DNA of 64,000 nt from Falciphora oryzae (taxonomy: Eukaryota > Ascomycota > Sordariomycetes > Magnaporthales > Magnaporthaceae), in NCBI GenBank assembly GCA_000733355.1, contig JNVV01000035.1, forward strand, positions 73,682 to 137,681, given 5' to 3'. This document shows, in pieces, positions 1-64,000 of this stretch (its first letter is position 1; every line of letters starts with the position of its first letter). The position numbers and the translations under genes were made by a program. The notes under the pieces were generated by a model. That model was given only the letters and a program-made list of their open reading frames with translations, had not been told where the DNA came from and did not search any database.

Positions 1-1
1 G

Positions 2-1447
2 CAATTCCGGCTCGCTGAATCCCCTATACGCCTTATTTTCGCCACAGTTTCCCTGGGTATGGGAATGGATATTCCAGACGTGATGCGGGTGGTGCAGTTC
101 GGTCCCTTAATTAGCCAGAGCGTTGCCGATTTGTGGCAAAGGTTTGGGCGGGCGGGCCGTGCCGGGGTAGGACAGACCAGGGCCTACTTTTTTGCCCCCT
201 ATTGGTATTTCAACCTCATGGGCACGCACGGCGAAAAACTCAAAAAAAGAAACCCCAAAGGATTTACCATCAACCAGCAAATGGCGTTTACCGCGTCTGG
301 AAACTCATCTACCACCAATAATGGCGTTTCGAGGACACCATTAGACGATCCACCGACGACACCTACCCAACCCACTTTGCCCCTTTCTCAGGAGTCGTTT
401 GTTAGTTTACGCTTTTCGCCAGTCGACCTCACGGCTCCCTCTGCTCCTGCGGAGCTTTACTTTCCTGCCAACACCCGGCTGGGCATCTTTTCGGGCACAG
501 GAGGGAATATTAAATGGTCCGCGGACGATCTTCAAAAACGACAAGCTCTTCAAAACGATGCACCCGATATGTTCGCCTTTATTAACGCGGTGTGTTTCCG
601 CGGTGTGGCGCTCGAAATTCTGCAGGAGCACAGACCATCCGAAGCCCCTCCCAACATTTGTTGTAATGGATGCAACCATTTTCTTGGCGACCTTCCACCC
701 CTCCCACCCAAAACCACACCACAAGACAAAATGCCACGCAATCACAGCCTCCAATGGTTCGCCTTGCAAGAGCTGTTCATTTTTACAAAAACATTGGCAA
801 ACGAGTATTTATTCCCTGACAGCTCCCTCACCTACCAGTGGCCTAAAGAAACTCTTTTCGGGCCACTTGTCGCCGCTCGCGTCGCCGAACTCATCAGCTC
901 CCATCTCCCTTTCAACAATTTCCAAAAGCTTTGCAGCCGCGTCGATGCTTTTAGCAATGGGGAATGTGACCATTGGATAGAGAAACTCGGTGGTCGTTTT
1001 TTTGACGGCCTAGTCGGCGTGAAAGAAAGGGCGAAGGTGGCATATAACGAGCATATAGAAGCTTGGCAGAAAGCGCGGAACTCCCAAACAGCCGCCCTGG
1101 AGCGGGAAGGACCACCAGCAAGACTACAGCCTACCCCCGTCCCCTTTCGAAACGCGAACCCTGCAACGCCATGGCCCAATGTGCTAAATACACCAGCTAG
1201 CGCGCCAGTGCCGATCCGGACCGGCCTCCCATCCACGCCAACAAACACGACTCCGAGTGCACCGGTTAGATTAAGGACGTTCGCAATCGGCGCGGAAGGG
1301 CCGCAAACCTTCGGAGGCAAGGGCGGCCGCAATAATGGGAGCAGGGTCCGGGGAAATAGCACCAGAGGGGTAGTACATGCGTCAGGCGGAGAGCGGAACC
1401 GGGGGTCAGGGGCAAGTGACCACAGCAGTTCTGCTAAAAGGAGGTGA
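2..1447 (+). CDS. RecQ-like DNA helicase, C-terminal part (runs off the left edge)
   Basis: The reading frame is open from base 2 to a TGA at 1445-1447, so the gene begins outside the window. The first residues contain the end of a superfamily-2 helicase core: motif V (FATVSLGMGMDIPD) and motif VI (QRFGRAGRAG), which contact ATP and DNA in RecQ-type helicases. A cysteine cluster follows (CFRG about 130 residues on, then NICCNGCNHF), resembling the degenerate zinc-binding region of fungal RecQ-like proteins. The last 100 residues are Pro/Thr and then Gly/Asn/Arg rich and probably disordered. No internal stop is seen, unlike the next gene. RecQ-like helicase genes of this kind are often multi-copy and repeat-associated or subtelomeric in fungi (known of the family); that this copy is subtelomeric is inference. 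Family call firm, function of this copy unknown. Confidence 0.8.
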   Translation, partial: QFRLAESPIRLIFATVSLGMGMDIPDVMRVVQFGPLISQSVADLWQRFGRAGRAGVGQTRAYFFAPYWYFNLMGTHGEKLKKRNPKGFTINQQMAFTASGNSSTTNNGVSRTPLDDPPTTPTQPTLPLSQESFVSLRFSPVDLTAPSAPAELYFPANTRLGIFSGTGGNIKWSADDLQKRQALQNDAPDMFAFINAVCFRGVALEILQEHRPSEAPPNICCNGCNHFLGDLPPLPPKTTPQDKMPRNHSLQWFALQELFIFTKTLANEYLFPDSSLTYQWPKETLFGPLVAARVAELISSHLPFNNFQKLCSRVDAFSNGECDHWIEKLGGRFFDGLVGVKERAKVAYNEHIEAWQKARNSQTAALEREGPPARLQPTPVPFRNANPATPWPNVLNTPASAPVPIRTGLPSTPTNTTPSAPVRLRTFAIGAEGPQTFGGKGGRNNGSRVRGNSTRGVVHASGGERNRGSGASDHSSSAKRR

Positions 1448-2092
1448 TGGAAAAAATACGCGGCTGGCGCGCCAGCCTTTACGTTTCCATGCATTTACAA
1501 CGCGGAAGGTCGAAGTGAATTTAAGGTTAAATCTGCACCCACCTCCCGGCTTGGCATGTTATAGCAAAGCCAATTACAAGCTATTATTTAGCCGATAATC
1601 CACCAGCTTTGCCTACCCCGCCGCCCCGCCGTCGTCTTTCCAGCACGCGGGATATGGTGCCTACAAGAACAGATTTTACAACGCCTAAGGTTTATTACCG
1701 CAACACGACATTTATACAAGTGATGCCCACGATACCAGATTAAAGTCGCCCTTTCCTAATGCGGTAATTGCCTCGAAAAAATGTTTGCAGAGCCCCACAT
1801 GCAGCGGCACGGGCCAACAGGGTGCACGGACCCACTAGCCGGCCATATATAAACCCCTCCCTCTGCCCGCCTCCCAACGTTGTCGACTTTCCTTTCTTTC
1901 CTTCTTTTCCCGACTTTCCCGGCAGGTTAGACGTCCCTCAGCCTCCTCTCACCCCCCGACACGTCAAAAAGTACTCTCGTGGGCACCATATCCCCCGATC
2001 TCGACACGACTCGGCGTGGTTCGACTTCCTCGGTGGCTAAGCGCTTGTGTTCCCGCAAGGCGCACGAGCGCTGGCACCTGGGAAGGTTGCAG
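1448..2092 (+). promoter_or_regulatory. Intergenic promoter/leader region of the SNF2-type gene, TATA box at 1846-1853
   Basis: No convincing reading frame is present. TATATAAA at 1846-1853 is followed by a pyrimidine-rich tract (about 1856-1950), the usual layout of a strong filamentous-fungal promoter. A consensus 5' splice site (GTACGT) at 2093 and a branch point/acceptor (CTAAC near 2298, AG at 2321-2322) indicate an intron in the leader. One arm of the repeat found in the introns of the downstream gene lies at 1977-1991. The transcription start is inferred, not seen. Confidence 0.5.
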
Positions 2093-2218
2093 GTACGTGT
2101 GACTCCAAGGTGACTTTTACTATCATCTGTATATTTACTTTCCTGTGGGGTGTTTGGATATTTGTGATCCCCGACACCACGGTTTTTGCTTGCGCACTTT
2201 TACCGGCTCGTTTTGGGA

Positions 2219-2279
2219 GAAATGATGCCCATGGGAATACTTTTTCTGCACTGATTCTGCTCCCGTGGGCACCATTTCT
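2219..2279. repeat. Intronic inverted repeat, copy 1 (leader intron 2093-2322)
   Basis: Arms GAAATGATGCCCATGGG and CCCGTGGGCACCATTTC face each other across about 27 bases. The repeat lies inside the inferred 230-bp leader intron, upstream of its branch point. It is the same element as in the other introns of this gene. Confidence 0.75.
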
Positions 2280-2489
2280 GCATTTTGTGTGATTATACTA
2301 ACTATGGCCGGGACGAATCCAGTTATGCCTCCCAAGCAGACCACTGCAAAGGCCCGGGCGCCTCCCAAACAGGGAGGCGCCGCAGCAAAGAAGAAGGCAC
2401 CAAAAACTCCCGCCGTCGTAGACGACTCTGATTCCGATGAGCTTTCGGACCCCCCTTCCTCCGACGATAACCCGCAGCCGATGACGGCC

Positions 2490-2768
2490 GCAGAGAAAAA
2501 GGCCGCAGCGAAGAAGGCCGCAGCAGAGAAGAGGGCCGCAGCCGCAGCAGAGAAGAAGGCCGCTGCCGCTGCAGAGAAGAAGGTCGCTGCAGAGAAGGCC
2601 GCTGCCGAGAAGGTCGCTGCAAACAAGGCCGCTGCAGACAAGGTCGCTGCAGACAAGGCCGCTGCAGAGAAGGTCGCTGCCGAGAAGGCCGCTGCGGAAA
2701 AGGTCGCTGCGGAGAAGGTCGCCGCCGAGAAGGTCGCTGCCGAGAAGGCCGCTGCAGACAAGGCCGCT
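2490..2768 (+). repeat. Coding tandem repeat (Ala-Ala-Glu-Lys type)
   Basis: Imperfect 12-15 base units encode runs such as AAEKVAAEK within exon 1 of the SNF2-type gene. The translated segment is alanine- and lysine-rich and would form a charged helix or disordered linker. It produces long artefactual open frames on the minus strand. Confidence 0.75.
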
Positions 2769-3260
2769 ACCAATGCCGCTACCGACTCTAATAATAACGA
2801 CGTCCCCCCTTCCTACTGGCCTGAGCACAAGCAGGTTGACCAACTCGGACTTTTGTCGCTCCCGCCCCCGAGCGAGTTCACAGTTGAGAAGGCCATGCGG
2901 AGCAAAAGCGGCAACAGCAGTAAGGGTAGTGTGTTTGCCAAAAAGAAGATCGAGCTGCACGCCGGGTTCGCCAATCTCGCCAAAATTGACTACCTCGACC
3001 CCCATCCCTCCTGGTGGAAGGGGGATGTCCACACGGGCCGGTATGCTGTCCATGCGCGCAACAAACTCCCGAACCCACCCGGTCGTGCAGAGTCTGCAGA
3101 TGGCAAGAAAGCCACTGCCCACAAGATCAACGGCCAGACATTGGCCTATCCCATGGCCGTTAGCTTAAACAGCCTGAGCGAGGCGATGCCTATTTTGGCG
3201 TACAGTACCACGACCCTGCTGGCCCAGCACTCTGACACAGAAGGTTCGTTTTATCTTTCC

Positions 3261-3391
3261 AGAAATGGTGCCCACGGGAGTAGATTCGCTTCTGCGAAGC
3301 TGTTCCCGCGGGCACCATTTCTTTTCTCCCAAAACCATTCCCACGGGCACCATTTCTCTTCCCGAAACTATTCCCATGGGTATCATATCTT
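3261..3391. repeat. Intronic inverted repeat, copy 2 (intron 3244-3415), with extra arms
   Basis: The 172-bp intron carries a left arm GAAATGGTGCCCACGGG and three successive right arms (around 3307-3325, 3336-3357 and 3370-3389, each a variant of CCCRYGGGCACCATTTC). This suggests local duplication of one arm. The splice acceptor (CTAAC, then ACAAG) follows directly. Confidence 0.75.
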
Positions 3392-4744
3392 TGTATTAAG
3401 CTAACCATTTACAAGTGGCTGATTATTTCGGCCCCCTCACATATCTGCAACGCGGACACAAGCAAAAGGGCATCGACGGCTTGAGCTTTGGCGATTACTA
3501 CAAGGTGTACGGCGCGGTGGGCAAAGTCTTCCGAGATACTGCTACCAAAGACCTTTTCCAAGCCTTGGCCCGCGGACCTGTGCTCCCCGGACCGCCCAGG
3601 CTTTGCAAAGGTGACGTCAATGCCCCCGACGCTAAAAAGGCGACTGACAAGGCCATGGTTGCCACGACAGAGACCATGATTGCCACCATGCTCCACTACC
3701 TTCGAAACTGCACCACTGGCAAGCCTGGTGACTTCCGGTATACCCAAGCCCCTGACTCTCCCCCCGGCACGTTTGGTGGGTTCGTAGCCGATGATTGGTT
3801 CCGGGCGTTTACGCACTACATTTACTTTGGCTTCCGCCGGAAGGGCAAAGTCCAGCTGGACGGGTCGCAGGGACCTAACACCGTTCTCGAAGCTCGCGCG
3901 GACGGCTCCAGCGCGTTCGACCCCTACGTCTTCTCTCGCATTGAGGACGGAGGTATTCTGGGAGAAGACGAGCAGGAGCTGGTTCCAGAGAACTTCGTCG
4001 CCGCCGGCAATTTTCAGCTGCATAACAGCCGAATGTTGCTTAAGCGCCCGTTAATACAAAAGATGTTGATGGATTGGAGCGAGGAAGATATTAATCGTGC
4101 CATGTACAACCGCCTGGTTATGTTTAACGCCTTCGACCCGTGGCAGAAGTTCAGCCACAAGGGTCTTTCCAAGCGGAGAAAGGCTGCGGGTGTCGCGGCA
4201 GCTATGAAGGTGGAGCCCCTGGATATGTTGACCTTGCAGCAGATCATCCAGGACGTGTACCAGTCTGGTCACGCGCGACCTGTTATTAGGAACAAGGTTC
4301 CTGATAACCTTGATAAGATGTTCCCATTTTTATTTGGAAATGGCAAGACCGATGTTAACGACTTTCTGGCCACACAGATGAGTATCGTGGAGGCGCAGAT
4401 CAAGGACGCGGTTATGGATGGCGAGAGTGCCGCCCAAGCCGAGGCTCGAATTTGGGCCCAAACCAAGAAGTGCTACCAGATCTTGAGTGTTTTGCATAAG
4501 GGCCATCCTTTCGTCGGCAAGTATTCCGACGCAACTTTGCTGAAGGCAGCCCTGGAGACGCTGCAAATGTACGACGGTAGCAAGCCCGAGCAAGGGGTTT
4601 TTGATCTAGACGGTTAAGTCTTGGACTACGACAAATTCAAAGAGGCGTACGCCTGGGGCAACTGGGATACGAACGGCTTAAGCGGCAAGCACTTCCTGCC
4701 TTATCAATTGATTGGTAAGCAATATGTTTTGAAAAGCACTGGCC

Positions 4745-4807
4745 AGAAATGGTGCTTACGGGAATAGTTTTTCCGTATTCCGACTGTTCCTACGGGCATT
4801 ATTTCTC
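4745..4807. repeat. Intronic inverted repeat, copy 3 (intron 4715-5010)
   Basis: Diverged arms GAAATGGTGCTTACGGG and CCTACGGGCATTATTTC; a further half-arm (TTCCCACGAG) lies about 20 bases on. At 296 bp this is the longest intron of the gene. Confidence 0.65.
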
Positions 4808-5663
4808 GTCCTTTTCCATTCCCACGAGCGCAAGATCTTTTTTTTTCTGGGCTCTGCTTGAACAGGTTGCATTGCTAAGGCGCCCGTATTATAACTGCAT
4901 GATCCAGTCCCATTTGGCGTCGCAAACTCGCCAATCTTTTCCTAATTTAGCTCGCTTAATTCCCTGATGGCATGGTCTGCCTTGTTATCACATACGCTAA
5001 CGCTTAATAGATGCTTACATTCTGATGACGCTCGAGCATAAGGGATGGAACGGCTGGCTTTTTGCTAACGAGGTCGGAACGGGCAAAACATTCGTCTACC
5101 TACTCACTGTGCTTATCGACGCCTATCGCCGGGAGTCCAACGCTGCCAAGTTCCCAGATAAGGATCACCGCTATCGCCCCACAATGGTGTTTGTCCCGGC
5201 CAGTTTTTTGGCCTAGACTTTTGCCGAGGCAGAGCAGAATTTCCCAGGTCTGGAATTCTATTGCTACTACGGCACCAAAACCGGCTGTGCTAGTGACGCC
5301 GCTCGGGCCAAGGCAACTGTGACGCCTAGGGAGTAGGATGCCCTGGTGCGTCGCCTCGCCAAGGGCACTAAGGACCCTCGGTCCGGCAGAGTCGTTATTT
5401 TCACCTCGTTCCATACTTTCATTAAGCGGGCTGTGAGGCAGTCCAAGCAGGAGCTTGATTTCGACAAGTCCATCGGGCGCTTAGGCTACGACCGCGTCCA
5501 TTTTGGCAAGAAGAAGCCTCGCAATGACGGCGAGCCCGGAGACCACAGTGACGACGAGGAATTCGTCGAGATAGACGATTCTGATGACGAAAGCGATTTC
5601 GACGAGGAGCTCGAGGCTGCCAAAGCTTCCTATGGACGGTAAGTGACATTTCGGGGTAGGGGA

Positions 5664-5713
5664 GAAATGATGCCCACGGGAGTGCTTTTTCTGCTTTCGT
5701 GGGCACCATTTCT
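5664..5713. repeat. Intronic inverted repeat, copy 4 (intron 5639-5766)
   Basis: Arms GAAATGATGCCCACG and CGTGGGCACCATTTC form a 15-base stem with a single mismatch around a T-rich loop. This is the cleanest copy. The intron is 128 bp. Confidence 0.8.
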
Positions 5714-7076
5714 TTCCCCTCGCCTCCTTTTAATTACAAATTGCTAACATTTATATTCGATAACAGTATTCGCACCTCCATGGACCAAGGAACTGGTCGC
5801 ACCATTAAAACCAAAGATGTCCCCCCGACCAAGGAGTACAACGTCTTCGAGATGTACTTCCCCGATGAGATTCTTTTCGCCCGTGCCATTTTCGACGAGG
5901 CCCAAAACGCACGCAACCCCGCGAGCGTTAACCACCGCATCGCTAGAATGTTTCCTGCTCGGAACCGCGGTTTTTGCACCGCGACCCCTACCATTAACCG
6001 CATCACAGACATTATCGGCTTCTCCGCCCTGATTTGGGATATTGCAGGCCTAACTGGTTTTGTTACAAAGCCCGCGGGATTCGATTGGGATACTATGGCG
6101 CAACCGGGGTATAAATATGATCGCGACGGTGCCAACTCCTGGTACGGACCGAAAACTCCGCATTCTGTTAGGGCGACGCTCAATTCCATGGAGGATCGCG
6201 GCTTTAAGTGGTGGCTGATACACCCCGAGGCCCAGCGGCTCATTTCCGACTCGGACGACCCCCAGCAACTATCTGATGAGATTTTCCGCGCCACGAACGT
6301 CTTCACTTTTCGACGAGGCATGGACACTTGTGTCACCCTCGCTAACGGTACCAAAACTTACCCGCGGGAAAAGATCCCGCCGCACGAGATCGTGTTAGAG
6401 GACATCGCCTACGGCAAAACTCGCTGGAAAGAGGTGGTCGACATTACGGAGAGTATTTTGAAGAATGTTTCCCCTCCCCTCGTCTATGATGGAGACGGCT
6501 TTGCGCAGATGCCGTCGGTGATAGACTCGGGTGACAGCCGCGGTCCCGTCGGTGCAACCCCAGCCGGGTCGGTAGCCGCCGAGCCTGGAACCAAGCACTC
6601 CGAAGGCATGAGCTTGTTTTTGATCCGCTCTTTTACTATCGCTGCCATGGACTACGCGTCGTGGCAAATGCTAAACGAAAACGACGCCACCACCGAGGCT
6701 TCTTCGGCCGAACTGGAGAACGTTTTGGCCAAATCGGGCATGGCGGTCAAGACGTTGCATTCGAACAAGAGTGCGCGAGTTCAGCAGAAGGAGATACTCC
6801 ACGACGGGGCCCAGGTTGCTAGGCTCGGCGCCGAGGTCGTCGATTCGATTATCGCGAATTCCAGCGATGGTCCTCTATCGTGGATGTATTCTACTCTGGT
6901 TGATATCGACGGCGTGGTCCCGCCCTTTGGCCGTGCGGAACCCCTGATCTACTTCCTTCGCAAGTCTCCGCTGTGGACTCGGATATTCGAATTGGTCGCC
7001 AAGAACAAGAAGGAGGGTCACCGGACCTTGATTATGACGAACATGCCTTGGATGCAATAGTAAGTTTTTTTCGTTG

Positions 7077-7126
7077 GATATGATGCCCACGGGAATACTT
7101 TTTCTGCTTTCGTGGGCACCATTTCT
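7077..7126. repeat. Intronic inverted repeat, copy 5 (intron 7060-7195)
   Basis: Arms GATATGATGCCCACG and CGTGGGCACCATTTC with almost the same loop as copy 4. Phase requires the acceptor CGCAG at 7191-7195, with TGATAAC as branch point. Confidence 0.8.
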
Positions 7127-7549
7127 CCCAAATTTCGACTTTTGCGCGCATACATTTTTATACCCAGACCTTGATAACGAAATTTACCCTCGCAGTGCCC
7201 TGGCATCGCTCCTTCTTAAAGCGAGCTTTAAAACCATTTCCATCCGGTCCGGCGTCGGCGTCCAGGAGCGGGAGAAAATGGTGGCCGATTGGAATAATCC
7301 CGACTCTGATCTGGACGTTTGCGTTTTGAATACCAACATTTCGAGTGCCGGCTTCAATCTTTATGGTGCCTGCTGCCGCGGCATCATCGCCTGCACATTT
7401 TGGAATATCAACACGCTAATTCAGGTTATCGGTCGATTAATTCGGCTGGGCCAGAAGAAGCAAGTGCTTTGGGTTATTTTGCGGATGCGCGGCACCATTT
7501 TCGATTGGCAAGACATGAGAATGACAGAAAAGGTTGGTGCATTGTAACA

Positions 7550-7575
7550 TTTATTACTCCTGTGGGCATTATATT
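7550..7575. repeat. Half-arm of the intronic repeat (intron 7533-7588)
   Basis: The 56-bp last intron keeps only one arm (CTCCTGTGGGCATTATAT) before its TTAAC branch point and TTTTCAG acceptor. It looks like a deletion derivative of the longer introns. Confidence 0.55.
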
Positions 7576-8748
7576 TAACCGTTTTCAGTTCTTTTACGAG
7601 CTTATTTCCCGCCTCCGCCTGCCTGGCATTACGTCCCAGTTGCTGAAGAAATTGGTTGCATACGAAATTACGCGTTTGATGTTCGCCCAGCCCTATAACT
7701 ACTTCGGCTACGTTGTCGAGCCCCCGAAGTCTATGCTCGATTTCGTGTCCGATTGTGCCATGCGCATCGGCCAGTTCTACAGCCTCCTGGTCAAGCTGAT
7801 CTTGTCGGACAAGCCTGTTGGCGAGGATTAGGAGCAGATTTATCGCATCCTGATCGATTTCGTCTATGTTTTTGGCCCTGCGTATGTGGATCTTACGTAC
7901 CAGGAGCAAAAGGGCGGTCGGTTTGGCGACACAACACGCACTGTCCTGGTCTATGATAACGAGATCGAGAATATCATAACGTGGGATTACATCCGGGTTA
8001 TTATGAAGTTTGCATAGGACAACGCCGATGTGTACCAGGGCCACCACAAAGCTCCTTACATCGGAGCGCCGGAGCGCCATTTCGGATCGGCCCCGAATCT
8101 ATCCATGCAGTTTGAGGGCGACACTCCCGAAGACATCCGAAGCTATGACCTCTTTGACGTCGTGGTGCCTAACAACCCGAAGGCTTTTGGTTGTCTAGTG
8201 GAGATGGAGCGAAAGCAAGATAAGGATAAGGAGGATGGCGATGAGAACGGAGGTGACGTCGACCCCAAGACGCCGAAGAAGCGCAAGAGGGGCCCTGCGA
8301 AGCCGGGTGAGCTGTCTGCCAAGAAGGTTCGGCTGGAGAAGCAGAGGGCGACGCAGGCTGGTGAGGTTTAGACTTTTGGGGGCTGTTTGATACTAATCGG
8401 TTTTTTTGTTTTTTCCATACTATTTTAAAAAACCTCTTGAAAACCGGTTTGCGGATCCGGGCCAGGGGCTCCCTGGCCCTTGTAAAAAGCCTAATAAATA
8501 TAGCTACAGACCCGTTAGAAGTATCTTTTTAACCAGGGCAACGAGTCGCGTTTGTGCAGGCCCTGTAAGCCACGTGTGACCCCTGAACAGGCCCCGTGCA
8601 GGCCCGGGCAGTCTAGAAAATGAAGGGGATCCTGCTCAAGTGCTGGAAGTAGGGGGATCCCCAAGTTGTTCCCTTCATTCTACCTGCAACTCTAGCCCGT
8701 TGATCACGGCAAAAGTATCGATAAACGCGTCTTTTTTTGCTCTATCCG

Positions 8749-9993
8749 ATGGATAACTCCCTATCTACTTCCCGGGCTTTGTACCGGCGCAAAGTCCGTC
8801 GCCTCTTTTTTCTTTGTATGCAGGCCGTCATATCCACCTCCCTCTCCGGATCCTTTGGGTCCGTGGGCGGAGGCCTACGGACCGTGCATACGGCTATCTT
8901 TGCCGGCGACACCTTTCTCCAGTACTGGCAAAGACCCGCGGCCGCCCCGGCCTTCCAGGAGCTCTTCCGCATCAACCAAAGCACTTTCCGGGGCCTCTGC
9001 GACTGGCTGATCAAAAATACGGGGCTCACGGGGTCCAAAATCGTCTCCTTGGGCGAGAAAGTGGCCTCGTTCCTGTATATCTGTGGGCAGGGAATCTCCC
9101 TCAGAGTCGCCGCCCATGTTTTTGGCCGCAGTACCCAAACAGTGCACCGCTATTTTCACGAGGTACTGCGAGCCATGCTGTCCCTCCACGTCGCCTTTGT
9201 GACGTTGCCTGACGTTTCTAACGTCTCCTGGCCCGATTCCAGGCGTCAGGAGGTCCGGGAGGCCTTCGCTGGGTGCCTGGGAGCCGTCGACGGGACCTTG
9301 ATCAACGCCAAAATTAGCGCAGATGCAGGGGTTGCATGGAGGAGTCGGAAGGGGCCTACTGCGCAGAACGTTCTCGCGGCCGTAAATCACGGCGGGCGGT
9401 TCGTTTTCGTCATGGCAGGTGCCGAAGGGTCGATACATGACGCTCGACTGCTTAGGGAGGCCCAACAGGCCGGATTTCGGATCCCACGGGGTCATTTTTA
9501 CCTTGGAGATGCCGGCTTTTTCATGGGCACCGGGGTAATTACTCCTTTCCCTGCAACGAGGTATCACTTACAGGAACAAGGCCTTGCCCGGCCAGAGGAT
9601 CCGCAGGAGCTTTTCAATCTGCACCACGCTAAAATGCGCGTTGTTGTTGAAAGGTGCTTCGGTGATCTCAAAGGCCGCTGGAAAATCATTAGGGGCACGG
9701 CACCCGACTACCGTTTCCCTACCCAGGTCGACATTGTGCTGGCCGTTACAGGCCTGCATAACTTCATTTTAAAAAGCGAGTCGAGGGCATCTTCAGCATC
9801 CAACTCCGGTCCCAAACGAACCAGAATTGAGCGAGAAACTGCAGTCAGAAGGGCTCAAGTTGTGAGGGAGGCTATGGCGAGAAGCAGGGAGATGGGCACC
9901 ACGTCTGGGTCTTGGGCACGGTACAGGGCATCGATAGCAATTAAATTGTGGGACGACTACCAGGCCTACAGGGCTCGTGAGGACACGGGGTAA
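8749..9993 (+). CDS. PIF/Harbinger transposase (HARBI1-like DDE nuclease)
   Basis: Uninterrupted frame of about 414 residues starting at the first ATG of the frame (8749). An N-terminal helical region ends in a helix-turn-helix-like segment (ISLRVAAHVFGRSTQTVHRYF). The DDE_Tnp_4 nuclease follows, with its acidic residues visible in GAVDGTLI (first Asp), YLGDAGF (second Asp) and VVVERCFGDLKGRW (Glu). The tail is Arg/Ser-rich. No stop or frameshift disrupts it, in contrast to neighbouring elements. It should cut and paste the flanking TIRs together with the Myb-like partner encoded on the other strand. Confidence 0.92.
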   Translation: MDNSLSTSRALYRRKVRRLFFLCMQAVISTSLSGSFGSVGGGLRTVHTAIFAGDTFLQYWQRPAAAPAFQELFRINQSTFRGLCDWLIKNTGLTGSKIVSLGEKVASFLYICGQGISLRVAAHVFGRSTQTVHRYFHEVLRAMLSLHVAFVTLPDVSNVSWPDSRRQEVREAFAGCLGAVDGTLINAKISADAGVAWRSRKGPTAQNVLAAVNHGGRFVFVMAGAEGSIHDARLLREAQQAGFRIPRGHFYLGDAGFFMGTGVITPFPATRYHLQEQGLARPEDPQELFNLHHAKMRVVVERCFGDLKGRWKIIRGTAPDYRFPTQVDIVLAVTGLHNFILKSESRASSASNSGPKRTRIERETAVRRAQVVREAMARSREMGTTSGSWARYRASIAIKLWDDYQAYRAREDTG

Positions 9994-10692
9994 CCTGCGT
10001 TCGACTCGCTTCGGCGAGGGGAATCGGAAGAAGGTTACCGCGTGTATATTGAGGCATTGGTTCAAAGGGGAGGTTAACTGAAAACGGCGATATGGTGAAG
10101 GTCTTTATGTAAAAGTAGCCAGCTTTAGCATAGCGAAAAATGGTCTGTTCCATGCAATAAAGGTAGCGTTCGATTGCCCTCGTTAAGGCGAATCGAATGA
10201 TGGTATTGCCAAAAGGAAAAGTTGAAAATTGAAGTGGTGGCCGTCGACTGCAACAGGGGATTGTTTTAGGCGTGCGTAGACGTTACCCATTTGGGCAATA
10301 TATGCGGTGGCGATAGTTAACCGAGAGATTTACTGGGTCCGGGTGGGTATCGCAACACGGGGGTAACACTTTTCGAGCTTTGCCGGCCAACTTGCGATTT
10401 TCTTTTCGCAATGATTCCAGCGTTTGTTCTCGTCGGGACTTGGTGCATTTTGATCGCCTTTTCGAGGCCAATTGAATGCCGTAACCCGCGGCGCAATTGA
10501 TGCTATTTTCATCTATTTAAAAGCGAGTGGTGGTGTATCTGGTAACCTGCCCAGTGGTGATCTCCGTGTTCTACAAACCCTTAACCTCCCCGAAATCCAA
10601 CAAAGCAACTGACAACAACACTCCCCAATAACTTTAGCAAAACAGATCGCCCGAGTACGAAAATACCCTCATTCGAACCGCCCGAACCGCGC

Positions 10693-11883
10693 CTACAAGC
10701 CCTGCCCTTCGTTTTGCACGAGATCCACAATCAAGTCCCTGTCCTCCACGTCGGTCAGCCACCAGTGCGCGAGGCTTTCGTTTTCTTTGAAGGCTTTGAC
10801 TAACTGCACCCTAATCCGGCCCGACAGCATATTCCACGGGTGCTTCCGGAGCTCTTTGGAGGCCCAAATCCACTCTTCACGCCTTAGCCAGTGCCTGGAA
10901 GGCCGGCGGCCGGATCCAGGGGCCTGGGAAGNNNNNNNNNNNNNNNNNNNNNNNNNNNNNNNNNNNNNNNNNTCTGCCCGTGCCAGAACCCGTGCAGCCT
11001 CGAGAAAGCGGTCCCCGACGTGAACCTGGGCTTCCGCTACCGTGAGGTGCCCGGCCCTGCCAGAGGGACGTCTCCTGCCGGCTCCAGGGCTCTGCCGATC
11101 TTCCGGATCTTCGTCGGCCTCGTTCAAGGCCGCCAGGCGCTGGGCAGCCGTGGTTATATGCTCCCTTGTCCCCCAAGTCCCTGTGAAAACAGCGTAGTGA
11201 AGATCCGGCCGAAAAAGAGCCGTTCTGCGCATCCAGCGTGCGTCGGGCCGGAGGGAAAGGAAGGCCTGCCAAGCTTGATCGCTGGCGAGATACAAGCCCG
11301 TGATCGGATCCAGGGCAACCCCTGAGCGTTTCCCGAAGTCTATCCAGTCTTTGAACCTCGTTTTCAGGCCGTTATATTTGTTTTTGACCCTATCAGCCCA
11401 CCGGATCTCTGGCCAACGCTCAGATAAAGCCGCAGCGGCCGTCTTTTGGCACTTGGCAACGCAGGACGAGATCGCCGGATTCAACTTCCCCTGCCGGGCC
11501 GACTCTGCGAGAGACTCGAGGAACACTTCAAGCTGATCAACAGTCCAGTTAGAGCGTCTGCGAGGCTGCAGATACCCCTGGGAGGTCCCCTGGGAGGTCC
11601 CCTGAGTCGACTGCGAGGATTGCAGAAGGGAGGAGGGCGTGGTAGGCCCAGGGGAGGCCGGAGGGGACGTCTCCGTCGATTCAAAGGGGTCAAAAAAGTC
11701 GAGGTTATCGTCGGGCTCTGGGCTTTCTACCGGGTTAAGGGGCGTTCCTAACGATAACTGCGTGGCCGGGAGGCCCTCCTCTTCCCCTTCGGGGGGTACA
11801 GGAGACGAGGGGGGCAGGGATTGGGCTCGATCCGCGCTTTCCTGGCGCCGGCGCCGGATGCGGAGGGACAGTTGACGAGGCAT
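10693..11883 (-). CDS. Harbinger-associated Myb/SANT-like DNA-binding protein (contains an assembly gap)
   Basis: About 396 residues including the gap. A Pro/Ser-rich acidic N-terminus precedes a trihelix Myb-like domain beginning RRSNWTVDQLEVFLESL, with W..RVKNKYNGLKTRFKDW further on, the pattern of Myb proteins encoded beside Harbinger transposases. These proteins bind the subterminal repeats and escort the transposase to the nucleus (known for the superfamily). A run of 41 N at 10932-10972 lies in the C-terminal third; the frame continues on both sides (…WIWASKELRKHPWN… to the stop), so the true gap is probably close to the stated length. Confidence 0.8.
   Translation of the reverse strand: MPRQLSLRIRRRRQESADRAQSLPPSSPVPPEGEEEGLPATQLSLGTPLNPVESPEPDDNLDFFDPFESTETSPPASPGPTTPSSLLQSSQSTQGTSQGTSQGYLQPRRRSNWTVDQLEVFLESLAESARQGKLNPAISSCVAKCQKTAAAALSERWPEIRWADRVKNKYNGLKTRFKDWIDFGKRSGVALDPITGLYLASDQAWQAFLSLRPDARWMRRTALFRPDLHYAVFTGTWGTREHITTAAQRLAALNEADEDPEDRQSPGAGRRRPSGRAGHLTVAEAQVHVGDRFLEAARVLARAXXXXXXXXXXXXXXXSQAPGSGRRPSRHWLRREEWIWASKELRKHPWNMLSGRIRVQLVKAFKENESLAHWWLTDVEDRDLIVDLVQNEGQGL
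10932..10972. other. Assembly gap (41 N) inside the Myb-like gene
   Basis: Run of N. It falls within a low-complexity, GC-rich part of the coding sequence. Confidence 1.
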
Positions 11884-11893
11884 TGCAACGGAA

Positions 11894-11958
11894 GTAGGGT
11901 CGGTAGGTAGAAGGGAGGGTTGGTAGGTAGAAGGGAGGGTTGGTAGGTAGTGTAGGTA
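11894..11958. repeat. Short tandem repeat upstream of the Myb-like gene
   Basis: About 20-base units built on GGTTGGTAGGTAGAAGGGA, a little over two copies plus partial GGTAGGTAG units, just upstream of the start codon at 11883. It may be part of the element's promoter or subterminal transposase-binding array; no direct evidence for either. Confidence 0.6.
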
Positions 11959-12422
11959 GGGTAAATTGATCTGTTCAACACTCGACTTCCACTTGAATCC
12001 GGACTACCAGAGGCTGCCACTTATATATCCCGTTAATCCCTGGCTTTTGAGCTCTCGAACGAGCCTAAAATTAGCCTCAGGGACCCTTTGGATCCCTTTG
12101 AAAGTGAAGCCATTCAGGCCTGATTTTACCCGTGATCACGACTTTGTACGGGCCGTTGTTATATTTGGGAATAGCTTCTATTTCTGACGTTGCTGCAGTC
12201 GCTTTTTTATAAATAGACATGACCCAGAGGCCCTAGATGAAAGCCAACTCAAAATCAGGGCGAAATGTACAAGTCCGGGCACAGGGGCCCCCCGGAGGCC
12301 GTCTCCACGTCGAGAATAAGCTTAAAAAAAGAGGCAGGGATCAAAAAAACCAAAAAACCTTTAGTATCAAACACGCCCTTGGTTTGCCTGGGACTTGTGG
12401 TGTGTAGAGTAATTAGTTTCCA

Positions 12423-12487
12423 GATATGATGCCCATGGGAACCATTATGCGTGGTTTTCAAATAGTCTTATGGGCATTACATCTTTT
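12423..12487. repeat. Further copy of the SNF2-intron inverted repeat, in the displaced 3' flank
   Basis: Arms GATATGATGCCCATGGG and CTTATGGGCATTACATC lie about 50 bases beyond the Harbinger insertion, i.e. in what was the sequence directly after the SNF2-type stop codon. This is the only complete copy outside an intron. Confidence 0.65.
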
Positions 12488-12618
12488 CTGCCGGCCCCTG
12501 CTTTTATTGCTATAAGCAATACAAGGGGCGCAAGGAGGCAGGTGAAATAGAAACATCCATTTTTTCACGCCCCGTTTTCCCCACGAATTAGTAGCGGCCC
12601 TTCCCGCGACATCTCCAA

Positions 12619-12640
12619 TAAGGTTGCGGGGGCAACCTTA
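12619..12640. repeat. Perfect 9-bp stem-loop
   Basis: TAAGGTTGC and GCAACCTTA around a GGGG loop, 60 bases past the stop of the DUF6589-type gene, so in its likely 3' untranslated region. No further role can be shown. Confidence 0.5.
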
Positions 12641-12701
12641 AACGCAAATCATTTCCACTACATCGGTGATCAATTGATAAGTATTAGGCGCTGGCATGTA
12701 A

Positions 12702-15399
12702 CTACAACCATCCAGCGTTACTGTCCTCAGAGTCGCTCGCGCCAGATAATGCACCCACTCCTGCATACTCCCTATCACCTTCGTTATTGATAATCCCAAT
12801 CTGCTCCCGGGTTCCGTCCTCGCTATCACTTTCGTCCCCTGGGACATATTCCATGGGATTGCGCGGCCTGACCACCGTAGAGTTGAAAACTTCGACTCTC
12901 CCACTTAAAAGGTAACCCACCCCGTTTTCAAAAAGGTCCGGGGCGTCCCAGTTAAAATTTGCCCACATATGTTGTCGATGCGACGCCCAGCCGTCCCGTA
13001 AAAGCTTGCAAGCGTAATTTTTAACATCGAGCTTGGTGCCTACAACCGTGTGGCGCCCTGCGTTGTAAGTACCGAACCGGGTTTCGAGGGATTTGCGAAT
13101 TTGTGCAGTTATGGGCCCAAGGGCGGCACAGAACTGGAAGGTAGCCCACATGTCGTGCGTCGAATTGCGGTTGTTTTTGATGTCGGCCGCAAACCCCCGG
13201 TTGATATGTTTGATAGCAAGGTCCGCTGGCTTATAGCCGCTTCCTGTTGTTGTACATCGAACAAGACCGCTTCTCAATATCCCTATCCTCAGAGGTTCAT
13301 CCGTAATTTCTGGGTGGAGGAGCCATGCCAAATATAACATTTCCGTCCCGTAATTTCTGGCTTTGGATCCATGGAAAAATAGGATAAGCTGGGGAATAAG
13401 TTGACGGAGCACTCCGTAATCCCCTTCTTGAATGGCGATCCGGACGGTCCATATTAGTCGGATAGCGACAAGGTATCGGCATTGAGACCGGAAGGCAATG
13501 TTAACTGAAGTGCGGTCGTCTTCATACACTCCAGTGATTGCTTGTTTGGAAAAGGCCTCAGCTTCTATTTTCGCCAGGACGGAAGCGATGTAGGCAGGGG
13601 GGAGAGCGGGGATAACTTTTTCCATGGTGGTGGGCGTGATAGAGCCTGTGAATTTGCGATCTTGCTGCAGGAAGTAAAGGATCATTGCGAGGACGCGGGC
13701 TCTATAGGCGTCCTCTAACAAACGGATGGAATGGAAGAATTCTGGTTTCGAGTGGGCCAGATGGCGTGCCCTACCCAGGCCGTTGGTATTTTGCCGAATA
13801 AGTGGTCGGAACTTTTGCCACATGTAATGCAAGTAGTTTAGCTGGACATGGAAAAAGGCTGGGATGGGGAGGAGCCACTGTTTGCGGTAGTAGTGGCTGC
13901 GCGAGTTTAGTGCGGATTGTTGAAGTCTCCTAATAAAGGAGGTGGTTTTCTGGTCGCTATGAAGCAGGAGAAGTACTTGGCTGTAGTCAAAGTTGTTTTC
14001 TTTGAGGCCGAGAAGGCGTTGGAAAAGTGCGTCATGGACCCGAGCTACTCCTGATAGCTTGCTTTCGTTTTCTGGGATAGCCGGAGTTTGTATAAGGTAT
14101 GAGGGGGGGGAAGTGACCCTTTTTATAACAGGGAAACTGTAAGAGGGAAACGATTGCGAGGAGGCAAACAGATGGTGCAAAATTTCGTGGCGGAGAAAGT
14201 ATTGGTGACACAAGGATTGTGATGGCGGGGACGATGCGAACCAAGGCTGAAAAAGCCAGGTTTTTTTGAAAGGTATTGTCGCATGAAATTGTGATTGTGT
14301 ATAACGTTGGATGTCGTCGTTGCTTATAAGAAGACATGTCGTTAAGTTGCGTATCGTATTGGTACGGCCAGCTCCGAGATTTTGAATACGGTCGATAAAA
14401 TTAAAATTGTCGTATACAAATGATAAGCTGGGGTCGCGGGCAATCCGTAAAAGGGTGCCCTTTGGGTTGTTTAGCACGCACACTTTTGCTGGTATTAAAA
14501 ATGCCTTTCAAACTATTATTAATTCGACTAACGTACTTTAGCTTGGTTTTCCAACTTCTTTATGCTCTTTCGAGTAGGTCGGTAATGCGTACACATCCCC
14601 AACCTAGCTAACACTTCGACAACGCGGACGGGAACTCTACTGGTAATGCTGTAAATGCTAAGTGTCCGCGCCATGTAGTTGCTTTGACGAGGGGTGCGAA
14701 TGTGTGCAATCATATTGGCAATGGCAAAACATTGCATCTTTTTTTGAGAACGTGTGGGATCGAGTGGTTGGGATGTGGATGGGGTAGAGGTTTGGGGAGG
14801 TTGGGTCGATTGCTAATGATGCCGAGGTCTTTCCATAAGACGGTGTAATAAATGATATAGCTGGGGTGCGTGCTTTTGGAAAACAGTATCGCTGGACGAA
14901 AATCGGGACGCTATCCAGCTTACGTCAGATACGTTTTTAGCTGTGCAAGGCCCATTGTTCTCGACGATAGTTTGGGGATCGAATGTATCGAACGGGGTGA
15001 AGCGGACAAGTGTGTTCAGCTCTTTTTGCAAAACGTCAATATGGACTTCGTTAGGAGATTGGTTTTCCCCACGGAAATGCATGACGACGCTAGCTTGAGC
15101 AAGAGAACTTCGAACTTCTGGGTTTTGCAGTACTCGGAGGACTTGCGAAATGCGCGGAGCATTGCGTCTTCCGTCTATTTGACGCAAGCACACCCAATCG
15201 CGGAAAAAGCGGACAAAACTATAATCGTGTTTGCGGTTGTGCCAAAAGGAGATGGTTTCGGATACGATGTTTGACCAGAAAGCATCGTCCGGTGGAGGGT
15301 TGCGGTCGATTTCGATATCGACATCGGAATCATCAGGTTCGGCGAGGGAGGATGGCGGTCTGGTTGTGGCAGTGGATGGTGACGTTAGTTCGGCACGCG

Positions 15400-15430
<31 letters not shown>

Positions 15431-15692
15431 GGTTAGAAGAGTAGATGGATAATGGAAAAGGAAATGCTATACCGTTTAATTCTGATAGTACGGGCGAGGG
15501 GGATCGAGAAAGCGTGCTGAGTTCGGAGGATATTACGGGGTTTGGCGGCAACCCCGCGGTTGCCCCGCGATCCAGCGGCGTGTTTGCCCGTGGGGTAGAA
15601 GGTGGGATACTGGGTGGAAAGGGAGATATTGAAGATGGCGTCGATGGCGACGGGAAAGGAGAAAAGGAGGACGATTTTGGATGGGGTTCCAT
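12702..15692 (-). pseudogene. DUF6589-type gene (repeat-associated fungal family), one nonsense codon
   Basis: Exon 1 (15692-15473) starts MEPHPKSS. A 70-bp intron with CTAAC and a long T tract (15403-15472) joins in phase to exon 2 (from 15402). The long last exon (to 12702) contains the signature SFVYDNFNFIDRIQ followed by TIRNLTTCLLI, and later YKPADLAIKHINRGF, matching my recollection of the fungal DUF6589 family. That family is expanded and usually sits in repeats; its function is unknown. A TAG at 14813-14815 interrupts exon 2 at a position where CAG would fit; the same frame resumes directly (…HIRTPRQSNY…). The junction near 14490-14535 has a good GTACGT donor and CAG acceptor 48 bp apart, but the phase is off by one, so a small indel or another acceptor is involved. 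Convergent with the SNF2-type gene. Confidence 0.65.
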
Positions 15693-15798
15693 TGTGAGTG
15701 CGATGCAATTTTTGGCGGGATAATGGCGGATAGGATAGGAATGAAAATAGGAAGTGAACAAATTTTGAGGGAAGTGCGGCGGTTTGGCACCTTCGTTC

Positions 15799-15932
15799 CT
15801 CAGACCAGATGGAGCGGAATTTGGGGGGGTGGTGTGATTGGTTGGAAATTGATGTGGCTGGAGGTGGGGAAAAAGGTACATGCGGGGTTGGGGGGGCGGG
15901 GCGGGGGGATTCCGCTCCACATCTGGTCTGAG
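15799..15932. repeat. Inverted repeat upstream of the DUF6589-type gene
   Basis: CTCAGACCAGATGGAGCGG (15799) is repeated inverted as CCGCTCCACATCTGGTCTG (to about 15932), with a 2-base indel. The about 90-base spacer is strongly G-rich. The arms resemble terminal repeats of a tiny MITE or one end of a larger element; no target duplication was found. Confidence 0.55.
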
Positions 15933-17066
15933 CCTCTGAGACTATCTTCCAAGTTGGGTTGTTCGAATTGTCGTTTTTCTCTCGGGCGACATCTTCTTGG
16001 CAATCACAAAAGCAAACAGGGGTGGTATTTATGGGGACGATCTTGGGCGTGTTCAGATAATGAGCAAAGGGGCGATGCGAGCCGCAACAACCTGCGGCAC
16101 CGACCGGGGCGTTAAAGTGGAGCCTGGGGGGAGCCTGCCAACCTGCTAACCTGCCCCCAGCGGAGCAGCGTTAGTGGAGTACCTCCAAACCAGAATAATT
16201 GGCTAGCGACCCTAGCGCGCTTGAATTCACAGAGCCCGCCTGTCCGACCATCACCTCGGCGACAGTTCCCACTGCCTTCCAACGTTGAAACATTGCCGGC
16301 TCACGACCTTCAGGCCTAGTGGCGGGCCCACCGCAACTGCAGTGGTGACTGAACCCGCACACCGGGGGCTCGCCACAGAACCTTGAGCCCCTGCGACAAT
16401 AACACAGCACCCACAACAATGATGTTTTCGATCTCCCTTTGTTTTGCCGGTCCTAGGTTGAGTTAGCGGACAGGGTTCGCGTTAGCGGTTAATGCTTCGC
16501 GTTTCCCGGGGGTTTGGGGGGCGGTGCGAGCACCCCAAGTGTTGTTTGCGTACAGTTTGGCTAGAAATGCTCGTAATTTGGAGGGGTGGTGGCTAGGTGG
16601 AATATGTACTAGGGTGGTGGTTAACTGCGAGTCCCAAAAATCCATTTGCAAGTGGGTCGGAGCGGGTGCAATTGCAAGCCATGCGTGGGATGCGCGATAA
16701 CCCGAGGTCCGCTGGACAAATGGGCTGTTTGCGTGTCGTGTCCAGGGTATTGTTTGCTTATCGCGACTGCACCCAGTCTGGCCATTGATCGGCGATGGTC
16801 CGTGGTTGGTGGCTGGTTGGATGTTGCAGCCTGACCAAGCAGTTTGTTTCCATGGTATGGGCTTCCGTTCTGTCAGTTGCCATAAAGTGTTAAAAGTCGT
16901 AGGCGGCAGCTACGGATGTACCCCCAAGAGGGCCAACGTCGAGACGGCACGGCATTGCTCTCTCGCCTGAGAGATACCTATACCTGGGCCGCCTGGACAC
17001 CGCCAGCCCACAGTCTGGTGCACCTTTCGCGCAGTTAGCATTGAGATTGGCTTGAGCCACCTCCAC
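15933..17066. other. No supported gene
   Basis: Only short overlapping frames with no recognisable domain or intron signals; moderately GC-rich, non-repetitive at this scale. Confidence 0.5.
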
Positions 17067-17513
17067 CTACGACGAAAGACGGAGGGAGCTAATGCGAGTC
17101 TGCTGGGATGGATAAAGAAACGATAGTTTGGGGGTTGGCTTAGGTCGGCCAACTGCATATTTGGAGGTAGATACATGACATTGTTTTGCGATTGCGTTAT
17201 TAACCTTGCATCGTAGGGGTTCTCTTTCGACTTTCCGTGCAAAGTTACGATCAGCCTCGCCAGTCTTTTCGGTATAGGCTATACCCAGCTCCATGTCCTC
17301 CTCCGCTTTTACAATCCACTTTCGCATTTGAACGACTCTAGCCCCTGAACGTTGTAGCCAGGTAAGCCGGTTGGTGTCGGTGCTGTCAAAAATTCGGATT
17401 AGCTCATAAGTCGAGGCAATTGGGTACGCAGGAATGATTGAGGTTGGAGGTGGTAGGAAATAAGTAGGAACCACTACCGGGACTGCCATGGCGGAGTCCA
17501 GTCCGCGTTCCAC
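17067..17513 (-). CDS. Hypothetical protein, doubtful
   Basis: An open frame of 148 residues with natural-looking composition in its first 100 residues (charged helix around RWKWIVKAEEDMELG-like sequence), but no recognisable domain, signal peptide or splice sites. The surroundings contain no supporting gene. It may be a chance frame or the remains of an exon; it is listed only because nothing else explains the stretch. Confidence 0.2.
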   Translation of the reverse strand: MERGLDSAMAVPVVVPTYFLPPPTSIIPAYPIASTYELIRIFDSTDTNRLTWLQRSGARVVQMRKWIVKAEEDMELGIAYTEKTGEADRNFARKVEREPLRCKVNNAIAKQCHVSTSKYAVGRPKPTPKLSFLYPSQQTRISSLRLSS

Positions 17514-18290
17514 GTCGCGTCCATCCTTACGCGACTTTTCGCGCGCCCGCTTGCTTTTTTTCTACCCCGGCACTGTTTCATCTTGTAGCTGCAGTAACAG
17601 CGGAGCAACAAATGATAACGAATAAAACCCCCTATACGCCGAAACCGACTCCTTATGCCGCCTGTATCCCCATCCCAAAGGCCTAACTGGCTGACTGCCC
17701 TTCGACCTTTTGATTAAAATATAAAGTGGATAATTAGTTACCTTTATGCTTGCACCGTTTGTCCGATTTCTGTATGCGAGGGCTTGCGGGCACGGGCTAA
17801 CGGCACGTTACGGAGTGCCAGATGGGTGGTGGCCCGCCATTCCATTACGGAAGTACTGCCGTTGTAAGTACCACCTTCCACCTTTTCCCTTCCCAGTTCC
17901 CAGCAACCCACCCTTAACGCTGCGTGGATTGTGGCGAAGGGTGGAAGGCGGCTTGTTTGCTTGCTCTCCGGCTGCCACCGCCGATGTATCCCGCGCCAGG
18001 AGTCTCTGCAAGTCAGTCCTCGCCACCCCATACGCTGTTTCTCCTCTTAACCACTGCCTCGAGGCAAATGCGGATAGCAGCACCGACCAGGTCTAGGAAA
18101 AGGCCCAGGCTAAAGTACCTAAGCTGTCAAGCTGATTTTCATGCGGGCCGGGTTGCCGTCAAATTTTGGGATTTTTGAAAGAGGAAGTCTTATCCTCGAC
18201 GTCCTCGTCTCGTTTGTGCTTGCTTCGCGGCTGTCCATGCTCCCATGCTCCCATGCTCTTAAACGAGCTCAGTCCATATCATTCCGTCGA
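17514..18290. other. No supported gene
   Basis: Short unsupported frames only on both strands. Confidence 0.45.
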
Positions 18291-18299
18291 CCACGGAGG

Positions 18300-18700
18300 A
18301 CAAGCCCCATAAACTTCTTCGTGGAGCTGAAGGGGCCGGATGGGTCTGCAGCCGATGCAAAGACAAGCACGCTACGATTGGAACCCGTGGCATACACAGC
18401 CTGCAGAACTACGGCAATGACGAGCCTGTTTATGATGGGAAATCGTACACGTTCAGCTCGACCTACCACGGTGGGACTGGGACTCTTCAGCTCTACGCCC
18501 ACCACGTCACCGAGCCGACCACGCCCGGAGGACGGCCGGAGTACTACATGACTCCAGCAGGGTCTTATGCGATAACACAATCGTGAGACCTTCGTCCAAG
18601 GCGCCACCGCGTTTAGGAACGCTCGGGACTTGGCGAAGGAGTACCGAGGTCCGAATCAACGCCCTCTCAGCTGACCTTCACAAGCTCAACACGGCACGTG
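18300..18700 (+). pseudogene. Fragment of a conserved fungal protein of unknown function
   Basis: Three frames contribute recognisable pieces in order: NFFVELKGPDGSAADAK (18308 onward), then after a frameshift near 18360 TIGTRGIHSLQNYGNDEPVY, STYHGGTGTLQLYAHH and GGRPEYYMTPAGSY, then after a second shift near 18585 ETFVQGATAFRNARDLAKEY. This motif series is one I recognise from an unnamed, widely distributed Pezizomycotina protein family; the first part (E.KGPDG) recalls a nuclease-like fold but that is speculative. At least two frameshifts and both ends missing make it a relic. Confidence 0.55.
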
Positions 18701-19406
18701 CCGCACAGTAGTTTTCGGTAACCCTTTGGACCCGCGCTTCAAAACGCGATCGTGCGTCTTGTCTCACTCTAGAGGACCGAAGTACCCGTTCGTACATTCA
18801 GCTGCTTGGGCATGGTCATGTCACAGTATACGTTGCATTCGATAGCCGCTATAAACGCGGGCCAGCTGTCCTGCGTCCCGGTGCCGCTAAGAAAGCTGGC
18901 TCCACATTGCTATCAACTGCTGCTTCGCGTCATCCAATTCGTTTCTTTCTTGCAATTCGCGCAATGATCCCCGCTGCGGTAGTTGATTCGTCAGGATGCT
19001 TAAGGGGGCTGTCCAAAAGATATCGATGACCGATTTGACCACATTTCAACAAGGCGGCATATGTGGTGGGAACCGGTTAGTCGCTTTTTCCTGCAAGTGG
19101 CCATTTTGGTGGACTGTTTGCGATTGCATAACGACTGCTTTTCAGTCTCCTTTTTTTGGCCTCCATACCGCTACATCGCCTGGAAGCAAACGCAATTCGA
19201 GCATTATTCATCCATTGCATTAAGAAATCTGCATTGCCCATGCTGCAAACTTATCCCCGGCAAACCCGCTATTGATATTTGCTTGGTTTAGCACCCACCC
19301 ACTTTAGGGCTCGACGCGGCGTTGGTGGAAGTTGAGAGCTGCGCGGTTTGCTTTCCTGCGACTTCCTTTACCAAGGCGCGGAACGGCTGCGCGAATAAGC
19401 ACGACC
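18701..19406. other. No supported gene
   Basis: No reading frame with recognisable content on either strand. Confidence 0.45.
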
Positions 19407-19992
19407 ATGAGCACCCTCCTCCTGAACCAACTGATTCCCCGAGAGTCCGTCGAGCTAGGCCGCCTAGTCGTCGACCCAAAGTATCCCGACTATGACTTCT
19501 GCCAACCGTTATTGACGGGAACTTCCGACGCACTGTTCGCCGCGGCAGACGTGGCTACCTAACATTTTGAGGATTTTAGCGTCATTTTGAACCGCACCCG
19601 CGGTGCCCGTTTGGAGCTCCGCCTGCTCAGTCTACTGTTTATTGTGCCTTCCGTTACTTCAGGTTCGGCATCGTCGATAGTTTTGACCGCCACTGTCTGC
19701 GCCGTCCACCAGCTGCGCGATGCAATAACCTACTTCAGCGCTGCGTGCCGGGAGCAGCCCGTACGCGAATGGTTGGAGAGTCGACCCCGGAGGCCGTTTG
19801 GCAACATCTTTTTGGTATGCGGGCTCAGGACGGTGACCAATGCCCGGGTACAGCAGACTCGCCACAGCCAGATCGACGTTGCCGCCTCCGTCTCAGTGCC
19901 GGTCGCTTCTCTGGCTCTGGCCGCCCCTTTCCCGCCGGAGAACCGGCTTTCTATGCTATCCATAGGGCGGGAGCACCTCGCAGCGCAAATTA
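19407..19992 (+). pseudogene. N-terminal part of an unnamed fungal protein family, nonsense codon and truncation
   Basis: Starts MSTLLLNQLIPRESVELGRL at 19407 and runs in one frame to about 19992, with one TAA at 19560-19562 (…ADVAT*HFEDF…), where CAA (Gln) would fit. The order N-terminal LIPRE..LGRLVVDP, central CAVHQLRDAITYF, REWLE, then NIFLVCGLRTVTNARV corresponds to an uncharacterised family of 350-400 residues common in Sordariomycetes (recollection). The C-terminal half is absent: sequence switches at about 19990 to a SNF2 helicase fragment. Function unknown. Confidence 0.5.
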
Positions 19993-20912
19993 ATGCAGGC
20001 CGGCTGCAGGGGCAATTTTAGGTATCAGGCTGGCGTGCAACAGGCGCTCAGAGTCAAGCGTCGCGCAACCGGCGAAAATGTCGAGTTCCACCCGTCGCTC
20101 GTTCTGGTCCCTCCCACCTGGTTCAAGACCGCCGCGACCGTGTTTCGGGGCGTCCTCGACGTGCACGTGTATTACGGCTCCCCCCAGAAGGCGCCGACGC
20201 CCGAATAGCGCCACGCCACGCTCACGCGCGAGCAGTTTAGCGCTTTCGCCAGGCGCTGGACCGGGCGCCCCGACGAGGAGGCAGCCGGCCGCCAGGTCAT
20301 CCTCACCACCTACGCCACCGGCCAGCAATGCTTCCTGCAACACGCCAGGGAATACCTATACCCGTCGGGCAACATATACCGGGAGCTCATGTCCAGGTCG
20401 CGCAATAGAAGGCGCAGACCCAAGGTGACGGCGGCCAACCACGGCACGCAGGTCTACGACCCTTCGCACGACAGGATCGTCGAGGCCGAGCTCGCGCAGG
20501 ACGAGATCGACGAGATGGGCGAGGCGGCCTTCGACGCGTGCGAGGCGACCGCCGCGAGCCGCGGCGTAAACGAAAAGCAGGCGGCGCGCGCGGGCGGCGA
20601 AAACGACGACCCCTCGGACGACGAGGAGGAGGAAAACGGCGGCGGCATGCAGCTCGCGCCAACCGCCGCCGAGCTGGCGGATGCGGCCGAGCTCAACCCG
20701 GAGGGCGACGACGCGCCCGAAAACCTCGGATTAGACGATGAGCTCAATGCCCGTCTGCGCGCGGAAGGCTAACTGCCATTCGTCCAAACGCAATATGCAG
20801 CCTCGGACCTGCAGAACCTGCGCAGGGCGGACGAGGGCGGCCTGCCCATGTACGTGCGAATTCATCACCAATCCGTACTGTACGAGAGGTGGCTCGCTGC
20901 CAACCGACTGTA
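19993..20912 (+). pseudogene. SNF2-family helicase fragment (second copy)
   Basis: One frame, interrupted by TAG at 20206 and TAA at 20770 and 20910, each explicable as a Gln codon hit by CpA to TpA. It encodes the region after Walker A: PSLVLVPPTWFKTAATVF, VHVYYGSPQKAPTP, RQVILTTYATGQQCF, corresponding to PTMVFVPASFL...CYYGTK...VVIFTSFHTF in the gene at 2325. An acidic Asp/Glu-rich linker follows, as in that gene. The Walker A part and all later motifs are missing. It abuts an unrelated gene fragment without an intron, so the junction is a rearrangement. Confidence 0.65.
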
Positions 20913-21105
20913 AGATACTATAGCGCATTACGGTCATCACCTGCTCACACCGGTTGCACTGCACAGCATCCAAGACTGCCGGACAGCAACCGTCACGCAA
21001 TCTCCCCGTTGCAACCGAGAGTAAGGTCTTGCGAGGAATGTCATGGGTAGACCGGCCGGGAAGCCGGTTCGACGGTCCAGTGCGGAATCCGAAGGCGCCT
21101 TCTGT

Positions 21106-21878
21106 CTACATATTTGAGTCCTCATCTTCGTCTACCTCCATCATCACCCTTGCCACCCTTCTGCCCTCGTCACGGTCTTCATCCTTGTAGATGCTCAGTC
21201 CGTGGGCGGCGAGAAACTTGAATTCACCTCCCCACTCCCGCTTCAGCCAGCCCTTTTCCTCTTCCGTGTACGGCGCCGACGGAGCAGCTTCAGCCTTGTC
21301 CTTTCCCTTGCCGCCATCCGACACCTCCCGGTTGGTACCGTGATCCAAACCCAAGCGACCAGCCTGTGCTGCGGCCCATCTCTGGCGCTCCGAGTCAGGC
21401 CAGGTTGCGTTGATCACGTAGTGCGTCCCTGGCTTGAACATGGAAGGGCCAACAACAGGGCCGATAGGAGGCCCACTGAGCTTAAGAACCCAGAGGCGGC
21501 GATTGACAAAGTATCCGAGCCGTCGGCCATCCTGTGCGGTAATTGCCACATCTTTGCCGTCGTCTCCAAGGCCCCTGGGCACAATGTCGGAATAATCGCC
21601 AGTACTTGGGTTGCCGACAATGTTGCAGACGGAGGTAGGCACGTGGAGAACGTTCCGCAGATGAAGCGTGCCGTGAGCTCCGGGGCCAGAGCGCTTCGGG
21701 AACAGTTTGACTGGGAGGTGAACATCGCCAATGCCGAGAGCTTCCAGCGGGTTCGTCATGATATATGAGGTCGCGACGGTCGGGAACGGCGTGTACGTGG
21801 AAAACCAAGCACGGTCACGCGCGACACTGGAAGAAAGGGGAGCGTCAGCCTCCTCGTGTCCTCGCAAGTTCACCCCAT
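21106..21878 (-). CDS. Pol-like beta-barrel (retrotransposon-derived?) conserved fungal protein
   Basis: The main exon (21826-21106) encodes VARDRAWFSTYTPFPTVATS, GIGDVHLPVKLF, HGTLHLRNVLHVPTSVCNIVG and LSGPPIGPVVGPSMF, ending in an acidic tail. The G.G.V.L......L.NVLHVP....N.VG series resembles the beta-barrel domain preceding integrase in Copia-type polyproteins, here as a stand-alone fungal gene family. A 47-bp intron (21827-21873, GTGAAC..TTCCAG) precedes it; the ATG at 21878 would leave a 5-nt first coding exon, so the true start may lie farther upstream. No stops. Possibly a domesticated transposon gene; function unknown. Confidence 0.5.
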
Positions 21879-22330
21879 GATTCCCGTCTGGTCTTCGCTG
21901 CGAATCGGAACCTACTGCACGTTGGAGCCGCTCGCCAGCACCCAATCCGGGCAAAGCCCTGGTGTCCCGCTTGGAGTTGCCACGCCGGATGCCCGATCCA
22001 AGTTCGATGGTGTAATTTGTGATGAAAGCCAAAACCAGCCCACCATGCAGTGAAGAAGAATTGTCGTTTTGTTTGGCGCAACTCCAAAACCCGGCCCCCA
22101 ATCCCAACATGTGCTGCGGTGCCGCCCCCGCGTCCCCCCCTTCCCCCCATTTCTGCAGCCACCCACGTGCAATAAAACGTGATGGTCAGCTGGCAAAAGA
22201 ACTCTCCGAGCGCTCCAACCACTGCCCGAGCCTTCGCGGTGCGAAAAGCTCACGTTTCCGGCCTGCGTCGGCTTTGAGCGTGAGCGGAGCCGAGGAGCAT
22301 GCGCCCAGGAGGCCGGGAACTGTAACCAGG

Positions 22331-22369
22331 GAGCTGGAAATGGAGCTGGAAATGGAGCTGGAAATGGCA
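22331..22369. repeat. 12-bp tandem repeat, three copies
   Basis: Unit GGAGCTGGAAAT repeated three times. Non-coding context. Confidence 0.75.
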
Positions 22370-22399
22370 CACTGCACCAAGATTACATGGTTCCAAACA

Positions 22400-25300
22400 T
22401 GCCGCAGAGGGCGATCCACTGCCAGCATACAGTCGCTTACAAAATCGGTTCAATAACATACGCGTACGTTGCACTAGCTCACTGGTTGCGCTGCATGGCG
22501 AAGCCGTTTCCGGCTCGGCAAAAGCATGGATCCCACCGTGGTAGAGTCCTGTGAAGCCGTTTCTGGCTCTGGCGAAGGCAGGGATGATGCCTGTAATATC
22601 CACACAGGTTCAATGTGCGCCCGCTGGGTAGAAAAATGAGCCCTTATGATGACTCCCTTAGGCTTCGCCGCAGCAGGTTTTGGCGCACCAGCACTCGTTA
22701 GCCTGGTGCTGCGACGAACCCTATCGCATCGATCCGTGGCTCCATCGGTTTTCGCGGGTTTGTTATTTTTGGCTCCTTGCTCGGCGGGTGTTCAACAACG
22801 TCAAGGCTTGGCCAGTAGCCCAGCTTCGGCCGGCGTCTCAGAAGGTTCCCGGAAAGGGCGGGCCGTCCCGGTTTGCGAGTCCTCCACACCCTGTCCATGG
22901 ACGGACCAGTAAAGGCGGCAATTCACCCCTCGCCTCGGACCCACGTGACGGCGCCTTAGGAAGGTCCCTAAATGCCATCTCTCCCGCCCGTCGAATGCAG
23001 CCCCGGCGCCGCACGGCGTAGCTCTGGCTTGACTCGGCAGGTCGATCAGGCTCAAAGAGGTGCAGCGGGCCCAAGCCATCCTCCGCGGTCTTCTGTCGGT
23101 TCGGACCGGCTATCATCAGGCCCATCCGCCTCGGGACTCACCGCGGGACTTGGTTAATTAGTCCCGTGGTGGGGTCTTGGCGTCAACGACCGGGGGTTTT
23201 GCAGCCTAGAAGCGGGGCTGCCTGGAGTGCTCGGACCAGCTGGCCCACAACATGGGTCTTTGGTGGGCGCGAAGGTCTGGCAATGATGACATCCTTCCAC
23301 GACCTCGACGTTGCAACCGCCACGCACACAAACTAAGTTCCAGCCTAAGGACACCATCGCCGACATGACGGCACGCAAACCACTCCTTTTCAACGGCATC
23401 CTAGACAGCAGAGGGTGCCAGACTCCCCTGGCGTTCGTCATAGAGCAGGCCAGAGGCCTGCGCTAATGTTTGGATCTCCCGAACAAGGACAACGTTGACG
23501 GCCGTAGGACAACTTGAAATGTGAGTTATCTGGTCTTGCCGTGCTATTTTGCTCTATTCAGGTGCAGGTCCACCAAAGTGCAGGTCCACCATAGCAGTGC
23601 AGGTCCACCAATGCTCAGTCTACCCTGGCCCCTATCGAAGCCTGAAAGCCGCATTCCCCACCCCAATACCGATGATGTCTGGTTCGCTAATCCGCTAAGG
23701 GAGATGATGGTGAGATGCATAAGTTTATATACGCCATTATATGTGAGCGCCATATGGGGCCCGCCTCACAGGCGCTGCCTGGCTTCGTCTCGACAGAGGC
23801 AGTTATTCGCAGGGGGCGTTCAGATTCGCTCTCCTTTATGTAAAAGGAAGTGTGTGAGGTGCACTGCGGGATCGCTCATCCAGCAGGCAAAAGGTGTGTG
23901 TCTCTTCTGGCTAGATCTAGGCTAATCTGTGCGGTGGCGTGCCAGGTCTAGGGCACGGCCGATGGCCCGTGCCTATGCGTGCCTGAGGCACCTCAGACAG
24001 GAAGCAAACTGATTCTTTGCTTCCCTGTGTACTTTGTGACTTCTTTGCCACCAGAGAGCTATCCGCGTCTGTCAGTCTGAGCCCTGGAACCAAGCCTTGT
24101 ATCTGCCCCGTCCTGTTGCGCCAATCAATGGAGCATTCATGCTAGCCGCCAGCTAGCACAGAAATCCTTGAGCGTTACAAACCCGAGCCCCTTACGAAGT
24201 CGCATCCCAGCCGGGCGGATCATGGCCCCGCTTTGAGTGACCCGTCGACGGTGCGCCCCCATCTTTGGCCCTCACCTTCGCTCCCACAGCCGCCCGTGGT
24301 CCTCCGTCTCCTGGTCGGCCGCAGTCTCACACGGCCGCGTCGAAACAATCAAGTGGATCCTCGAGAACGGTGCCGCCCGAAACCTCGGCGATTGATGGCT
24401 CGCGGTCAATTTTCTCATTGAATTCCCTTCATTGCACGGAACCCCACCCCACCCTTGCGGCAATTACGGATTCCCTCTGCCTACCACCTACTCGTTTCGC
24501 AAGTTCCCGCTCGTCTTGGTGCAGTGCGAAGCGGTTGCGTACTTCAGTCAACAGGTTCCGAACTAGTCCGCACCACATTCGGGCACATCGTTTCCACGCC
24601 ATGTTCAGGGACAGCTCTGTTCGGGGTCATCAATACATCCGGACAACCGCAGACACGTCCAGTCTAGTCTCACTCCCTTGGTCCAATGGCGATCTTCGAC
24701 ACCCATGCGCAGACATTGTTTGTGGCTGCAGATGTTGTTAGCCATCCACCGACGGTTCAGGGTTTAGCCCGCCAAATCATAGCCAACCATTCTGCCCTCA
24801 GCATGCCGTGGGGCGTCCTTGGCAATGCAATAACGAACGCATGTCTGTCGAGCTGGCCGGGGGAAGACTGAATTTCCCAAGCTCGCCATTTGCCCCGCCG
24901 CGGGGCCCCATCCATCGTTGGGGAGGCAAGCCGACCGCCAGTTTCCCTCCGCCGCCTCCAGAGACACAAGCCTCCATAGGGGAACCCATGGCGGCCCGAG
25001 GGATGAGTGAGGTCCAGTGCTACCTAAATGCGAGGTTTGCACGCGCAAAGGTCAGGCTCGCTGGAGAGTGGGTGGTGGTTAGGCTCAATCGCTCCGAAGG
25101 CATGCTGGTGGCTGGCAAAAGATGCATACCTCTTGCATTTCTATAGCCTACCATTTGGCCCTCGGCGCCCCCAATTTACCCTCCCGGGGGAATTGCCAGA
25201 AGCTGCTCTGTTTTCTTTCTTGTGCCATCAATGTTCTTCTCTCCCCGCGATCTTCCTTTTGCTTTTCCTGCCTTCGTGGGTCGCGTTCCCATATTGTACA

Positions 25301-25606
25301 TCCCTTGCGCTATACTTCAAAGTCGTCCCTCTTGATCCGAACCAGGTCTTCGCCCGTCGGCTATTTTTCGGCCACCATCAAACACAAATCGCATCGGCAC
25401 CCGACTCTGTTGCCTTGCCCTGCCCTGTCGCGCTTGCATCTCTGCTGCTGGTGCCCTTCCAAACAATGGGCTCGGGAAAACACACTCGGCCCTAGAACGT
25501 CGGCAGTGCCTTCCCCTCTCGGCTTCACTACTTGTATTCTATATTTTCTGCCTCTCCTGCATTTCCTCTTTTATCCCTGGCCATTGATTTTCTATCGCCG
25601 TCCACC
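22400..25606. other. Gene-poor interval and NLR promoter
   Basis: No frame with recognisable domains on either strand. The last 400 bases are pyrimidine-rich (CTTTTCCTGCC, CCTTGCCCTGCCC), as in fungal promoters, and lead to the NLR start in a good context (CCACCATGG) at 25607. Confidence 0.45.
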
Positions 25607-28600
25607 ATGGATTTGCCGTCGCGGCCCGCCGACCGCGGCGGTTTCCACATAGCGATCATATGTGCCTTGACCCTCGAGTCCAATGCCATCGACCTCCTTT
25701 TCGACGAAATTTACGACACAGGGTACGGACGTGCCATCGGCGACAATAACACATACACCACAGGGCGCGTCGGCAACCATGCCGTCGTACTCCTTGTACT
25801 CCCAAACATGGGAAAGGAGGCTGCGGCCGCGGCGTCGGCGCACATGCTCTCCAGCTTTCCCATCATCAAACTCGCCTTAGTAATCGGCATCTGCGGAGGT
25901 CTCCCTCATATAGGTGGTGAGGAGGTCTTTTTAGGTGACGTGGTTATTAGCAGGAGCATTGTCAACTACGACTTCGGCAGACAGTACCCAGACAAATTCG
26001 TCGTCAAGTCCAGCGTCGAGGACAGCCTCGGGAAAGCCAACAAGGACATCCGAGGATTGCTGAACTTTTTCGACCGGGAGCACGACTTGGGAGTTCTGCA
26101 GTCAAAAGCCGTGGCGAATTTGAACCGACTGCAAGCCGCTGCGATTGCGAAAAGGCGAAAGGCCAAGTACACCATGCCTCCCGACGACACCGATAAGTTG
26201 TTCCCTCCGGACTACCAACACGCCCATCGCAACAAAGAATGCGACGCTTGTGCGGCACATTCCATGCGCTTTTGCGAGGAGGCCTCCAAACTATCCTGCG
26301 ATGTAGCAGGGTGCGACCTTTCCCTCCACAAACCGAGGCAGAACCGCCAGCAGGAGCGCCCGGCAGAGCTCGTCCCCCAAATCTTCATCGGTAAAGTGGC
26401 TTCGGGCAACGCGGTCATGAAGTCGGGCCAGCATCGGGACAGGATCGCCAAGGAGTACGAGGTAATCGCCTTCGAGATGGAAGGAGCCGGGGCATGGGAC
26501 GAGGTTCCTTGCATCGTCGTCAAGGGCATCTGCGACTATGCCGACAGCCACAAGAACAAGCAATGGCAAAACCTCGCGGCGGCAACGGCGGCTTCAGTGG
26601 CCGTGGGGATCCTTGGTAAATACGAGGTGGCAGGCGCCGCTACCAGGGCCACAGCGACTTCTGCCGAAGGCGCGCTTCGCATTCGACCCCTGCCCGAGCA
26701 GGCCCTGGATCGCGTAACGCACAACTACCACAACCAATCAGGGTCTGGCCCGAATCTCCAAGGGAGGAGCACGTTCAACTTTAGGGGTCAGTAGCCTTTG
26801 TTTTAATTCGGTGCATTGTATCACTCTTGGGAATATCAAGAGGTCAAGGACCCTCGCGATTGGGATATTGGCATCTCGGCAGATTTTAGGCCTAGGTTGC
26901 TGTTCACCGGGCGCTCTAGGAAGAAGGCAAGCAAGATCTCGGCGCACACATTGAACTACCTCCGCGGCTATGAGAGACTGTTCAGCAAGTTCGTGGACGA
27001 CTTCCTCGGGCCGGAGAGAGCCTCGGTGACCGGATCGGGAGGAGTGCTTCGTTAGTACAAGCGCTACCATTTAGTGACGCACAGCAACTAACATGACAAA
27101 AAGAAGTCGGCACCCATTATTATATCCCGCTCTCAAAGAACAGATATTTTGTGGGACGGGCGGAAGTCCTCGGCAGACTCGAGGAGAAGCTGTTTGGCGA
27201 GGATGGCCCTCCACGCGTCGCCCTCGTCGGGCTCGGCGGCATCGGCAAAACACAAGTGGCACTGCAGCTCGCCTACTTAACGCAGGAGAACAAGTCAGGG
27301 TGGTCCGTCTTTTGGGTGCCGACTTTGAGCATGGCAAGCTTCGAACAGGCGTGCGTCGACATAATCGGGGAGCTGGGCGTTCCACTTGGTGAGGGTGAGG
27401 GTGCCAAGGACGCATTCCGCCGCCATTTTAGCTCGCCGACGGCGGGAAAGTGGCTGCTGATTGTTGACAACGCCGACGACAGGGATGTTCTGCTCGGGCA
27501 AGGCAATGAAGGCGGAATAGACGACTACCTGCCGCAAAGCAGCGGTGGCCGGATCCTGTTCACGACTCGGTCTCGAAAGGTGGCCACCAGTGTTGCCAGA
27601 AACAATATCGTCAGCCTATCAGAAATGAGTCGTGGCGAAGCACGAGACTTTTTGGAAAAGTCATTGGTCGAAACAAGTTTACCGCCGGAAAACCTTGTTG
27701 ATGAATTCCTAAAAGAGCTCGCCCATTTGCCGCTGGCGATCACCCAGGCGGCCGCTTACATGAACGAGAACCAGGTATCGATTGCGGAATACCTTGGAAT
27801 TTTCCGCAATACGGATCGGGACAAAGTCGAGCTACTAGCCGCAGAATTCATAGACAACACACGGTACAAGGAGACGCAGAACGTGGTGGCAACGACATGG
27901 ATCATTTCGTTCGAGCAGATCCACAAGATCAATGCGGACGCGGCGAAGCTGCTCTCATTCGCGGCATGTGTCGAGCCCAAGGCCATACCGCGGTCGATGC
28001 TGCCCAGTGTAGGGACAGAGCAGCGAATGACGGGGGCGATCGGGCTGCTTTGCGGGTATGCGTTCCTGGGTAAGCGAAGGGATGGCGGCATGTTCGACAT
28101 GCACAGTCTGGTGCACTTGGCGACACGGGAGTGGGTTAAGGGGAAAGGAGATACGGAGAAGATAATGGAAGACGCTTTGGCGCAGCTGGCGGCAGTTTTC
28201 CCCAGCGATAAGTGGGAAAATCGCGAGCGATGGAGGCAGTATATGCCGCATGCGCTTAAAATGCTTCAGACGGATGGAGCGGCGAGGAGTGGTGAAAGTG
28301 AAGCAATGAATCGATTGAGATTTTGGGCAGGGCGGTGTCTACAAGTGGACGGACGGATCCGGGAGGCGGTCGATTTATTGGAGCACGTGGTGGCTGTCCG
28401 AGGGAGAACGCTCTCGGAGGAACACCCTAATCGACTGGCGTCGCAGCACGCACTCGCCATGGCATATCGGGCCGACGGGCAGGTTAAAAAGGCGGTCGAT
28501 TTGTTGGAGCACGTGGTGGCTGTCAAAGGGAGAACGCTTTCGGAGGAACACCCTGATCGACTAGCGTCGCAGCACGCACTCGCTATGGCATATCGGGCTA

Positions 28601-29763
28601 ACGGGCAGGTCAAGAAGGCGGTCGATCTATTGGAGCACGTGGTGGCTGTCAAAGGGAGAACGCTTTCGGAGGAACACCCTGATCGACTAGCGTCGCAGCA
28701 CGCACTCGCTATGGCATATCGGGCTAACGGGCAGGNNNNNNNNNNNNNNNNNNNNNNNNNNNNNNNNNNNNNNNNNNNNNNNNNNNNNNNNNNNNNNNNN
28801 NNNNNNNNNNNNNNNNNNNNNNNNNNNNNNNNNNNNNNNNNNNNNNNNNNNNNNNNNNNNNNNNNNNNNNNNNNNNNNNNNNNNNNNNNNNNNNNNNNNN
28901 NNNNNNNNNNNNNNNNNNNNNNNNNNNNNNNNNNNNNNNNNNNNNNNNNNNNNNNNNNNNNNNNNNNNNNNNTCGCCGGGGCATACCAGGCCGACGGGCA
29001 GGTTAAGAAGGCGGTCGATCTATTGGAGCACGTGGTGGCTGTCAAAGGGAGAACGCTTTCGGAGGAACACCCTGATCGATTAGCGTCGCAGCACGCACTC
29101 GCCGGGGCATACCAGGCCGACGGGCAGGTTAAGAAGGCGGTCGATCTATTGGAGCACGTGGTGGCTGTTAAAAGGAAAACGCTCTCGGAGGAACACCCTG
29201 ATCGACTGGCGTCGCAGCACGTACTCGCCGGGGCATATGAGGCCAACGGGCAGGTTAAGAAGGCGGTCGGTTTGTTAGAGCACGTGGTGGCTGTTAAAGG
29301 GAAAACGCTCTCGGAGGAACACCCTGATCGACTGGCGTCGCAGCACGTACTCGCCGGGGCATATGAGGCCAACGGGCAGGTCAAGAAGGCGGTCGGTCTG
29401 TTGGAGCACGTGGTGGCTGTCGAAGGGAGAACGCTCTCGGAGGAACACCCTTCTCGACTGACGTCGCAGCACGAACTCGCCAGGGCATATGAGGCCGACG
29501 GGCAGGTCAAGAAGGCGGTCGGTCTGTTGGAGCACGTGGTGGCTGCCCGTGGAAGAACGCTTTCGGAGGAGCACCCGGATCGACTGGCGTCGCAGCACGC
29601 ACTCGCCGGGGCATATGAGGCCGACGGGCAGGTCAAGAAGGCGGTCGATTTGTTAAAGCACGTGGTGGCTATCCGTGGGAAAACGCTCTTGGAGGAACAC
29701 CCTGATCGACTGGCGTCGCGGCACGCGCTCGCACGTGTTCGTGGAAAAACGTTTTCGGAATAA
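25607..29763 (+). CDS. NLR receptor: PNP-UDP domain + NB-ARC + TPR repeats
   Basis: Exon 1 (25607-26786) encodes a nucleoside phosphorylase-like domain: FHIAIICALTLESNAI, VIGICGGLP, FEMEGAGAWDEVPCIVVKG, DYADSHKNKQW. The last exon begins at 27104 in phase (…YIPLSKNRYFVGRAEVL) and carries NB-ARC: Walker A VGLGGIGKTQ, Walker B KWLLIVDNADD, GRILFTTRSR, GLPL-like LPLAITQAAAY, MHD-like MHSLVHLATREWV. At least nine visible 42-residue TPR units follow. The region 26787-27103 can be one 317-bp intron or two short introns around an open stretch (26841-27055) that is out of phase by one. The last TPR unit is cut short (…ALARVRGKTFSE). Fungal NLRs of this architecture act in non-self recognition and programmed cell death (known for the class). 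No nonsense codon seen, but 237 N lie in the repeats. Confidence 0.85.
28372..29745 (+). repeat. Near-identical 126-bp TPR-coding tandem repeats
   Basis: Each unit encodes 42 residues of the type GQVKKAVDLLEHVVAVKGR followed by TLSEEHPDRLASQHALA. Neighbouring units differ at only a few residues, mostly at the same positions (after VVAV and after SQH, and the last residues of each unit). Three units lie left of the gap, six complete ones right of it, and the 237-base gap corresponds to just under two units. Confidence 0.9.
28736..28972. other. Assembly gap (237 N) inside the TPR array
   Basis: Run of N equal to 79 codons, placed within near-identical repeats; the frame is kept across it. The true copy number cannot be read from this sequence. 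Confidence 1.
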
Positions 29764-31047
29764 CCACGTCTCAGGTGCCACGACTTTATATACGATAGAT
29801 TTATGCGTAAGGTGATAAGAACTTGTAGAGGCAAATAGTAAATGACAGCCTAACAGACACACAGACAGAATTTATCACGCCCGGGGCTAGGCCTAAGTGC
29901 GCGCCGATAAAGCGAGGGACGGCCGAGGGCGGACGCCACTGCAACTGGCCGCTGAGACTAGCACGTGGCCGTTACGAAACTTCTCGAATGACGACTTTAC
30001 CATCTCCCCGCCCACCACCTACTGCCTGCCCTTACTTATATACCTAAAACGTGGCAAATAGAAAGCCCAAGAATGTGAAAAAATGTTGTATAGCTAATGT
30101 GTTGGATGGTGGCAGCTCCGTATAGCAAACTGGGGTGCTTTGGATCTATGACGTATCAAATTTAGTTTCGGTTGGATTGGCCCTCGCGACCGCTGGATGT
30201 CGCTGTCGGCCAGTTAACGGTGGCCAAAAGGTAACGAAGCGGGGGGTGCTGGCGTAAACGGCGACTTGCGTCAACCGCTCACCGTAAACGCGACTGCATA
30301 TTAGAGTGCCCGCAGATTAATCAACCAGTTTCCACTGCGTCGGCTGTTGCCTGGTCCTTTGGATCGCGATTTTACGTGTATAACGCCTCCCAGACGCGCA
30401 GGGATCAACTTCGAGCGCTACTTCGAAAGCGCGTATCTTTTCCCGCGCACAGTCGATCCAGCACGCGGTCGTCCCGCGAGTCGCGACACCTCTCTTCACT
30501 CTGCAGGCACTGTGTTGAAGCACGCCAGGCAACTCCGCGGTGGAAAGAAGAGCCCTTAGCATAACTTGCGCCAATCCAGAGGAGTATTTGCAAGGCTTAA
30601 TCTGGGGAGCGCAATCCATGCACACGATCCTGGGCGTTGGCATAGGGCCGTTCCATTTCCATCCTCTTCCGGCCCCACAATCTTAGAGCCTATGATACAG
30701 TACAAAGCTCGCATGCCCATCTGCTATTCAGCCACCCAGTCGTCCTCAGTTCCGTACCACGTCGTTTTGCGGCCGGGTATCATCTGTGGCCAAACCGACT
30801 CCGTAATACTAGCCACCTGTGCTTTAAAATCTAAGCGATCACGCGAACCTCGTTCATGAAAGTTGGCCATGGCTACTACCCGAGCCGGATGTGCCCACAA
30901 GAAGATAGAGATCACAGACAATAATTGCTCCAATTGATCACCTTGGACCTCTTTTTGCTAGGTACACGCACGTTGACAAAAGTCGCCGTGCACGGCGCTT
31001 GACATTCCTAGAGCCGTTACAAAGGGGGTTAATGAGTGAGAGCGATA
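29764..31047. other. No supported gene
   Basis: Short unsupported frames on both strands; no repeats noticed. Confidence 0.45.
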
Positions 31048-31500
31048 ATGGATGGCGAGAAGCAGCAGATTGATGGCGTTGCAGACCCAACTCGCCTGCC
31101 TTCTCTCGCAGGTTCGGGATGCAGGACGTCTGGCAAGCGTCGGTGGCCAATCGATGGGCTGGGCTGACAGCATCATCCTGGCAATGGCTCCCCTGGGCAT
31201 AATCACCACTATTGTCGGTGCTATCAGAGTTGGCGGCCCTTCGTGGCTCAAGGCCATCATTGGAAGGGCAAGGGGAAGCCGCGCCGTCGTCGAGTCCGAG
31301 CTGGTGTCCTCTACCTCGCATGAGGTATGCGAGCTCTGGAACGGCCGGGAGATTGTTAGTGTATTAGGGAAAGGACCGATTCTGGAATTCATTATCCTAT
31401 CGTGCAAGGAAAGCGGGGAGAAATGGAGTGCAGGCGCGGGCAACGAGTCGGCAGACTGGTGCAACGAGTGGAACAGAAAGTGATTCGGTCGGTGATCAGG
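31048..31500 (+). pseudogene. N-terminal fragment of a fungal ankyrin/NLR-type membrane protein
   Basis: The frame from about 31152 reads GWADSIILAMAPLGIITTIV, then IRVGGPSWLKAIIGRARGSR, SSTSHEVCELWNGREIV and KGPILEFIIL. The hydrophobic first stretch is probably membrane-spanning. I recognise this block from the N-termini of fungal ankyrin-repeat and related receptor-like proteins. An ATG at 31048 with a plausible short first exon (MDGEKQQIDGVADP) precedes it. The coding sequence stops near 31483, where retrotransposon sequence begins, so the remainder was lost. Function unknown; likely part of the same self/non-self repertoire as its neighbours (inference). Confidence 0.5.
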
Positions 31501-33021
31501 AGGCTGGCCCAAAGATTATAAAACCGAGGGGTGCCGAAGAGTATTTGCCAGAATACCGTCAGAAGGGAGTGTTCTAGTGGCCACAGACGGCCCAGGACGC
31601 GTTCGAAAACCTCAAACGAGCCTTCCGGGACGCAACCATCCTGCGTCATTGGAGCCACTTCAGGCATCCTGTCCCAACAAACTGACGGTCGTTGGCACCC
31701 AGTGGCGTTCTACTCTCGCAAACTGACGGAAGCAGAACAACGCTGGGCCACAGGCCAACAGGAACTGCTGGCGATTATCGAGGGCTTGGAGCACTGGCGA
31801 CAGTACCTAGAAGGTATGCCTCAAGTGTTCAAAGTACTCACAGACCAAAAGACCTCCGAGGTCGATTTGCACGATGGGCGTACCGCCTATCACAGTTCGA
31901 CTTCGAAATCGAGCACCAGGCGGGAGCATCAACCCTGCAGACCCTCTGTCCAGGAGGCCAGACTACATGGGGGAGAGATCACCTACGAGGACGTGATCCC
32001 CTCACTGGCGAAGAAGCTCAGCCTCGCGTAGGAATTGCCGTTAGGACTCGTAGCCCAGATCGCACAGATAAGCGTGACGGAGGATACACCTGAAGCCGCC
32101 AACGCATATGTGGCCAAAGCCCGGCAGATTAGAGATGCCTCCAGGAAGGAGAGGGCGCAGGTAGCGCAGTCCAACCCAGGTGTGGTTGATGCCTCCAGGA
32201 AGGAGAAGGCGCAGGTAGCGCAGGAGCCCCGTCTGCATAACCAGACATGCCCGGGGGCTGGTGGCTCCTTTCAAGCTAAGGAGTTACCGGGACTGCAGAT
32301 GGCCAAGCAAGTTCCTATCGCGCTCCTCACGCGTGGACAGGCCCGCAAGGAGGAGCAGAGCCGCATTAGGCCAGCGATTGCCCCGACCTTCCCAGAGAGA
32401 AGAGTCGTTAGATGACGTGGAGTTATGGGCTTGGGGGGCTGTTCATGACCAGTCTCTCCCTCGTGCTGTGGTCACCGGGCTGATGCAGCACGAAACGGCA
32501 TGGGCCGACGAACCAAGGCGACCAACCTACCACGCGATCCGGCGGCTGCAGCCAATGGATTCACAGGTGGTAGCGTTGGCGTCTTCGGTACGTAACGGGG
32601 CCGGGAAGACAAGTGACTACGTGCTCAATGGAGACGGAGTTTTGTACTTCAAGGGACACGTCGTCGTGCCCGCCCTCGCGGGAATGCGAGAGGAAGTGTG
32701 CAAATTACACCATAATGACCCCAGAGCAGGGCATTTGGGTGTGCACAAGACCGTGGAGCTAATTAAGCGTAAATTCCACTGGGACAACCTTAATCGTAAT
32801 ATCAAAGCGTATATCCAGGCTTGCGAGCCATGCCAGGGAGCTAAAATGCCAAGGCACCGTCCCTACGGTAAGCTGCAGTCGTTGCCACTTCCAGAATATA
32901 CTTTCCAGGAGATAGGAATGGACTTCATTACCGGGTTGCCGTCGTGCACCCAGTCCGATGGAAGGACTTATGATCAGATCCTTGTCGTGGTAAACAGGTT
33001 CACAAAGTATGCCCTTTTTAT

Positions 33022-34447
33022 GGGACTTAATCGGTTCACACACTAAACCTACGCACACCCCCACAACGGCCGATATCGCCGATTATGTAATTTTGCGTGC
33101 GCCACACGCGCAAATCCACACATGACACAATTTTGACTGCCGGCCACGTTGCAGGGGACTTTGCACAACAACGAACAGCGCTACAAACAACTTAAGGCTA
33201 TTCCCAAGCCCGCCATGACGTCGCCAACGCCGTCAGGGCACTCTGAAAGCGACGGGGACGTTCGCAGTCCCTCAGAGAACCCAGAAACACACGTCTGGCA
33301 TACAGATTGGGACGGAAAGCCATAGCGCGCGGCTTTGCCGGACGATCTCCTGTCAACCCTTTGCGAACGGGCCGCCTACCTGCAAACGGAGGATAAATAC
33401 AAAAAATATAAAGAAAAAGGGACCTCCTCTACCACGCGGATCAGGCACGACTACAGCAATAAAGCCTGGCTGGGAGAGTTGCCCTTGCGCGTTTCTGGCT
33501 GGTGCCTCGATATCCTTAGGTCCCTGCACTCCCAGGCACGTCGGGCGCGTCTTTTTCCAGCCCGTGAGCCCCTGCCGGCTTGCACGGGGTCGGTGCGCCG
33601 GGAGTTTGGCCTACCGTGCGCTCACGAGATCTGGGAGGTCCTCGAGGGCCTAGAAAAGGGCACGCGGGCCGGCTTTACCCTTGAAAAGGTTAACGACTTT
33701 TGGGTGACCCAGGCACTACCTCGCGATACTAACGATCCCTACTGGGGAGTGCAGGACCCCGTAGGGGTCCGGAAAGGCCGGCCACGGGGTCAAGGGCCGT
33801 TTAGCGACGACGAAGGGGTGCCAGAGGGCCCTAGGCCGCGCGGCCGGACTGCCAACGGTATCCGTGATACTGCCAGACGCAATTACTCCCACTGGGAGTT
33901 GGGGGGCACCCTCGAGGCTGCAGACGAGGCTGATTCTGGCACCCCCCTTGCCGCGGTTACTGCGGCCTCTCCTGCACTCTCTGTGATCGTTGTCGCTTCC
34001 GTAGGGCCGGCAGGCCCTGCCGGCCCTTCCGGCCCTGCAGAAGAGGATCCAGACGACCCCTGGGCGCATCTGCCGGTTACAGAGGTGGAGAGAAAGGCTG
34101 CAGAGGAGACTATTGCACAAAGGGTGGCTGCAAGGAGGGCACGGGAGGTGCGGGAGGCGTCACAGGACCGCTTTGATCAAGAGTTCCGGAGGGAGATGGA
34201 GTGCGGGCATTGGGACGAGGAGGGTCGCTGGATTATAGAGTAGATTTAAGGCTATCGATTCATTTATTTTTCACCTCTGAATAGCTTCATTTCGTTGTTC
34301 TGCGGCCTTTTTTATCTTTGGGGTTGATGGCCTGTGTTTTTTTATATCGGTGCGCCACAGAAAATCACATGATTCCGATACCGGCCGTGGCGGAGGTGTG
34401 CGTACGATTACTGTGCGTAGGTTTACCGTGTGAACGGATTAAGTCCC
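33022..34447. mobile_element. MULE-like DNA transposon inserted in the gypsy integrase, 1,426 bp
   Basis: TIRs start GGGACTTAATCGGTTCACAC at the left end and, read inward from the right end, GGGACTTAATCCGTTCACAC; they stay similar for about 35 bases (…TAAACCTACGCACA). CTTTTTAT is duplicated directly on both sides (33014-33021 and 34448-34455), an 8-bp target duplication. An 8-bp duplication alone fits MULE or hAT; the internal SWIM-type motif favours MULE. Confidence 0.88.
33217..34243 (+). pseudogene. MULE transposase remnant with SWIM-type zinc finger
   Basis: ATG at 33217 opens a frame interrupted by one TAG near 33322 (after DGKP), where CAG would fit, and then open to 34243. An N-terminal segment (DDLLSTLCERAAYLQTEDKY) is followed almost directly by the part that closes a MULE transposase: LGELPLRVSGWCLDIL, then CTGSVRREFGLPCAHEI, which has the Cys/Cys/His spacing of a SWIM finger. 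The DDE catalytic core expected between them is missing, so this is an internal-deletion derivative that would need a transposase in trans. The C-terminal half is Pro/Gly/Glu-rich. Confidence 0.6.
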
Positions 34448-35433
34448 CTTTTTATCCCAAGCCACAAAATAGACAATGCAGCCACTGTGGCCAAGATCAT
34501 GTGGGATCAGGTGGAATGCCGGTTTGGCACCCCTGAAGGCATAGTCTCAGACCGCGGGTCCATCTTCACTAGCCAGTTCTGGGCCGAGTACCGTAAGGCC
34601 CTTGGCACGCGGCGCCGCTTGTCCACCGCCTACCATCCTTAAACGGATGGATAGACGGAACGGACCAACCAGACCATCGAGAAGTACCTCCGAGCGTTCG
34701 CCGCCAGACGGGGAGAGCGAGGCTGGGCCAACATGCTGCACGAAGCGATGTTCTCCTACAATAACGCTTGCCACAGCACCACCAAAGTTAGCCCGTTCGA
34801 AGCGCTGTACGGCTATTACCCTCGAATGATTGAAACGGTGACCGATACCAAGGACCTAAAGGTACAAGGCGTACGGGAACGCCTTACCCATCTCCGCAGG
34901 GTGCGAAAGGACCTCAAGAAAAGTTGGGAGGAGGCAGTGGAGAGCCAACGCCGCTACTACAACCAACGGAGGGACGCTCGCCAGTACCAGAAGGGCCAAG
35001 TGGTAGGCGTGTCGACACGCCACTTCAGGTTTAAGGCGGGACAACGGAAACTGGCACCCACATACATCAAAGGGATTGTCACGAAAGTTGTTAGTCCGTC
35101 GGCGTATCGGATTAAGCTGCCGGAGCAATACAGCCGTCTCCACGACGTCTTTTCGGTGTCGCTACTCGAGCCGTGGGACACCTCACACATGGAGCCCGTG
35201 GAAAATCTCAAAGGGGCAAAAGCAGCGTTGGCGGCGTTTAAAAAAAAAAGAGAAAAACCCACGCACATAAAAACTGGGACGACATGTCGCCACCCTAAAC
35301 CCTCGCTCAAGCCAAACCCCATTTCTCCCTCCAAACTCTGGTTCTAAACGAACAGCGCGTCGTCGACGCGTTGGGGGTTACAAATACCACATCGACAATG
35401 GACCGCCGCCGTGTTGTTAACCGGGGACACATC

Positions 35434-36480
35434 CTAAGACCGGACCAGCGCCCAACGGCGCAAACGGGCCTCGAGGGCGTCGGGAGAATCCTCCGAGCAA
35501 GGCATCATTGCCCACAGGGCATCAGGGTTGCCAGGCAGGGTCAGGCGCAAGACCATCGACCGGCACCAGCTCGCAACACGCAGGTCGTGGTGCTTGCCGT
35601 GGAGGACGTCGTTGCAGAACGCCTCGAGCGCAGGGGGAACACCCTTCACGCCCGAAAACTTCATGGGGAGATAGTCGGGCGTTCCCACATTGAAACCGTT
35701 CAGCTTCACAAGCCACTAGTAGTCGGGACTGGAAGCAAAAGGGGAGCGAGCCCGGAAGTGAGTCGTAACGGCTCGCCCCAGGTCCATCTCGACCACCTGA
35801 ACGTTCCAACGAGCGCGGTAGATGTGGTCGGCATAAAGCCGACGAGAGATCGCCGAAGCAGGGTTTTGGGGGTCCGCCAAAGTCGTAACGGACGTCAGCC
35901 AGCGTGCTGGGCGCCAAAAGCCTACTGATTGTCGTTCGTGGAAGGCGGCCGCCGATGCGAGGAGCCCTGAGCTGGGAGCTCGGTTGGATCGCCGTTTGCA
36001 TCGCCGTTTGCATCGACCGTCGTGCTGCTGGGCGCGGTGGGTGGTTGGATACTGCTGCAAGCCGTAACTGTGGGGGGGTAGCTGATACGGAGAGCTTTGT
36101 GCCAGGAGGTCGGTTGGTTCCCCGTTTGCGTCGATGGTTGTGTTGCTGGTTCCGGTGGCGTTGGTTGGTTAGTCCGGACGAGGAGGTTAATTTGCCCATG
36201 GGTTTTCCCACAAGGCTTTTTCCGAAAACATCCCGTCTTGTATAGTCCACGTTAGTTCCCATCCCCAGAAAACATGCAGCAAACGGAACTTACATGTTTC
36301 CAGCTTTGATATCCGACTTATCGCTGGCGCCGAGGCCAATAGCAGCCACACCCGCCGCAAGCTCGTCGACGCGCTTAGCGGATTGCCGCTCCCATGGATC
36401 GACCTTGCTTATAGTTTCCACCCGGTCAAGGATGACGAGCCCGTGCATTACCGTCCATTTACGGACATAGTGGCTTGTAA
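35434..36480 (-). pseudogene. Unidentified pseudogene with intron and several nonsense codons
   Basis: Read on the minus strand: TKRFNELTSHYVRKWTV … ILDRVETISKVDPWERQSAK … ASDKSDIKAGN, then a clear intron (GTAAGT … CTAAC … ACAAG, about 36236-36294), then a Pro/Gln/Asn-rich stretch with two TAA codons at likely Gln positions, then ISRRLYADHIYRARWNVQVV, a TAG near 35717, and WLVKLNGFNVGTPDYLPMKF … ALEAFCNDVLHGKHHDLRVA. Continuity of one frame through the stops shows this was a real gene. I do not recognise the family; it could be retroelement gag or a cellular gene. The plus-strand frame over 35371-35928 is its shadow. Confidence 0.45.
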
Positions 36481-36984
36481 GCTCGTTAAACCTTTTGGTG
36501 ATATACCGGGTGAAGGATGTGGTAGAAGGTAAGATAGTTTCCAGTTCACCGGAGCCTCACTGCCGTATCAAACGAACTTCAAGGCTGTTTCCACCTGCCC
36601 TGCCTACCTACTTTACACGTTTGCACCCTCTACCCACCTTACTTTTGTTGAGATTTGCCCCCTCCCCCAGGTTGATTCCGGCAATCCCTTCTCCCGACGA
36701 TCAATCATCACTTTTCTCCCCCGGGGTTCCAGGCATCCCGGCAGCCCGCTTAGCATCTATATTCGCATAAACCGCGTTTCCGGCTAGCCGTTACTATCCT
36801 GCGGCAGTTTGTTTTTCTTCCTGTCACCCGGCAGCCGCCGGTGTAGCAATCGCGCGCTCGGCAAGCAAAGTAATTAAAGCAAAACCAGCAATCAGCCAGC
36901 AACCCGCCTGGTGAGCTGATTCCCAGCTTCAAGCGCCGTGGCTTAGTTGCCCTCCAAGTAACATTATCCTTAGTAGTCACTACG

Positions 36985-38440
36985 ATGCCTGAGCCTGACA
37001 GGTCCTTTACCCGTTCGCGGGCCCGAAGCGACGTTTCCGACGGCAACCCCTCTTCGCCGAAGCGCCTTTGTCGGACTGAAGCACCAAGATTCAACGCCAC
37101 AGCCATGCCGGTGGCTTCTTTTGGACTGTCTATGTATTACAAGAACGGGGGCTTGCGCCATACGAGCCAGAACGAGGGCTATAACGTTATTTACGACTAC
37201 AAAGCCGACGGCTGGAAGGCTTTGCCCCGAGATTTGGAGAACTATACGAAAAACAAGTCGCTGGCAGGGAGGGAGGATCGCCACCTCTTTCTGGCGCTTC
37301 CTTCACTGTCTAAAACCGCCTCATTCGACTTGGTTCCGATCGGAAACGACTGGGAGATCGGTCTTCTGCTGCGCAAAATAAGAGAACAAGGCTTCCCAGA
37401 TTTCGACCAGATCTGCTTCGCTTTCATGCAGAGCGACATGCCGGGTTCAATTGCTATCGAGCACGGTGGCGACTCCGATGCGACCCCTCCCACAGCGTTG
37501 GCGGCAGCGACTTTGGCTTCGCAAGAGGCAGTTTCGCCGCCGCCGCAAGGGCTGCTGCCCGCCGCACCCTCCGTGCCTGATGGACTTTCAAGATTCGCCC
37601 CCAAGGACGCGGACAGTCCCGATCCTGTTGCTGAGAAAAACAGCCAAATGGACATCGGCGAGCCCACAGACCATGGTAATGTTACATGCTCCAATTCTTT
37701 TTTTCTTGCTATCTGTCTAATTTTTCCGTCCCTTTTTGCAGTGTCCGAGTTAAATCTTCAAAATGAAATTGCCAGCGGCATGCTTCCCGAAGCTCCTTCG
37801 AACTTCAACGCGGGACTGGCGCCGGAAACGGTTCTAATAGACCTGACGATGAAAGGCGACAGTCCGGCCCAAGCGGGCGCCATAGACCGCCGCGGTGGAG
37901 GAACCGAGCAGACATCAACGGCGGCGACGCCTGTCGACTTGCAAGGCGGAGGCCACGCGGATGAGTCCAACATGGAGGTTGTAAACGAGGACGATAATAC
38001 GGCCGAAAGCAAAATGCTTTCAATATGCCGCTGGTATTAGGACCAATCGGACGCAACCGAAAAGATTCGGTTCCCAAAGTTCCTCGGCATGACTTTGGAC
38101 CAGCTGCTCCAAATAGAAAACCGGGGCGGAGCAAACCGCGGGATGCTTGCGATACCTGGAATCAAGAAGCCCATCTACTTGTACCAGGTATAGGGTAGCT
38201 TTGTTATCCTCGCTGCGCCGGCCGACAAGAACAACCAAAGATTCGCCCACGGGCTTGCCGACGAGACGGGCCCGGGCAAGACAGTCCAGACAAACCTCGT
38301 CGTCGTCACGATATCACAGCTCAACGATACCTGGACCGAAGTTCCCGAGGAATGGAAGTCGGGCGAGTCCGAGATCCACCTCAAGCATGGAGCTAGACAC
38401 AACCAGCCCTTGCGCAGGTGGTAGCAATCCCCATCGGGGT
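36985..38440 (+). pseudogene. SNF2-family helicase fragment (third copy), N-terminal half
   Basis: ATG at 36985 begins MPEPDRSFTRSRARSDVSDG. The frame has a 66-bp intron (37676-37741, GTAATG..TTGCAG) that is read through without a stop because its length is divisible by three. After TAG codons at 38038 and 38190 (likely former Gln) the frame reaches LADETGPGKTVQ, a SNF2 Walker A motif, and NLVVVTIS. A third TAG lies at about 38422, and later motifs are not found. Unlike the copy at 2325, its intron lacks the inverted repeat. Function as for the family: DNA-translocating ATPase, inactive here. Confidence 0.6.
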
Positions 38441-39483
38441 CTGGACCCTCGCGGCAAGGTCGCCGCCGGATAGGAACAGAAAGACGTATCAGTTACCACA
38501 CCGAACGGAACGACGACCCCGGGTTGGAGAAGAGCTGGGAACGGTCGACGCTGCATCTTGAATTCGTTGTCCGTCCCCACGAGCCAAAGCCTCCAGACGA
38601 CTCTGGCCCTCGAGAGCTCGAATAGCGGGCTGGGCGATGCTGACGACGGAACCAGAACCGCCAGACGACCGGAGGCAGATGAGCCGGGAACGGGCGTCTG
38701 AGAGAGCCGCGAGAAGAACCGACCTGGGAGCCGCGATCGAACGCCGGCCGCTCTCGGACCGGGAGAATGCACGGTATTTGCGGGTCGCTTGCGCCAAAGG
38801 AGCGTTTCTAGTCGTCGACGCTGTCGGGAATATCAATAACCTGCCACAAAATTAGCATGCCTTGGAGACCAAGGCTTGGTGGGACGAGCGCCGCCTACCA
38901 ACCGGCTAAGGATGGCTAAGAAGGGCATAAAAGGGACAGCTGGAGAAACGTGGTAGACAACCGAAAGACACGCTGCCAGCCAAATACCGCCGAGGAGGAT
39001 GCAGAGCAGAATCCAGTGGGAGCGAAAATCGGAATCCAGGATATTCATATACGGGGCAGGGGAACAGGGAAGCGGAACAGCTCACCCGCACCACCACCGA
39101 TATGGTGACTGTATTGTGCCTAGCTTAGCCCTTACCGCAACGACTACCACATTGTGCTCGACTCACCGCCCACCGCGATTGCTTCACACCCGCGTCGAAG
39201 CCTACAATTGACAGGCCGAACGATTCGATTACCTTGTGCCGTTACCATCCCCACTCGCGGGTCCTTGGTTAGGGAACATATGGCCGGTTTTTTTTTGTTA
39301 GGGGAAGACGTCATCTCGCCACTATCGGACGGAATGTGCCAGAATTTTCAGAACAGCTTAACGTTTAACTGATGGGAAAAAAGCATAAAATCTGTTGCCC
39401 CCCTTCGACCCTGCTAAGGGCAAAGAAATGAAAGAGAAAATGTATATTAGTTCATCGACGCACGTGTTGAAAGTCGCGCGAAT
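38441..39483. other. No supported gene
   Basis: A charged open frame (38637-38855, ERASERAARRTDLGAAIERR…) may be a leftover of the preceding helicase-like gene, but has no recognisable motif. The rest is unstructured. Confidence 0.35.
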
Positions 39484-41330
39484 TCAATCGCAAGCCTCAG
39501 CCGAAAACCCAAAAATCAGCACGCGTCCGGACGCGCAGCCAAGCGCCAAGGCTGACCCCGACGGCGCTACAGCCGAACTAACCAGGCGGTACTCGCGCGG
39601 CAGCCACAGCCGGTCCTGCGAATCCCGTGAGATCCAGACGCCGTCGGAACTGACGCCGTAGCCTCGGTACTGAGGCTTTTGCGGCTCCTGAGCGCCCTGA
39701 CGCCGTTGAGGCTCCAGCGGCGTTGTCGGCGAGTCAAAAAGAGCGACCATTCCAATATCAGTGTTGAGAGATGAGCCGGTGGGATCGAAAGAGAGATTGA
39801 AGATGGTGGTGCCAATGTTAAGCGTTTGCAGGCACGCGCCGCTGTGCGCGTCCCAGATCTTAACGGTTTGGTCGTGCGACGCGGAAGCGATGCGGCGGCT
39901 GTCGTGCGAAAACGCGACCGGCCTAACAAAGCCGAACCAGTAGCGATGGCCCCCGAGCGTCTGTAGGCAGGCGCCGCTGTGCGCGTCCCAGATCTTGACG
40001 GTGCAATCCTCCGACCCGGAAGCGATGCGGCGGCTGTTGTGCGAGAACGCGACCGAATTGACCGAGCCGTCGTGGCCCTCGAGCGTTTGCAAGCAGGCGC
40101 CGCTGTCCGCGTCCCAGATCTTGACGGTTCTGTCGATCGACCCGGAAGCGATGCGGCGGCTGTCGTGCGAGAACGCGACCGAATTGACCGAGCTGCTGTG
40201 GCCCTCGAGCGTTTGCAGGCACGCGCCGCTGTGCGCGTCCCAAATCTTAACGGTTCTGTCGTCCGACCCGGAAGCGATGCGGCGGCTGTCGTGCGAAAAC
40301 GCGACCGAATTGACCCAGTCGCTATGGCCTTCGAGCGTCTGCAGGCACGCGCCGCTGGCCGCGTCCCAGATTTTAACGGTTTTATCGTCCGACCCGGAAG
40401 CGATGCGGCGGCTGTCGTGCGAGAACGCGACCGATTTGACCCAGCCGCTGTGGCCCTCGAGCGTCTGCAGGCACGCGCCGCTGTGCACGTCCCAGATTGT
40501 GACGGTTTTGTCGTGCGACCCGGAAGCGATGCGGCGGCTGTCGTACGAGAACATTACCGAGCAGACCCAGTCGCTATGGCCCTCGAGCGTTTGCAGGCAC
40601 GCGCCGCTGGCCGCGTCCCAATCATCTCCCATTATTGGCTCGGTCGTAATCCATCCTGGCACCTCGTGTTGGAATAGCCCCTTTATAATACTGCGGGATG
40701 GGCCGAACACAAGTGCTGAACCGTATGTCTGGAGGGGGCTGTTTTCGATTGGTCCTTTGTGGTATAGGATGAATCGGTGCGCATCTCGGACCAAATCGCT
40801 CAATCCAGATGCTCCTGATCGCCCCTACAGTGGAGTTAGGATAGTACTTAAAAGTAGTAGCAGCTAGAACGTACTTGTAGCAAGCGCTCGAGTTTTTGTA
40901 CCGATATGATCCCCTCGGTCATGCTTCGGAAAAGGCTAAGTGCCTCGAGCCAGTAGAGATACCGTTCTCGGAGGAACGTATCGACGGCGCCGCCGTCCTG
41001 GAGGTCTTTATATAGTCCAGATGTTACTGCTCACTCCTTACAATGTTAGAAACAGTTTAAAAGCTTTTATGCGAGGTAAAGCGCGGAATTTTGCAAAAAA
41101 GAGATTGTTTGCAGCCCAGTAGAAGTATAGCACGTGTCGCCCTTACCGCTCTCTTCCAGGTGGTCTGCCCAGTAGACACACGCGTAACCTGCTGCCGCTA
41201 ACGGATCTTGCTCAGGCTGCTTGGCCTGGTCGATAGGGGTTCCAGGGGCGCGCAGGCCGTATATGTCGCGCCGTAGCGTCTCTTTCATGACCCGCACCTT
41301 CCCCCCGAAAAATTTTCCTGTCGGACCCAC
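39484..41330 (-). pseudogene. NACHT-WD40 receptor, 5' truncated and interrupted
   Basis: From the minus-strand 5' end: MKETLRRDIYGLRAPG and QPEQDPLAAAGYACVYWADHL (41330-41140), the region that closes a fungal NACHT module; then a break (about 41010-41135) with unrelated sequence; then DGGAVDTFLRERYLYWLEALSL (41007-40875), a 50-bp intron (40825-40874, GTACGT..CTGTAG), and the final exon (40824-39484) with DLVRDAHRFILYHKGPIENS, six WD40 units and a degenerate seventh. N-terminal effector domain and the P-loop are gone. The WD40 units are nearly identical, as in HET-E/HET-D-type allorecognition receptors (known of the class). It cannot encode a working receptor here, although the WD40 exon itself is intact. 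Confidence 0.8.
39830..40630 (-). repeat. Near-identical 126-bp WD40-coding tandem repeats
   Basis: Six units of 42 residues built on GACLQTLEGHSDWVNSVAF and SHDSRRIASGSDDRTVKIWD. Variation is concentrated at a few positions, e.g. the three residues after EGH and those after SGS. The DNA is so regular that the opposite strand also stays open, giving false long frames. Confidence 0.88.
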
Positions 41331-41352
41331 TGTTAGTGGCCGCTAAGGAAAC

Positions 41353-41391
41353 CCGGCTATTTTGGTGTTCCGGGCCACCAAAATGAGCCGG
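41353..41391. repeat. Inverted repeat at the truncated end of the NACHT-WD40 relic
   Basis: CCGGCTATTTTGGTG and CACCAAAATGAGCCGG around an 8-base loop, preceded at 41332-41345 by the near-palindrome TTAGTGGCCGCTAA. Both lie within 30 bases of where receptor homology stops, so this may mark a transposon end or deletion junction. Confidence 0.6.
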
Positions 41392-41749
41392 CTGCACAAC
41401 AGGTTCTAACAGGCCAATTGGCCCTGTGTGAACCGCGTTCTCCGACTCCTTTCAACAACGACGTCGGCAACGCAACTGGGCCAAAAGAGCAGAGAATGGC
41501 TGGCAACGGTATTGGGGGTGCCTATTGCCAGTCGAGGGGAAGGCCTGCACCCTATCGCCCAGGGCGCGCCTCGCGCGCGCCGAAACCCTCGACAATCGGA
41601 TTGCTCCAACCTCCGCGCATCACCAGACCGCCCTTTAACTTCTGTCGCCCTCGCCTCGCGAACGACTCGAACGCACAAGAAGACTGCAGGCCGGCAAGCA
41701 GTTAGAACACATTAGACGAATAGCCGGCCCGGCCGCCGCCGTCCCCCGC

Positions 41750-41832
41750 CACACACGCGACCCTTCGGTCGTACACACACGCGACCCTTCGGTCGTACAC
41801 ATACGCGACCCTTTCGGTCGTACACACGCGAC
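41750..41832. repeat. About 23-bp tandem repeat, 3.5 copies
   Basis: Unit around CGCGACCCTTCGGTCGTAC followed by ACAC. Contains a small internal palindrome (GACC..GGTC). Non-coding. Confidence 0.75.
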
Positions 41833-42940
41833 TCCTCCTCGGTCGACCGCATCCCAACGATACGCACGGCGCAAGATTGGCCTGTTTAAGCTTCTGCTTA
41901 AGCACGCACGCGCAAGATTGGCTTGACGCTCGCGCCTCTGTTTGTTGCCACGCGGTGACTATACTGAAGTATAGGTGGTATCGCACGCGCAAGATCTTGA
42001 CGCGGCTCTGTTTGCCAACCGTGAAGTGTTACGAATTGCCGTGCACCACGTTGGCAAGCCGCGCAGCGTATTCGTTCGATGCGCGATAAACACATAAGGA
42101 GCACACAGGGTTGGAATTAGGCCCTCCAGCCCCCGAATTTTCTTTCTTTGGCCGGGCCCAGGGGGGGACTATTGCGGTACCTCCCCGACCAAACCCGGCC
42201 GTACTCTATTTCCGGCACCTTGCCGGCCGACTGCTTTTCTCTACCACCAACAGCAGCGCTCACAGCGCCCCGGCGTTTATTCGCCCCTTCTTTTGCCGAT
42301 TGCCCGCTCACTAACAAGGAGCGCCGGAATGCGGCCCGAACTTCGTGTGCCTTGGGCTTGCCCCTTGGTTTGATTTGTTAGCCGCCTCGATAGCAACATA
42401 TAGCCTAGTGTCAAGCTTAGGTAGCGCTAGCACGTCGTATGCCCCCTGGGAGGCAGGGACTGGTAGATCCCGACTATAACGACGTTAAATATACTCTCTC
42501 TCTCTCCCCCTATGCGCATTGCATTTTAGCTTAAGCCTTTCACATCCGGCACGTATAGCCGTCCTACTTGCCTTGCCGGTTTTAAGTAGCTGCTATGCAC
42601 CTGCTTAAAGGCCTTTATATCGCCGTGTCGGGGTAGATAGCTGTACGAGAAAATCTATAATAAGCTTAAAAGAGGTTAATCCCAAAGGGGCTATTTAATA
42701 TAGGTAAATAAATAGGATTAATTATCACAACTTTAGCCTGCCTTTCCAACCTTACATAAAAGCAAGTAAATTTAATCGACTAGCTAGATACGGACAATTA
42801 TAGCCTTTAAGCTCCAAGGCAGATAAAACACATTACAACTGGACCGAAAGCTACACTGGGTCGAAAACCAGTATTAAAAAAATCCCATCGCCGCTTTGTT
42901 AAGCCTTTACTTTTTATAGAGATGTCTATCGTTATTTGTG
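41833..42940. other. No supported gene; decayed sequence
   Basis: Increasingly AT-rich and stop-dense toward the right, with a CT dinucleotide run at about 42493-42506. Confidence 0.4.
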
Positions 42941-42949
42941 CCTTTATTG

Positions 42950-45900
42950 CATAAAAAACCCATTTCATTTCGCTATCGCCTTTTATTACCTTGCCTAATT
43001 CGATTAAAATCCTCGTCTACGAGCAAAGCACTATTATCCCCCCCATAAATTTCCGCTACGTGACTTTTCCATTCGTTGAAATTCTAAATCCAGATTTCAT
43101 CCGGACATTTTGGATAGCGAAAACGCTTATCGAAAAGGCCATCCCTTTTTAAATACTGCGCGTTAAGATGCCTCGAAAAATATGATCCAGGATAGAAGTT
43201 AAACCCACAGAAAAGGCAAAAAGCCCGTTTTTTATTTGTTTGGTTCCGATAAGTGGGCTTCGTACGGCCGTCCGTGTTTTATTTTGGCAGATTCGGGGCG
43301 TTATGCTCGCTATAAAGTATTACAACGTGGTTATTCCAGTCCATAGCGTTTTCGATAACGTGATCACCTAAACCCTCCTTATAGCATGCAGGGCAGCGAA
43401 AGGGTTTTTAAAAAAAAAGGCCTTTTTTAATATAGGCTTTGCTGTTGTGGCGTGTGAGATTGCCGCATTAAATAAATTGCTGCCTGCATAAAAAACAGAT
43501 AGGTTTTTGTTAAAAGAACTAATGTATTTAGCTTAGGTTGGGTGCATAGGCCCAACCTACCATGTACTACTCTTATTAGATTATCTACCCTGTACTGTTG
43601 TGGGGTTGTGCACAGGAGTAGCGGGCAGGGCTTATAGCGTACCCGGGGGTGGCTTACAGCATCTATAGCGCTTACTGAAAGCCTGAAGGTGGCCTGTAGC
43701 CCCTGTAGGATGCCTAAGCACCCAAGTCAGCCGTTGTGGGTCGCACTGACTCGCCTACCCTGCACATCTACCCTATACAGAATTGGTCAGGAGTTAATTT
43801 GCACAAGTCAGAATTGGAGGCTCAACGCGGAGATGGGTTTGGTGGTCGTGGGTCGATTTTTTGGAAACCCCATACAAAATAATTTTTCGGAAAATCGCTT
43901 GCGGCACCGGAAGCCCCCACGGCGGAGAACCCGCGGGATCGATGTCGGTGGGTATATGAGGGAAGCGATTGTTGGCGCCCCTCAACTGCAATACAAGCCT
44001 GTTCCACCCACTAAGCTTGGGGCCCCGACAGCGCTATTTATAGCGCCTGTCAGGGCCCAATCCAACTAACCGAGACCCTGCTGGCCACTGTGACTGCGCT
44101 GCAAATCCCCGATTTGACCTCCCAATATTAACAGTTTTAAGCTATCCGACCCTGTTACTAGCATAAGTTTTACCGGTATTAGCGTCGAAATTAGTGCTTT
44201 TATTATATTAGCATCCCTGTCCGCGAAAAAAGCTGCGAGCAAGTTGCCGAACAGCGCCGTCCGCAATTCCCCGGGTTTAATGCCGATATCATTTTCCAGC
44301 AAAAAATAACTGATAATAAAAGTTGGGGGCCCGGAGTTTCTATGCCGGGTTTTACGGGGGTTGATTTATGGGTTTTGCAAATCGTTTGTCGGGAGGCCGG
44401 ACGTTTTCCGTTTGTCAACCTCGCGAAAATATTCCGCCCTTTTTTTTTTCCACTATTAAAGCGGACAAATTTATAATATTTTTGCCAATTTACGACTGGA
44501 TTTAATTGGCTTTTTGTTTTGCCGTTGGCGATTTTTCCGCTTTAAACGCGGCGTATTAAGCGCGGAGTTCGCGTATATTTCGCCGCTGTTTAAATAATTC
44601 CAGGTCCTTTTTAGTAAGGTAAATCGGGGCGTGTTCGTCCCGCCGGAGGGAGGCGTGGCGCAAAAGGGCAAAAAGGCCGTCGTTTTATCCCGTACGGTGG
44701 TGAAATGCAATGCGTGCAAGGTTATAAGGTATAAAATTTGGCTGGTAGCTCGCATTAAATACCGCGGTTAAGTTGGAAAGCATATGGTTACGTACCGCTG
44801 GGGTAAGAAAGTTTATAAGTTCCATTAGTATATTTTTATATAGCAGCCGGAAGTTGTACGGCTGTCCATATATACCGTTAAGCCTGTTATTTGCCCCTAT
44901 TCGCATCGCATATAGCCGCAGCTTTATCCGGAAGCCGGCTATTAGAAGCGTACGATCCCATAGCTCCGAGTACGCGTAATAAGGCAACGAGAAGATTTTG
45001 CGATTTGCTATCCCTGGCTTCCAGTTTAATTCGATGTAGTCGATACCTTCCGTATGGGGCCGTTAAAAAAGGTCATTTAAAGAATTGAAGGTGGTATCGA
45101 AGGCATCGTCGTAAATTGCTTAGACGGCGATAAAGCTAGCGAAGCAGCAGATTTGATATAATATAATCGTTACGGCGAATTTAACCCTAGCGAAAAAGCA
45201 GCCGCGTTAAAAAAGGGCGCAGATAAAGGGGCTGGAGCAGGGGAAAGGGCTGGGATATTTATACGTTATTTTACGAACGGCGGATTACATTTTTTTTTAC
45301 TTTGTTGTAGTGTATTATAATGTACGCAATAAGCTTTTTCGGCTCCTTCCCTACCGGGTCCCGGACAACGGCCAGGCGGATTTAACTGTAAGAAAAGTTT
45401 AGCAAAGCGCCTGGTCGAAAGCCGCTAATACTAGCTAGGAGGACCACGCAATAAAATGCAATTCGGGTTTTGCGGGCGCAAGGAATGTCGTTCGCGCGAG
45501 TCCATAGCGTGGTAAGGATTAGGAGGACGTTTTGCTCGGTTATTTCAGTTTTAGTAAACGTTTGCTTGAAAATGAGGCCGTATTGTTTGCTTAAATTTGT
45601 AGCAATCCATTACCGCAGCCTTTTTTATTAAAAGGCAATAACAAATGGGCAAGCAGGGACGCAACGGACGTACGTAGGAAATATTCGCAAATGGTCCTTT
45701 TCCGCGGGTTTTTTCGCCAGGAAAATATTGTAATGTCTACAGCTTTTTGTTATCGGGGTTGGCGAATCTTTTTTCTTTCAAAACGGTTTCGTCGGCCGCT
45801 CGGATTAGGGTCCTCCAAATACTTTTAACGGTATAGGCTGCTGTTATTAATCGTTCCATTTTATATTCCTCCGGGCCAAAATTTAAGTGAAGCCGCTCGG

Positions 45901-46250
45901 AAAATTTAACGAAATTATCGAAAAAGGTTCGATAACGACTTTCCGCCAAGCTATAACTACAGCACAAGCTAAACCAGATTCTATCGGGATCGATTTCGAA
46001 TTTATTAAAAAATTTAGAAACGTTAAAAGCATTTTACAATTTAGTAATGCTAAGGCACGACGCAGGACTAACAAAACAGAACAAATGGGATTAAATCGAA
46101 AAACAATTCCTGTTCTTCTAAAAAAAGGGGGGTGGAAGAAATGGAAAAAAAAAAAAAAAAAAAAAAGCGTACAATCTCCATGCTTTCATTACTGCATTTT
46201 GCGCAAACTCCGACCGCTCAGGGAACCGGCGATTGCCGTTTAGTAGTGTT
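42950..46250 (-). pseudogene. DUF3435/FluG-type tyrosine recombinase, heavily decayed
   Basis: The minus strand still shows the family in order: SRYRTFFDNFVKFSERLHLN and AAYTVKSIWRTLIRAADETV (45960-45740), TFLAPAKPELHFIAW (about 45490), LPYYAYSELWDRTLLIAGFR and LRLYAMRIGANNRLNG (44985-44876), AVRNHMLSNLTAVFNASYQP (about 44800), then a C-terminal zinc-finger array in one frame: CFLCRQQF..CGNLTRHNS (43498-43440), RCPACYKEGLGDHV…WNNHV, CLFCGFNFYPGSYFSRHL, W..EWKSHV (to about 43050). Stops in the zinc-finger frame fall where Gln would fit. The strong drift to A/T and dense stops fit RIP. DUF3435 proteins include the tyrosine recombinases that mobilise Starship giant elements; the zinc-finger FluG type is a related branch, so an equivalent role is uncertain. 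Confidence 0.65.
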
Positions 46251-47139
46251 TCGAAAAACCGGTCGAAATTTTAGCGAGCATTCCGGTGCCTTTCCTCTGC
46301 CCTACTGCCTTTAAAGTTCCGGACCCGCTTCGTAATAGTAATAGGAGCGCCTAGCGCCGACGTGGAGGATAACATCGCTTTTTCGCCGCCGTTGTGTAGG
46401 CTGCATTAGTGCTTACGGCAGGAGGACCAAGGGACGGTTAATGGACGAAAGGGCGGGAGGCGAGGGCGGGAGGGGAAAGGATAGGTGGAAAAAGGGCCCT
46501 CTTCCCTAATAAGGGTTTGGCGGAACCAGGAGCTGGGCGGCGACTTTCTATAGCGGCGGCAGGGCAGCGGAATCGAAAAAAAACGGTCGTTGGTCGCAGG
46601 GCACCAGATTCCTGGTGTTTGGCCTTGTCGTCGACAAAGCGGCGGTGCGGCCGCGCGACCGTTTTGTCGTTTGGTCGAGTGGGGAACAAAGGCGGCCGCC
46701 CATTGGCCAACAGCTCCGGCATATGGAATTTGGAAAAATCCCAGTACTAGTTCAACCCTCACTGGTTTGACTAGGGGAGAGCGGACGGGATCCCGTATAT
46801 TCCAGTGGGTATGGTCGTATGTGCTTAGTCCCCCCTCCCGTTGCATTCAAATATGCTACACTTCCCGGGACCCTAACTTCCTAGCGGCCCCCACCGAAAC
46901 CTGCAACGCGTTTTTCCCTGGCCGTAACAACCGAGACAAGTATCTTGACCGGGGTACGATGGCTGGCGGTGGGTTGATTGCGGCGGCCTTGGATGCGATG
47001 ATTGTGGTCAAATCGGGTTGGAGGAAAGTGAAGGTGGCAGCTGGTGGTTACTTTCGCAAAAAAAAAAAAAAAAAAAAGATTGCGTTTGAAATTGTGGGCG
47101 AAGGTAGGTAAAGCCACGCGCAAGCCAACTGTCGTCCCA
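46251..47139. other. No supported gene; poly-A tracts
   Basis: Homopolymer A runs at about 46146-46166 (just left) and 47059-47077. Unsupported overlapping frames only. This stretch lies upstream of the recombinase relic, where a mobile-element boundary would be expected. Confidence 0.4.
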
Positions 47140-47445
47140 TTACGCAGATAGCCCAAGGACTACGGACCATGCCTCCGGCGAGTCCACTGTCTCCGCCAGA
47201 GCTACAGATTGCGGCAAGGAGAGCACTAGTATCAAGAGAGCAGTGGTTTTTCGAGCATAAATCAGCATCGGAAAGAAAGTGAATACAGCAGCTACATGGT
47301 ATAATCGTAAAAATATGACCAACGCCGTGCTTCCAAGGAAAGTAAGAGCAAAAACGCCAGCGCCAAGAACCTGAACCCCTATCAAAGGCCTAAAGGTAGG
47401 GAAACAACGCGGCTTACGCGACAAAAGAATGCCCAACAAAGTCAA
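47140..47445 (-). CDS. Possible small membrane protein fragment, doubtful
   Basis: An open frame of about 100 residues with three hydrophobic stretches (VLGAGVFALTFLGSTALVIF, the following VAAVFTFFPMLI and TALLILVLSLP). No family recognised and no signal of translation start or splicing; may be a chance frame. Confidence 0.2.
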   Translation of the reverse strand: MTLLGILLSRKPRCFPTFRPLIGVQVLGAGVFALTFLGSTALVIFLRLYHVAAVFTFFPMLIYARKTTALLILVLSLPQSVALAETVDSPEAWSVVLGLSA

Positions 47446-47599
47446 AAACGACCTGTCAAATGTGACAAGGAGTGAGTAGGAACAACGGGGTGGAGTGACA
47501 AGCGGAATGGGAGAAGAGTGGCTACAACGCCGTAGCTAAAAGGTGAGGGAACGAAGGAAAAACAGTAAGGGAAGGGTCGAATAGAGCAGAACAAACCGT

Positions 47600-48500
47600 C
47601 TAGGCGCGGAAGCCGATCGGGGCACCGCGCATGCCGACGACGCGACGGACGAGCCGCTCGTCCTCGGCATCGGTCTCCTCGTTGGCATCAGCCTCCTCAG
47701 CAGCAGCATCGGCCGCCTCTTCCTCCGCCTTAGCAGTCAAAGCTACCTCAATGCCAACCAGGTTCTCGGCGAGGTCGCGCTTCTTGGGCTGCGGCTTCTT
47801 GGGCGGGTAGACACCAATGAGGGCTGTCGTCGTCCTCGAACAGCGCCATGGCCTGGGCGTTCTCGCCACTGGCGGGAGCGTCGCGCTTGGCGGCCTTGGG
47901 TGGGTAGTAGCCGATAGGGCTTCCGTCGTCGTTGAAGAGCGCCATGACTTTCTTTTCGCTGGCCGGGTCCTGCGGGGGCGGGCGGGCGGAGCGGGTGCGT
48001 CGCGCTTCTGGACGCCGCCGTCGGGGCGCACGTCGACCAGATCCTGCGACAGGTCGAAACTGTCGAGCACCGGGCGCCGGCGAGCGCTTCTCCTTCTTGG
48101 GAGCAGGCGGCGCCTGAATGGCCTCGCCGTCCGGGCCGATGATGGCCTCGACATTGGTTTTCACGCCGGGAGGGAGGCGGAAGCCGGCACCGGCCTGGCC
48201 GGCGAGATCGCGGACGGCGACCCTTGGAGGCGCCCGAGTAATGGTCCTTGAGGAACTCGCCGATATCCTCCTAGCTAGCCTCGGCGCGGCGGACCATCCC
48301 GGTGGCGGCGCCGTTGTAGTAGTTGTCGAGGAACTTGTTGATTTCTACCTGGGTGGCGTGGGCGGGCGCCGAGCGGGCGGAGGCCGTTGTACCCGTTGAG
48401 GAGGCTGGCAAGGCCCTCGCGCTTTACCTTGATCCCCTGGCTGGCGGCCCGCTGCTGCACGACGGCGGCGACGTCCTCGGGCTCGACCGACCTCTTTCCT
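47600..48500 (-). pseudogene. Broken gene of unknown family fused behind the ankyrin NLR
   Basis: Begins around RSVEPEDVAAVVQQRAASQG and KREGLASLLNGYNG in frame with the upstream NLR. After a frameshift near 48385 it reads ATQVEINKFLDNYYNGAATG, a TAG near 48273 (after RAEAS; CAG fits), EDIGEFLKDHYSGASK, then another shift to GFRLPPGVKTNVEAIIGPDG. The end carries a repeated module: MALFNDDGSPIGYYPPK (47944-47890) and MALFEDDDSP / IGVYPPKK (47849-47800), the second with a 1-base insertion, followed by an Ala/Glu-rich tail. Family not recognised. It looks like the truncated remains of a separate gene joined to the NLR by deletion. Confidence 0.5.
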
Positions 48501-51500
48501 TGCCGGGGCGCGCTCTGCTGAGACTTCTTGTCTTTGTTAGTGAGGGATGTGACTCCTTGGACAATGGCGGGGATCGCGGGGATGGCCACGTTAACGTTAG
48601 CCTCGTTAGCCAACAGCAACCGAACGACATCTGTTTGGCCGTAGCACGCAGCGATTTCGAGGGGGCTGCTTGGCCAATAGTCGGGATGCGCATTGTTAAT
48701 GTCCATCCCTCTGCCGAGCAGCAAACGGACAACCTCGATTCCGCCCTCTGCGGCGGCAGTTTCTAGGGCGTTGCCACCCCGACCGCACTTCGCCTCCGGG
48801 CCGGCGCCCCTGCCCAACAGCAGCTGGAATATGCCTGTACGGCCTAAGGCGCCAAGAGGGGCACTTTGGCAGCCTCCATATAACCAGGCCGACTTGTCCA
48901 CGCCGGCTCCTTTGTCTAACAGCGCCCGGACGAAATCAATGTGGCCTTTATCCGCGGCGGCAATGAGGGCGTTGCCAACGCAGCCTCCTTGCACGTGAAC
49001 GTCAACTCCATGGTCGAGCAGCAGCTGGGCAATTTCGAAGTGGCCGTGATGCAAAGCGCATTGGAGTGGGCAGCCATAACGGTTGTCTGGTGCGCCAGTG
49101 TCAACTCTACGATCCAGCATCAGCTGTACTATTTTTGTATGACCCTTTTGCGAAGCGATATCAAGGGCTTGGTGCCAGCAGCTGTCCGGTGCGTGAGCGT
49201 TGGCGTCTGCTTCCAGCAGCCGCTGGATAATATCCGTACGACTTGCCAACGAGGCCGCTTACGGAGCGGATATGTGCTTCCCGCCACGCGCGGCAGGGTC
49301 GGCACCCTTGTCCAGCAGCAAAGTGACCACCTTTTCATGGCCTTTCCACGCAGCGGCTCGAAGGGCGTTCCCAAACGCACCGCTCCGCGCGTTGACGTCG
49401 GCACCCTTGTCCAGCAGCACAGCGACCACCTCTTCATGGCCCTCCCACGCAGCGGCTCGAAGGGCGTTCCCAAACGCACCGCCCCGCGCGTTGGCGTCGG
49501 CACCCTTGTCCAGCAGCAGAGTGACCACTTCTTCATGGCCTTTCCACGCAGCGGCTTGAAGGGCGTTCCCATACGCACCGGCCCGCGCGTTGACGTCGGC
49601 ACCCTCGTCGAGCAGAAGCTGAACCGCTTGTATGTGTCCATTGCGAGAAGCGGCCTGAAGGGGGCTATCGTATCTCCCGCCCCCTGTGCTGATGACGGCA
49701 TTTATGTCGGCACCATCTTGCAGCAAAAGTTTTGCCGCCTGGGTGCAACCATATAAACAGGCATAATAAAGCCCCGATCTGCCCATATTCTCCGGCGCCG
49801 GATCCCGGACCCACCTTCGCGGTGGTGGAGCAATCAAGGAAATCCAAGTCGAATAGCAACTGCTGTCTTGTAGAAATTGGGCCACTGCTTGGGCAACGTC
49901 TTCATGCTTCTCGGCTTTGGCAGCGTAGAGCATACAGTTATGTGCCGCGAAATCGGCGAGTTCAAACGTGTATCGGCCTTCCACGAGCCCGCCTGCCTTG
50001 GTCGAGAGGTAAGCCAGGCATGTCTTGGTGATGCAAATGCTGCTGGTGATTTCGCTGAACTGATCTTGCTGTTCGAGGTATTCCTTGACGGAAAAGTGTG
50101 CGAGGTGTACCTCTATGGTGGTTTCCTCTGGCCAACCCCATTGGGAAGGAACCATTGCAATCAAGCCGGGGCAATGCTTGAGCACGGCAGCTTTGTTGAA
50201 CGGCCTACGCTGGGGTTCGAAGCCCGGGGATTCTGCCTCGATATCTGTGGCAATGACATCCATGGCTTCTGATAAATGAAGCGGTCGATCGCAATGAGCC
50301 AAAAATCGCAAAAGACGAATAGCATCCTGCTTCAACTTTAACGGAATGCTTTCTATCATCCGACTATATGTTTCCTCGAGGGTTGCGGGCAATTCGTCGA
50401 GAGTATCTTTAAGCGCTTTGGGGTTGATGCATTCGGCAAGCGCTTCCAGCTGGCAATATGCCCATCTGAACCTGCTAAAAGTTAGAAGGGATGGCTGTTC
50501 ATGGATGATGAAGAAGCAGGATTTTTTTTAGTAGGTACTTACATGCCGCCGGCTCTGTCTCCGACGCGAGTGCAAATCATCTCACGCAGATCGTCAGACA
50601 GGCCCAATTCGCGAAATCGAGGGTCCCCGGTCTCGTCATCGACAAGTTGCGAGGACACATAGGCGTATATGTCGTCGTTGATGGCCTCTTTGTCATTGTA
50701 GAGCGACAGGCAGTTCTCCTCCCCAATCAAGGAGGGGATGCGCTCGAATTCGGGAGCGGGTCGGCCAGTGAAGATCAACTGACCATGCCCGAACCCTTCC
50801 ATGTCCTCGACCCAGTCAACAAGCTGCCTTCTCGTTGTCGACTCATCCAAAGCGTCAAGGACAATGGTAAAAGCTGACAGCTCTGTCAGTATAGCTCGCA
50901 GTAGGTCCTTGAGTGCTGCTGTTGTCAGGCGACGATCATCACGGTGGCGGTTTCGGACCAAGCATCTGACCTGGTCCAGAGCGTCACTTTTCCACGTGTA
51001 GGCCTGGTAGATAAGTGACCTCAGCATGCCATCGAAAGTCTGCTTTGCTGTGTTGCTAAAGTCAAAGTAGAAGTAGAGGACCACCTCTGGGTCCCACTGG
51101 GCTAGGTGGTCGATGATCGTTGTACTGAGAACGGTTTTACCGCACCCAGCGAACCCATGCAGCCACAGCTGTCGACGCGATCTGGAGCACCAATCCTGGA
51201 AAATGGGGTGTTTTAAAAGCCAGCGGCCTGTCCCCTCGTGGCGGGAAGCCCTTGCGTGATCGAGGTTGGAAGAAGGATCTGCGGCATCCAACCACTTCTT
51301 GATATTCTTGTCGAGTTCTTTGGTTTTTTGGTCTTCGAGAATGACGTAAGAGGCCTCTACTGTCTGCTGAACTATATATGTTTATTTGTTTCTCGTCAGC
51401 GGTAGTTTCCGACAAAACCCAAACAAAAATCTATACAAGTTATGCTCGCATACCTGCACCGAGAGCTTCTTCGATCCTCGCCTCACCCTCGACTTGGCTA

Positions 51501-52447
51501 GGAACGATATGCGCCAAAATTTCCCTCGCATAAACTGCCGCCGCCATGGCCGCGTAGCCCTGCCACAGCTTATTTTTATGTGAATCCGAATAATCGCAAA
51601 TGCCCCGGATCACCAAAGGGAAGCCATCCATCAGACCGGCCGCCTCCATCTCGAAGCAAAGCACGTTTTCTTGCTTCGCTAGTTCATCCCGAATGTATGC
51701 ATCCTTTATCAGCTGATTCGCGCTGGCGATGGTACCGTAGTGGATCGCGGGTCCGGGCTCGTCCTCATCTCTTTCCCTCAGTGGAACAAGGTCTTCCGGG
51801 GCATTGCCGCACTCTTCGCAATCACTCTCAGACTCTGGATGCACGACCTCGGGGCGGTACCGCTTGTCGGTGGCGGCGGCTGGGCGAGAGAACTTCTTCC
51901 GGGCCTTCGGTTTTTTGGACAAGCGCTGAGTGATCTGCTCCTCGTAGTCATGGCCGTCGATGTCATGAACACTTCTCAGTTTACTGACTGCTGTGAGAAG
52001 TATCATGGGTGGCTTGTTCAGGTGCCCAGTGTAGTGGAACTTCTTCTCTTGCATGGCTTTGCCGAAATCGTACTGAAACACGGCGCCCTTATCTCCATCG
52101 GGACTGCTGACAACGATATCGCCGAGCCGTATATCGTGCTTTTTGCTGGGCGCGCCACCCCCGATGCCAACCATCAGTCCAAACCGGAGGTTTGGGAAGC
52201 TCCGCTGCATGAAATCCGCCACACGGGTGGCTGAGGTGAGCCCGTATGTCCCACTGGGAAGACAGGCCATGACAACATTGTGACCCGCGATAGCCCCGAG
52301 AGTGTAGGTGTTGTTGTCGCCCTTGGCCAGAGATTGGGCACGGGGATGCTCTTGACCATCGAGCATGAGTGTGGCGGCAGAGAGCTCCGTTGGGATGGCT
52401 GAAATCCATCCGATCGTGTAGTTTTTAGGGTCCGAGAAGGTGGTCAT
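48501..52447 (-). pseudogene. NLR receptor: PNP-UDP + NACHT + ankyrin repeats, one nonsense codon
   Basis: Exon 1 (52447-51454) is a nucleoside phosphorylase-like domain (YTIGWISAIPTELSAATLML, VGIGGGAPS, FEMEAAGLMDGFPLVIRG, DYSDSHKNKLW). An 82-bp intron leads to exon 2 (51371-50543), the NACHT core: Walker A LHGFAGCGKTVLS, Walker B FTIVLDALDE, LIFTGRPAPE. A 71-bp intron leads to exon 3 (from 50471): winged-helix-like WAYCQLEAL…LPATLEETYSRMIE…HLAHFSVKEYLEQ, then ankyrin repeats. All junctions keep phase. The only lesion is a TAA at 49259-49261 between two ankyrin units, where CAA fits; the same frame continues (SLASRTDIIQRLL…) through more ankyrin repeats to about 48600. A protein ending at the TAA would keep PNP, NACHT and about five to six ankyrin units, so the gene may still be partly functional. 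Class role: non-self recognition and cell death. Confidence 0.85.
49262..49640 (-). repeat. Near-identical 99-bp ankyrin-coding repeats
   Basis: Four consecutive 33-residue units of the type GNALRAAAWEGHEEVVAVLL followed by DKGADVNARSGAF differ at one to three positions each. Units further along the protein are ordinary diverged ankyrins, so homogenisation is confined to this block. Confidence 0.85.
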
Positions 52448-53469
52448 GGCGGGTACCTATGTTGGATATGAAGGAAGTAAAGTAAGGGTTTCTCCGGTGA
52501 CGGGAGATGACAGAAGTTGAGACGATAAAAGTAGACGAAAGAAACTCGGCATAGACAATCAAATCCGTAGGGAAAGTAGAGACACCTAGGGGATCCAGAC
52601 AGACACTTCGACACAGGAAAGAGGGGCAAAGGGGGGCTCTACGCAGCGATGGCAGCCTCATATAAAGGTAGCGATAAGTTCAGCCTGACCACTTGTCCGC
52701 GGGGTTGATCGGAGGGGTTCGTCAACACCCATGGTTGGGCGGGGGGCCTTTCCAATCGAGAAATGGCTTATCTGCGGCTCCCCGAGTGTGCCTTTTGCCT
52801 GGGAGTGCCCAGGCGCTCGTCGACAGAGGAGCTAAATCAAGCCACTCTGACCCGCGATTCGCTCAAGTCGACGCTCGTGGACCATGGGGGCGGCCCCCAT
52901 GCCACCATTTCCACAGGCGGATGTGCATTGTTTTCACAAGACTCGGCCAGAATGCCAGCCCGACGGAGCCAGAAGGACGATGCAGCTGCATGCTCTCGGG
53001 GTTGCTCGTCCAAACTACCTACCAATCCGCTGGCTGCTGCGGCTGAGCATGCGGGGAGGGTACATGAGACATGTCGCGCGGAGCCTTACCGTGGCGGGCG
53101 TGGAAATCTAAACCAGCTGGAGCCCTACCGGATCTTGTAGTAAGTATAGGACCCAGAATTAGCCAAAATATTCATCGAAGCGCGGTAAACCGAGCACCTA
53201 CCTAGGTGCTTACTTGGTGCAGGGTCGTCAACGGCCATCGGCGGAGCGGAACATGAAGCGGGGACAGATTGAGGTCTATGAGGACAGCCACTGGCCGGGA
53301 CGCCCCAATGCGGGATCGGCGTGGGTCATGCGATGGCCCACGACAAGGTCGGCGATGCAGGTCGGGCGAAAGTTGATGGGGCTGAAGTAGATATGTTCTA
53401 GGTCGGGCGGAAAGTCTCAAGTGTCAGCAAATGAAATACTCCTGGGTCAAAAAGGCCAGGGAGGTTAGG
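52448..53469. other. Intergenic: NLR promoter and CVNH-gene 3' flank
   Basis: No supported gene. TATAAAG-like sequence near 52661 (read on the minus strand CTTTATATGA) may serve the NLR; not certain. Confidence 0.35.
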
Positions 53470-55140
53470 CTAGGTAGGTATCATGCACTCGCCGCCGATC
53501 ACAGCCGAGGTGGTCCAGTCGGGCCAGGCGGCGGTGCCGTTGTGCCGGCAGTTGCAGTTCAGGGTGTGCTGCGGCCCCCCTGACAGGGTGGTCGACCACA
53601 TGTTGCAGAACCTGCAGTTCTCGAGAGCGTTGCCACTGTGAAGGCGAGTCAGCATCATGGAACACATCTGCTCTCAGCATGAAGGGGGAGGGGGGTGCTT
53701 TACTATTGCTGCGGCCAAAACTCGACCGTCGACGCCGCTATCCCGCTCGCGCCGCGGTCGACGCCGAGGCACTGGTTCAGGTCCATGGTGGCCGTGGTGA
53801 ACTCGCGCTGCGAGAGGTCGGTGGGGCAGCTGGCGACGAGGGCGCCGGGCACGTCGGCCGAGAGCCTCAGGTCCCGGCAGGCCCAGTCGAGGGGAATGTA
53901 GCCCTGGGTGGCCTGGTCGTCGAAGCACCGGAGGGTGTTCTGGACGACGGTGAATTTGCCGACGATGTTGAGCTTTCCGGGGCTACCGCCGCAGTCGTAC
54001 GCCCACTCGACCGAGTTGGTTGTGTTGATGAACTCGCAGGACGACCCACCCATGCCTCTGAGAGAGAAGTTAGCAAGGCCCCAAAAAGCAGGTTGGGACG
54101 GCCAAGGTATATCTGAAGATGGATGGATACTTACCGGTGCCGGAACTCGGCCACACCCCCGTTGTTGACGATGCAGAGGTCCAGGTCGAGCTTGAACCGC
54201 GTGTACATGGCGGGGCTTCCAGCCGGGGTCTTGACCGGGCAGTGCGCTTCCAGGATCGACTTCCCCGGGGTGCTGGCGCTGACGGCGAAGTGCTTGCATC
54301 CCGCATATATCAGGTCAGTCGGCGGCGCGGGCGGTGGGACCAGGGCTGTCGACACGGTAAGCCCGATGGCGGATGTTGGGGCCCCCGCTTGGAGGTCTGC
54401 GGGCTGTTCGGTATGGAATGAGGCGTCGTGCCGGCGGCGCTTCCTGGTTGTGATGCCCGGCGCGGAGCCGCAGGAGAGCTGGCCGTCCTTGATCTCGATG
54501 CCCTCGTCTTTTGCCGTGCATTCTAGTGTTAGTAGCTGGTAATTCATGTCGATGTTAGCAAAAAAAACTCAAAGCACGATACATACCTAGATCGATACTG
54601 GCGTCTGCCGGCTCCGGGCCTGCGTCGCACTTGCAGGACAGGATCGCCTTGGTCGCGTCCTTGCCGGGCTCGCCGCGCTGGTAGTCTGAGAGCTCGAGCT
54701 GGCCGTTCGAGGGATCGATCGAGTCGAAGCCGGCAGTTTTGGGGTCGCCGCCCGGCCACAGGCGCGACGTGAGCGAGCAGTCGCAAGTGTCCATCGCCAT
54801 GCCCCTTTTGATAGTGTAGCACATTGGTTATGGTTAGCTCGAGGGCGCACGCAGTAAACAAGGGGAAGGGTAAAAGTAGTCGACTGGAAAAGGAATCGAA
54901 AAAGACTCACCCCTTAGCCCAGGCCAGCTTGCCATCGATATTTCCCAGGCAGAGGTTGAGGTCGAGCGCCGCGCCGGCGACACCTTCACTGCCGAGGCGG
55001 TGCCACTTGGCCACCAGAATGTTGTTCGCGGGCCCTCCCCCGAGCCTCCAGATCTCGGCCTTGTCGGTGAAAGCTGCGTTGGCGAAGAGGTTGGCACATG
55101 CTAGGATGCCTATGAGCGCATAAGACGAGATTTTCGTCAT
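53470..55140 (-). CDS. Secreted multi-domain cyanovirin-N (CVNH) homology protein
   Basis: Five exons join in phase: 55140-54911, 54804-54587, 54522-54135, 54057-53704, 53635-53470, giving 451 residues. A signal peptide (MTKISSYALIGILACANLFA) is followed by several CVNH modules, marked by the recurring ALDLNLCLGNIDGKLAW, ADASIDL, FKLDLDLCIVNNGG and TATMDLNQCLGVD motifs and paired cysteines. Exon 5 ends with NALENCRFCNMW and a Cys-rich tail. CVNH proteins are carbohydrate-binding lectins in fungi; the ligand and role here are unknown. The introns are short (64-106 bp) with CTAAC branch points. No stops or frameshifts: first clearly intact gene of the right-hand block. Confidence 0.75.
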
Positions 55141-55636
55141 GCTTCGTGTGCTTGAGGAGTAGTAATTGGTTTGATCGTTGAGTTGGTAATTAGCTATTAG
55201 TTGTTGCTATATCACTTCCAGAGTGGTATTTTGGGTTCAGAAGCCCGGCAAGGCAGGTCGACATTGTCGAAATGAGGCCTGCTATCATGTTATGTAGGAA
55301 AGATTTGTCGGGGATGGACTGCTTTGTTGTACGATCTAGCGCTTCGGTCAATGGACAGAAAGGCACCACGAGACTAAAAATATCTGCACCGGACAAAGAA
55401 CCATCAGCAGTGTGACCGAAAAGCAAAGAAGATTGACCAGGTATTGTGGGTTGGCCAAAAAGACAAAATTGCTTGCTCGTTGTTAGTAAGACCGTGACTT
55501 GTGTCGATAAACATGGCCAACCATATTATTCCTGGGACTTGGACCTGAAAATAGGGGCGTTTTTTTCGCGCAGGAGCCCGGAGAATAGGGACGGTGAGCA
55601 AAAAAGGTATCCTTGAGAAAAAAATTGCATCGCTCT
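55141..55636. other. Intergenic, no supported gene
   Basis: Flank between the CVNH gene's promoter (minus strand) and the 3' end of the Rad4 gene. Confidence 0.5.
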
Positions 55637-58366
55637 CTATTCAACCATGAACCCACCACCCATATCGTCATCGTCACCGTAGTCATTGTGCGCCACGAAG
55701 CCGCCGCCCGCATTGTCGTCGTCCTCGACATCGTCGGCAATCCCGTCGCCATCCACATCCTCCACCCCATCATCCCGTCCAGCATCTTCCCCCTCAACAT
55801 CCTCCTCCTCCTCCTCTGCAGGTTGTGCAGGTTCCAGCGTTGGTTTCGAGCTGCTGCCACTCGGGCCCAAGCCCATGCTCCGCCCAATCATCTCGTCAAG
55901 CCGCAGCACCTTGAGGAACCGGCTCCACAGACGCAGCAGCGCGCGGCTGCGCCGCTCCTCCTCGGCCTCGGCCTCGAGGTCGCCCAGCGCCGCGGCGGCA
56001 AGCCGCACCGCCTCCTCGCACTCGGCCGGCACCACGACGCCCCTCAGCACCGCCGTGCCCTTGCGATCGCGGAACTCGAATCCCGTCAGCGCGGGCGCGT
56101 AGTCCACGCCGAGCACGAACGCCGCCCGCGCCGCGAGCTCGTCCGTCAGGTGCACGCCGCCCCGGGGAACCATGGACGGCACGAAGACGTCCACGTTGCC
56201 GAACCGGTTCTTGGGCACCCGCCCGTTCACGACCAGCGGGGGTTCGTAGGGATCTGTTTGATCTTCGGTGAAGATTGGGGTTCCGGCGGCGCTGCTGCCA
56301 GAGGAGGGTCCAAGGACTGGGTCTTCCTCTTCCTCGTCGTCCTCGTCCAGCTCGTCGCCACCCCGATCTCCAAAGTAACTGCTCTTGCCCTTGGGCTTCG
56401 GCCGTCGAGGGAGGTGCTTGACCGGGACCTCGCCGGGCCTGACCACGCGGCCCATGCGATACCACTTGTCCTCGGACCAGGCTACGCGCACATCGCGACG
56501 GCGGTAGATGCGCTCTACCTGCTGCTGCTTTCCCTTACCTCGGCCACCGCCGGCACCTCCCACGCCCACAGTACCCGAAGATTTGGCTCCAGGGATGAGC
56601 ACCTCATTGCGCTTGAGGTGGCGCTCAAGCGCGTGCGTCGGGTGCCCCTTGAAGTCGGCCACGTTGCGTGGCATAGGCTCCCGCCCAGCCGTGGCCGCCA
56701 GCTCCGCCTCCTCACTCCGGTCCAGGTCTGTGACTATTCCGAGCGGGCGCGCGAAGAAACTCATCGCGCGCGCGTACCACTCCTCGCCCGTCAGGCCTGC
56801 TGCAATAGCCGCTAGCGATGCAGATGAAGCTGGCACGGGGAGATTGTCGACACGCATCCTGCGGGTCTTGGAGGTGTAAGCCTTTGTGTAACGGCGCGTC
56901 ACGTCTCTGGCCGTCCCGTCGGATGCGAACGAGACGGCATAGCATAGGCAGTTGAGCCGGTCCGTCAGGGGCGGCTCCAGCTTTGCCGGCCTCGCCTGTG
57001 AACAAGTCACGATTGGGTCGACAGGCAGCCATTTCTGGTGTGCCTCGTCAAGCACCTCGACCCAGTACACAGGGAAGGCCGACTCGCCCGTGATGGGCTC
57101 GCGCCCCTGCTCTTTTGTGAGAGAGGCGGAGGCGGACTGTTGAGCAAGTGGTGGTACCACGTAAGCGGCGGCGTTAGGGTGGCCCAGCCGGCGCGCAATG
57201 GGCGAGGGGTTCTGTGTTGGGCCTGATGGGGGCACGTATTTGTGGGCGTCGTAGTTGGGCAGCTTGCACTTGGGCGCCTCAACCTTTCTGAGGCGTGGCT
57301 TCTGAAGTGTCGGGGCGCCTGAGAGGAAGGACAAGGGCTGGAGGGAGCAGACGAGGCGCGCCTGGACGCCGACGGACCGCAGAAGAGCGCAAAAGAGCTG
57401 CGCGCCCACGTCGCGAGACCCGTCAAGGTACTTGGCCGACTTTCGAAACTCTTTCTTGTCTAGGGCTGAGTCCATATCCTCGGGTGCCTCGTAGCCTTCG
57501 AGATGGGATGTCTCCTCGGCCCATAGGGACCTGCGTAGCCCACGTTCTGTGATCTTGAAAGCGGATTGAAAGATTCCGCGGGCCTTGACCAAGCCGTCCT
57601 TGAGGGATTCGGAGCGTCCGAACTGGGTAAGCCCACTACGGGGCCTCAGCATATCCACAACCTTGTCGGGTAGCAAGGGGCGCAGGGCGCTCTGCACCTC
57701 GGCATCATCGCACCAGCGATTCCGGCGCGCGGCGTGCACCAGCAGGCAGCAAATGTGCAGCTTGTGCACCTCGACCCTCCGCTCCCTCTCAGCCCTGCTA
57801 ATAGGTTTGCGCTTGAGGCCACCCCTCCTCTTGATAGCCTCGGCCGCCGCCGCCGCGCGATGTGTAGAGAGGTCCAGCTCCAGTGTCTCAGCTTTTGGAG
57901 TGTCTGCCGGCAGCGCGCCGAAGTCAACATCCTCGAACGCGACATCGTCGTCCTCGTCCTCGTCCTCCGAGTCCTGGTATGTTGTCTGTATCGTCGGCTC
58001 TGGCAGGGCCACATCCTCGAACTCGATGTCCTCGTCTTCGTCGGCGTCGTCCGCTAGCTCGCTCACCTCCACTGCCTTGGCGCTGGACTTGACGGCAGTA
58101 GCGCTTGGCGCATTTTCGGTGGCGCTTTGTGCTCGTGTGATGTTCCTTTGTCCGGGCCGACGTGGTCGCTTCGCAGGGGGCCCGCCGTCATCGGTTTCGG
58201 CGGGGCGTGATGACGAGGATGGTCCAGCACCGGCCTCACGCAGCATCTGGCGATATTCCCGGGGGACGGCCTTCTTGCGGCTGCTGGCGGCCGCAGGGGG
58301 CTGTGCCTGGGAGCGCGTGGTGCGCCGGCCGATGGGCGGTCGTCCATTCGCCCTGCCGCCCGCCAT
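55637..58366 (-). CDS. rad4: Rad4/XPC-type DNA damage recognition protein
   Basis: Single uninterrupted exon, 909 residues, strongly GC-rich. A basic, disordered N-terminus and acidic tracts precede a transglutaminase-like fold (about 200-500, beginning HKLHICCLLVHAARRNRW and including FPVYWVEVLDEAHQKWLPVD). The beta-hairpin domains follow: BHD1 (about 555-605, MPRNVADFKGHPTHALERHL), BHD2 (about 615-665, ERIYRRRDVRVAWSEDKWYR) and BHD3 (about 705-780, GRVPKNRFGNVDVFVPSMVP). In yeast and animals the protein, with Rad23 and centrin, recognises helix-distorting lesions and starts global-genome nucleotide excision repair in the nucleus. The acidic C-terminus (DDVEDDDNAGGG) is an extension. Length is typical for filamentous fungi. 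Start chosen at the first ATG, preceding MAGGRANGRPP. Confidence 0.93.
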   Translation of the reverse strand: MAGGRANGRPPIGRRTTRSQAQPPAAASSRKKAVPREYRQMLREAGAGPSSSSRPAETDDGGPPAKRPRRPGQRNITRAQSATENAPSATAVKSSAKAVEVSELADDADEDEDIEFEDVALPEPTIQTTYQDSEDEDEDDDVAFEDVDFGALPADTPKAETLELDLSTHRAAAAAEAIKRRGGLKRKPISRAERERRVEVHKLHICCLLVHAARRNRWCDDAEVQSALRPLLPDKVVDMLRPRSGLTQFGRSESLKDGLVKARGIFQSAFKITERGLRRSLWAEETSHLEGYEAPEDMDSALDKKEFRKSAKYLDGSRDVGAQLFCALLRSVGVQARLVCSLQPLSFLSGAPTLQKPRLRKVEAPKCKLPNYDAHKYVPPSGPTQNPSPIARRLGHPNAAAYVVPPLAQQSASASLTKEQGREPITGESAFPVYWVEVLDEAHQKWLPVDPIVTCSQARPAKLEPPLTDRLNCLCYAVSFASDGTARDVTRRYTKAYTSKTRRMRVDNLPVPASSASLAAIAAGLTGEEWYARAMSFFARPLGIVTDLDRSEEAELAATAGREPMPRNVADFKGHPTHALERHLKRNEVLIPGAKSSGTVGVGGAGGGRGKGKQQQVERIYRRRDVRVAWSEDKWYRMGRVVRPGEVPVKHLPRRPKPKGKSSYFGDRGGDELDEDDEEEEDPVLGPSSGSSAAGTPIFTEDQTDPYEPPLVVNGRVPKNRFGNVDVFVPSMVPRGGVHLTDELAARAAFVLGVDYAPALTGFEFRDRKGTAVLRGVVVPAECEEAVRLAAAALGDLEAEAEEERRSRALLRLWSRFLKVLRLDEMIGRSMGLGPSGSSSKPTLEPAQPAEEEEEDVEGEDAGRDDGVEDVDGDGIADDVEDDDNAGGGFVAHNDYGDDDDMGGGFMVE

Positions 58367-58835
58367 CGATGCTGCAAAAGCGCAAAAGAGAAAGAGAAAG
58401 AAGCTGCAAGCAAAGTGTATGGCTCAGGGTGGGCGTGGCATTTTCGTTTTTGTCGTATCCAAAACTGCCTGCGAGAAGTTGCACTGGATGTAATTGAATT
58501 GGGCGACGTCAGTGGCGACGACGCTGGATTGATGTGGGATGCTGCTGCCTCGGAGTAATGACGAAATCCGAGACACGGCCGCTCCGAGTTAGATCAGCCC
58601 CAGCCAGCTCTCGCGAAAGCACGTGATCTACGGGGCTGCCCCTTTCGGCTTTCCGACTGGCCTCTTTTCAAAAGAACCTTGGCAAACCAGAACGGCAACC
58701 AGGAAATGCGTCCACGCCGCCTCAGCTCCTCTCGTCACTTCCGCCTTTCACTCCTCAATTGTGTGTACTTTCGTTCTATTAAAAGGGCGCGGTGCGCCAT
58801 AATAATATCCAATTATCCCCACCTCCAGGTTTTCA
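58367..58835. other. Intergenic: Rad4 promoter and dehydrogenase 3' flank
   Basis: No gene seen; the part next to 58367 is the 5' flank of the Rad4 gene. Confidence 0.5.
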
Positions 58836-59821
58836 CTACTTAAAGTCGGTGCTCTTGGAGATCTCATCGTACAAGTCCGCCGTCTCCGCCAGCTCCTTGC
58901 TCACCCCTCGCATCTGGGCGTTCGTATCACTGCCCAGCGGCAAGCGAATCAGGCGCTCCTTGCCCTTAAACAGCCCCTCGCCCGCGACGTACTCCCACAT
59001 GCGCGCCGCCCCCTCCGCGGGGTCACCCGCCTGGTTCCCGGCGTAGTTCTTGTAATTGTCGCGCATCTCGTGCGCGGGCGTGCCGTCGTACACGGCCATG
59101 CGGGGCGCCAGGATCCTCTGGTCCCCGGTGGCCCCCGCCTCGTTGGCGGTCGCGGGGGCGTCGAGGAAGGTGGTGCGGAAGAAGCCCGGCTGCGGCATGA
59201 CGACGCGGACGTTGAAGGGCGCGACCTCGAGCGCGAGCGTCAGCGAGAGGCCCTCGAGCGCGAACTTGGTCGCGCCGTAGATGCCGTTGTTCGGCAGGCT
59301 CATGAAGCCGATCATGGATGACATGTTGATGATGGTGGCGCCGCCGCTGTCCTGCTGCTTGCGCAGGTGCGGCAGGAACGCCTTGATCACGCGGATGACG
59401 CCAAAGACGTTGATTTCGAACTGGTCCTTGACGGCGGCGTCTCTGATGGTGAAGTGGCGGGGGTTTCCCAGTCAGCAAATCTAGGTCGCTGACTGGCGGA
59501 CGGCGGACGTGTGCATCAGGCCAGAACCTACTCGGACTCTTCGATGGTACCAAAGTACCCATATGCTGCGTTGTTGACGAGCACATCAACACGACCAAAG
59601 GCTGCCGCGGCCTTTTCGGCGTATGCGTCAAGCTGCGCCTGGTCCCACGAGAGGTCGAACTGGATGACCTTGACGGCGTCGACTTTGAGGCTGTCCGGCA
59701 CCTTGGAAGGTGACCGCACCGCGGCAACTACGGAGTCGCCCTCCTTGAGGGCCTTCAAGGCCAGCTCCAGGCCAATCCCCGAATTGGCGCCGCTGATGTG
59801 CCAGACTCTCGTAGGGGCCAT
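58836..59821 (-). CDS. Short-chain dehydrogenase/reductase
   Basis: Two exons (59821-59532 and 59442-58836) separated by an 89-bp intron (GTAGGT..CATCAG) give 298 residues in phase. Classical SDR features: cofactor loop WHISGANSGIGLELAL near the N-terminus (a Gly-rich Rossmann motif with Ser in place of the usual Thr), acidic/basic residues after beta-2 (AAVRSPSKV, Arg-Ser favouring NADP(H)), NNAAYGYFG, catalytic Ser in INMSSMIGFMS and YGATK as the Tyr-x-x-x-Lys pair. The C-terminal extension (MRDNYKNYAGNQ…) is of the type in classical fungal oxidoreductases. Substrate cannot be read from sequence. Confidence 0.88.
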
Positions 59822-60681
59822 TGTGCCGATGCTATGAGTTGTTTCTCGTTGGTGGGTATACTATCAGGTCTTGCGTGGGGATGCGCGAGGTGACGTTGTG
59901 GCCATGAACAGCCGAAACCGGTGTTGTCGACATTGCGCCAAAGCCTTATATAGCTACTTTTCCGCCAGCCTGTGTAACTAGATCTATCCTCATGCATTTC
60001 AGAGAGGCGCAGGGAGGCGCCTTGATAGAATGTGAGGTTTGAACTCGGATCGACAAGGTAACACACGCCTGCAAGCCTTCGGAGCATCCACTGCACCGCG
60101 GCCTGATATGTCCCAAAACCATGACCCCGCATCCTCGGGCAGCCATATGGAAAGCCGCCCGTGGCGAGGATTGGGACGGGCTGCATGGGCCTTGCAGCTT
60201 GGCGACGTGACCCTTTTCCAGCCGGACTGTCCCGTGGAGATGGCCGAACGCCTTGCTGGATGAGACACGCCTCCGAGCACACTATTCGCCCATCTCGACC
60301 GAGTCTAGGCCGGCAGTCCTGCAGATCGCGGATGTGAATTGGCAGGCTGCGTTTTGGGTACTACCACCAACCGCCTCAGCCGGCCCGATATTGACGTGTG
60401 GCGGTTGGTTGGGGCGGACGAATGCGCTGACCGAAAATGCATGCAGGTCAGGTCCAGGAAGACCCCCGGGCCTGTCGTCTCTACCCACGGGTACGCCAAC
60501 CAAAATCGTATTAATTACAGGACTAGGAATTGGGGAAATCCCCATAGGTAAATGGCTAATGGACGAGTTCTACGTCACAGCTAAAAGATGCATGCACATC
60601 CGATTTCACGGGGCGAACGGAGCGGATTAATTGCACCATTCAACCCGATTCTGCCACGGAACCCGCCGCCTTACCCCCTGA
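59822..60681. other. Intergenic, no supported gene
   Basis: Only short unsupported frames on both strands. Confidence 0.5.
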
Positions 60682-61284
60682 TCAAAGTGTCCAAAGCCTG
60701 AAGCAGTTGAAGTTGGGCACGTCCTCGACGCAGTCCACCGGCGGCGGGGGCTGGCCGGCCGTGCCGCGGCGGAGCGATATGAACTGGCCGCAGGGGTCGT
60801 TGTTCTGGAGGCGGCTGAAGTCGAGCTGCTCGTCGGCGCGCAGCGACCGGTCCAGCCGGTAGCTGTTCCACGTGAAGTTGCGGTCGAGGATCTGCTTGTC
60901 GTAGGTGATGGAGACGTCCGAGAGGGAGCCGCCGGAGCAGCCCGGGCCGGTGAAGAGCGTGATCTTGACCTTGGCGTCGCCGTTGATCTTGGACGGCACC
61001 GTGTTGGCGGGCCGCCGCTCCTCCTGGGAGACGTTTTCGATTGGCGTCGGGGGCGACGCCGGCGCCGCCTGGTCCTGTCTGCGGTGGTGGCGCTGCAGCG
61101 GCGGGATGTGGGCGACGGGCGCTTCCGGCTCGGCGCCGTCGAGGCCGCTTGGCGCCGGCGCGATGGGGGTGGCCAATGGATCAGACCCTGCGAGCTGGCG
61201 CGCCCCTACGGCGATGGGGTTTGCGCTACAGCTCGACAGCGCTGACAGAGTGAATGCTATGACCGGGAGCGCGTAGAGGCGCAT
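60682..61284 (-). CDS. Small secreted protein, cysteine-containing
   Basis: Single exon, 200 residues. Signal peptide MRLYALPVIAFTLSALSSCS, then a Pro/Ala-rich spacer with a dibasic RHHRR site that could be a Kex2-like processing point, then a compact C-terminal domain: KITLFTGPGCSGGSLSDVSI, NFTWNSYRLDRSLR, NNDPCGQFISLRRG, CVEDVPNFNCFRLW. Four cysteines of the mature domain could form two disulfides. The layout is that of fungal small secreted (effector-like) proteins; I do not recognise a named family, and effector function is inference. Confidence 0.7.
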   Translation of the reverse strand: MRLYALPVIAFTLSALSSCSANPIAVGARQLAGSDPLATPIAPAPSGLDGAEPEAPVAHIPPLQRHHRRQDQAAPASPPTPIENVSQEERRPANTVPSKINGDAKVKITLFTGPGCSGGSLSDVSITYDKQILDRNFTWNSYRLDRSLRADEQLDFSRLQNNDPCGQFISLRRGTAGQPPPPVDCVEDVPNFNCFRLWTL

Positions 61285-62616
61285 GGTGGGAATGGGTGTA
61301 CAAACGCCAGCGTTGTGCGATTGGGTTGATTAAAGGTTGGTGTTTGCCCAAAAGGCGTTTGCCAGCAAAGAGAAGAGGATCGTCGAATGTGGGAAACGAT
61401 GATGCATGCAGGAGAATGCTGCAAGTCAGAATTCTGGAACAGGGGCAGAGAGAGATCCCAGGCGAGTGCCGGCTAGGCAGCGGAGGCTGGCCTGTTCAAT
61501 TCGTGGCGTCAGTTCGTGTCCGCAAGGGGACAAAGACTCGAGTTGGCCCAAAAGCAGAAACACTTTCTTTCTGTGCCTGATCTTTGTTTCATGTGGTCTC
61601 CCTGGGAATGGACGACGTTCGAATCGTCGTGCCTCTTTGGTCTCCACCACCTGGAGCCCCCCACCGTGATGTGACCCCTGGGTCCGTCCACATCATTGTC
61701 GTCGCTCGCCCTTGCCTGGCAATGTCCGAGTGCAGTCCACGGACGCCTTCCTGGTGGCAACAACTGATTTTGATTTGTGTCGTGGGGAGTTGCGAGGCGG
61801 CACTTGCACGCGACGAGGAAAGAGAGTATTTTCCGTTGGCGGCGTCTATCCGACTTTCAGTATCGAAAAGAGGCACTCGCATTCGCACTCTTCGCCTTAC
61901 TCGTATCTGCGACAAACAAGCCGTGTCTTCCAACCAGCGGCCGCAATGTCATCCAATTGTCCAGACAGCAGCATGCGCACCTGCGTATGCCGACGCGTCA
62001 AGAGGATCACTGGAGGCAGTCAGAGCCGAGGGATAGCCGCGCACGACGCATCACAGACGTTCGTTGTTTAAACGCGCATCGGCCTCAAACGTGGAGGTTA
62101 CAATGAAGGCGACCTCGTGGCAAGGGGATGAAAGTCACTGCAAGTGTTTGTGGGGCGGACCTCCTTTTCTGGCGACAAGGTCCACTGCCCCAATTTGATT
62201 CGCTCAGAATCCCCCAAGCGACCTTGTTGGCAAGCGCCTGCTGTGTCCCAGGGCTATTTACGTCATGGCTTCTTGTCGACAACACCACCAAAAGCTGCCA
62301 GCCAAACCACCTCAGCTTTCTTGACATCCAATCGAGACCACGAGACGACGACGTCTTGGGACGCACATTCCTTGGTTTTCCAACCCCCCTCAACCATGGC
62401 GCATTTACTGATATCATGGCGCCCGCGCGGCTGCCTTTGTCCATCGAGTGTTGGGCGCTTCCCCCAAAACAGCCGCAAGACATCGCATCGAACCAGCGTT
62501 TCTTTGTCGCATTGTCCAGCCCCGGATGATTGCTAGTTGAGATCTCCGTGGCTATTTCTGACTGCTGTCCCTGCGAGGCCAGCCTTGCACCTCTAATTTT
62601 TTTTGGATTCAACAGA
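61285..62616. other. Divergent intergenic region, no supported gene
   Basis: Lies between two divergently transcribed secreted-protein genes and so holds both promoters. Frames here lack domains. A pyrimidine-rich tract and TCTAATTTTTTTTGG precede the CAP gene start. Confidence 0.5.
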
Positions 62617-63300
62617 ATGCCAAATCCTGTATCATCCCCTTTTCGGCTCATCTCTGCCATCATCCTGCTCCTCCATCACGCCAGCGCATCCCCGCCCTCC
62701 CCTGTCGTCGAGAGAGAGGTGCAGGTTGTCACTGTGACGGCGGCGCCCACCATCCCATCCGACGCCCCCGAGTATGTCTCGCGCGACCACTTCACATCGG
62801 CCGTGCTCAACAGCACCAACGCGTACCGCCGCGACCACAGCGGCGCCAACTTGACCTGGAACGACACGCTCGCGCGCTTCGCCGACGACTACCTCACCAA
62901 GGAGGTGACCGACAAGTGCGAGTTCGAGCACTCGGGCGGGCCCTACGGCGAGAACCTCGCCATCGGCTACCCGTCTGCGCGCTCCGCGATCGAGGCCTGG
63001 GGCGACGAGCGCGAGCGGTACGACTTCCAAAAGGCCGACTTCACCGAGGAGACGGGCCACTTCACGCAGCTCGTCTGGCGCAACACAAGCGACGTCGGCT
63101 GTGCGAGGCGCCTGTGCGGCACCAAGGGCTGGTACCTCGTCTGCGAGTACTGGCCCAGCGGCAACGTCATCGGCGAGTTCAAGGACATGGTCGCGGGTCC
63201 CGTCGAGGGCGCGTCTTGGAGGGGAGGCGCGAGTCCGTCGACGATTAGGCTCTCCTTTGTATTTGGAGCCGCGGCCCTGGTGGCCCTGTTGATTTTCTAA
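62617..63300 (+). CDS. CAP-superfamily (PR-1-like/SCP) secreted protein, probably GPI-anchored
   Basis: Single exon, 227 residues, first ATG of the frame downstream of a stop-free upstream stretch chosen because a signal peptide follows it (RLISAIILLLHHASASPPSP). CAP signatures: ALNSTNAYRRDHSGA-like first helix, HSGGPYGENLAIG, GHFTQLVWRNTSDVGC and LVCEYWPSGNVIG, covering the CAP motifs 1 and 2 with the His/Glu cavity residues. The C-terminus ends in a hydrophobic stretch (LSFVFGAAALVALLIF) after a small-residue region, typical of a GPI signal. Fungal CAP proteins bind sterols and lipids (known for yeast Pry proteins); the role here is not shown. Confidence 0.85.
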   Translation: MPNPVSSPFRLISAIILLLHHASASPPSPVVEREVQVVTVTAAPTIPSDAPEYVSRDHFTSAVLNSTNAYRRDHSGANLTWNDTLARFADDYLTKEVTDKCEFEHSGGPYGENLAIGYPSARSAIEAWGDERERYDFQKADFTEETGHFTQLVWRNTSDVGCARRLCGTKGWYLVCEYWPSGNVIGEFKDMVAGPVEGASWRGGASPSTIRLSFVFGAAALVALLIF

Positions 63301-63443
63301 TGGCTTGCTCTCTTTTGGTTACAGCAGCGCCGACCTTTTGTCGAGGCCTCACAATAATACCCAATTTCAGCGATTCTTTTCTCTTTATTCGTCTCATCAA
63401 TCCCGCTGTCAAAGCCAATTGACCGGCGCCTACAGCGACCTCC

Positions 63444-63998
63444 CTAATTATACTCGTACCCGCCGCTGGCGGAGATAGTCTGCCCCGTGATCCACGAGGC
63501 AGCCGGGCTGGCCAGCCATGCCACCGTGTTGGCGATCTCCTCGACGGTGCCGAACCGATGCTGCAGGGGCGTCATTGCCAGGATCCCGGCGACGAGCCCT
63601 TCCGGCATCTCTTGCGACAAGCGGGTGTCGACCGGGCCCGAGCTGACCACGTTGGCCGTCGTCCCGCGCGCGCCCAGCTCCGTCGCCCATACCCGCGTCG
63701 CGGCCTCGAGCCCGCCCTTGGAAGCCCCGTACGCCGACAGGCCAGCGACGCCGCCCCGGGCCGCGATTGACGAGATGCTGATGATACGCCCGCGCCCTCC
63801 CGGGCCCCGGGGGTCGATGTACGGCAGCAGCGCGTGCACGAGCGCCACGGGCCCGCGCAGGTTGATGTTGTACACGCTGTCGAAGAACTCGGGCGTCGTC
63901 TCGGCGAGAGGCACGTTGGGCGCGATCGCGGCGTTGTTGACCAGGATGTCGAGCTCGAACTTGCCCTCGTCGGACCAGTCGATCGAGCGCGCGAGCTC
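63444..63998 (-). CDS. Short-chain dehydrogenase/reductase, C-terminal part (runs off the right edge)
   Basis: Open to the window edge. Visible SDR elements: ILVNNAAIAPNVPLAETT, NLRGPVALVHALLPYI, catalytic Ser in IISISSIAARGG, YGASK (Tyr-x-x-x-Lys), NVVSSGPVDT and the classical C-terminus VAWLASPAASWITGQTISAS followed by GGYE. This is the 3-oxoacyl-ACP-reductase-like (FabG-type) classical SDR pattern. The Rossmann cofactor motif lies beyond base 64000. Substrate unknown. Confidence 0.88.
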   Translation of the reverse strand, partial: ELARSIDWSDEGKFELDILVNNAAIAPNVPLAETTPEFFDSVYNINLRGPVALVHALLPYIDPRGPGGRGRIISISSIAARGGVAGLSAYGASKGGLEAATRVWATELGARGTTANVVSSGPVDTRLSQEMPEGLVAGILAMTPLQHRFGTVEEIANTVAWLASPAASWITGQTISASGGYEYN

Positions 63999-64000
63999 CG

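What the first reader, a model, noticed from the sequence alone, without database searches (positions are those of the whole stretch)
1977..7588. One inverted repeat occupies every intron (and the flanks) of a SNF2-type helicase gene
All five coding introns, the inferred leader intron and the 3' flank contain the same element: arms GAAATGRTGCCCACG and CGTGGGCACCATTTC around a T-rich loop (copies at 2219, 3261, 4745, 5664, 7077, half-arm at 7550, and 12423; half-arm at 1977). Exons contain none. Ordinary fungal introns of one gene share only splice signals. Possibilities: introner-like elements that created the introns; a hairpin that pairs splice sites or regulates splicing; a site for an RNA- or DNA-binding protein that marks this gene; or a small MITE tolerated only in introns. 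The copies outside introns argue against a pure splicing role. I know of no described fungal system with this arrangement.
Basis: partly seen in the sequence, partly recalled or inferred. Interest (0 to 1): 0.9.

Follow-up and report, generated by a model that had tools for sequence, protein, structure and literature searches.

The report
Gene-private repeats filling a gene's introns
A fungal SNF2-like gene carries its own short, partly palindromic DNA site in its 5' flank, every intron and 3' flank but in no exon, two diverged sister genes carry repeated sites of their own in similar places, and the pattern looks more like a private control site kept by selection than like a mobile or intron-making element.

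Summary
The arm AAATGRTGCCCAYGGGA is confined to this gene, its copy on contig C30 and one intron of a neighbouring gene there: all 18 sites with at most one mismatch in 50.2 Mb lie in these two loci. It occurs in 5' flank, leader intron, all five coding introns and 3' flank; no exon hit scores 10 or more. It did not create gene A's introns: paralogues C45 and C6a have them without it. It is not a dispersed MITE.

New: paralogue C45 repeats a related motif in promoter, 5'UTR and introns 1-3; C44 repeats a dyad of its own in flanks and introns 1, 2, 3 and 5. C6a and gene B fail the same test. Arms change at about half the rate of the remaining intron. I favour a locus-specific array of protein-binding sites; gene A's hairpins come from inverted pairing of sites. 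Neutral local spread is the main rival.

In passing: a TAG at a tryptophan codon is shared by four family sequences and sits in a predicted hairpin loop, suggesting UAG-to-UGG mRNA editing.

The parts
1650..1669 (+). single arm in 5' flank, outside the block shared with C30
   Evidence: matrix score 22.2
1716..1735 (+). weak single arm in promoter, 11 nt inside the left edge of the block shared with C30
   Evidence: matrix score 7.6; block edge at 1705
1974..1993 (-). single arm in presumed 5'UTR
   Evidence: matrix score 26.3
2218..2279 (+). hairpin in leader intron (about 2093-2322)
   Evidence: z -5.1
3261..3322 (+). hairpin in intron 1; its loop lies inverted in the C30 copy
   Evidence: (z -8.9 for 3244-3390)
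3338..3357 (-). extra single arm in intron 1
   Evidence: matrix score 29.8
3371..3390 (-). extra single arm in intron 1
   Evidence: matrix score 24.6
4745..4806 (+). hairpin in intron 2
   Evidence: z -4.3
4819..4838 (-). weak extra arm in intron 2
   Evidence: matrix score 12.4
5663..5713 (+). hairpin in intron 3
   Evidence: z -4.9
7076..7126 (+). hairpin in intron 4
   Evidence: z -2.1
7557..7576 (-). single arm in intron 5
   Evidence: matrix score 19.1
12422..12484 (+). hairpin in 3' flank, displaced 4 kb by a transposon insertion
   Evidence: (z -3.8)
2325..8371 (+). SNF2-like gene A, six exons, RIP-like decay, five internal stops
   Evidence: Pfam SNF2-rel_dom weak, below cut-off
5334..5336 (+). 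in-frame TAG at a codon that reads Trp in C6a and C44; in a predicted hairpin loop
8379..12379 (.). Harbinger-type transposon inserted behind the gene (DDE_Tnp_4 ORF and Myb/SANT-like ORF)

Best explanation
The repeat is an array of a short cis-acting site belonging to this gene's lineage, kept in the promoter region, 5'UTR, introns and 3' flank and absent from exons. Each arm is a dyad-like unit (CCC-NN-GGGCACCATTT on the sense strand), the form expected of a site bound by a sequence-specific, probably dimeric, protein. Two diverged paralogues carry arrays of their own, C45 with a related site and C44 with a differently spelled one of similar layout, so site and gene appear to diverge together. 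In gene A many sites have become inverted pairs and therefore hairpins; the hairpin is secondary. The likely role is locus-specific control of transcription or chromatin, possibly by the gene's own product. Shown: distribution, confinement to the locus, pre-existing introns, slower change of arms, arrays in two paralogues. Inferred: protein binding, regulation, self-recognition.
For: Confined: 14 of 14 exact 14-mers and 18 of 18 sites with at most 1 mismatch to the 17-mer lie in the two loci. Every intron hit: probability 0.0007 to 0.01 for 8 to 12 random insertions. Arms in introns differ at 23 of 258 sites between the two gene copies, the rest of the introns at 99 of 600, Fisher p 0.004. C45: an exact 11-mer in introns 1, 2 and 3 that has 18 sites genome-wide; CCCGTGGGCACYA has 9 sites in 50 Mb, 7 in the A/B loci and one in the C45 promoter; A and C45 matrices alike, p 0.0003. 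C44: 27 hits of 12 or more, none in an exon, against 0.4 expected (matrix seeded from the same locus). Recurrence across segments: A 7 of 8, C45 4 of 7, C44 4 of 6, above all 20 shuffles and all 30 real-DNA samples each. All 17 arms compared have an aligned counterpart in C30 with 1 to 4 differences; 1650 (outside the block) and 4819 were not compared.
Against: C6a, with introns at the same five positions, has no such array, and gene B fails the same test. The A matrix scored on C45 is significant in the promoter only (p 0.001); its introns singly give p 0.06 to 0.46 on the sense strand. A and C44 matrices are not significantly alike (p 0.11), nor C44 and C45 (0.59). In a scan for dispersed exact 11-mers over 44 tiles, C45 has one such 11-mer, as have four other tiles without an array, and C44 has none. 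The C44 matrix was built from its own copies, and parts of its introns 1 and 3 are tandem arrays by eye. No binding protein is identified; no expression data; no multi-intron genes outside the family were annotated as a control.
Confidence: 0.45

Rival explanations
1. Neutral local spread: a short palindromic sequence was copied to nearby places by template switching or repair, and copies survive only where they do not break the protein. The arrays in C45 and C44 are independent cases of the same process.
For: Confinement to about 10 kb plus a neighbouring gene; tandem extra arms in intron 1; inversion of the intron 1 loop between copies, a known accident of hairpins (passages of PMC6824564); C44 motif not significantly related to A's; no covariation beyond shuffles.
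Against: Slower change of arms; every intron hit; 17 of 17 compared arms present in both copies at dS 0.24; A and C45 motifs alike and both present upstream of the genes.
Confidence: 0.33
2. RNA-level element: the hairpins or sense motifs act in the pre-mRNA, for instance in splicing or in autoregulation by an RNA-binding protein.
For: Stable folds; in the transcribed part the single arms all point the same way (1974, 3338, 3371, 4819, 7557), and the exact and one-mismatch C45 copies within the gene are on the sense strand.
Against: Copies at 1650 and 1716 and at C45:118268 lie upstream of the TATA-like sequence; intron 5 has one arm only; intron 4 folds weakly; no covariation; C44 has both orientations.
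Confidence: 0.13
3. Introner-like element that makes introns.
For: The hairpin-bearing 123-nt intron of gene B is absent from B' and from the homologous exon of gene A, C45, C6a and C44, and nearly the whole intron folds as one extended hairpin, z -8.5, as fungal introner-like elements are said to do (passages of PMC8469720).
Against: Gene A's five introns are old; similarity between copies is limited to the 50 to 62-nt hairpin and single arms and does not include splice sites; no copies in other genes.
Confidence: 0.06
4. An ordinary MITE tolerated in noncoding DNA.
For: Short, with inverted arms.
Against: No copies elsewhere in 50.2 Mb; no target-site duplication noticed by eye; no two-armed copy present in one gene A copy and missing from the other.
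Confidence: 0.03

Closest known systems
Fungal introner-like elements and symmetrical sister (st)wintrons
   Same: repeated, symmetrical sequences tied to spliceosomal introns
   Different: those are whole introns present in many genes (passages of PMC4457414 and PMC8469720); here a hairpin core sits inside old introns of one gene and also outside introns
Clusters of transcription-factor sites, including intronic enhancers (recalled)
   Same: short dyad-like site repeated in promoter and introns
   Different: one or more sites in every intron, nearly private in a 50-Mb genome, and spelled differently in paralogues
Subterminal transposase-binding repeats of DNA transposons (recalled)
   Same: many copies of a short site around one gene
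   Different: sites run through all introns and not only the ends; no transposon ends found for gene A
Small hairpin-loop inversions, reported in plastid genomes (passages of PMC6824564)
   Same: loop inverted between otherwise colinear copies (intron 1)
   Different: nuclear fungal gene; arms belong to a dispersed array

Membership tests
[quoted passage not shown]
   all 18 sites with at most 1 mismatch in two loci
Introner-like elements | the element is the whole intron, splice sites included | tested here: not met
   similarity limited to the hairpin and arms
Introner-like elements | occupies intron positions absent in relatives | tested here: inconclusive
   not met for gene A's five introns; met for gene B's intron
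Introner-like elements | symmetrical, stable fold | tested here: met
   z -2.1 to -8.9 for the six window hairpins, -8.5 for gene B's intron; C30 intron 4 only -1.1
MITE | dispersed multicopy in the genome | tested here: not met
MITE | target-site duplications | tested here: inconclusive
   none seen by eye; empty sites too diverged to align
cis-regulatory site array | site slower to change than surrounding noncoding DNA | tested here: met
   23/258 against 99/600, p 0.004
cis-regulatory site array | site kept in diverged relatives | tested here: inconclusive
   C45 related motif, C44 own motif, C6a none
cis-regulatory site array | bound by a protein and needed for expression | not testable with these tools
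   needs ChIP, DAP-seq or reporter tests
A-to-I restorative editing site (side finding) | UAG at a Trp codon in a hairpin loop, frame open on both sides | tested here: met
   gene A C30 copy and C45; in C6b the loop is predicted but the fold is not better than shuffles
A-to-I restorative editing site (side finding) | G in cDNA reads at the site | not testable with these tools
   no RNA data

The most novel reading that the evidence does not exclude
Members of this fungal SNF2-like family each carry a private address: a dyad site scattered through the gene's own promoter, introns and 3' flank and nearly absent elsewhere, which diverges together with the gene and is read by the gene's own product or a dedicated partner. 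That would be a self-addressed control or self-recognition system whose code differs from paralogue to paralogue, used by genes whose mRNA is completed by UAG editing, a process described for sexual stages of other fungi.
Probability: 0.17. Interest if true: 0.88.

Novelty: new variant of a known kind. Interest (0 to 1): 0.62.

Why it matters
Introns of one gene are expected to share splice signals only. A gene family in which several members fill their introns and flanks with their own short site would make locus-specific regulation by intronic DNA directly testable in a fungus, and would show site and gene diverging together. The shared in-frame TAG adds a second test: whether a family of chromatin-type ATPases depends on stage-specific mRNA editing.

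Tried and rejected
Introner for gene A: rejected by shared intron positions. Dispersed MITE: rejected by genome searches. RNA covariation: not above shuffles. Rfam: no match in 1400-13000 up to E 1. Other species: the protein search, which scored 7995 candidates, gave 3 weak hits (two named as cyanobacterial, one unnamed) and no recognised fungal homologue, so orthologues could not be compared. Solved structures: only weak hits, the best to ISWI remodellers at E 0.2. Structure prediction was not used. Papers: ten searches were answered; one more call (50) failed. Of these I saw listings with titles and starts of abstracts; one search listed none. I saw passages of PMC8469720, PMC4457414, PMC9860276, PMC6824564 and PMC4817773. 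No listed title or abstract start describes gene-private intronic repeats in a fungal gene; the library is incomplete. My exon joins for C6a meet a stop after 1347 codons, so its gene model is not proven. C6a and gene B gave no array; C6a had one marginal pair (score 25, null maximum 24) and gene B one clear pair (promoter and intron, its own motif). The arm matrix also gives single hits of 12.8 near C6a and 10.6 and 10.8 in C2b, at chance level. The architecture pattern was written after seeing the motifs and is not an independent test.
Full report
What is there. The window lies in a 50.2-Mb genome in 123 contigs (window = C35:73682-137681), apparently a filamentous fungus with RIP-like mutation (inferred, no name is given). 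Gene A is a six-exon SNF2-like gene at 2325-8371 on the plus strand. Its introns are 3244-3415, 4715-5010, 5639-5766, 7060-7195 and 7533-7588, and its frame has five internal stops, at 4615, 5214, 5334, 7829 and 8015. Pfam gives SNF2-rel_dom only weakly, below its cut-off. With a matrix built from 12 arms there are 18 hits of score 10 or more in 64 kb, all between 1650 and 12484 and none in an exon; six of the 18 were not used to build the matrix. Shuffles of 110,722 bp gave 1.9 such hits on average.

A second copy. Contig C30 (357001-377000) holds a copy of the block 1705-8379 plus pieces of 12380-14090, at 86-90% identity on the opposite strand. C30:349487-357718 is masked, so the far edge of the block is unknown. 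Window 8379-12379 is a transposon insertion with a DDE_Tnp_4 ORF and a Myb/SANT-like ORF. Between the two gene copies dS is 0.237 and dN 0.032, ratio 0.135, and the length differences within exons are multiples of three. The window copy has excess C-to-T at CpA and CpT on the sense strand (0.177 and 0.173 against 0.055 at CpC and CpG, and 0.056 to 0.078 for the matching changes on the other strand at TpG and ApG). So the gene was under purifying selection and the window copy is decaying; in my exon joins the C30 copy has one internal stop.

Where the repeat occurs in the genome. Exact 14-mers AAATGRTGCCCAYG: 14 of 14 in the two loci. 17-mer AAATGRTGCCCAYGGGA: 18 of 18 sites with 0 or 1 mismatch in the two loci (one of them in gene B's intron), and 8 of the 23 sites with 2 mismatches; with 3 mismatches the counts (352 in all) approach those of the reversed control (242). 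A gapped hairpin pattern gave 70 rows, 19 of them in the two loci, control 6; by my reading the other 51 share only the letters of the pattern. A search with the leader hairpin found C35 and C30 only. The genome could not be searched with the covariance model.

Introns came first. A spliced alignment of the gene A protein to the paralogues puts introns at the same residues and phases in C45 and C6a: after residue 282 phase 1, 715 phase 1, about 924-958 phase 2 (poorly aligned stretch), 1355 phase 2 and 1468 phase 0. Their lengths are 85, 107, 167, 79, 72 nt in C45 and 74, 67, 73, 67, 59 nt in C6a, against 172, 296, 128, 136, 56 nt in gene A. The eight other family loci examined have no 11-mer of four or more copies in both orientations (C44 and C2a are partly masked), and the arm matrix gives only single chance-level hits there (C6a 12.8; C2b 10.6 and 10.8). 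So the hairpins did not create gene A's introns. For C6a the aligner also proposed two further gaps, and for C44 and gene B several implausible ones, which I did not count as introns.

Gene B. Head to head with the C30 copy of gene A stands a diverged SNF2-like gene B. Its 123-nt intron at L022:3392-3514 holds a hairpin closest to that of intron 1 (alignment score per position 0.82 for the window copy in the same orientation, 0.84 for the C30 copy reversed; other hairpins at most 0.69). The only paralogue found, B', has no intron there and the 108 nt around the site align without a gap. Gene A, C45, C6a and C44 have none there either. The intron is therefore a likely gain in B, perhaps made by the hairpin; loss in B' is not excluded. 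The intron folds as one extended hairpin (z -8.5). Gene B also has a motif of its own, ACCGGCCGGCRGSAKCYGRTGCG, with 3 sites with up to 2 mismatches in the whole genome, two upstream of B and one in another of its introns, but gene B does not pass the recurrence test.

The paralogues. C45 (start codon C45:118648) has the exact 11-mer GGGCTCAAAAC in introns 1, 2 and 3 and a one-letter variant in the 5'UTR. Of 18 such 11-mers in the genome these are 3; the reversed control has 27. The 13-mer CCCGTGGGCACYA has 9 sites in the genome: 7 in the A/B loci, one on C11 and one at C45:118268, upstream of the C45 TATA-like sequence; control 3. In register the A and C45 matrices are alike (p 0.0003, column permutation). 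Scored on C45 the A matrix is significant in the promoter (p 0.001) but not in single introns on the sense strand (0.06 to 0.46); combined p 0.0008, against 0.79 for C6a and 0.66 for B. C44 shows a dyad AAATYGCRACC-NN-GGTYGCRATTT in upstream DNA, introns 1, 2, 3 and 5 and downstream: 27 hits printed as 12.0 or more, none in exons, 0.4 expected; at 8 or more there are 37 hits, 3 in exons (8.6 to 10.0), with 2.6 expected. The matrix was seeded with 14 copies from this locus, and the exon limits of C44 are approximate. Genome-wide a 20-letter form has 29 sites with up to 2 mismatches, 9 of them in the C44 locus, including both perfect ones; control 17. A recurrence statistic (number of noncoding segments sharing an 11-mer with at most 1 mismatch on either strand) gave A 7 of 8, C45 4 of 7, C44 4 of 6, C6a 2 of 7 and B 2 of 6. 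The maxima of 20 shuffles each were 3, 2, 3, 2, 3 and of 30 real-DNA samples each from the window 4, 3, 3, 3, 3. A simpler scan for exact 11-mers with three copies more than 400 nt apart, over 44 tiles of 7 kb, flags gene A strongly and C45 with one 11-mer, but also four tiles without an array (window 31500, 35000, 38500; C21) with one each and a tandem array, and it does not flag C44. A and C44 are not significantly alike by matrix (p 0.11) and C44 and C45 not at all (0.59), so a common origin of all three is not shown.

Selection and structure. Within introns, arms differ at 23 of 258 positions between the gene copies, loops at 13 of 87 and the rest at 99 of 600 (arms against rest p 0.004). 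The pairing of arms holds in 89.9% of cells but shows no covariation beyond shuffles, so the primary site, and not the stem, is the better candidate for what is kept. The loop of intron 1 lies inverted in one copy (loop identity 0.68 forward, 0.86 reversed).

Reading. Because the arms are confined to one gene lineage, spare exons, hit each intron, change more slowly than the rest of the introns, include promoter copies, and have counterparts in two paralogues, I favour an array of protein-binding sites (0.45) over neutral local spread (0.33). Shown: location, confinement, age of introns, slower change, paralogue arrays. Inferred: binding and function. Weak points: no control set of unrelated multi-intron genes, no RNA data, no orthologues, and C6a is negative.

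Side finding. The one stop shared by both gene A copies (window 5334-5336) is a TAG. At the same alignment column C45 has TAG (121099), C6b has TAG, C6a and C44 have TGG, and B and B' have other residues. The four TAG sequences are three lineages, since two are the gene A copies. C45 is otherwise open for 1613 codons in my exon joins. The TAG lies in the terminal loop of a predicted stem in all four. Against shuffles the short stretch (52-55 nt) gives z -3.4 and -3.5 for the two gene A copies, -3.2 for C45 and +0.9 for C6b; with 75 nt the values are -1.4, -2.4 and -3.4 for the gene A copies and C45. Exons 4 to 6, behind the TAG, keep dN at 0.020-0.044 with dS 0.196-0.486, so translation evidently passed it during the divergence of the copies. 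This is the form of fungal A-to-I editing of UAG to UGG, which in Fusarium graminearum is perithecium-specific, lies in hairpin loops at 62.4% of sites and affects 69 PUK1-like pseudogene-like genes (passages of PMC4817773). RIP could also turn TGG into TAG (recalled), but would not keep an open frame behind it through this much divergence.

Noticed in passing
window 5334-5336; C45:121099; C6:about 1355787-1355789; C30 copy of gene A: The same codon is TAG in four family sequences and TGG (Trp) in C6a and C44, in a predicted hairpin loop; suggests UAG-to-UGG A-to-I mRNA editing of this gene family.
   Followed up: partly
window 8379-12379: Harbinger-type transposon with inverted ends (GGGCTGTTTGATACTAA...) and two ORFs, inserted between gene A and its 3'-flank hairpin; absent from C30.
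   Followed up: partly
window 1705-8379: RIP-like C-to-T decay at CpA and CpT on the sense strand only; the C30 copy does not show it.
   Followed up: yes
window 12702-14507 (minus): DUF6589 ORF, member of a family with 68 matched places in this genome, many with stops; no paper in the library holds both DUF6589 and fungi.
   Followed up: partly
C30:368492, 368634 and 371082 (L022, upstream of gene B and one of its introns): Gene B's own motif ACCGGCCGGC..., 3 sites in the whole genome.
   Followed up: partly
L022:3392-3514: Intron of gene B absent from paralogue B' and from gene A's family, carrying the gene A hairpin: possible new intron.
   Followed up: partly
window 3261-3322 and L021:9716-9777: Loop of the intron 1 hairpin lies in opposite orientation in the two gene copies.
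   Followed up: yes
L059, about 976-1571: About 600-bp insertion with inverted ends in an exon of gene B', seen by eye.
   Followed up: no
window about 28364-29720 and 39822-40610: Tandem arrays, mostly with a 126-bp period.
   Followed up: no
window 2-1447: C-terminal part of a helicase ORF (Helicase_C) just upstream of gene A, outside the block shared with C30.
   Followed up: no
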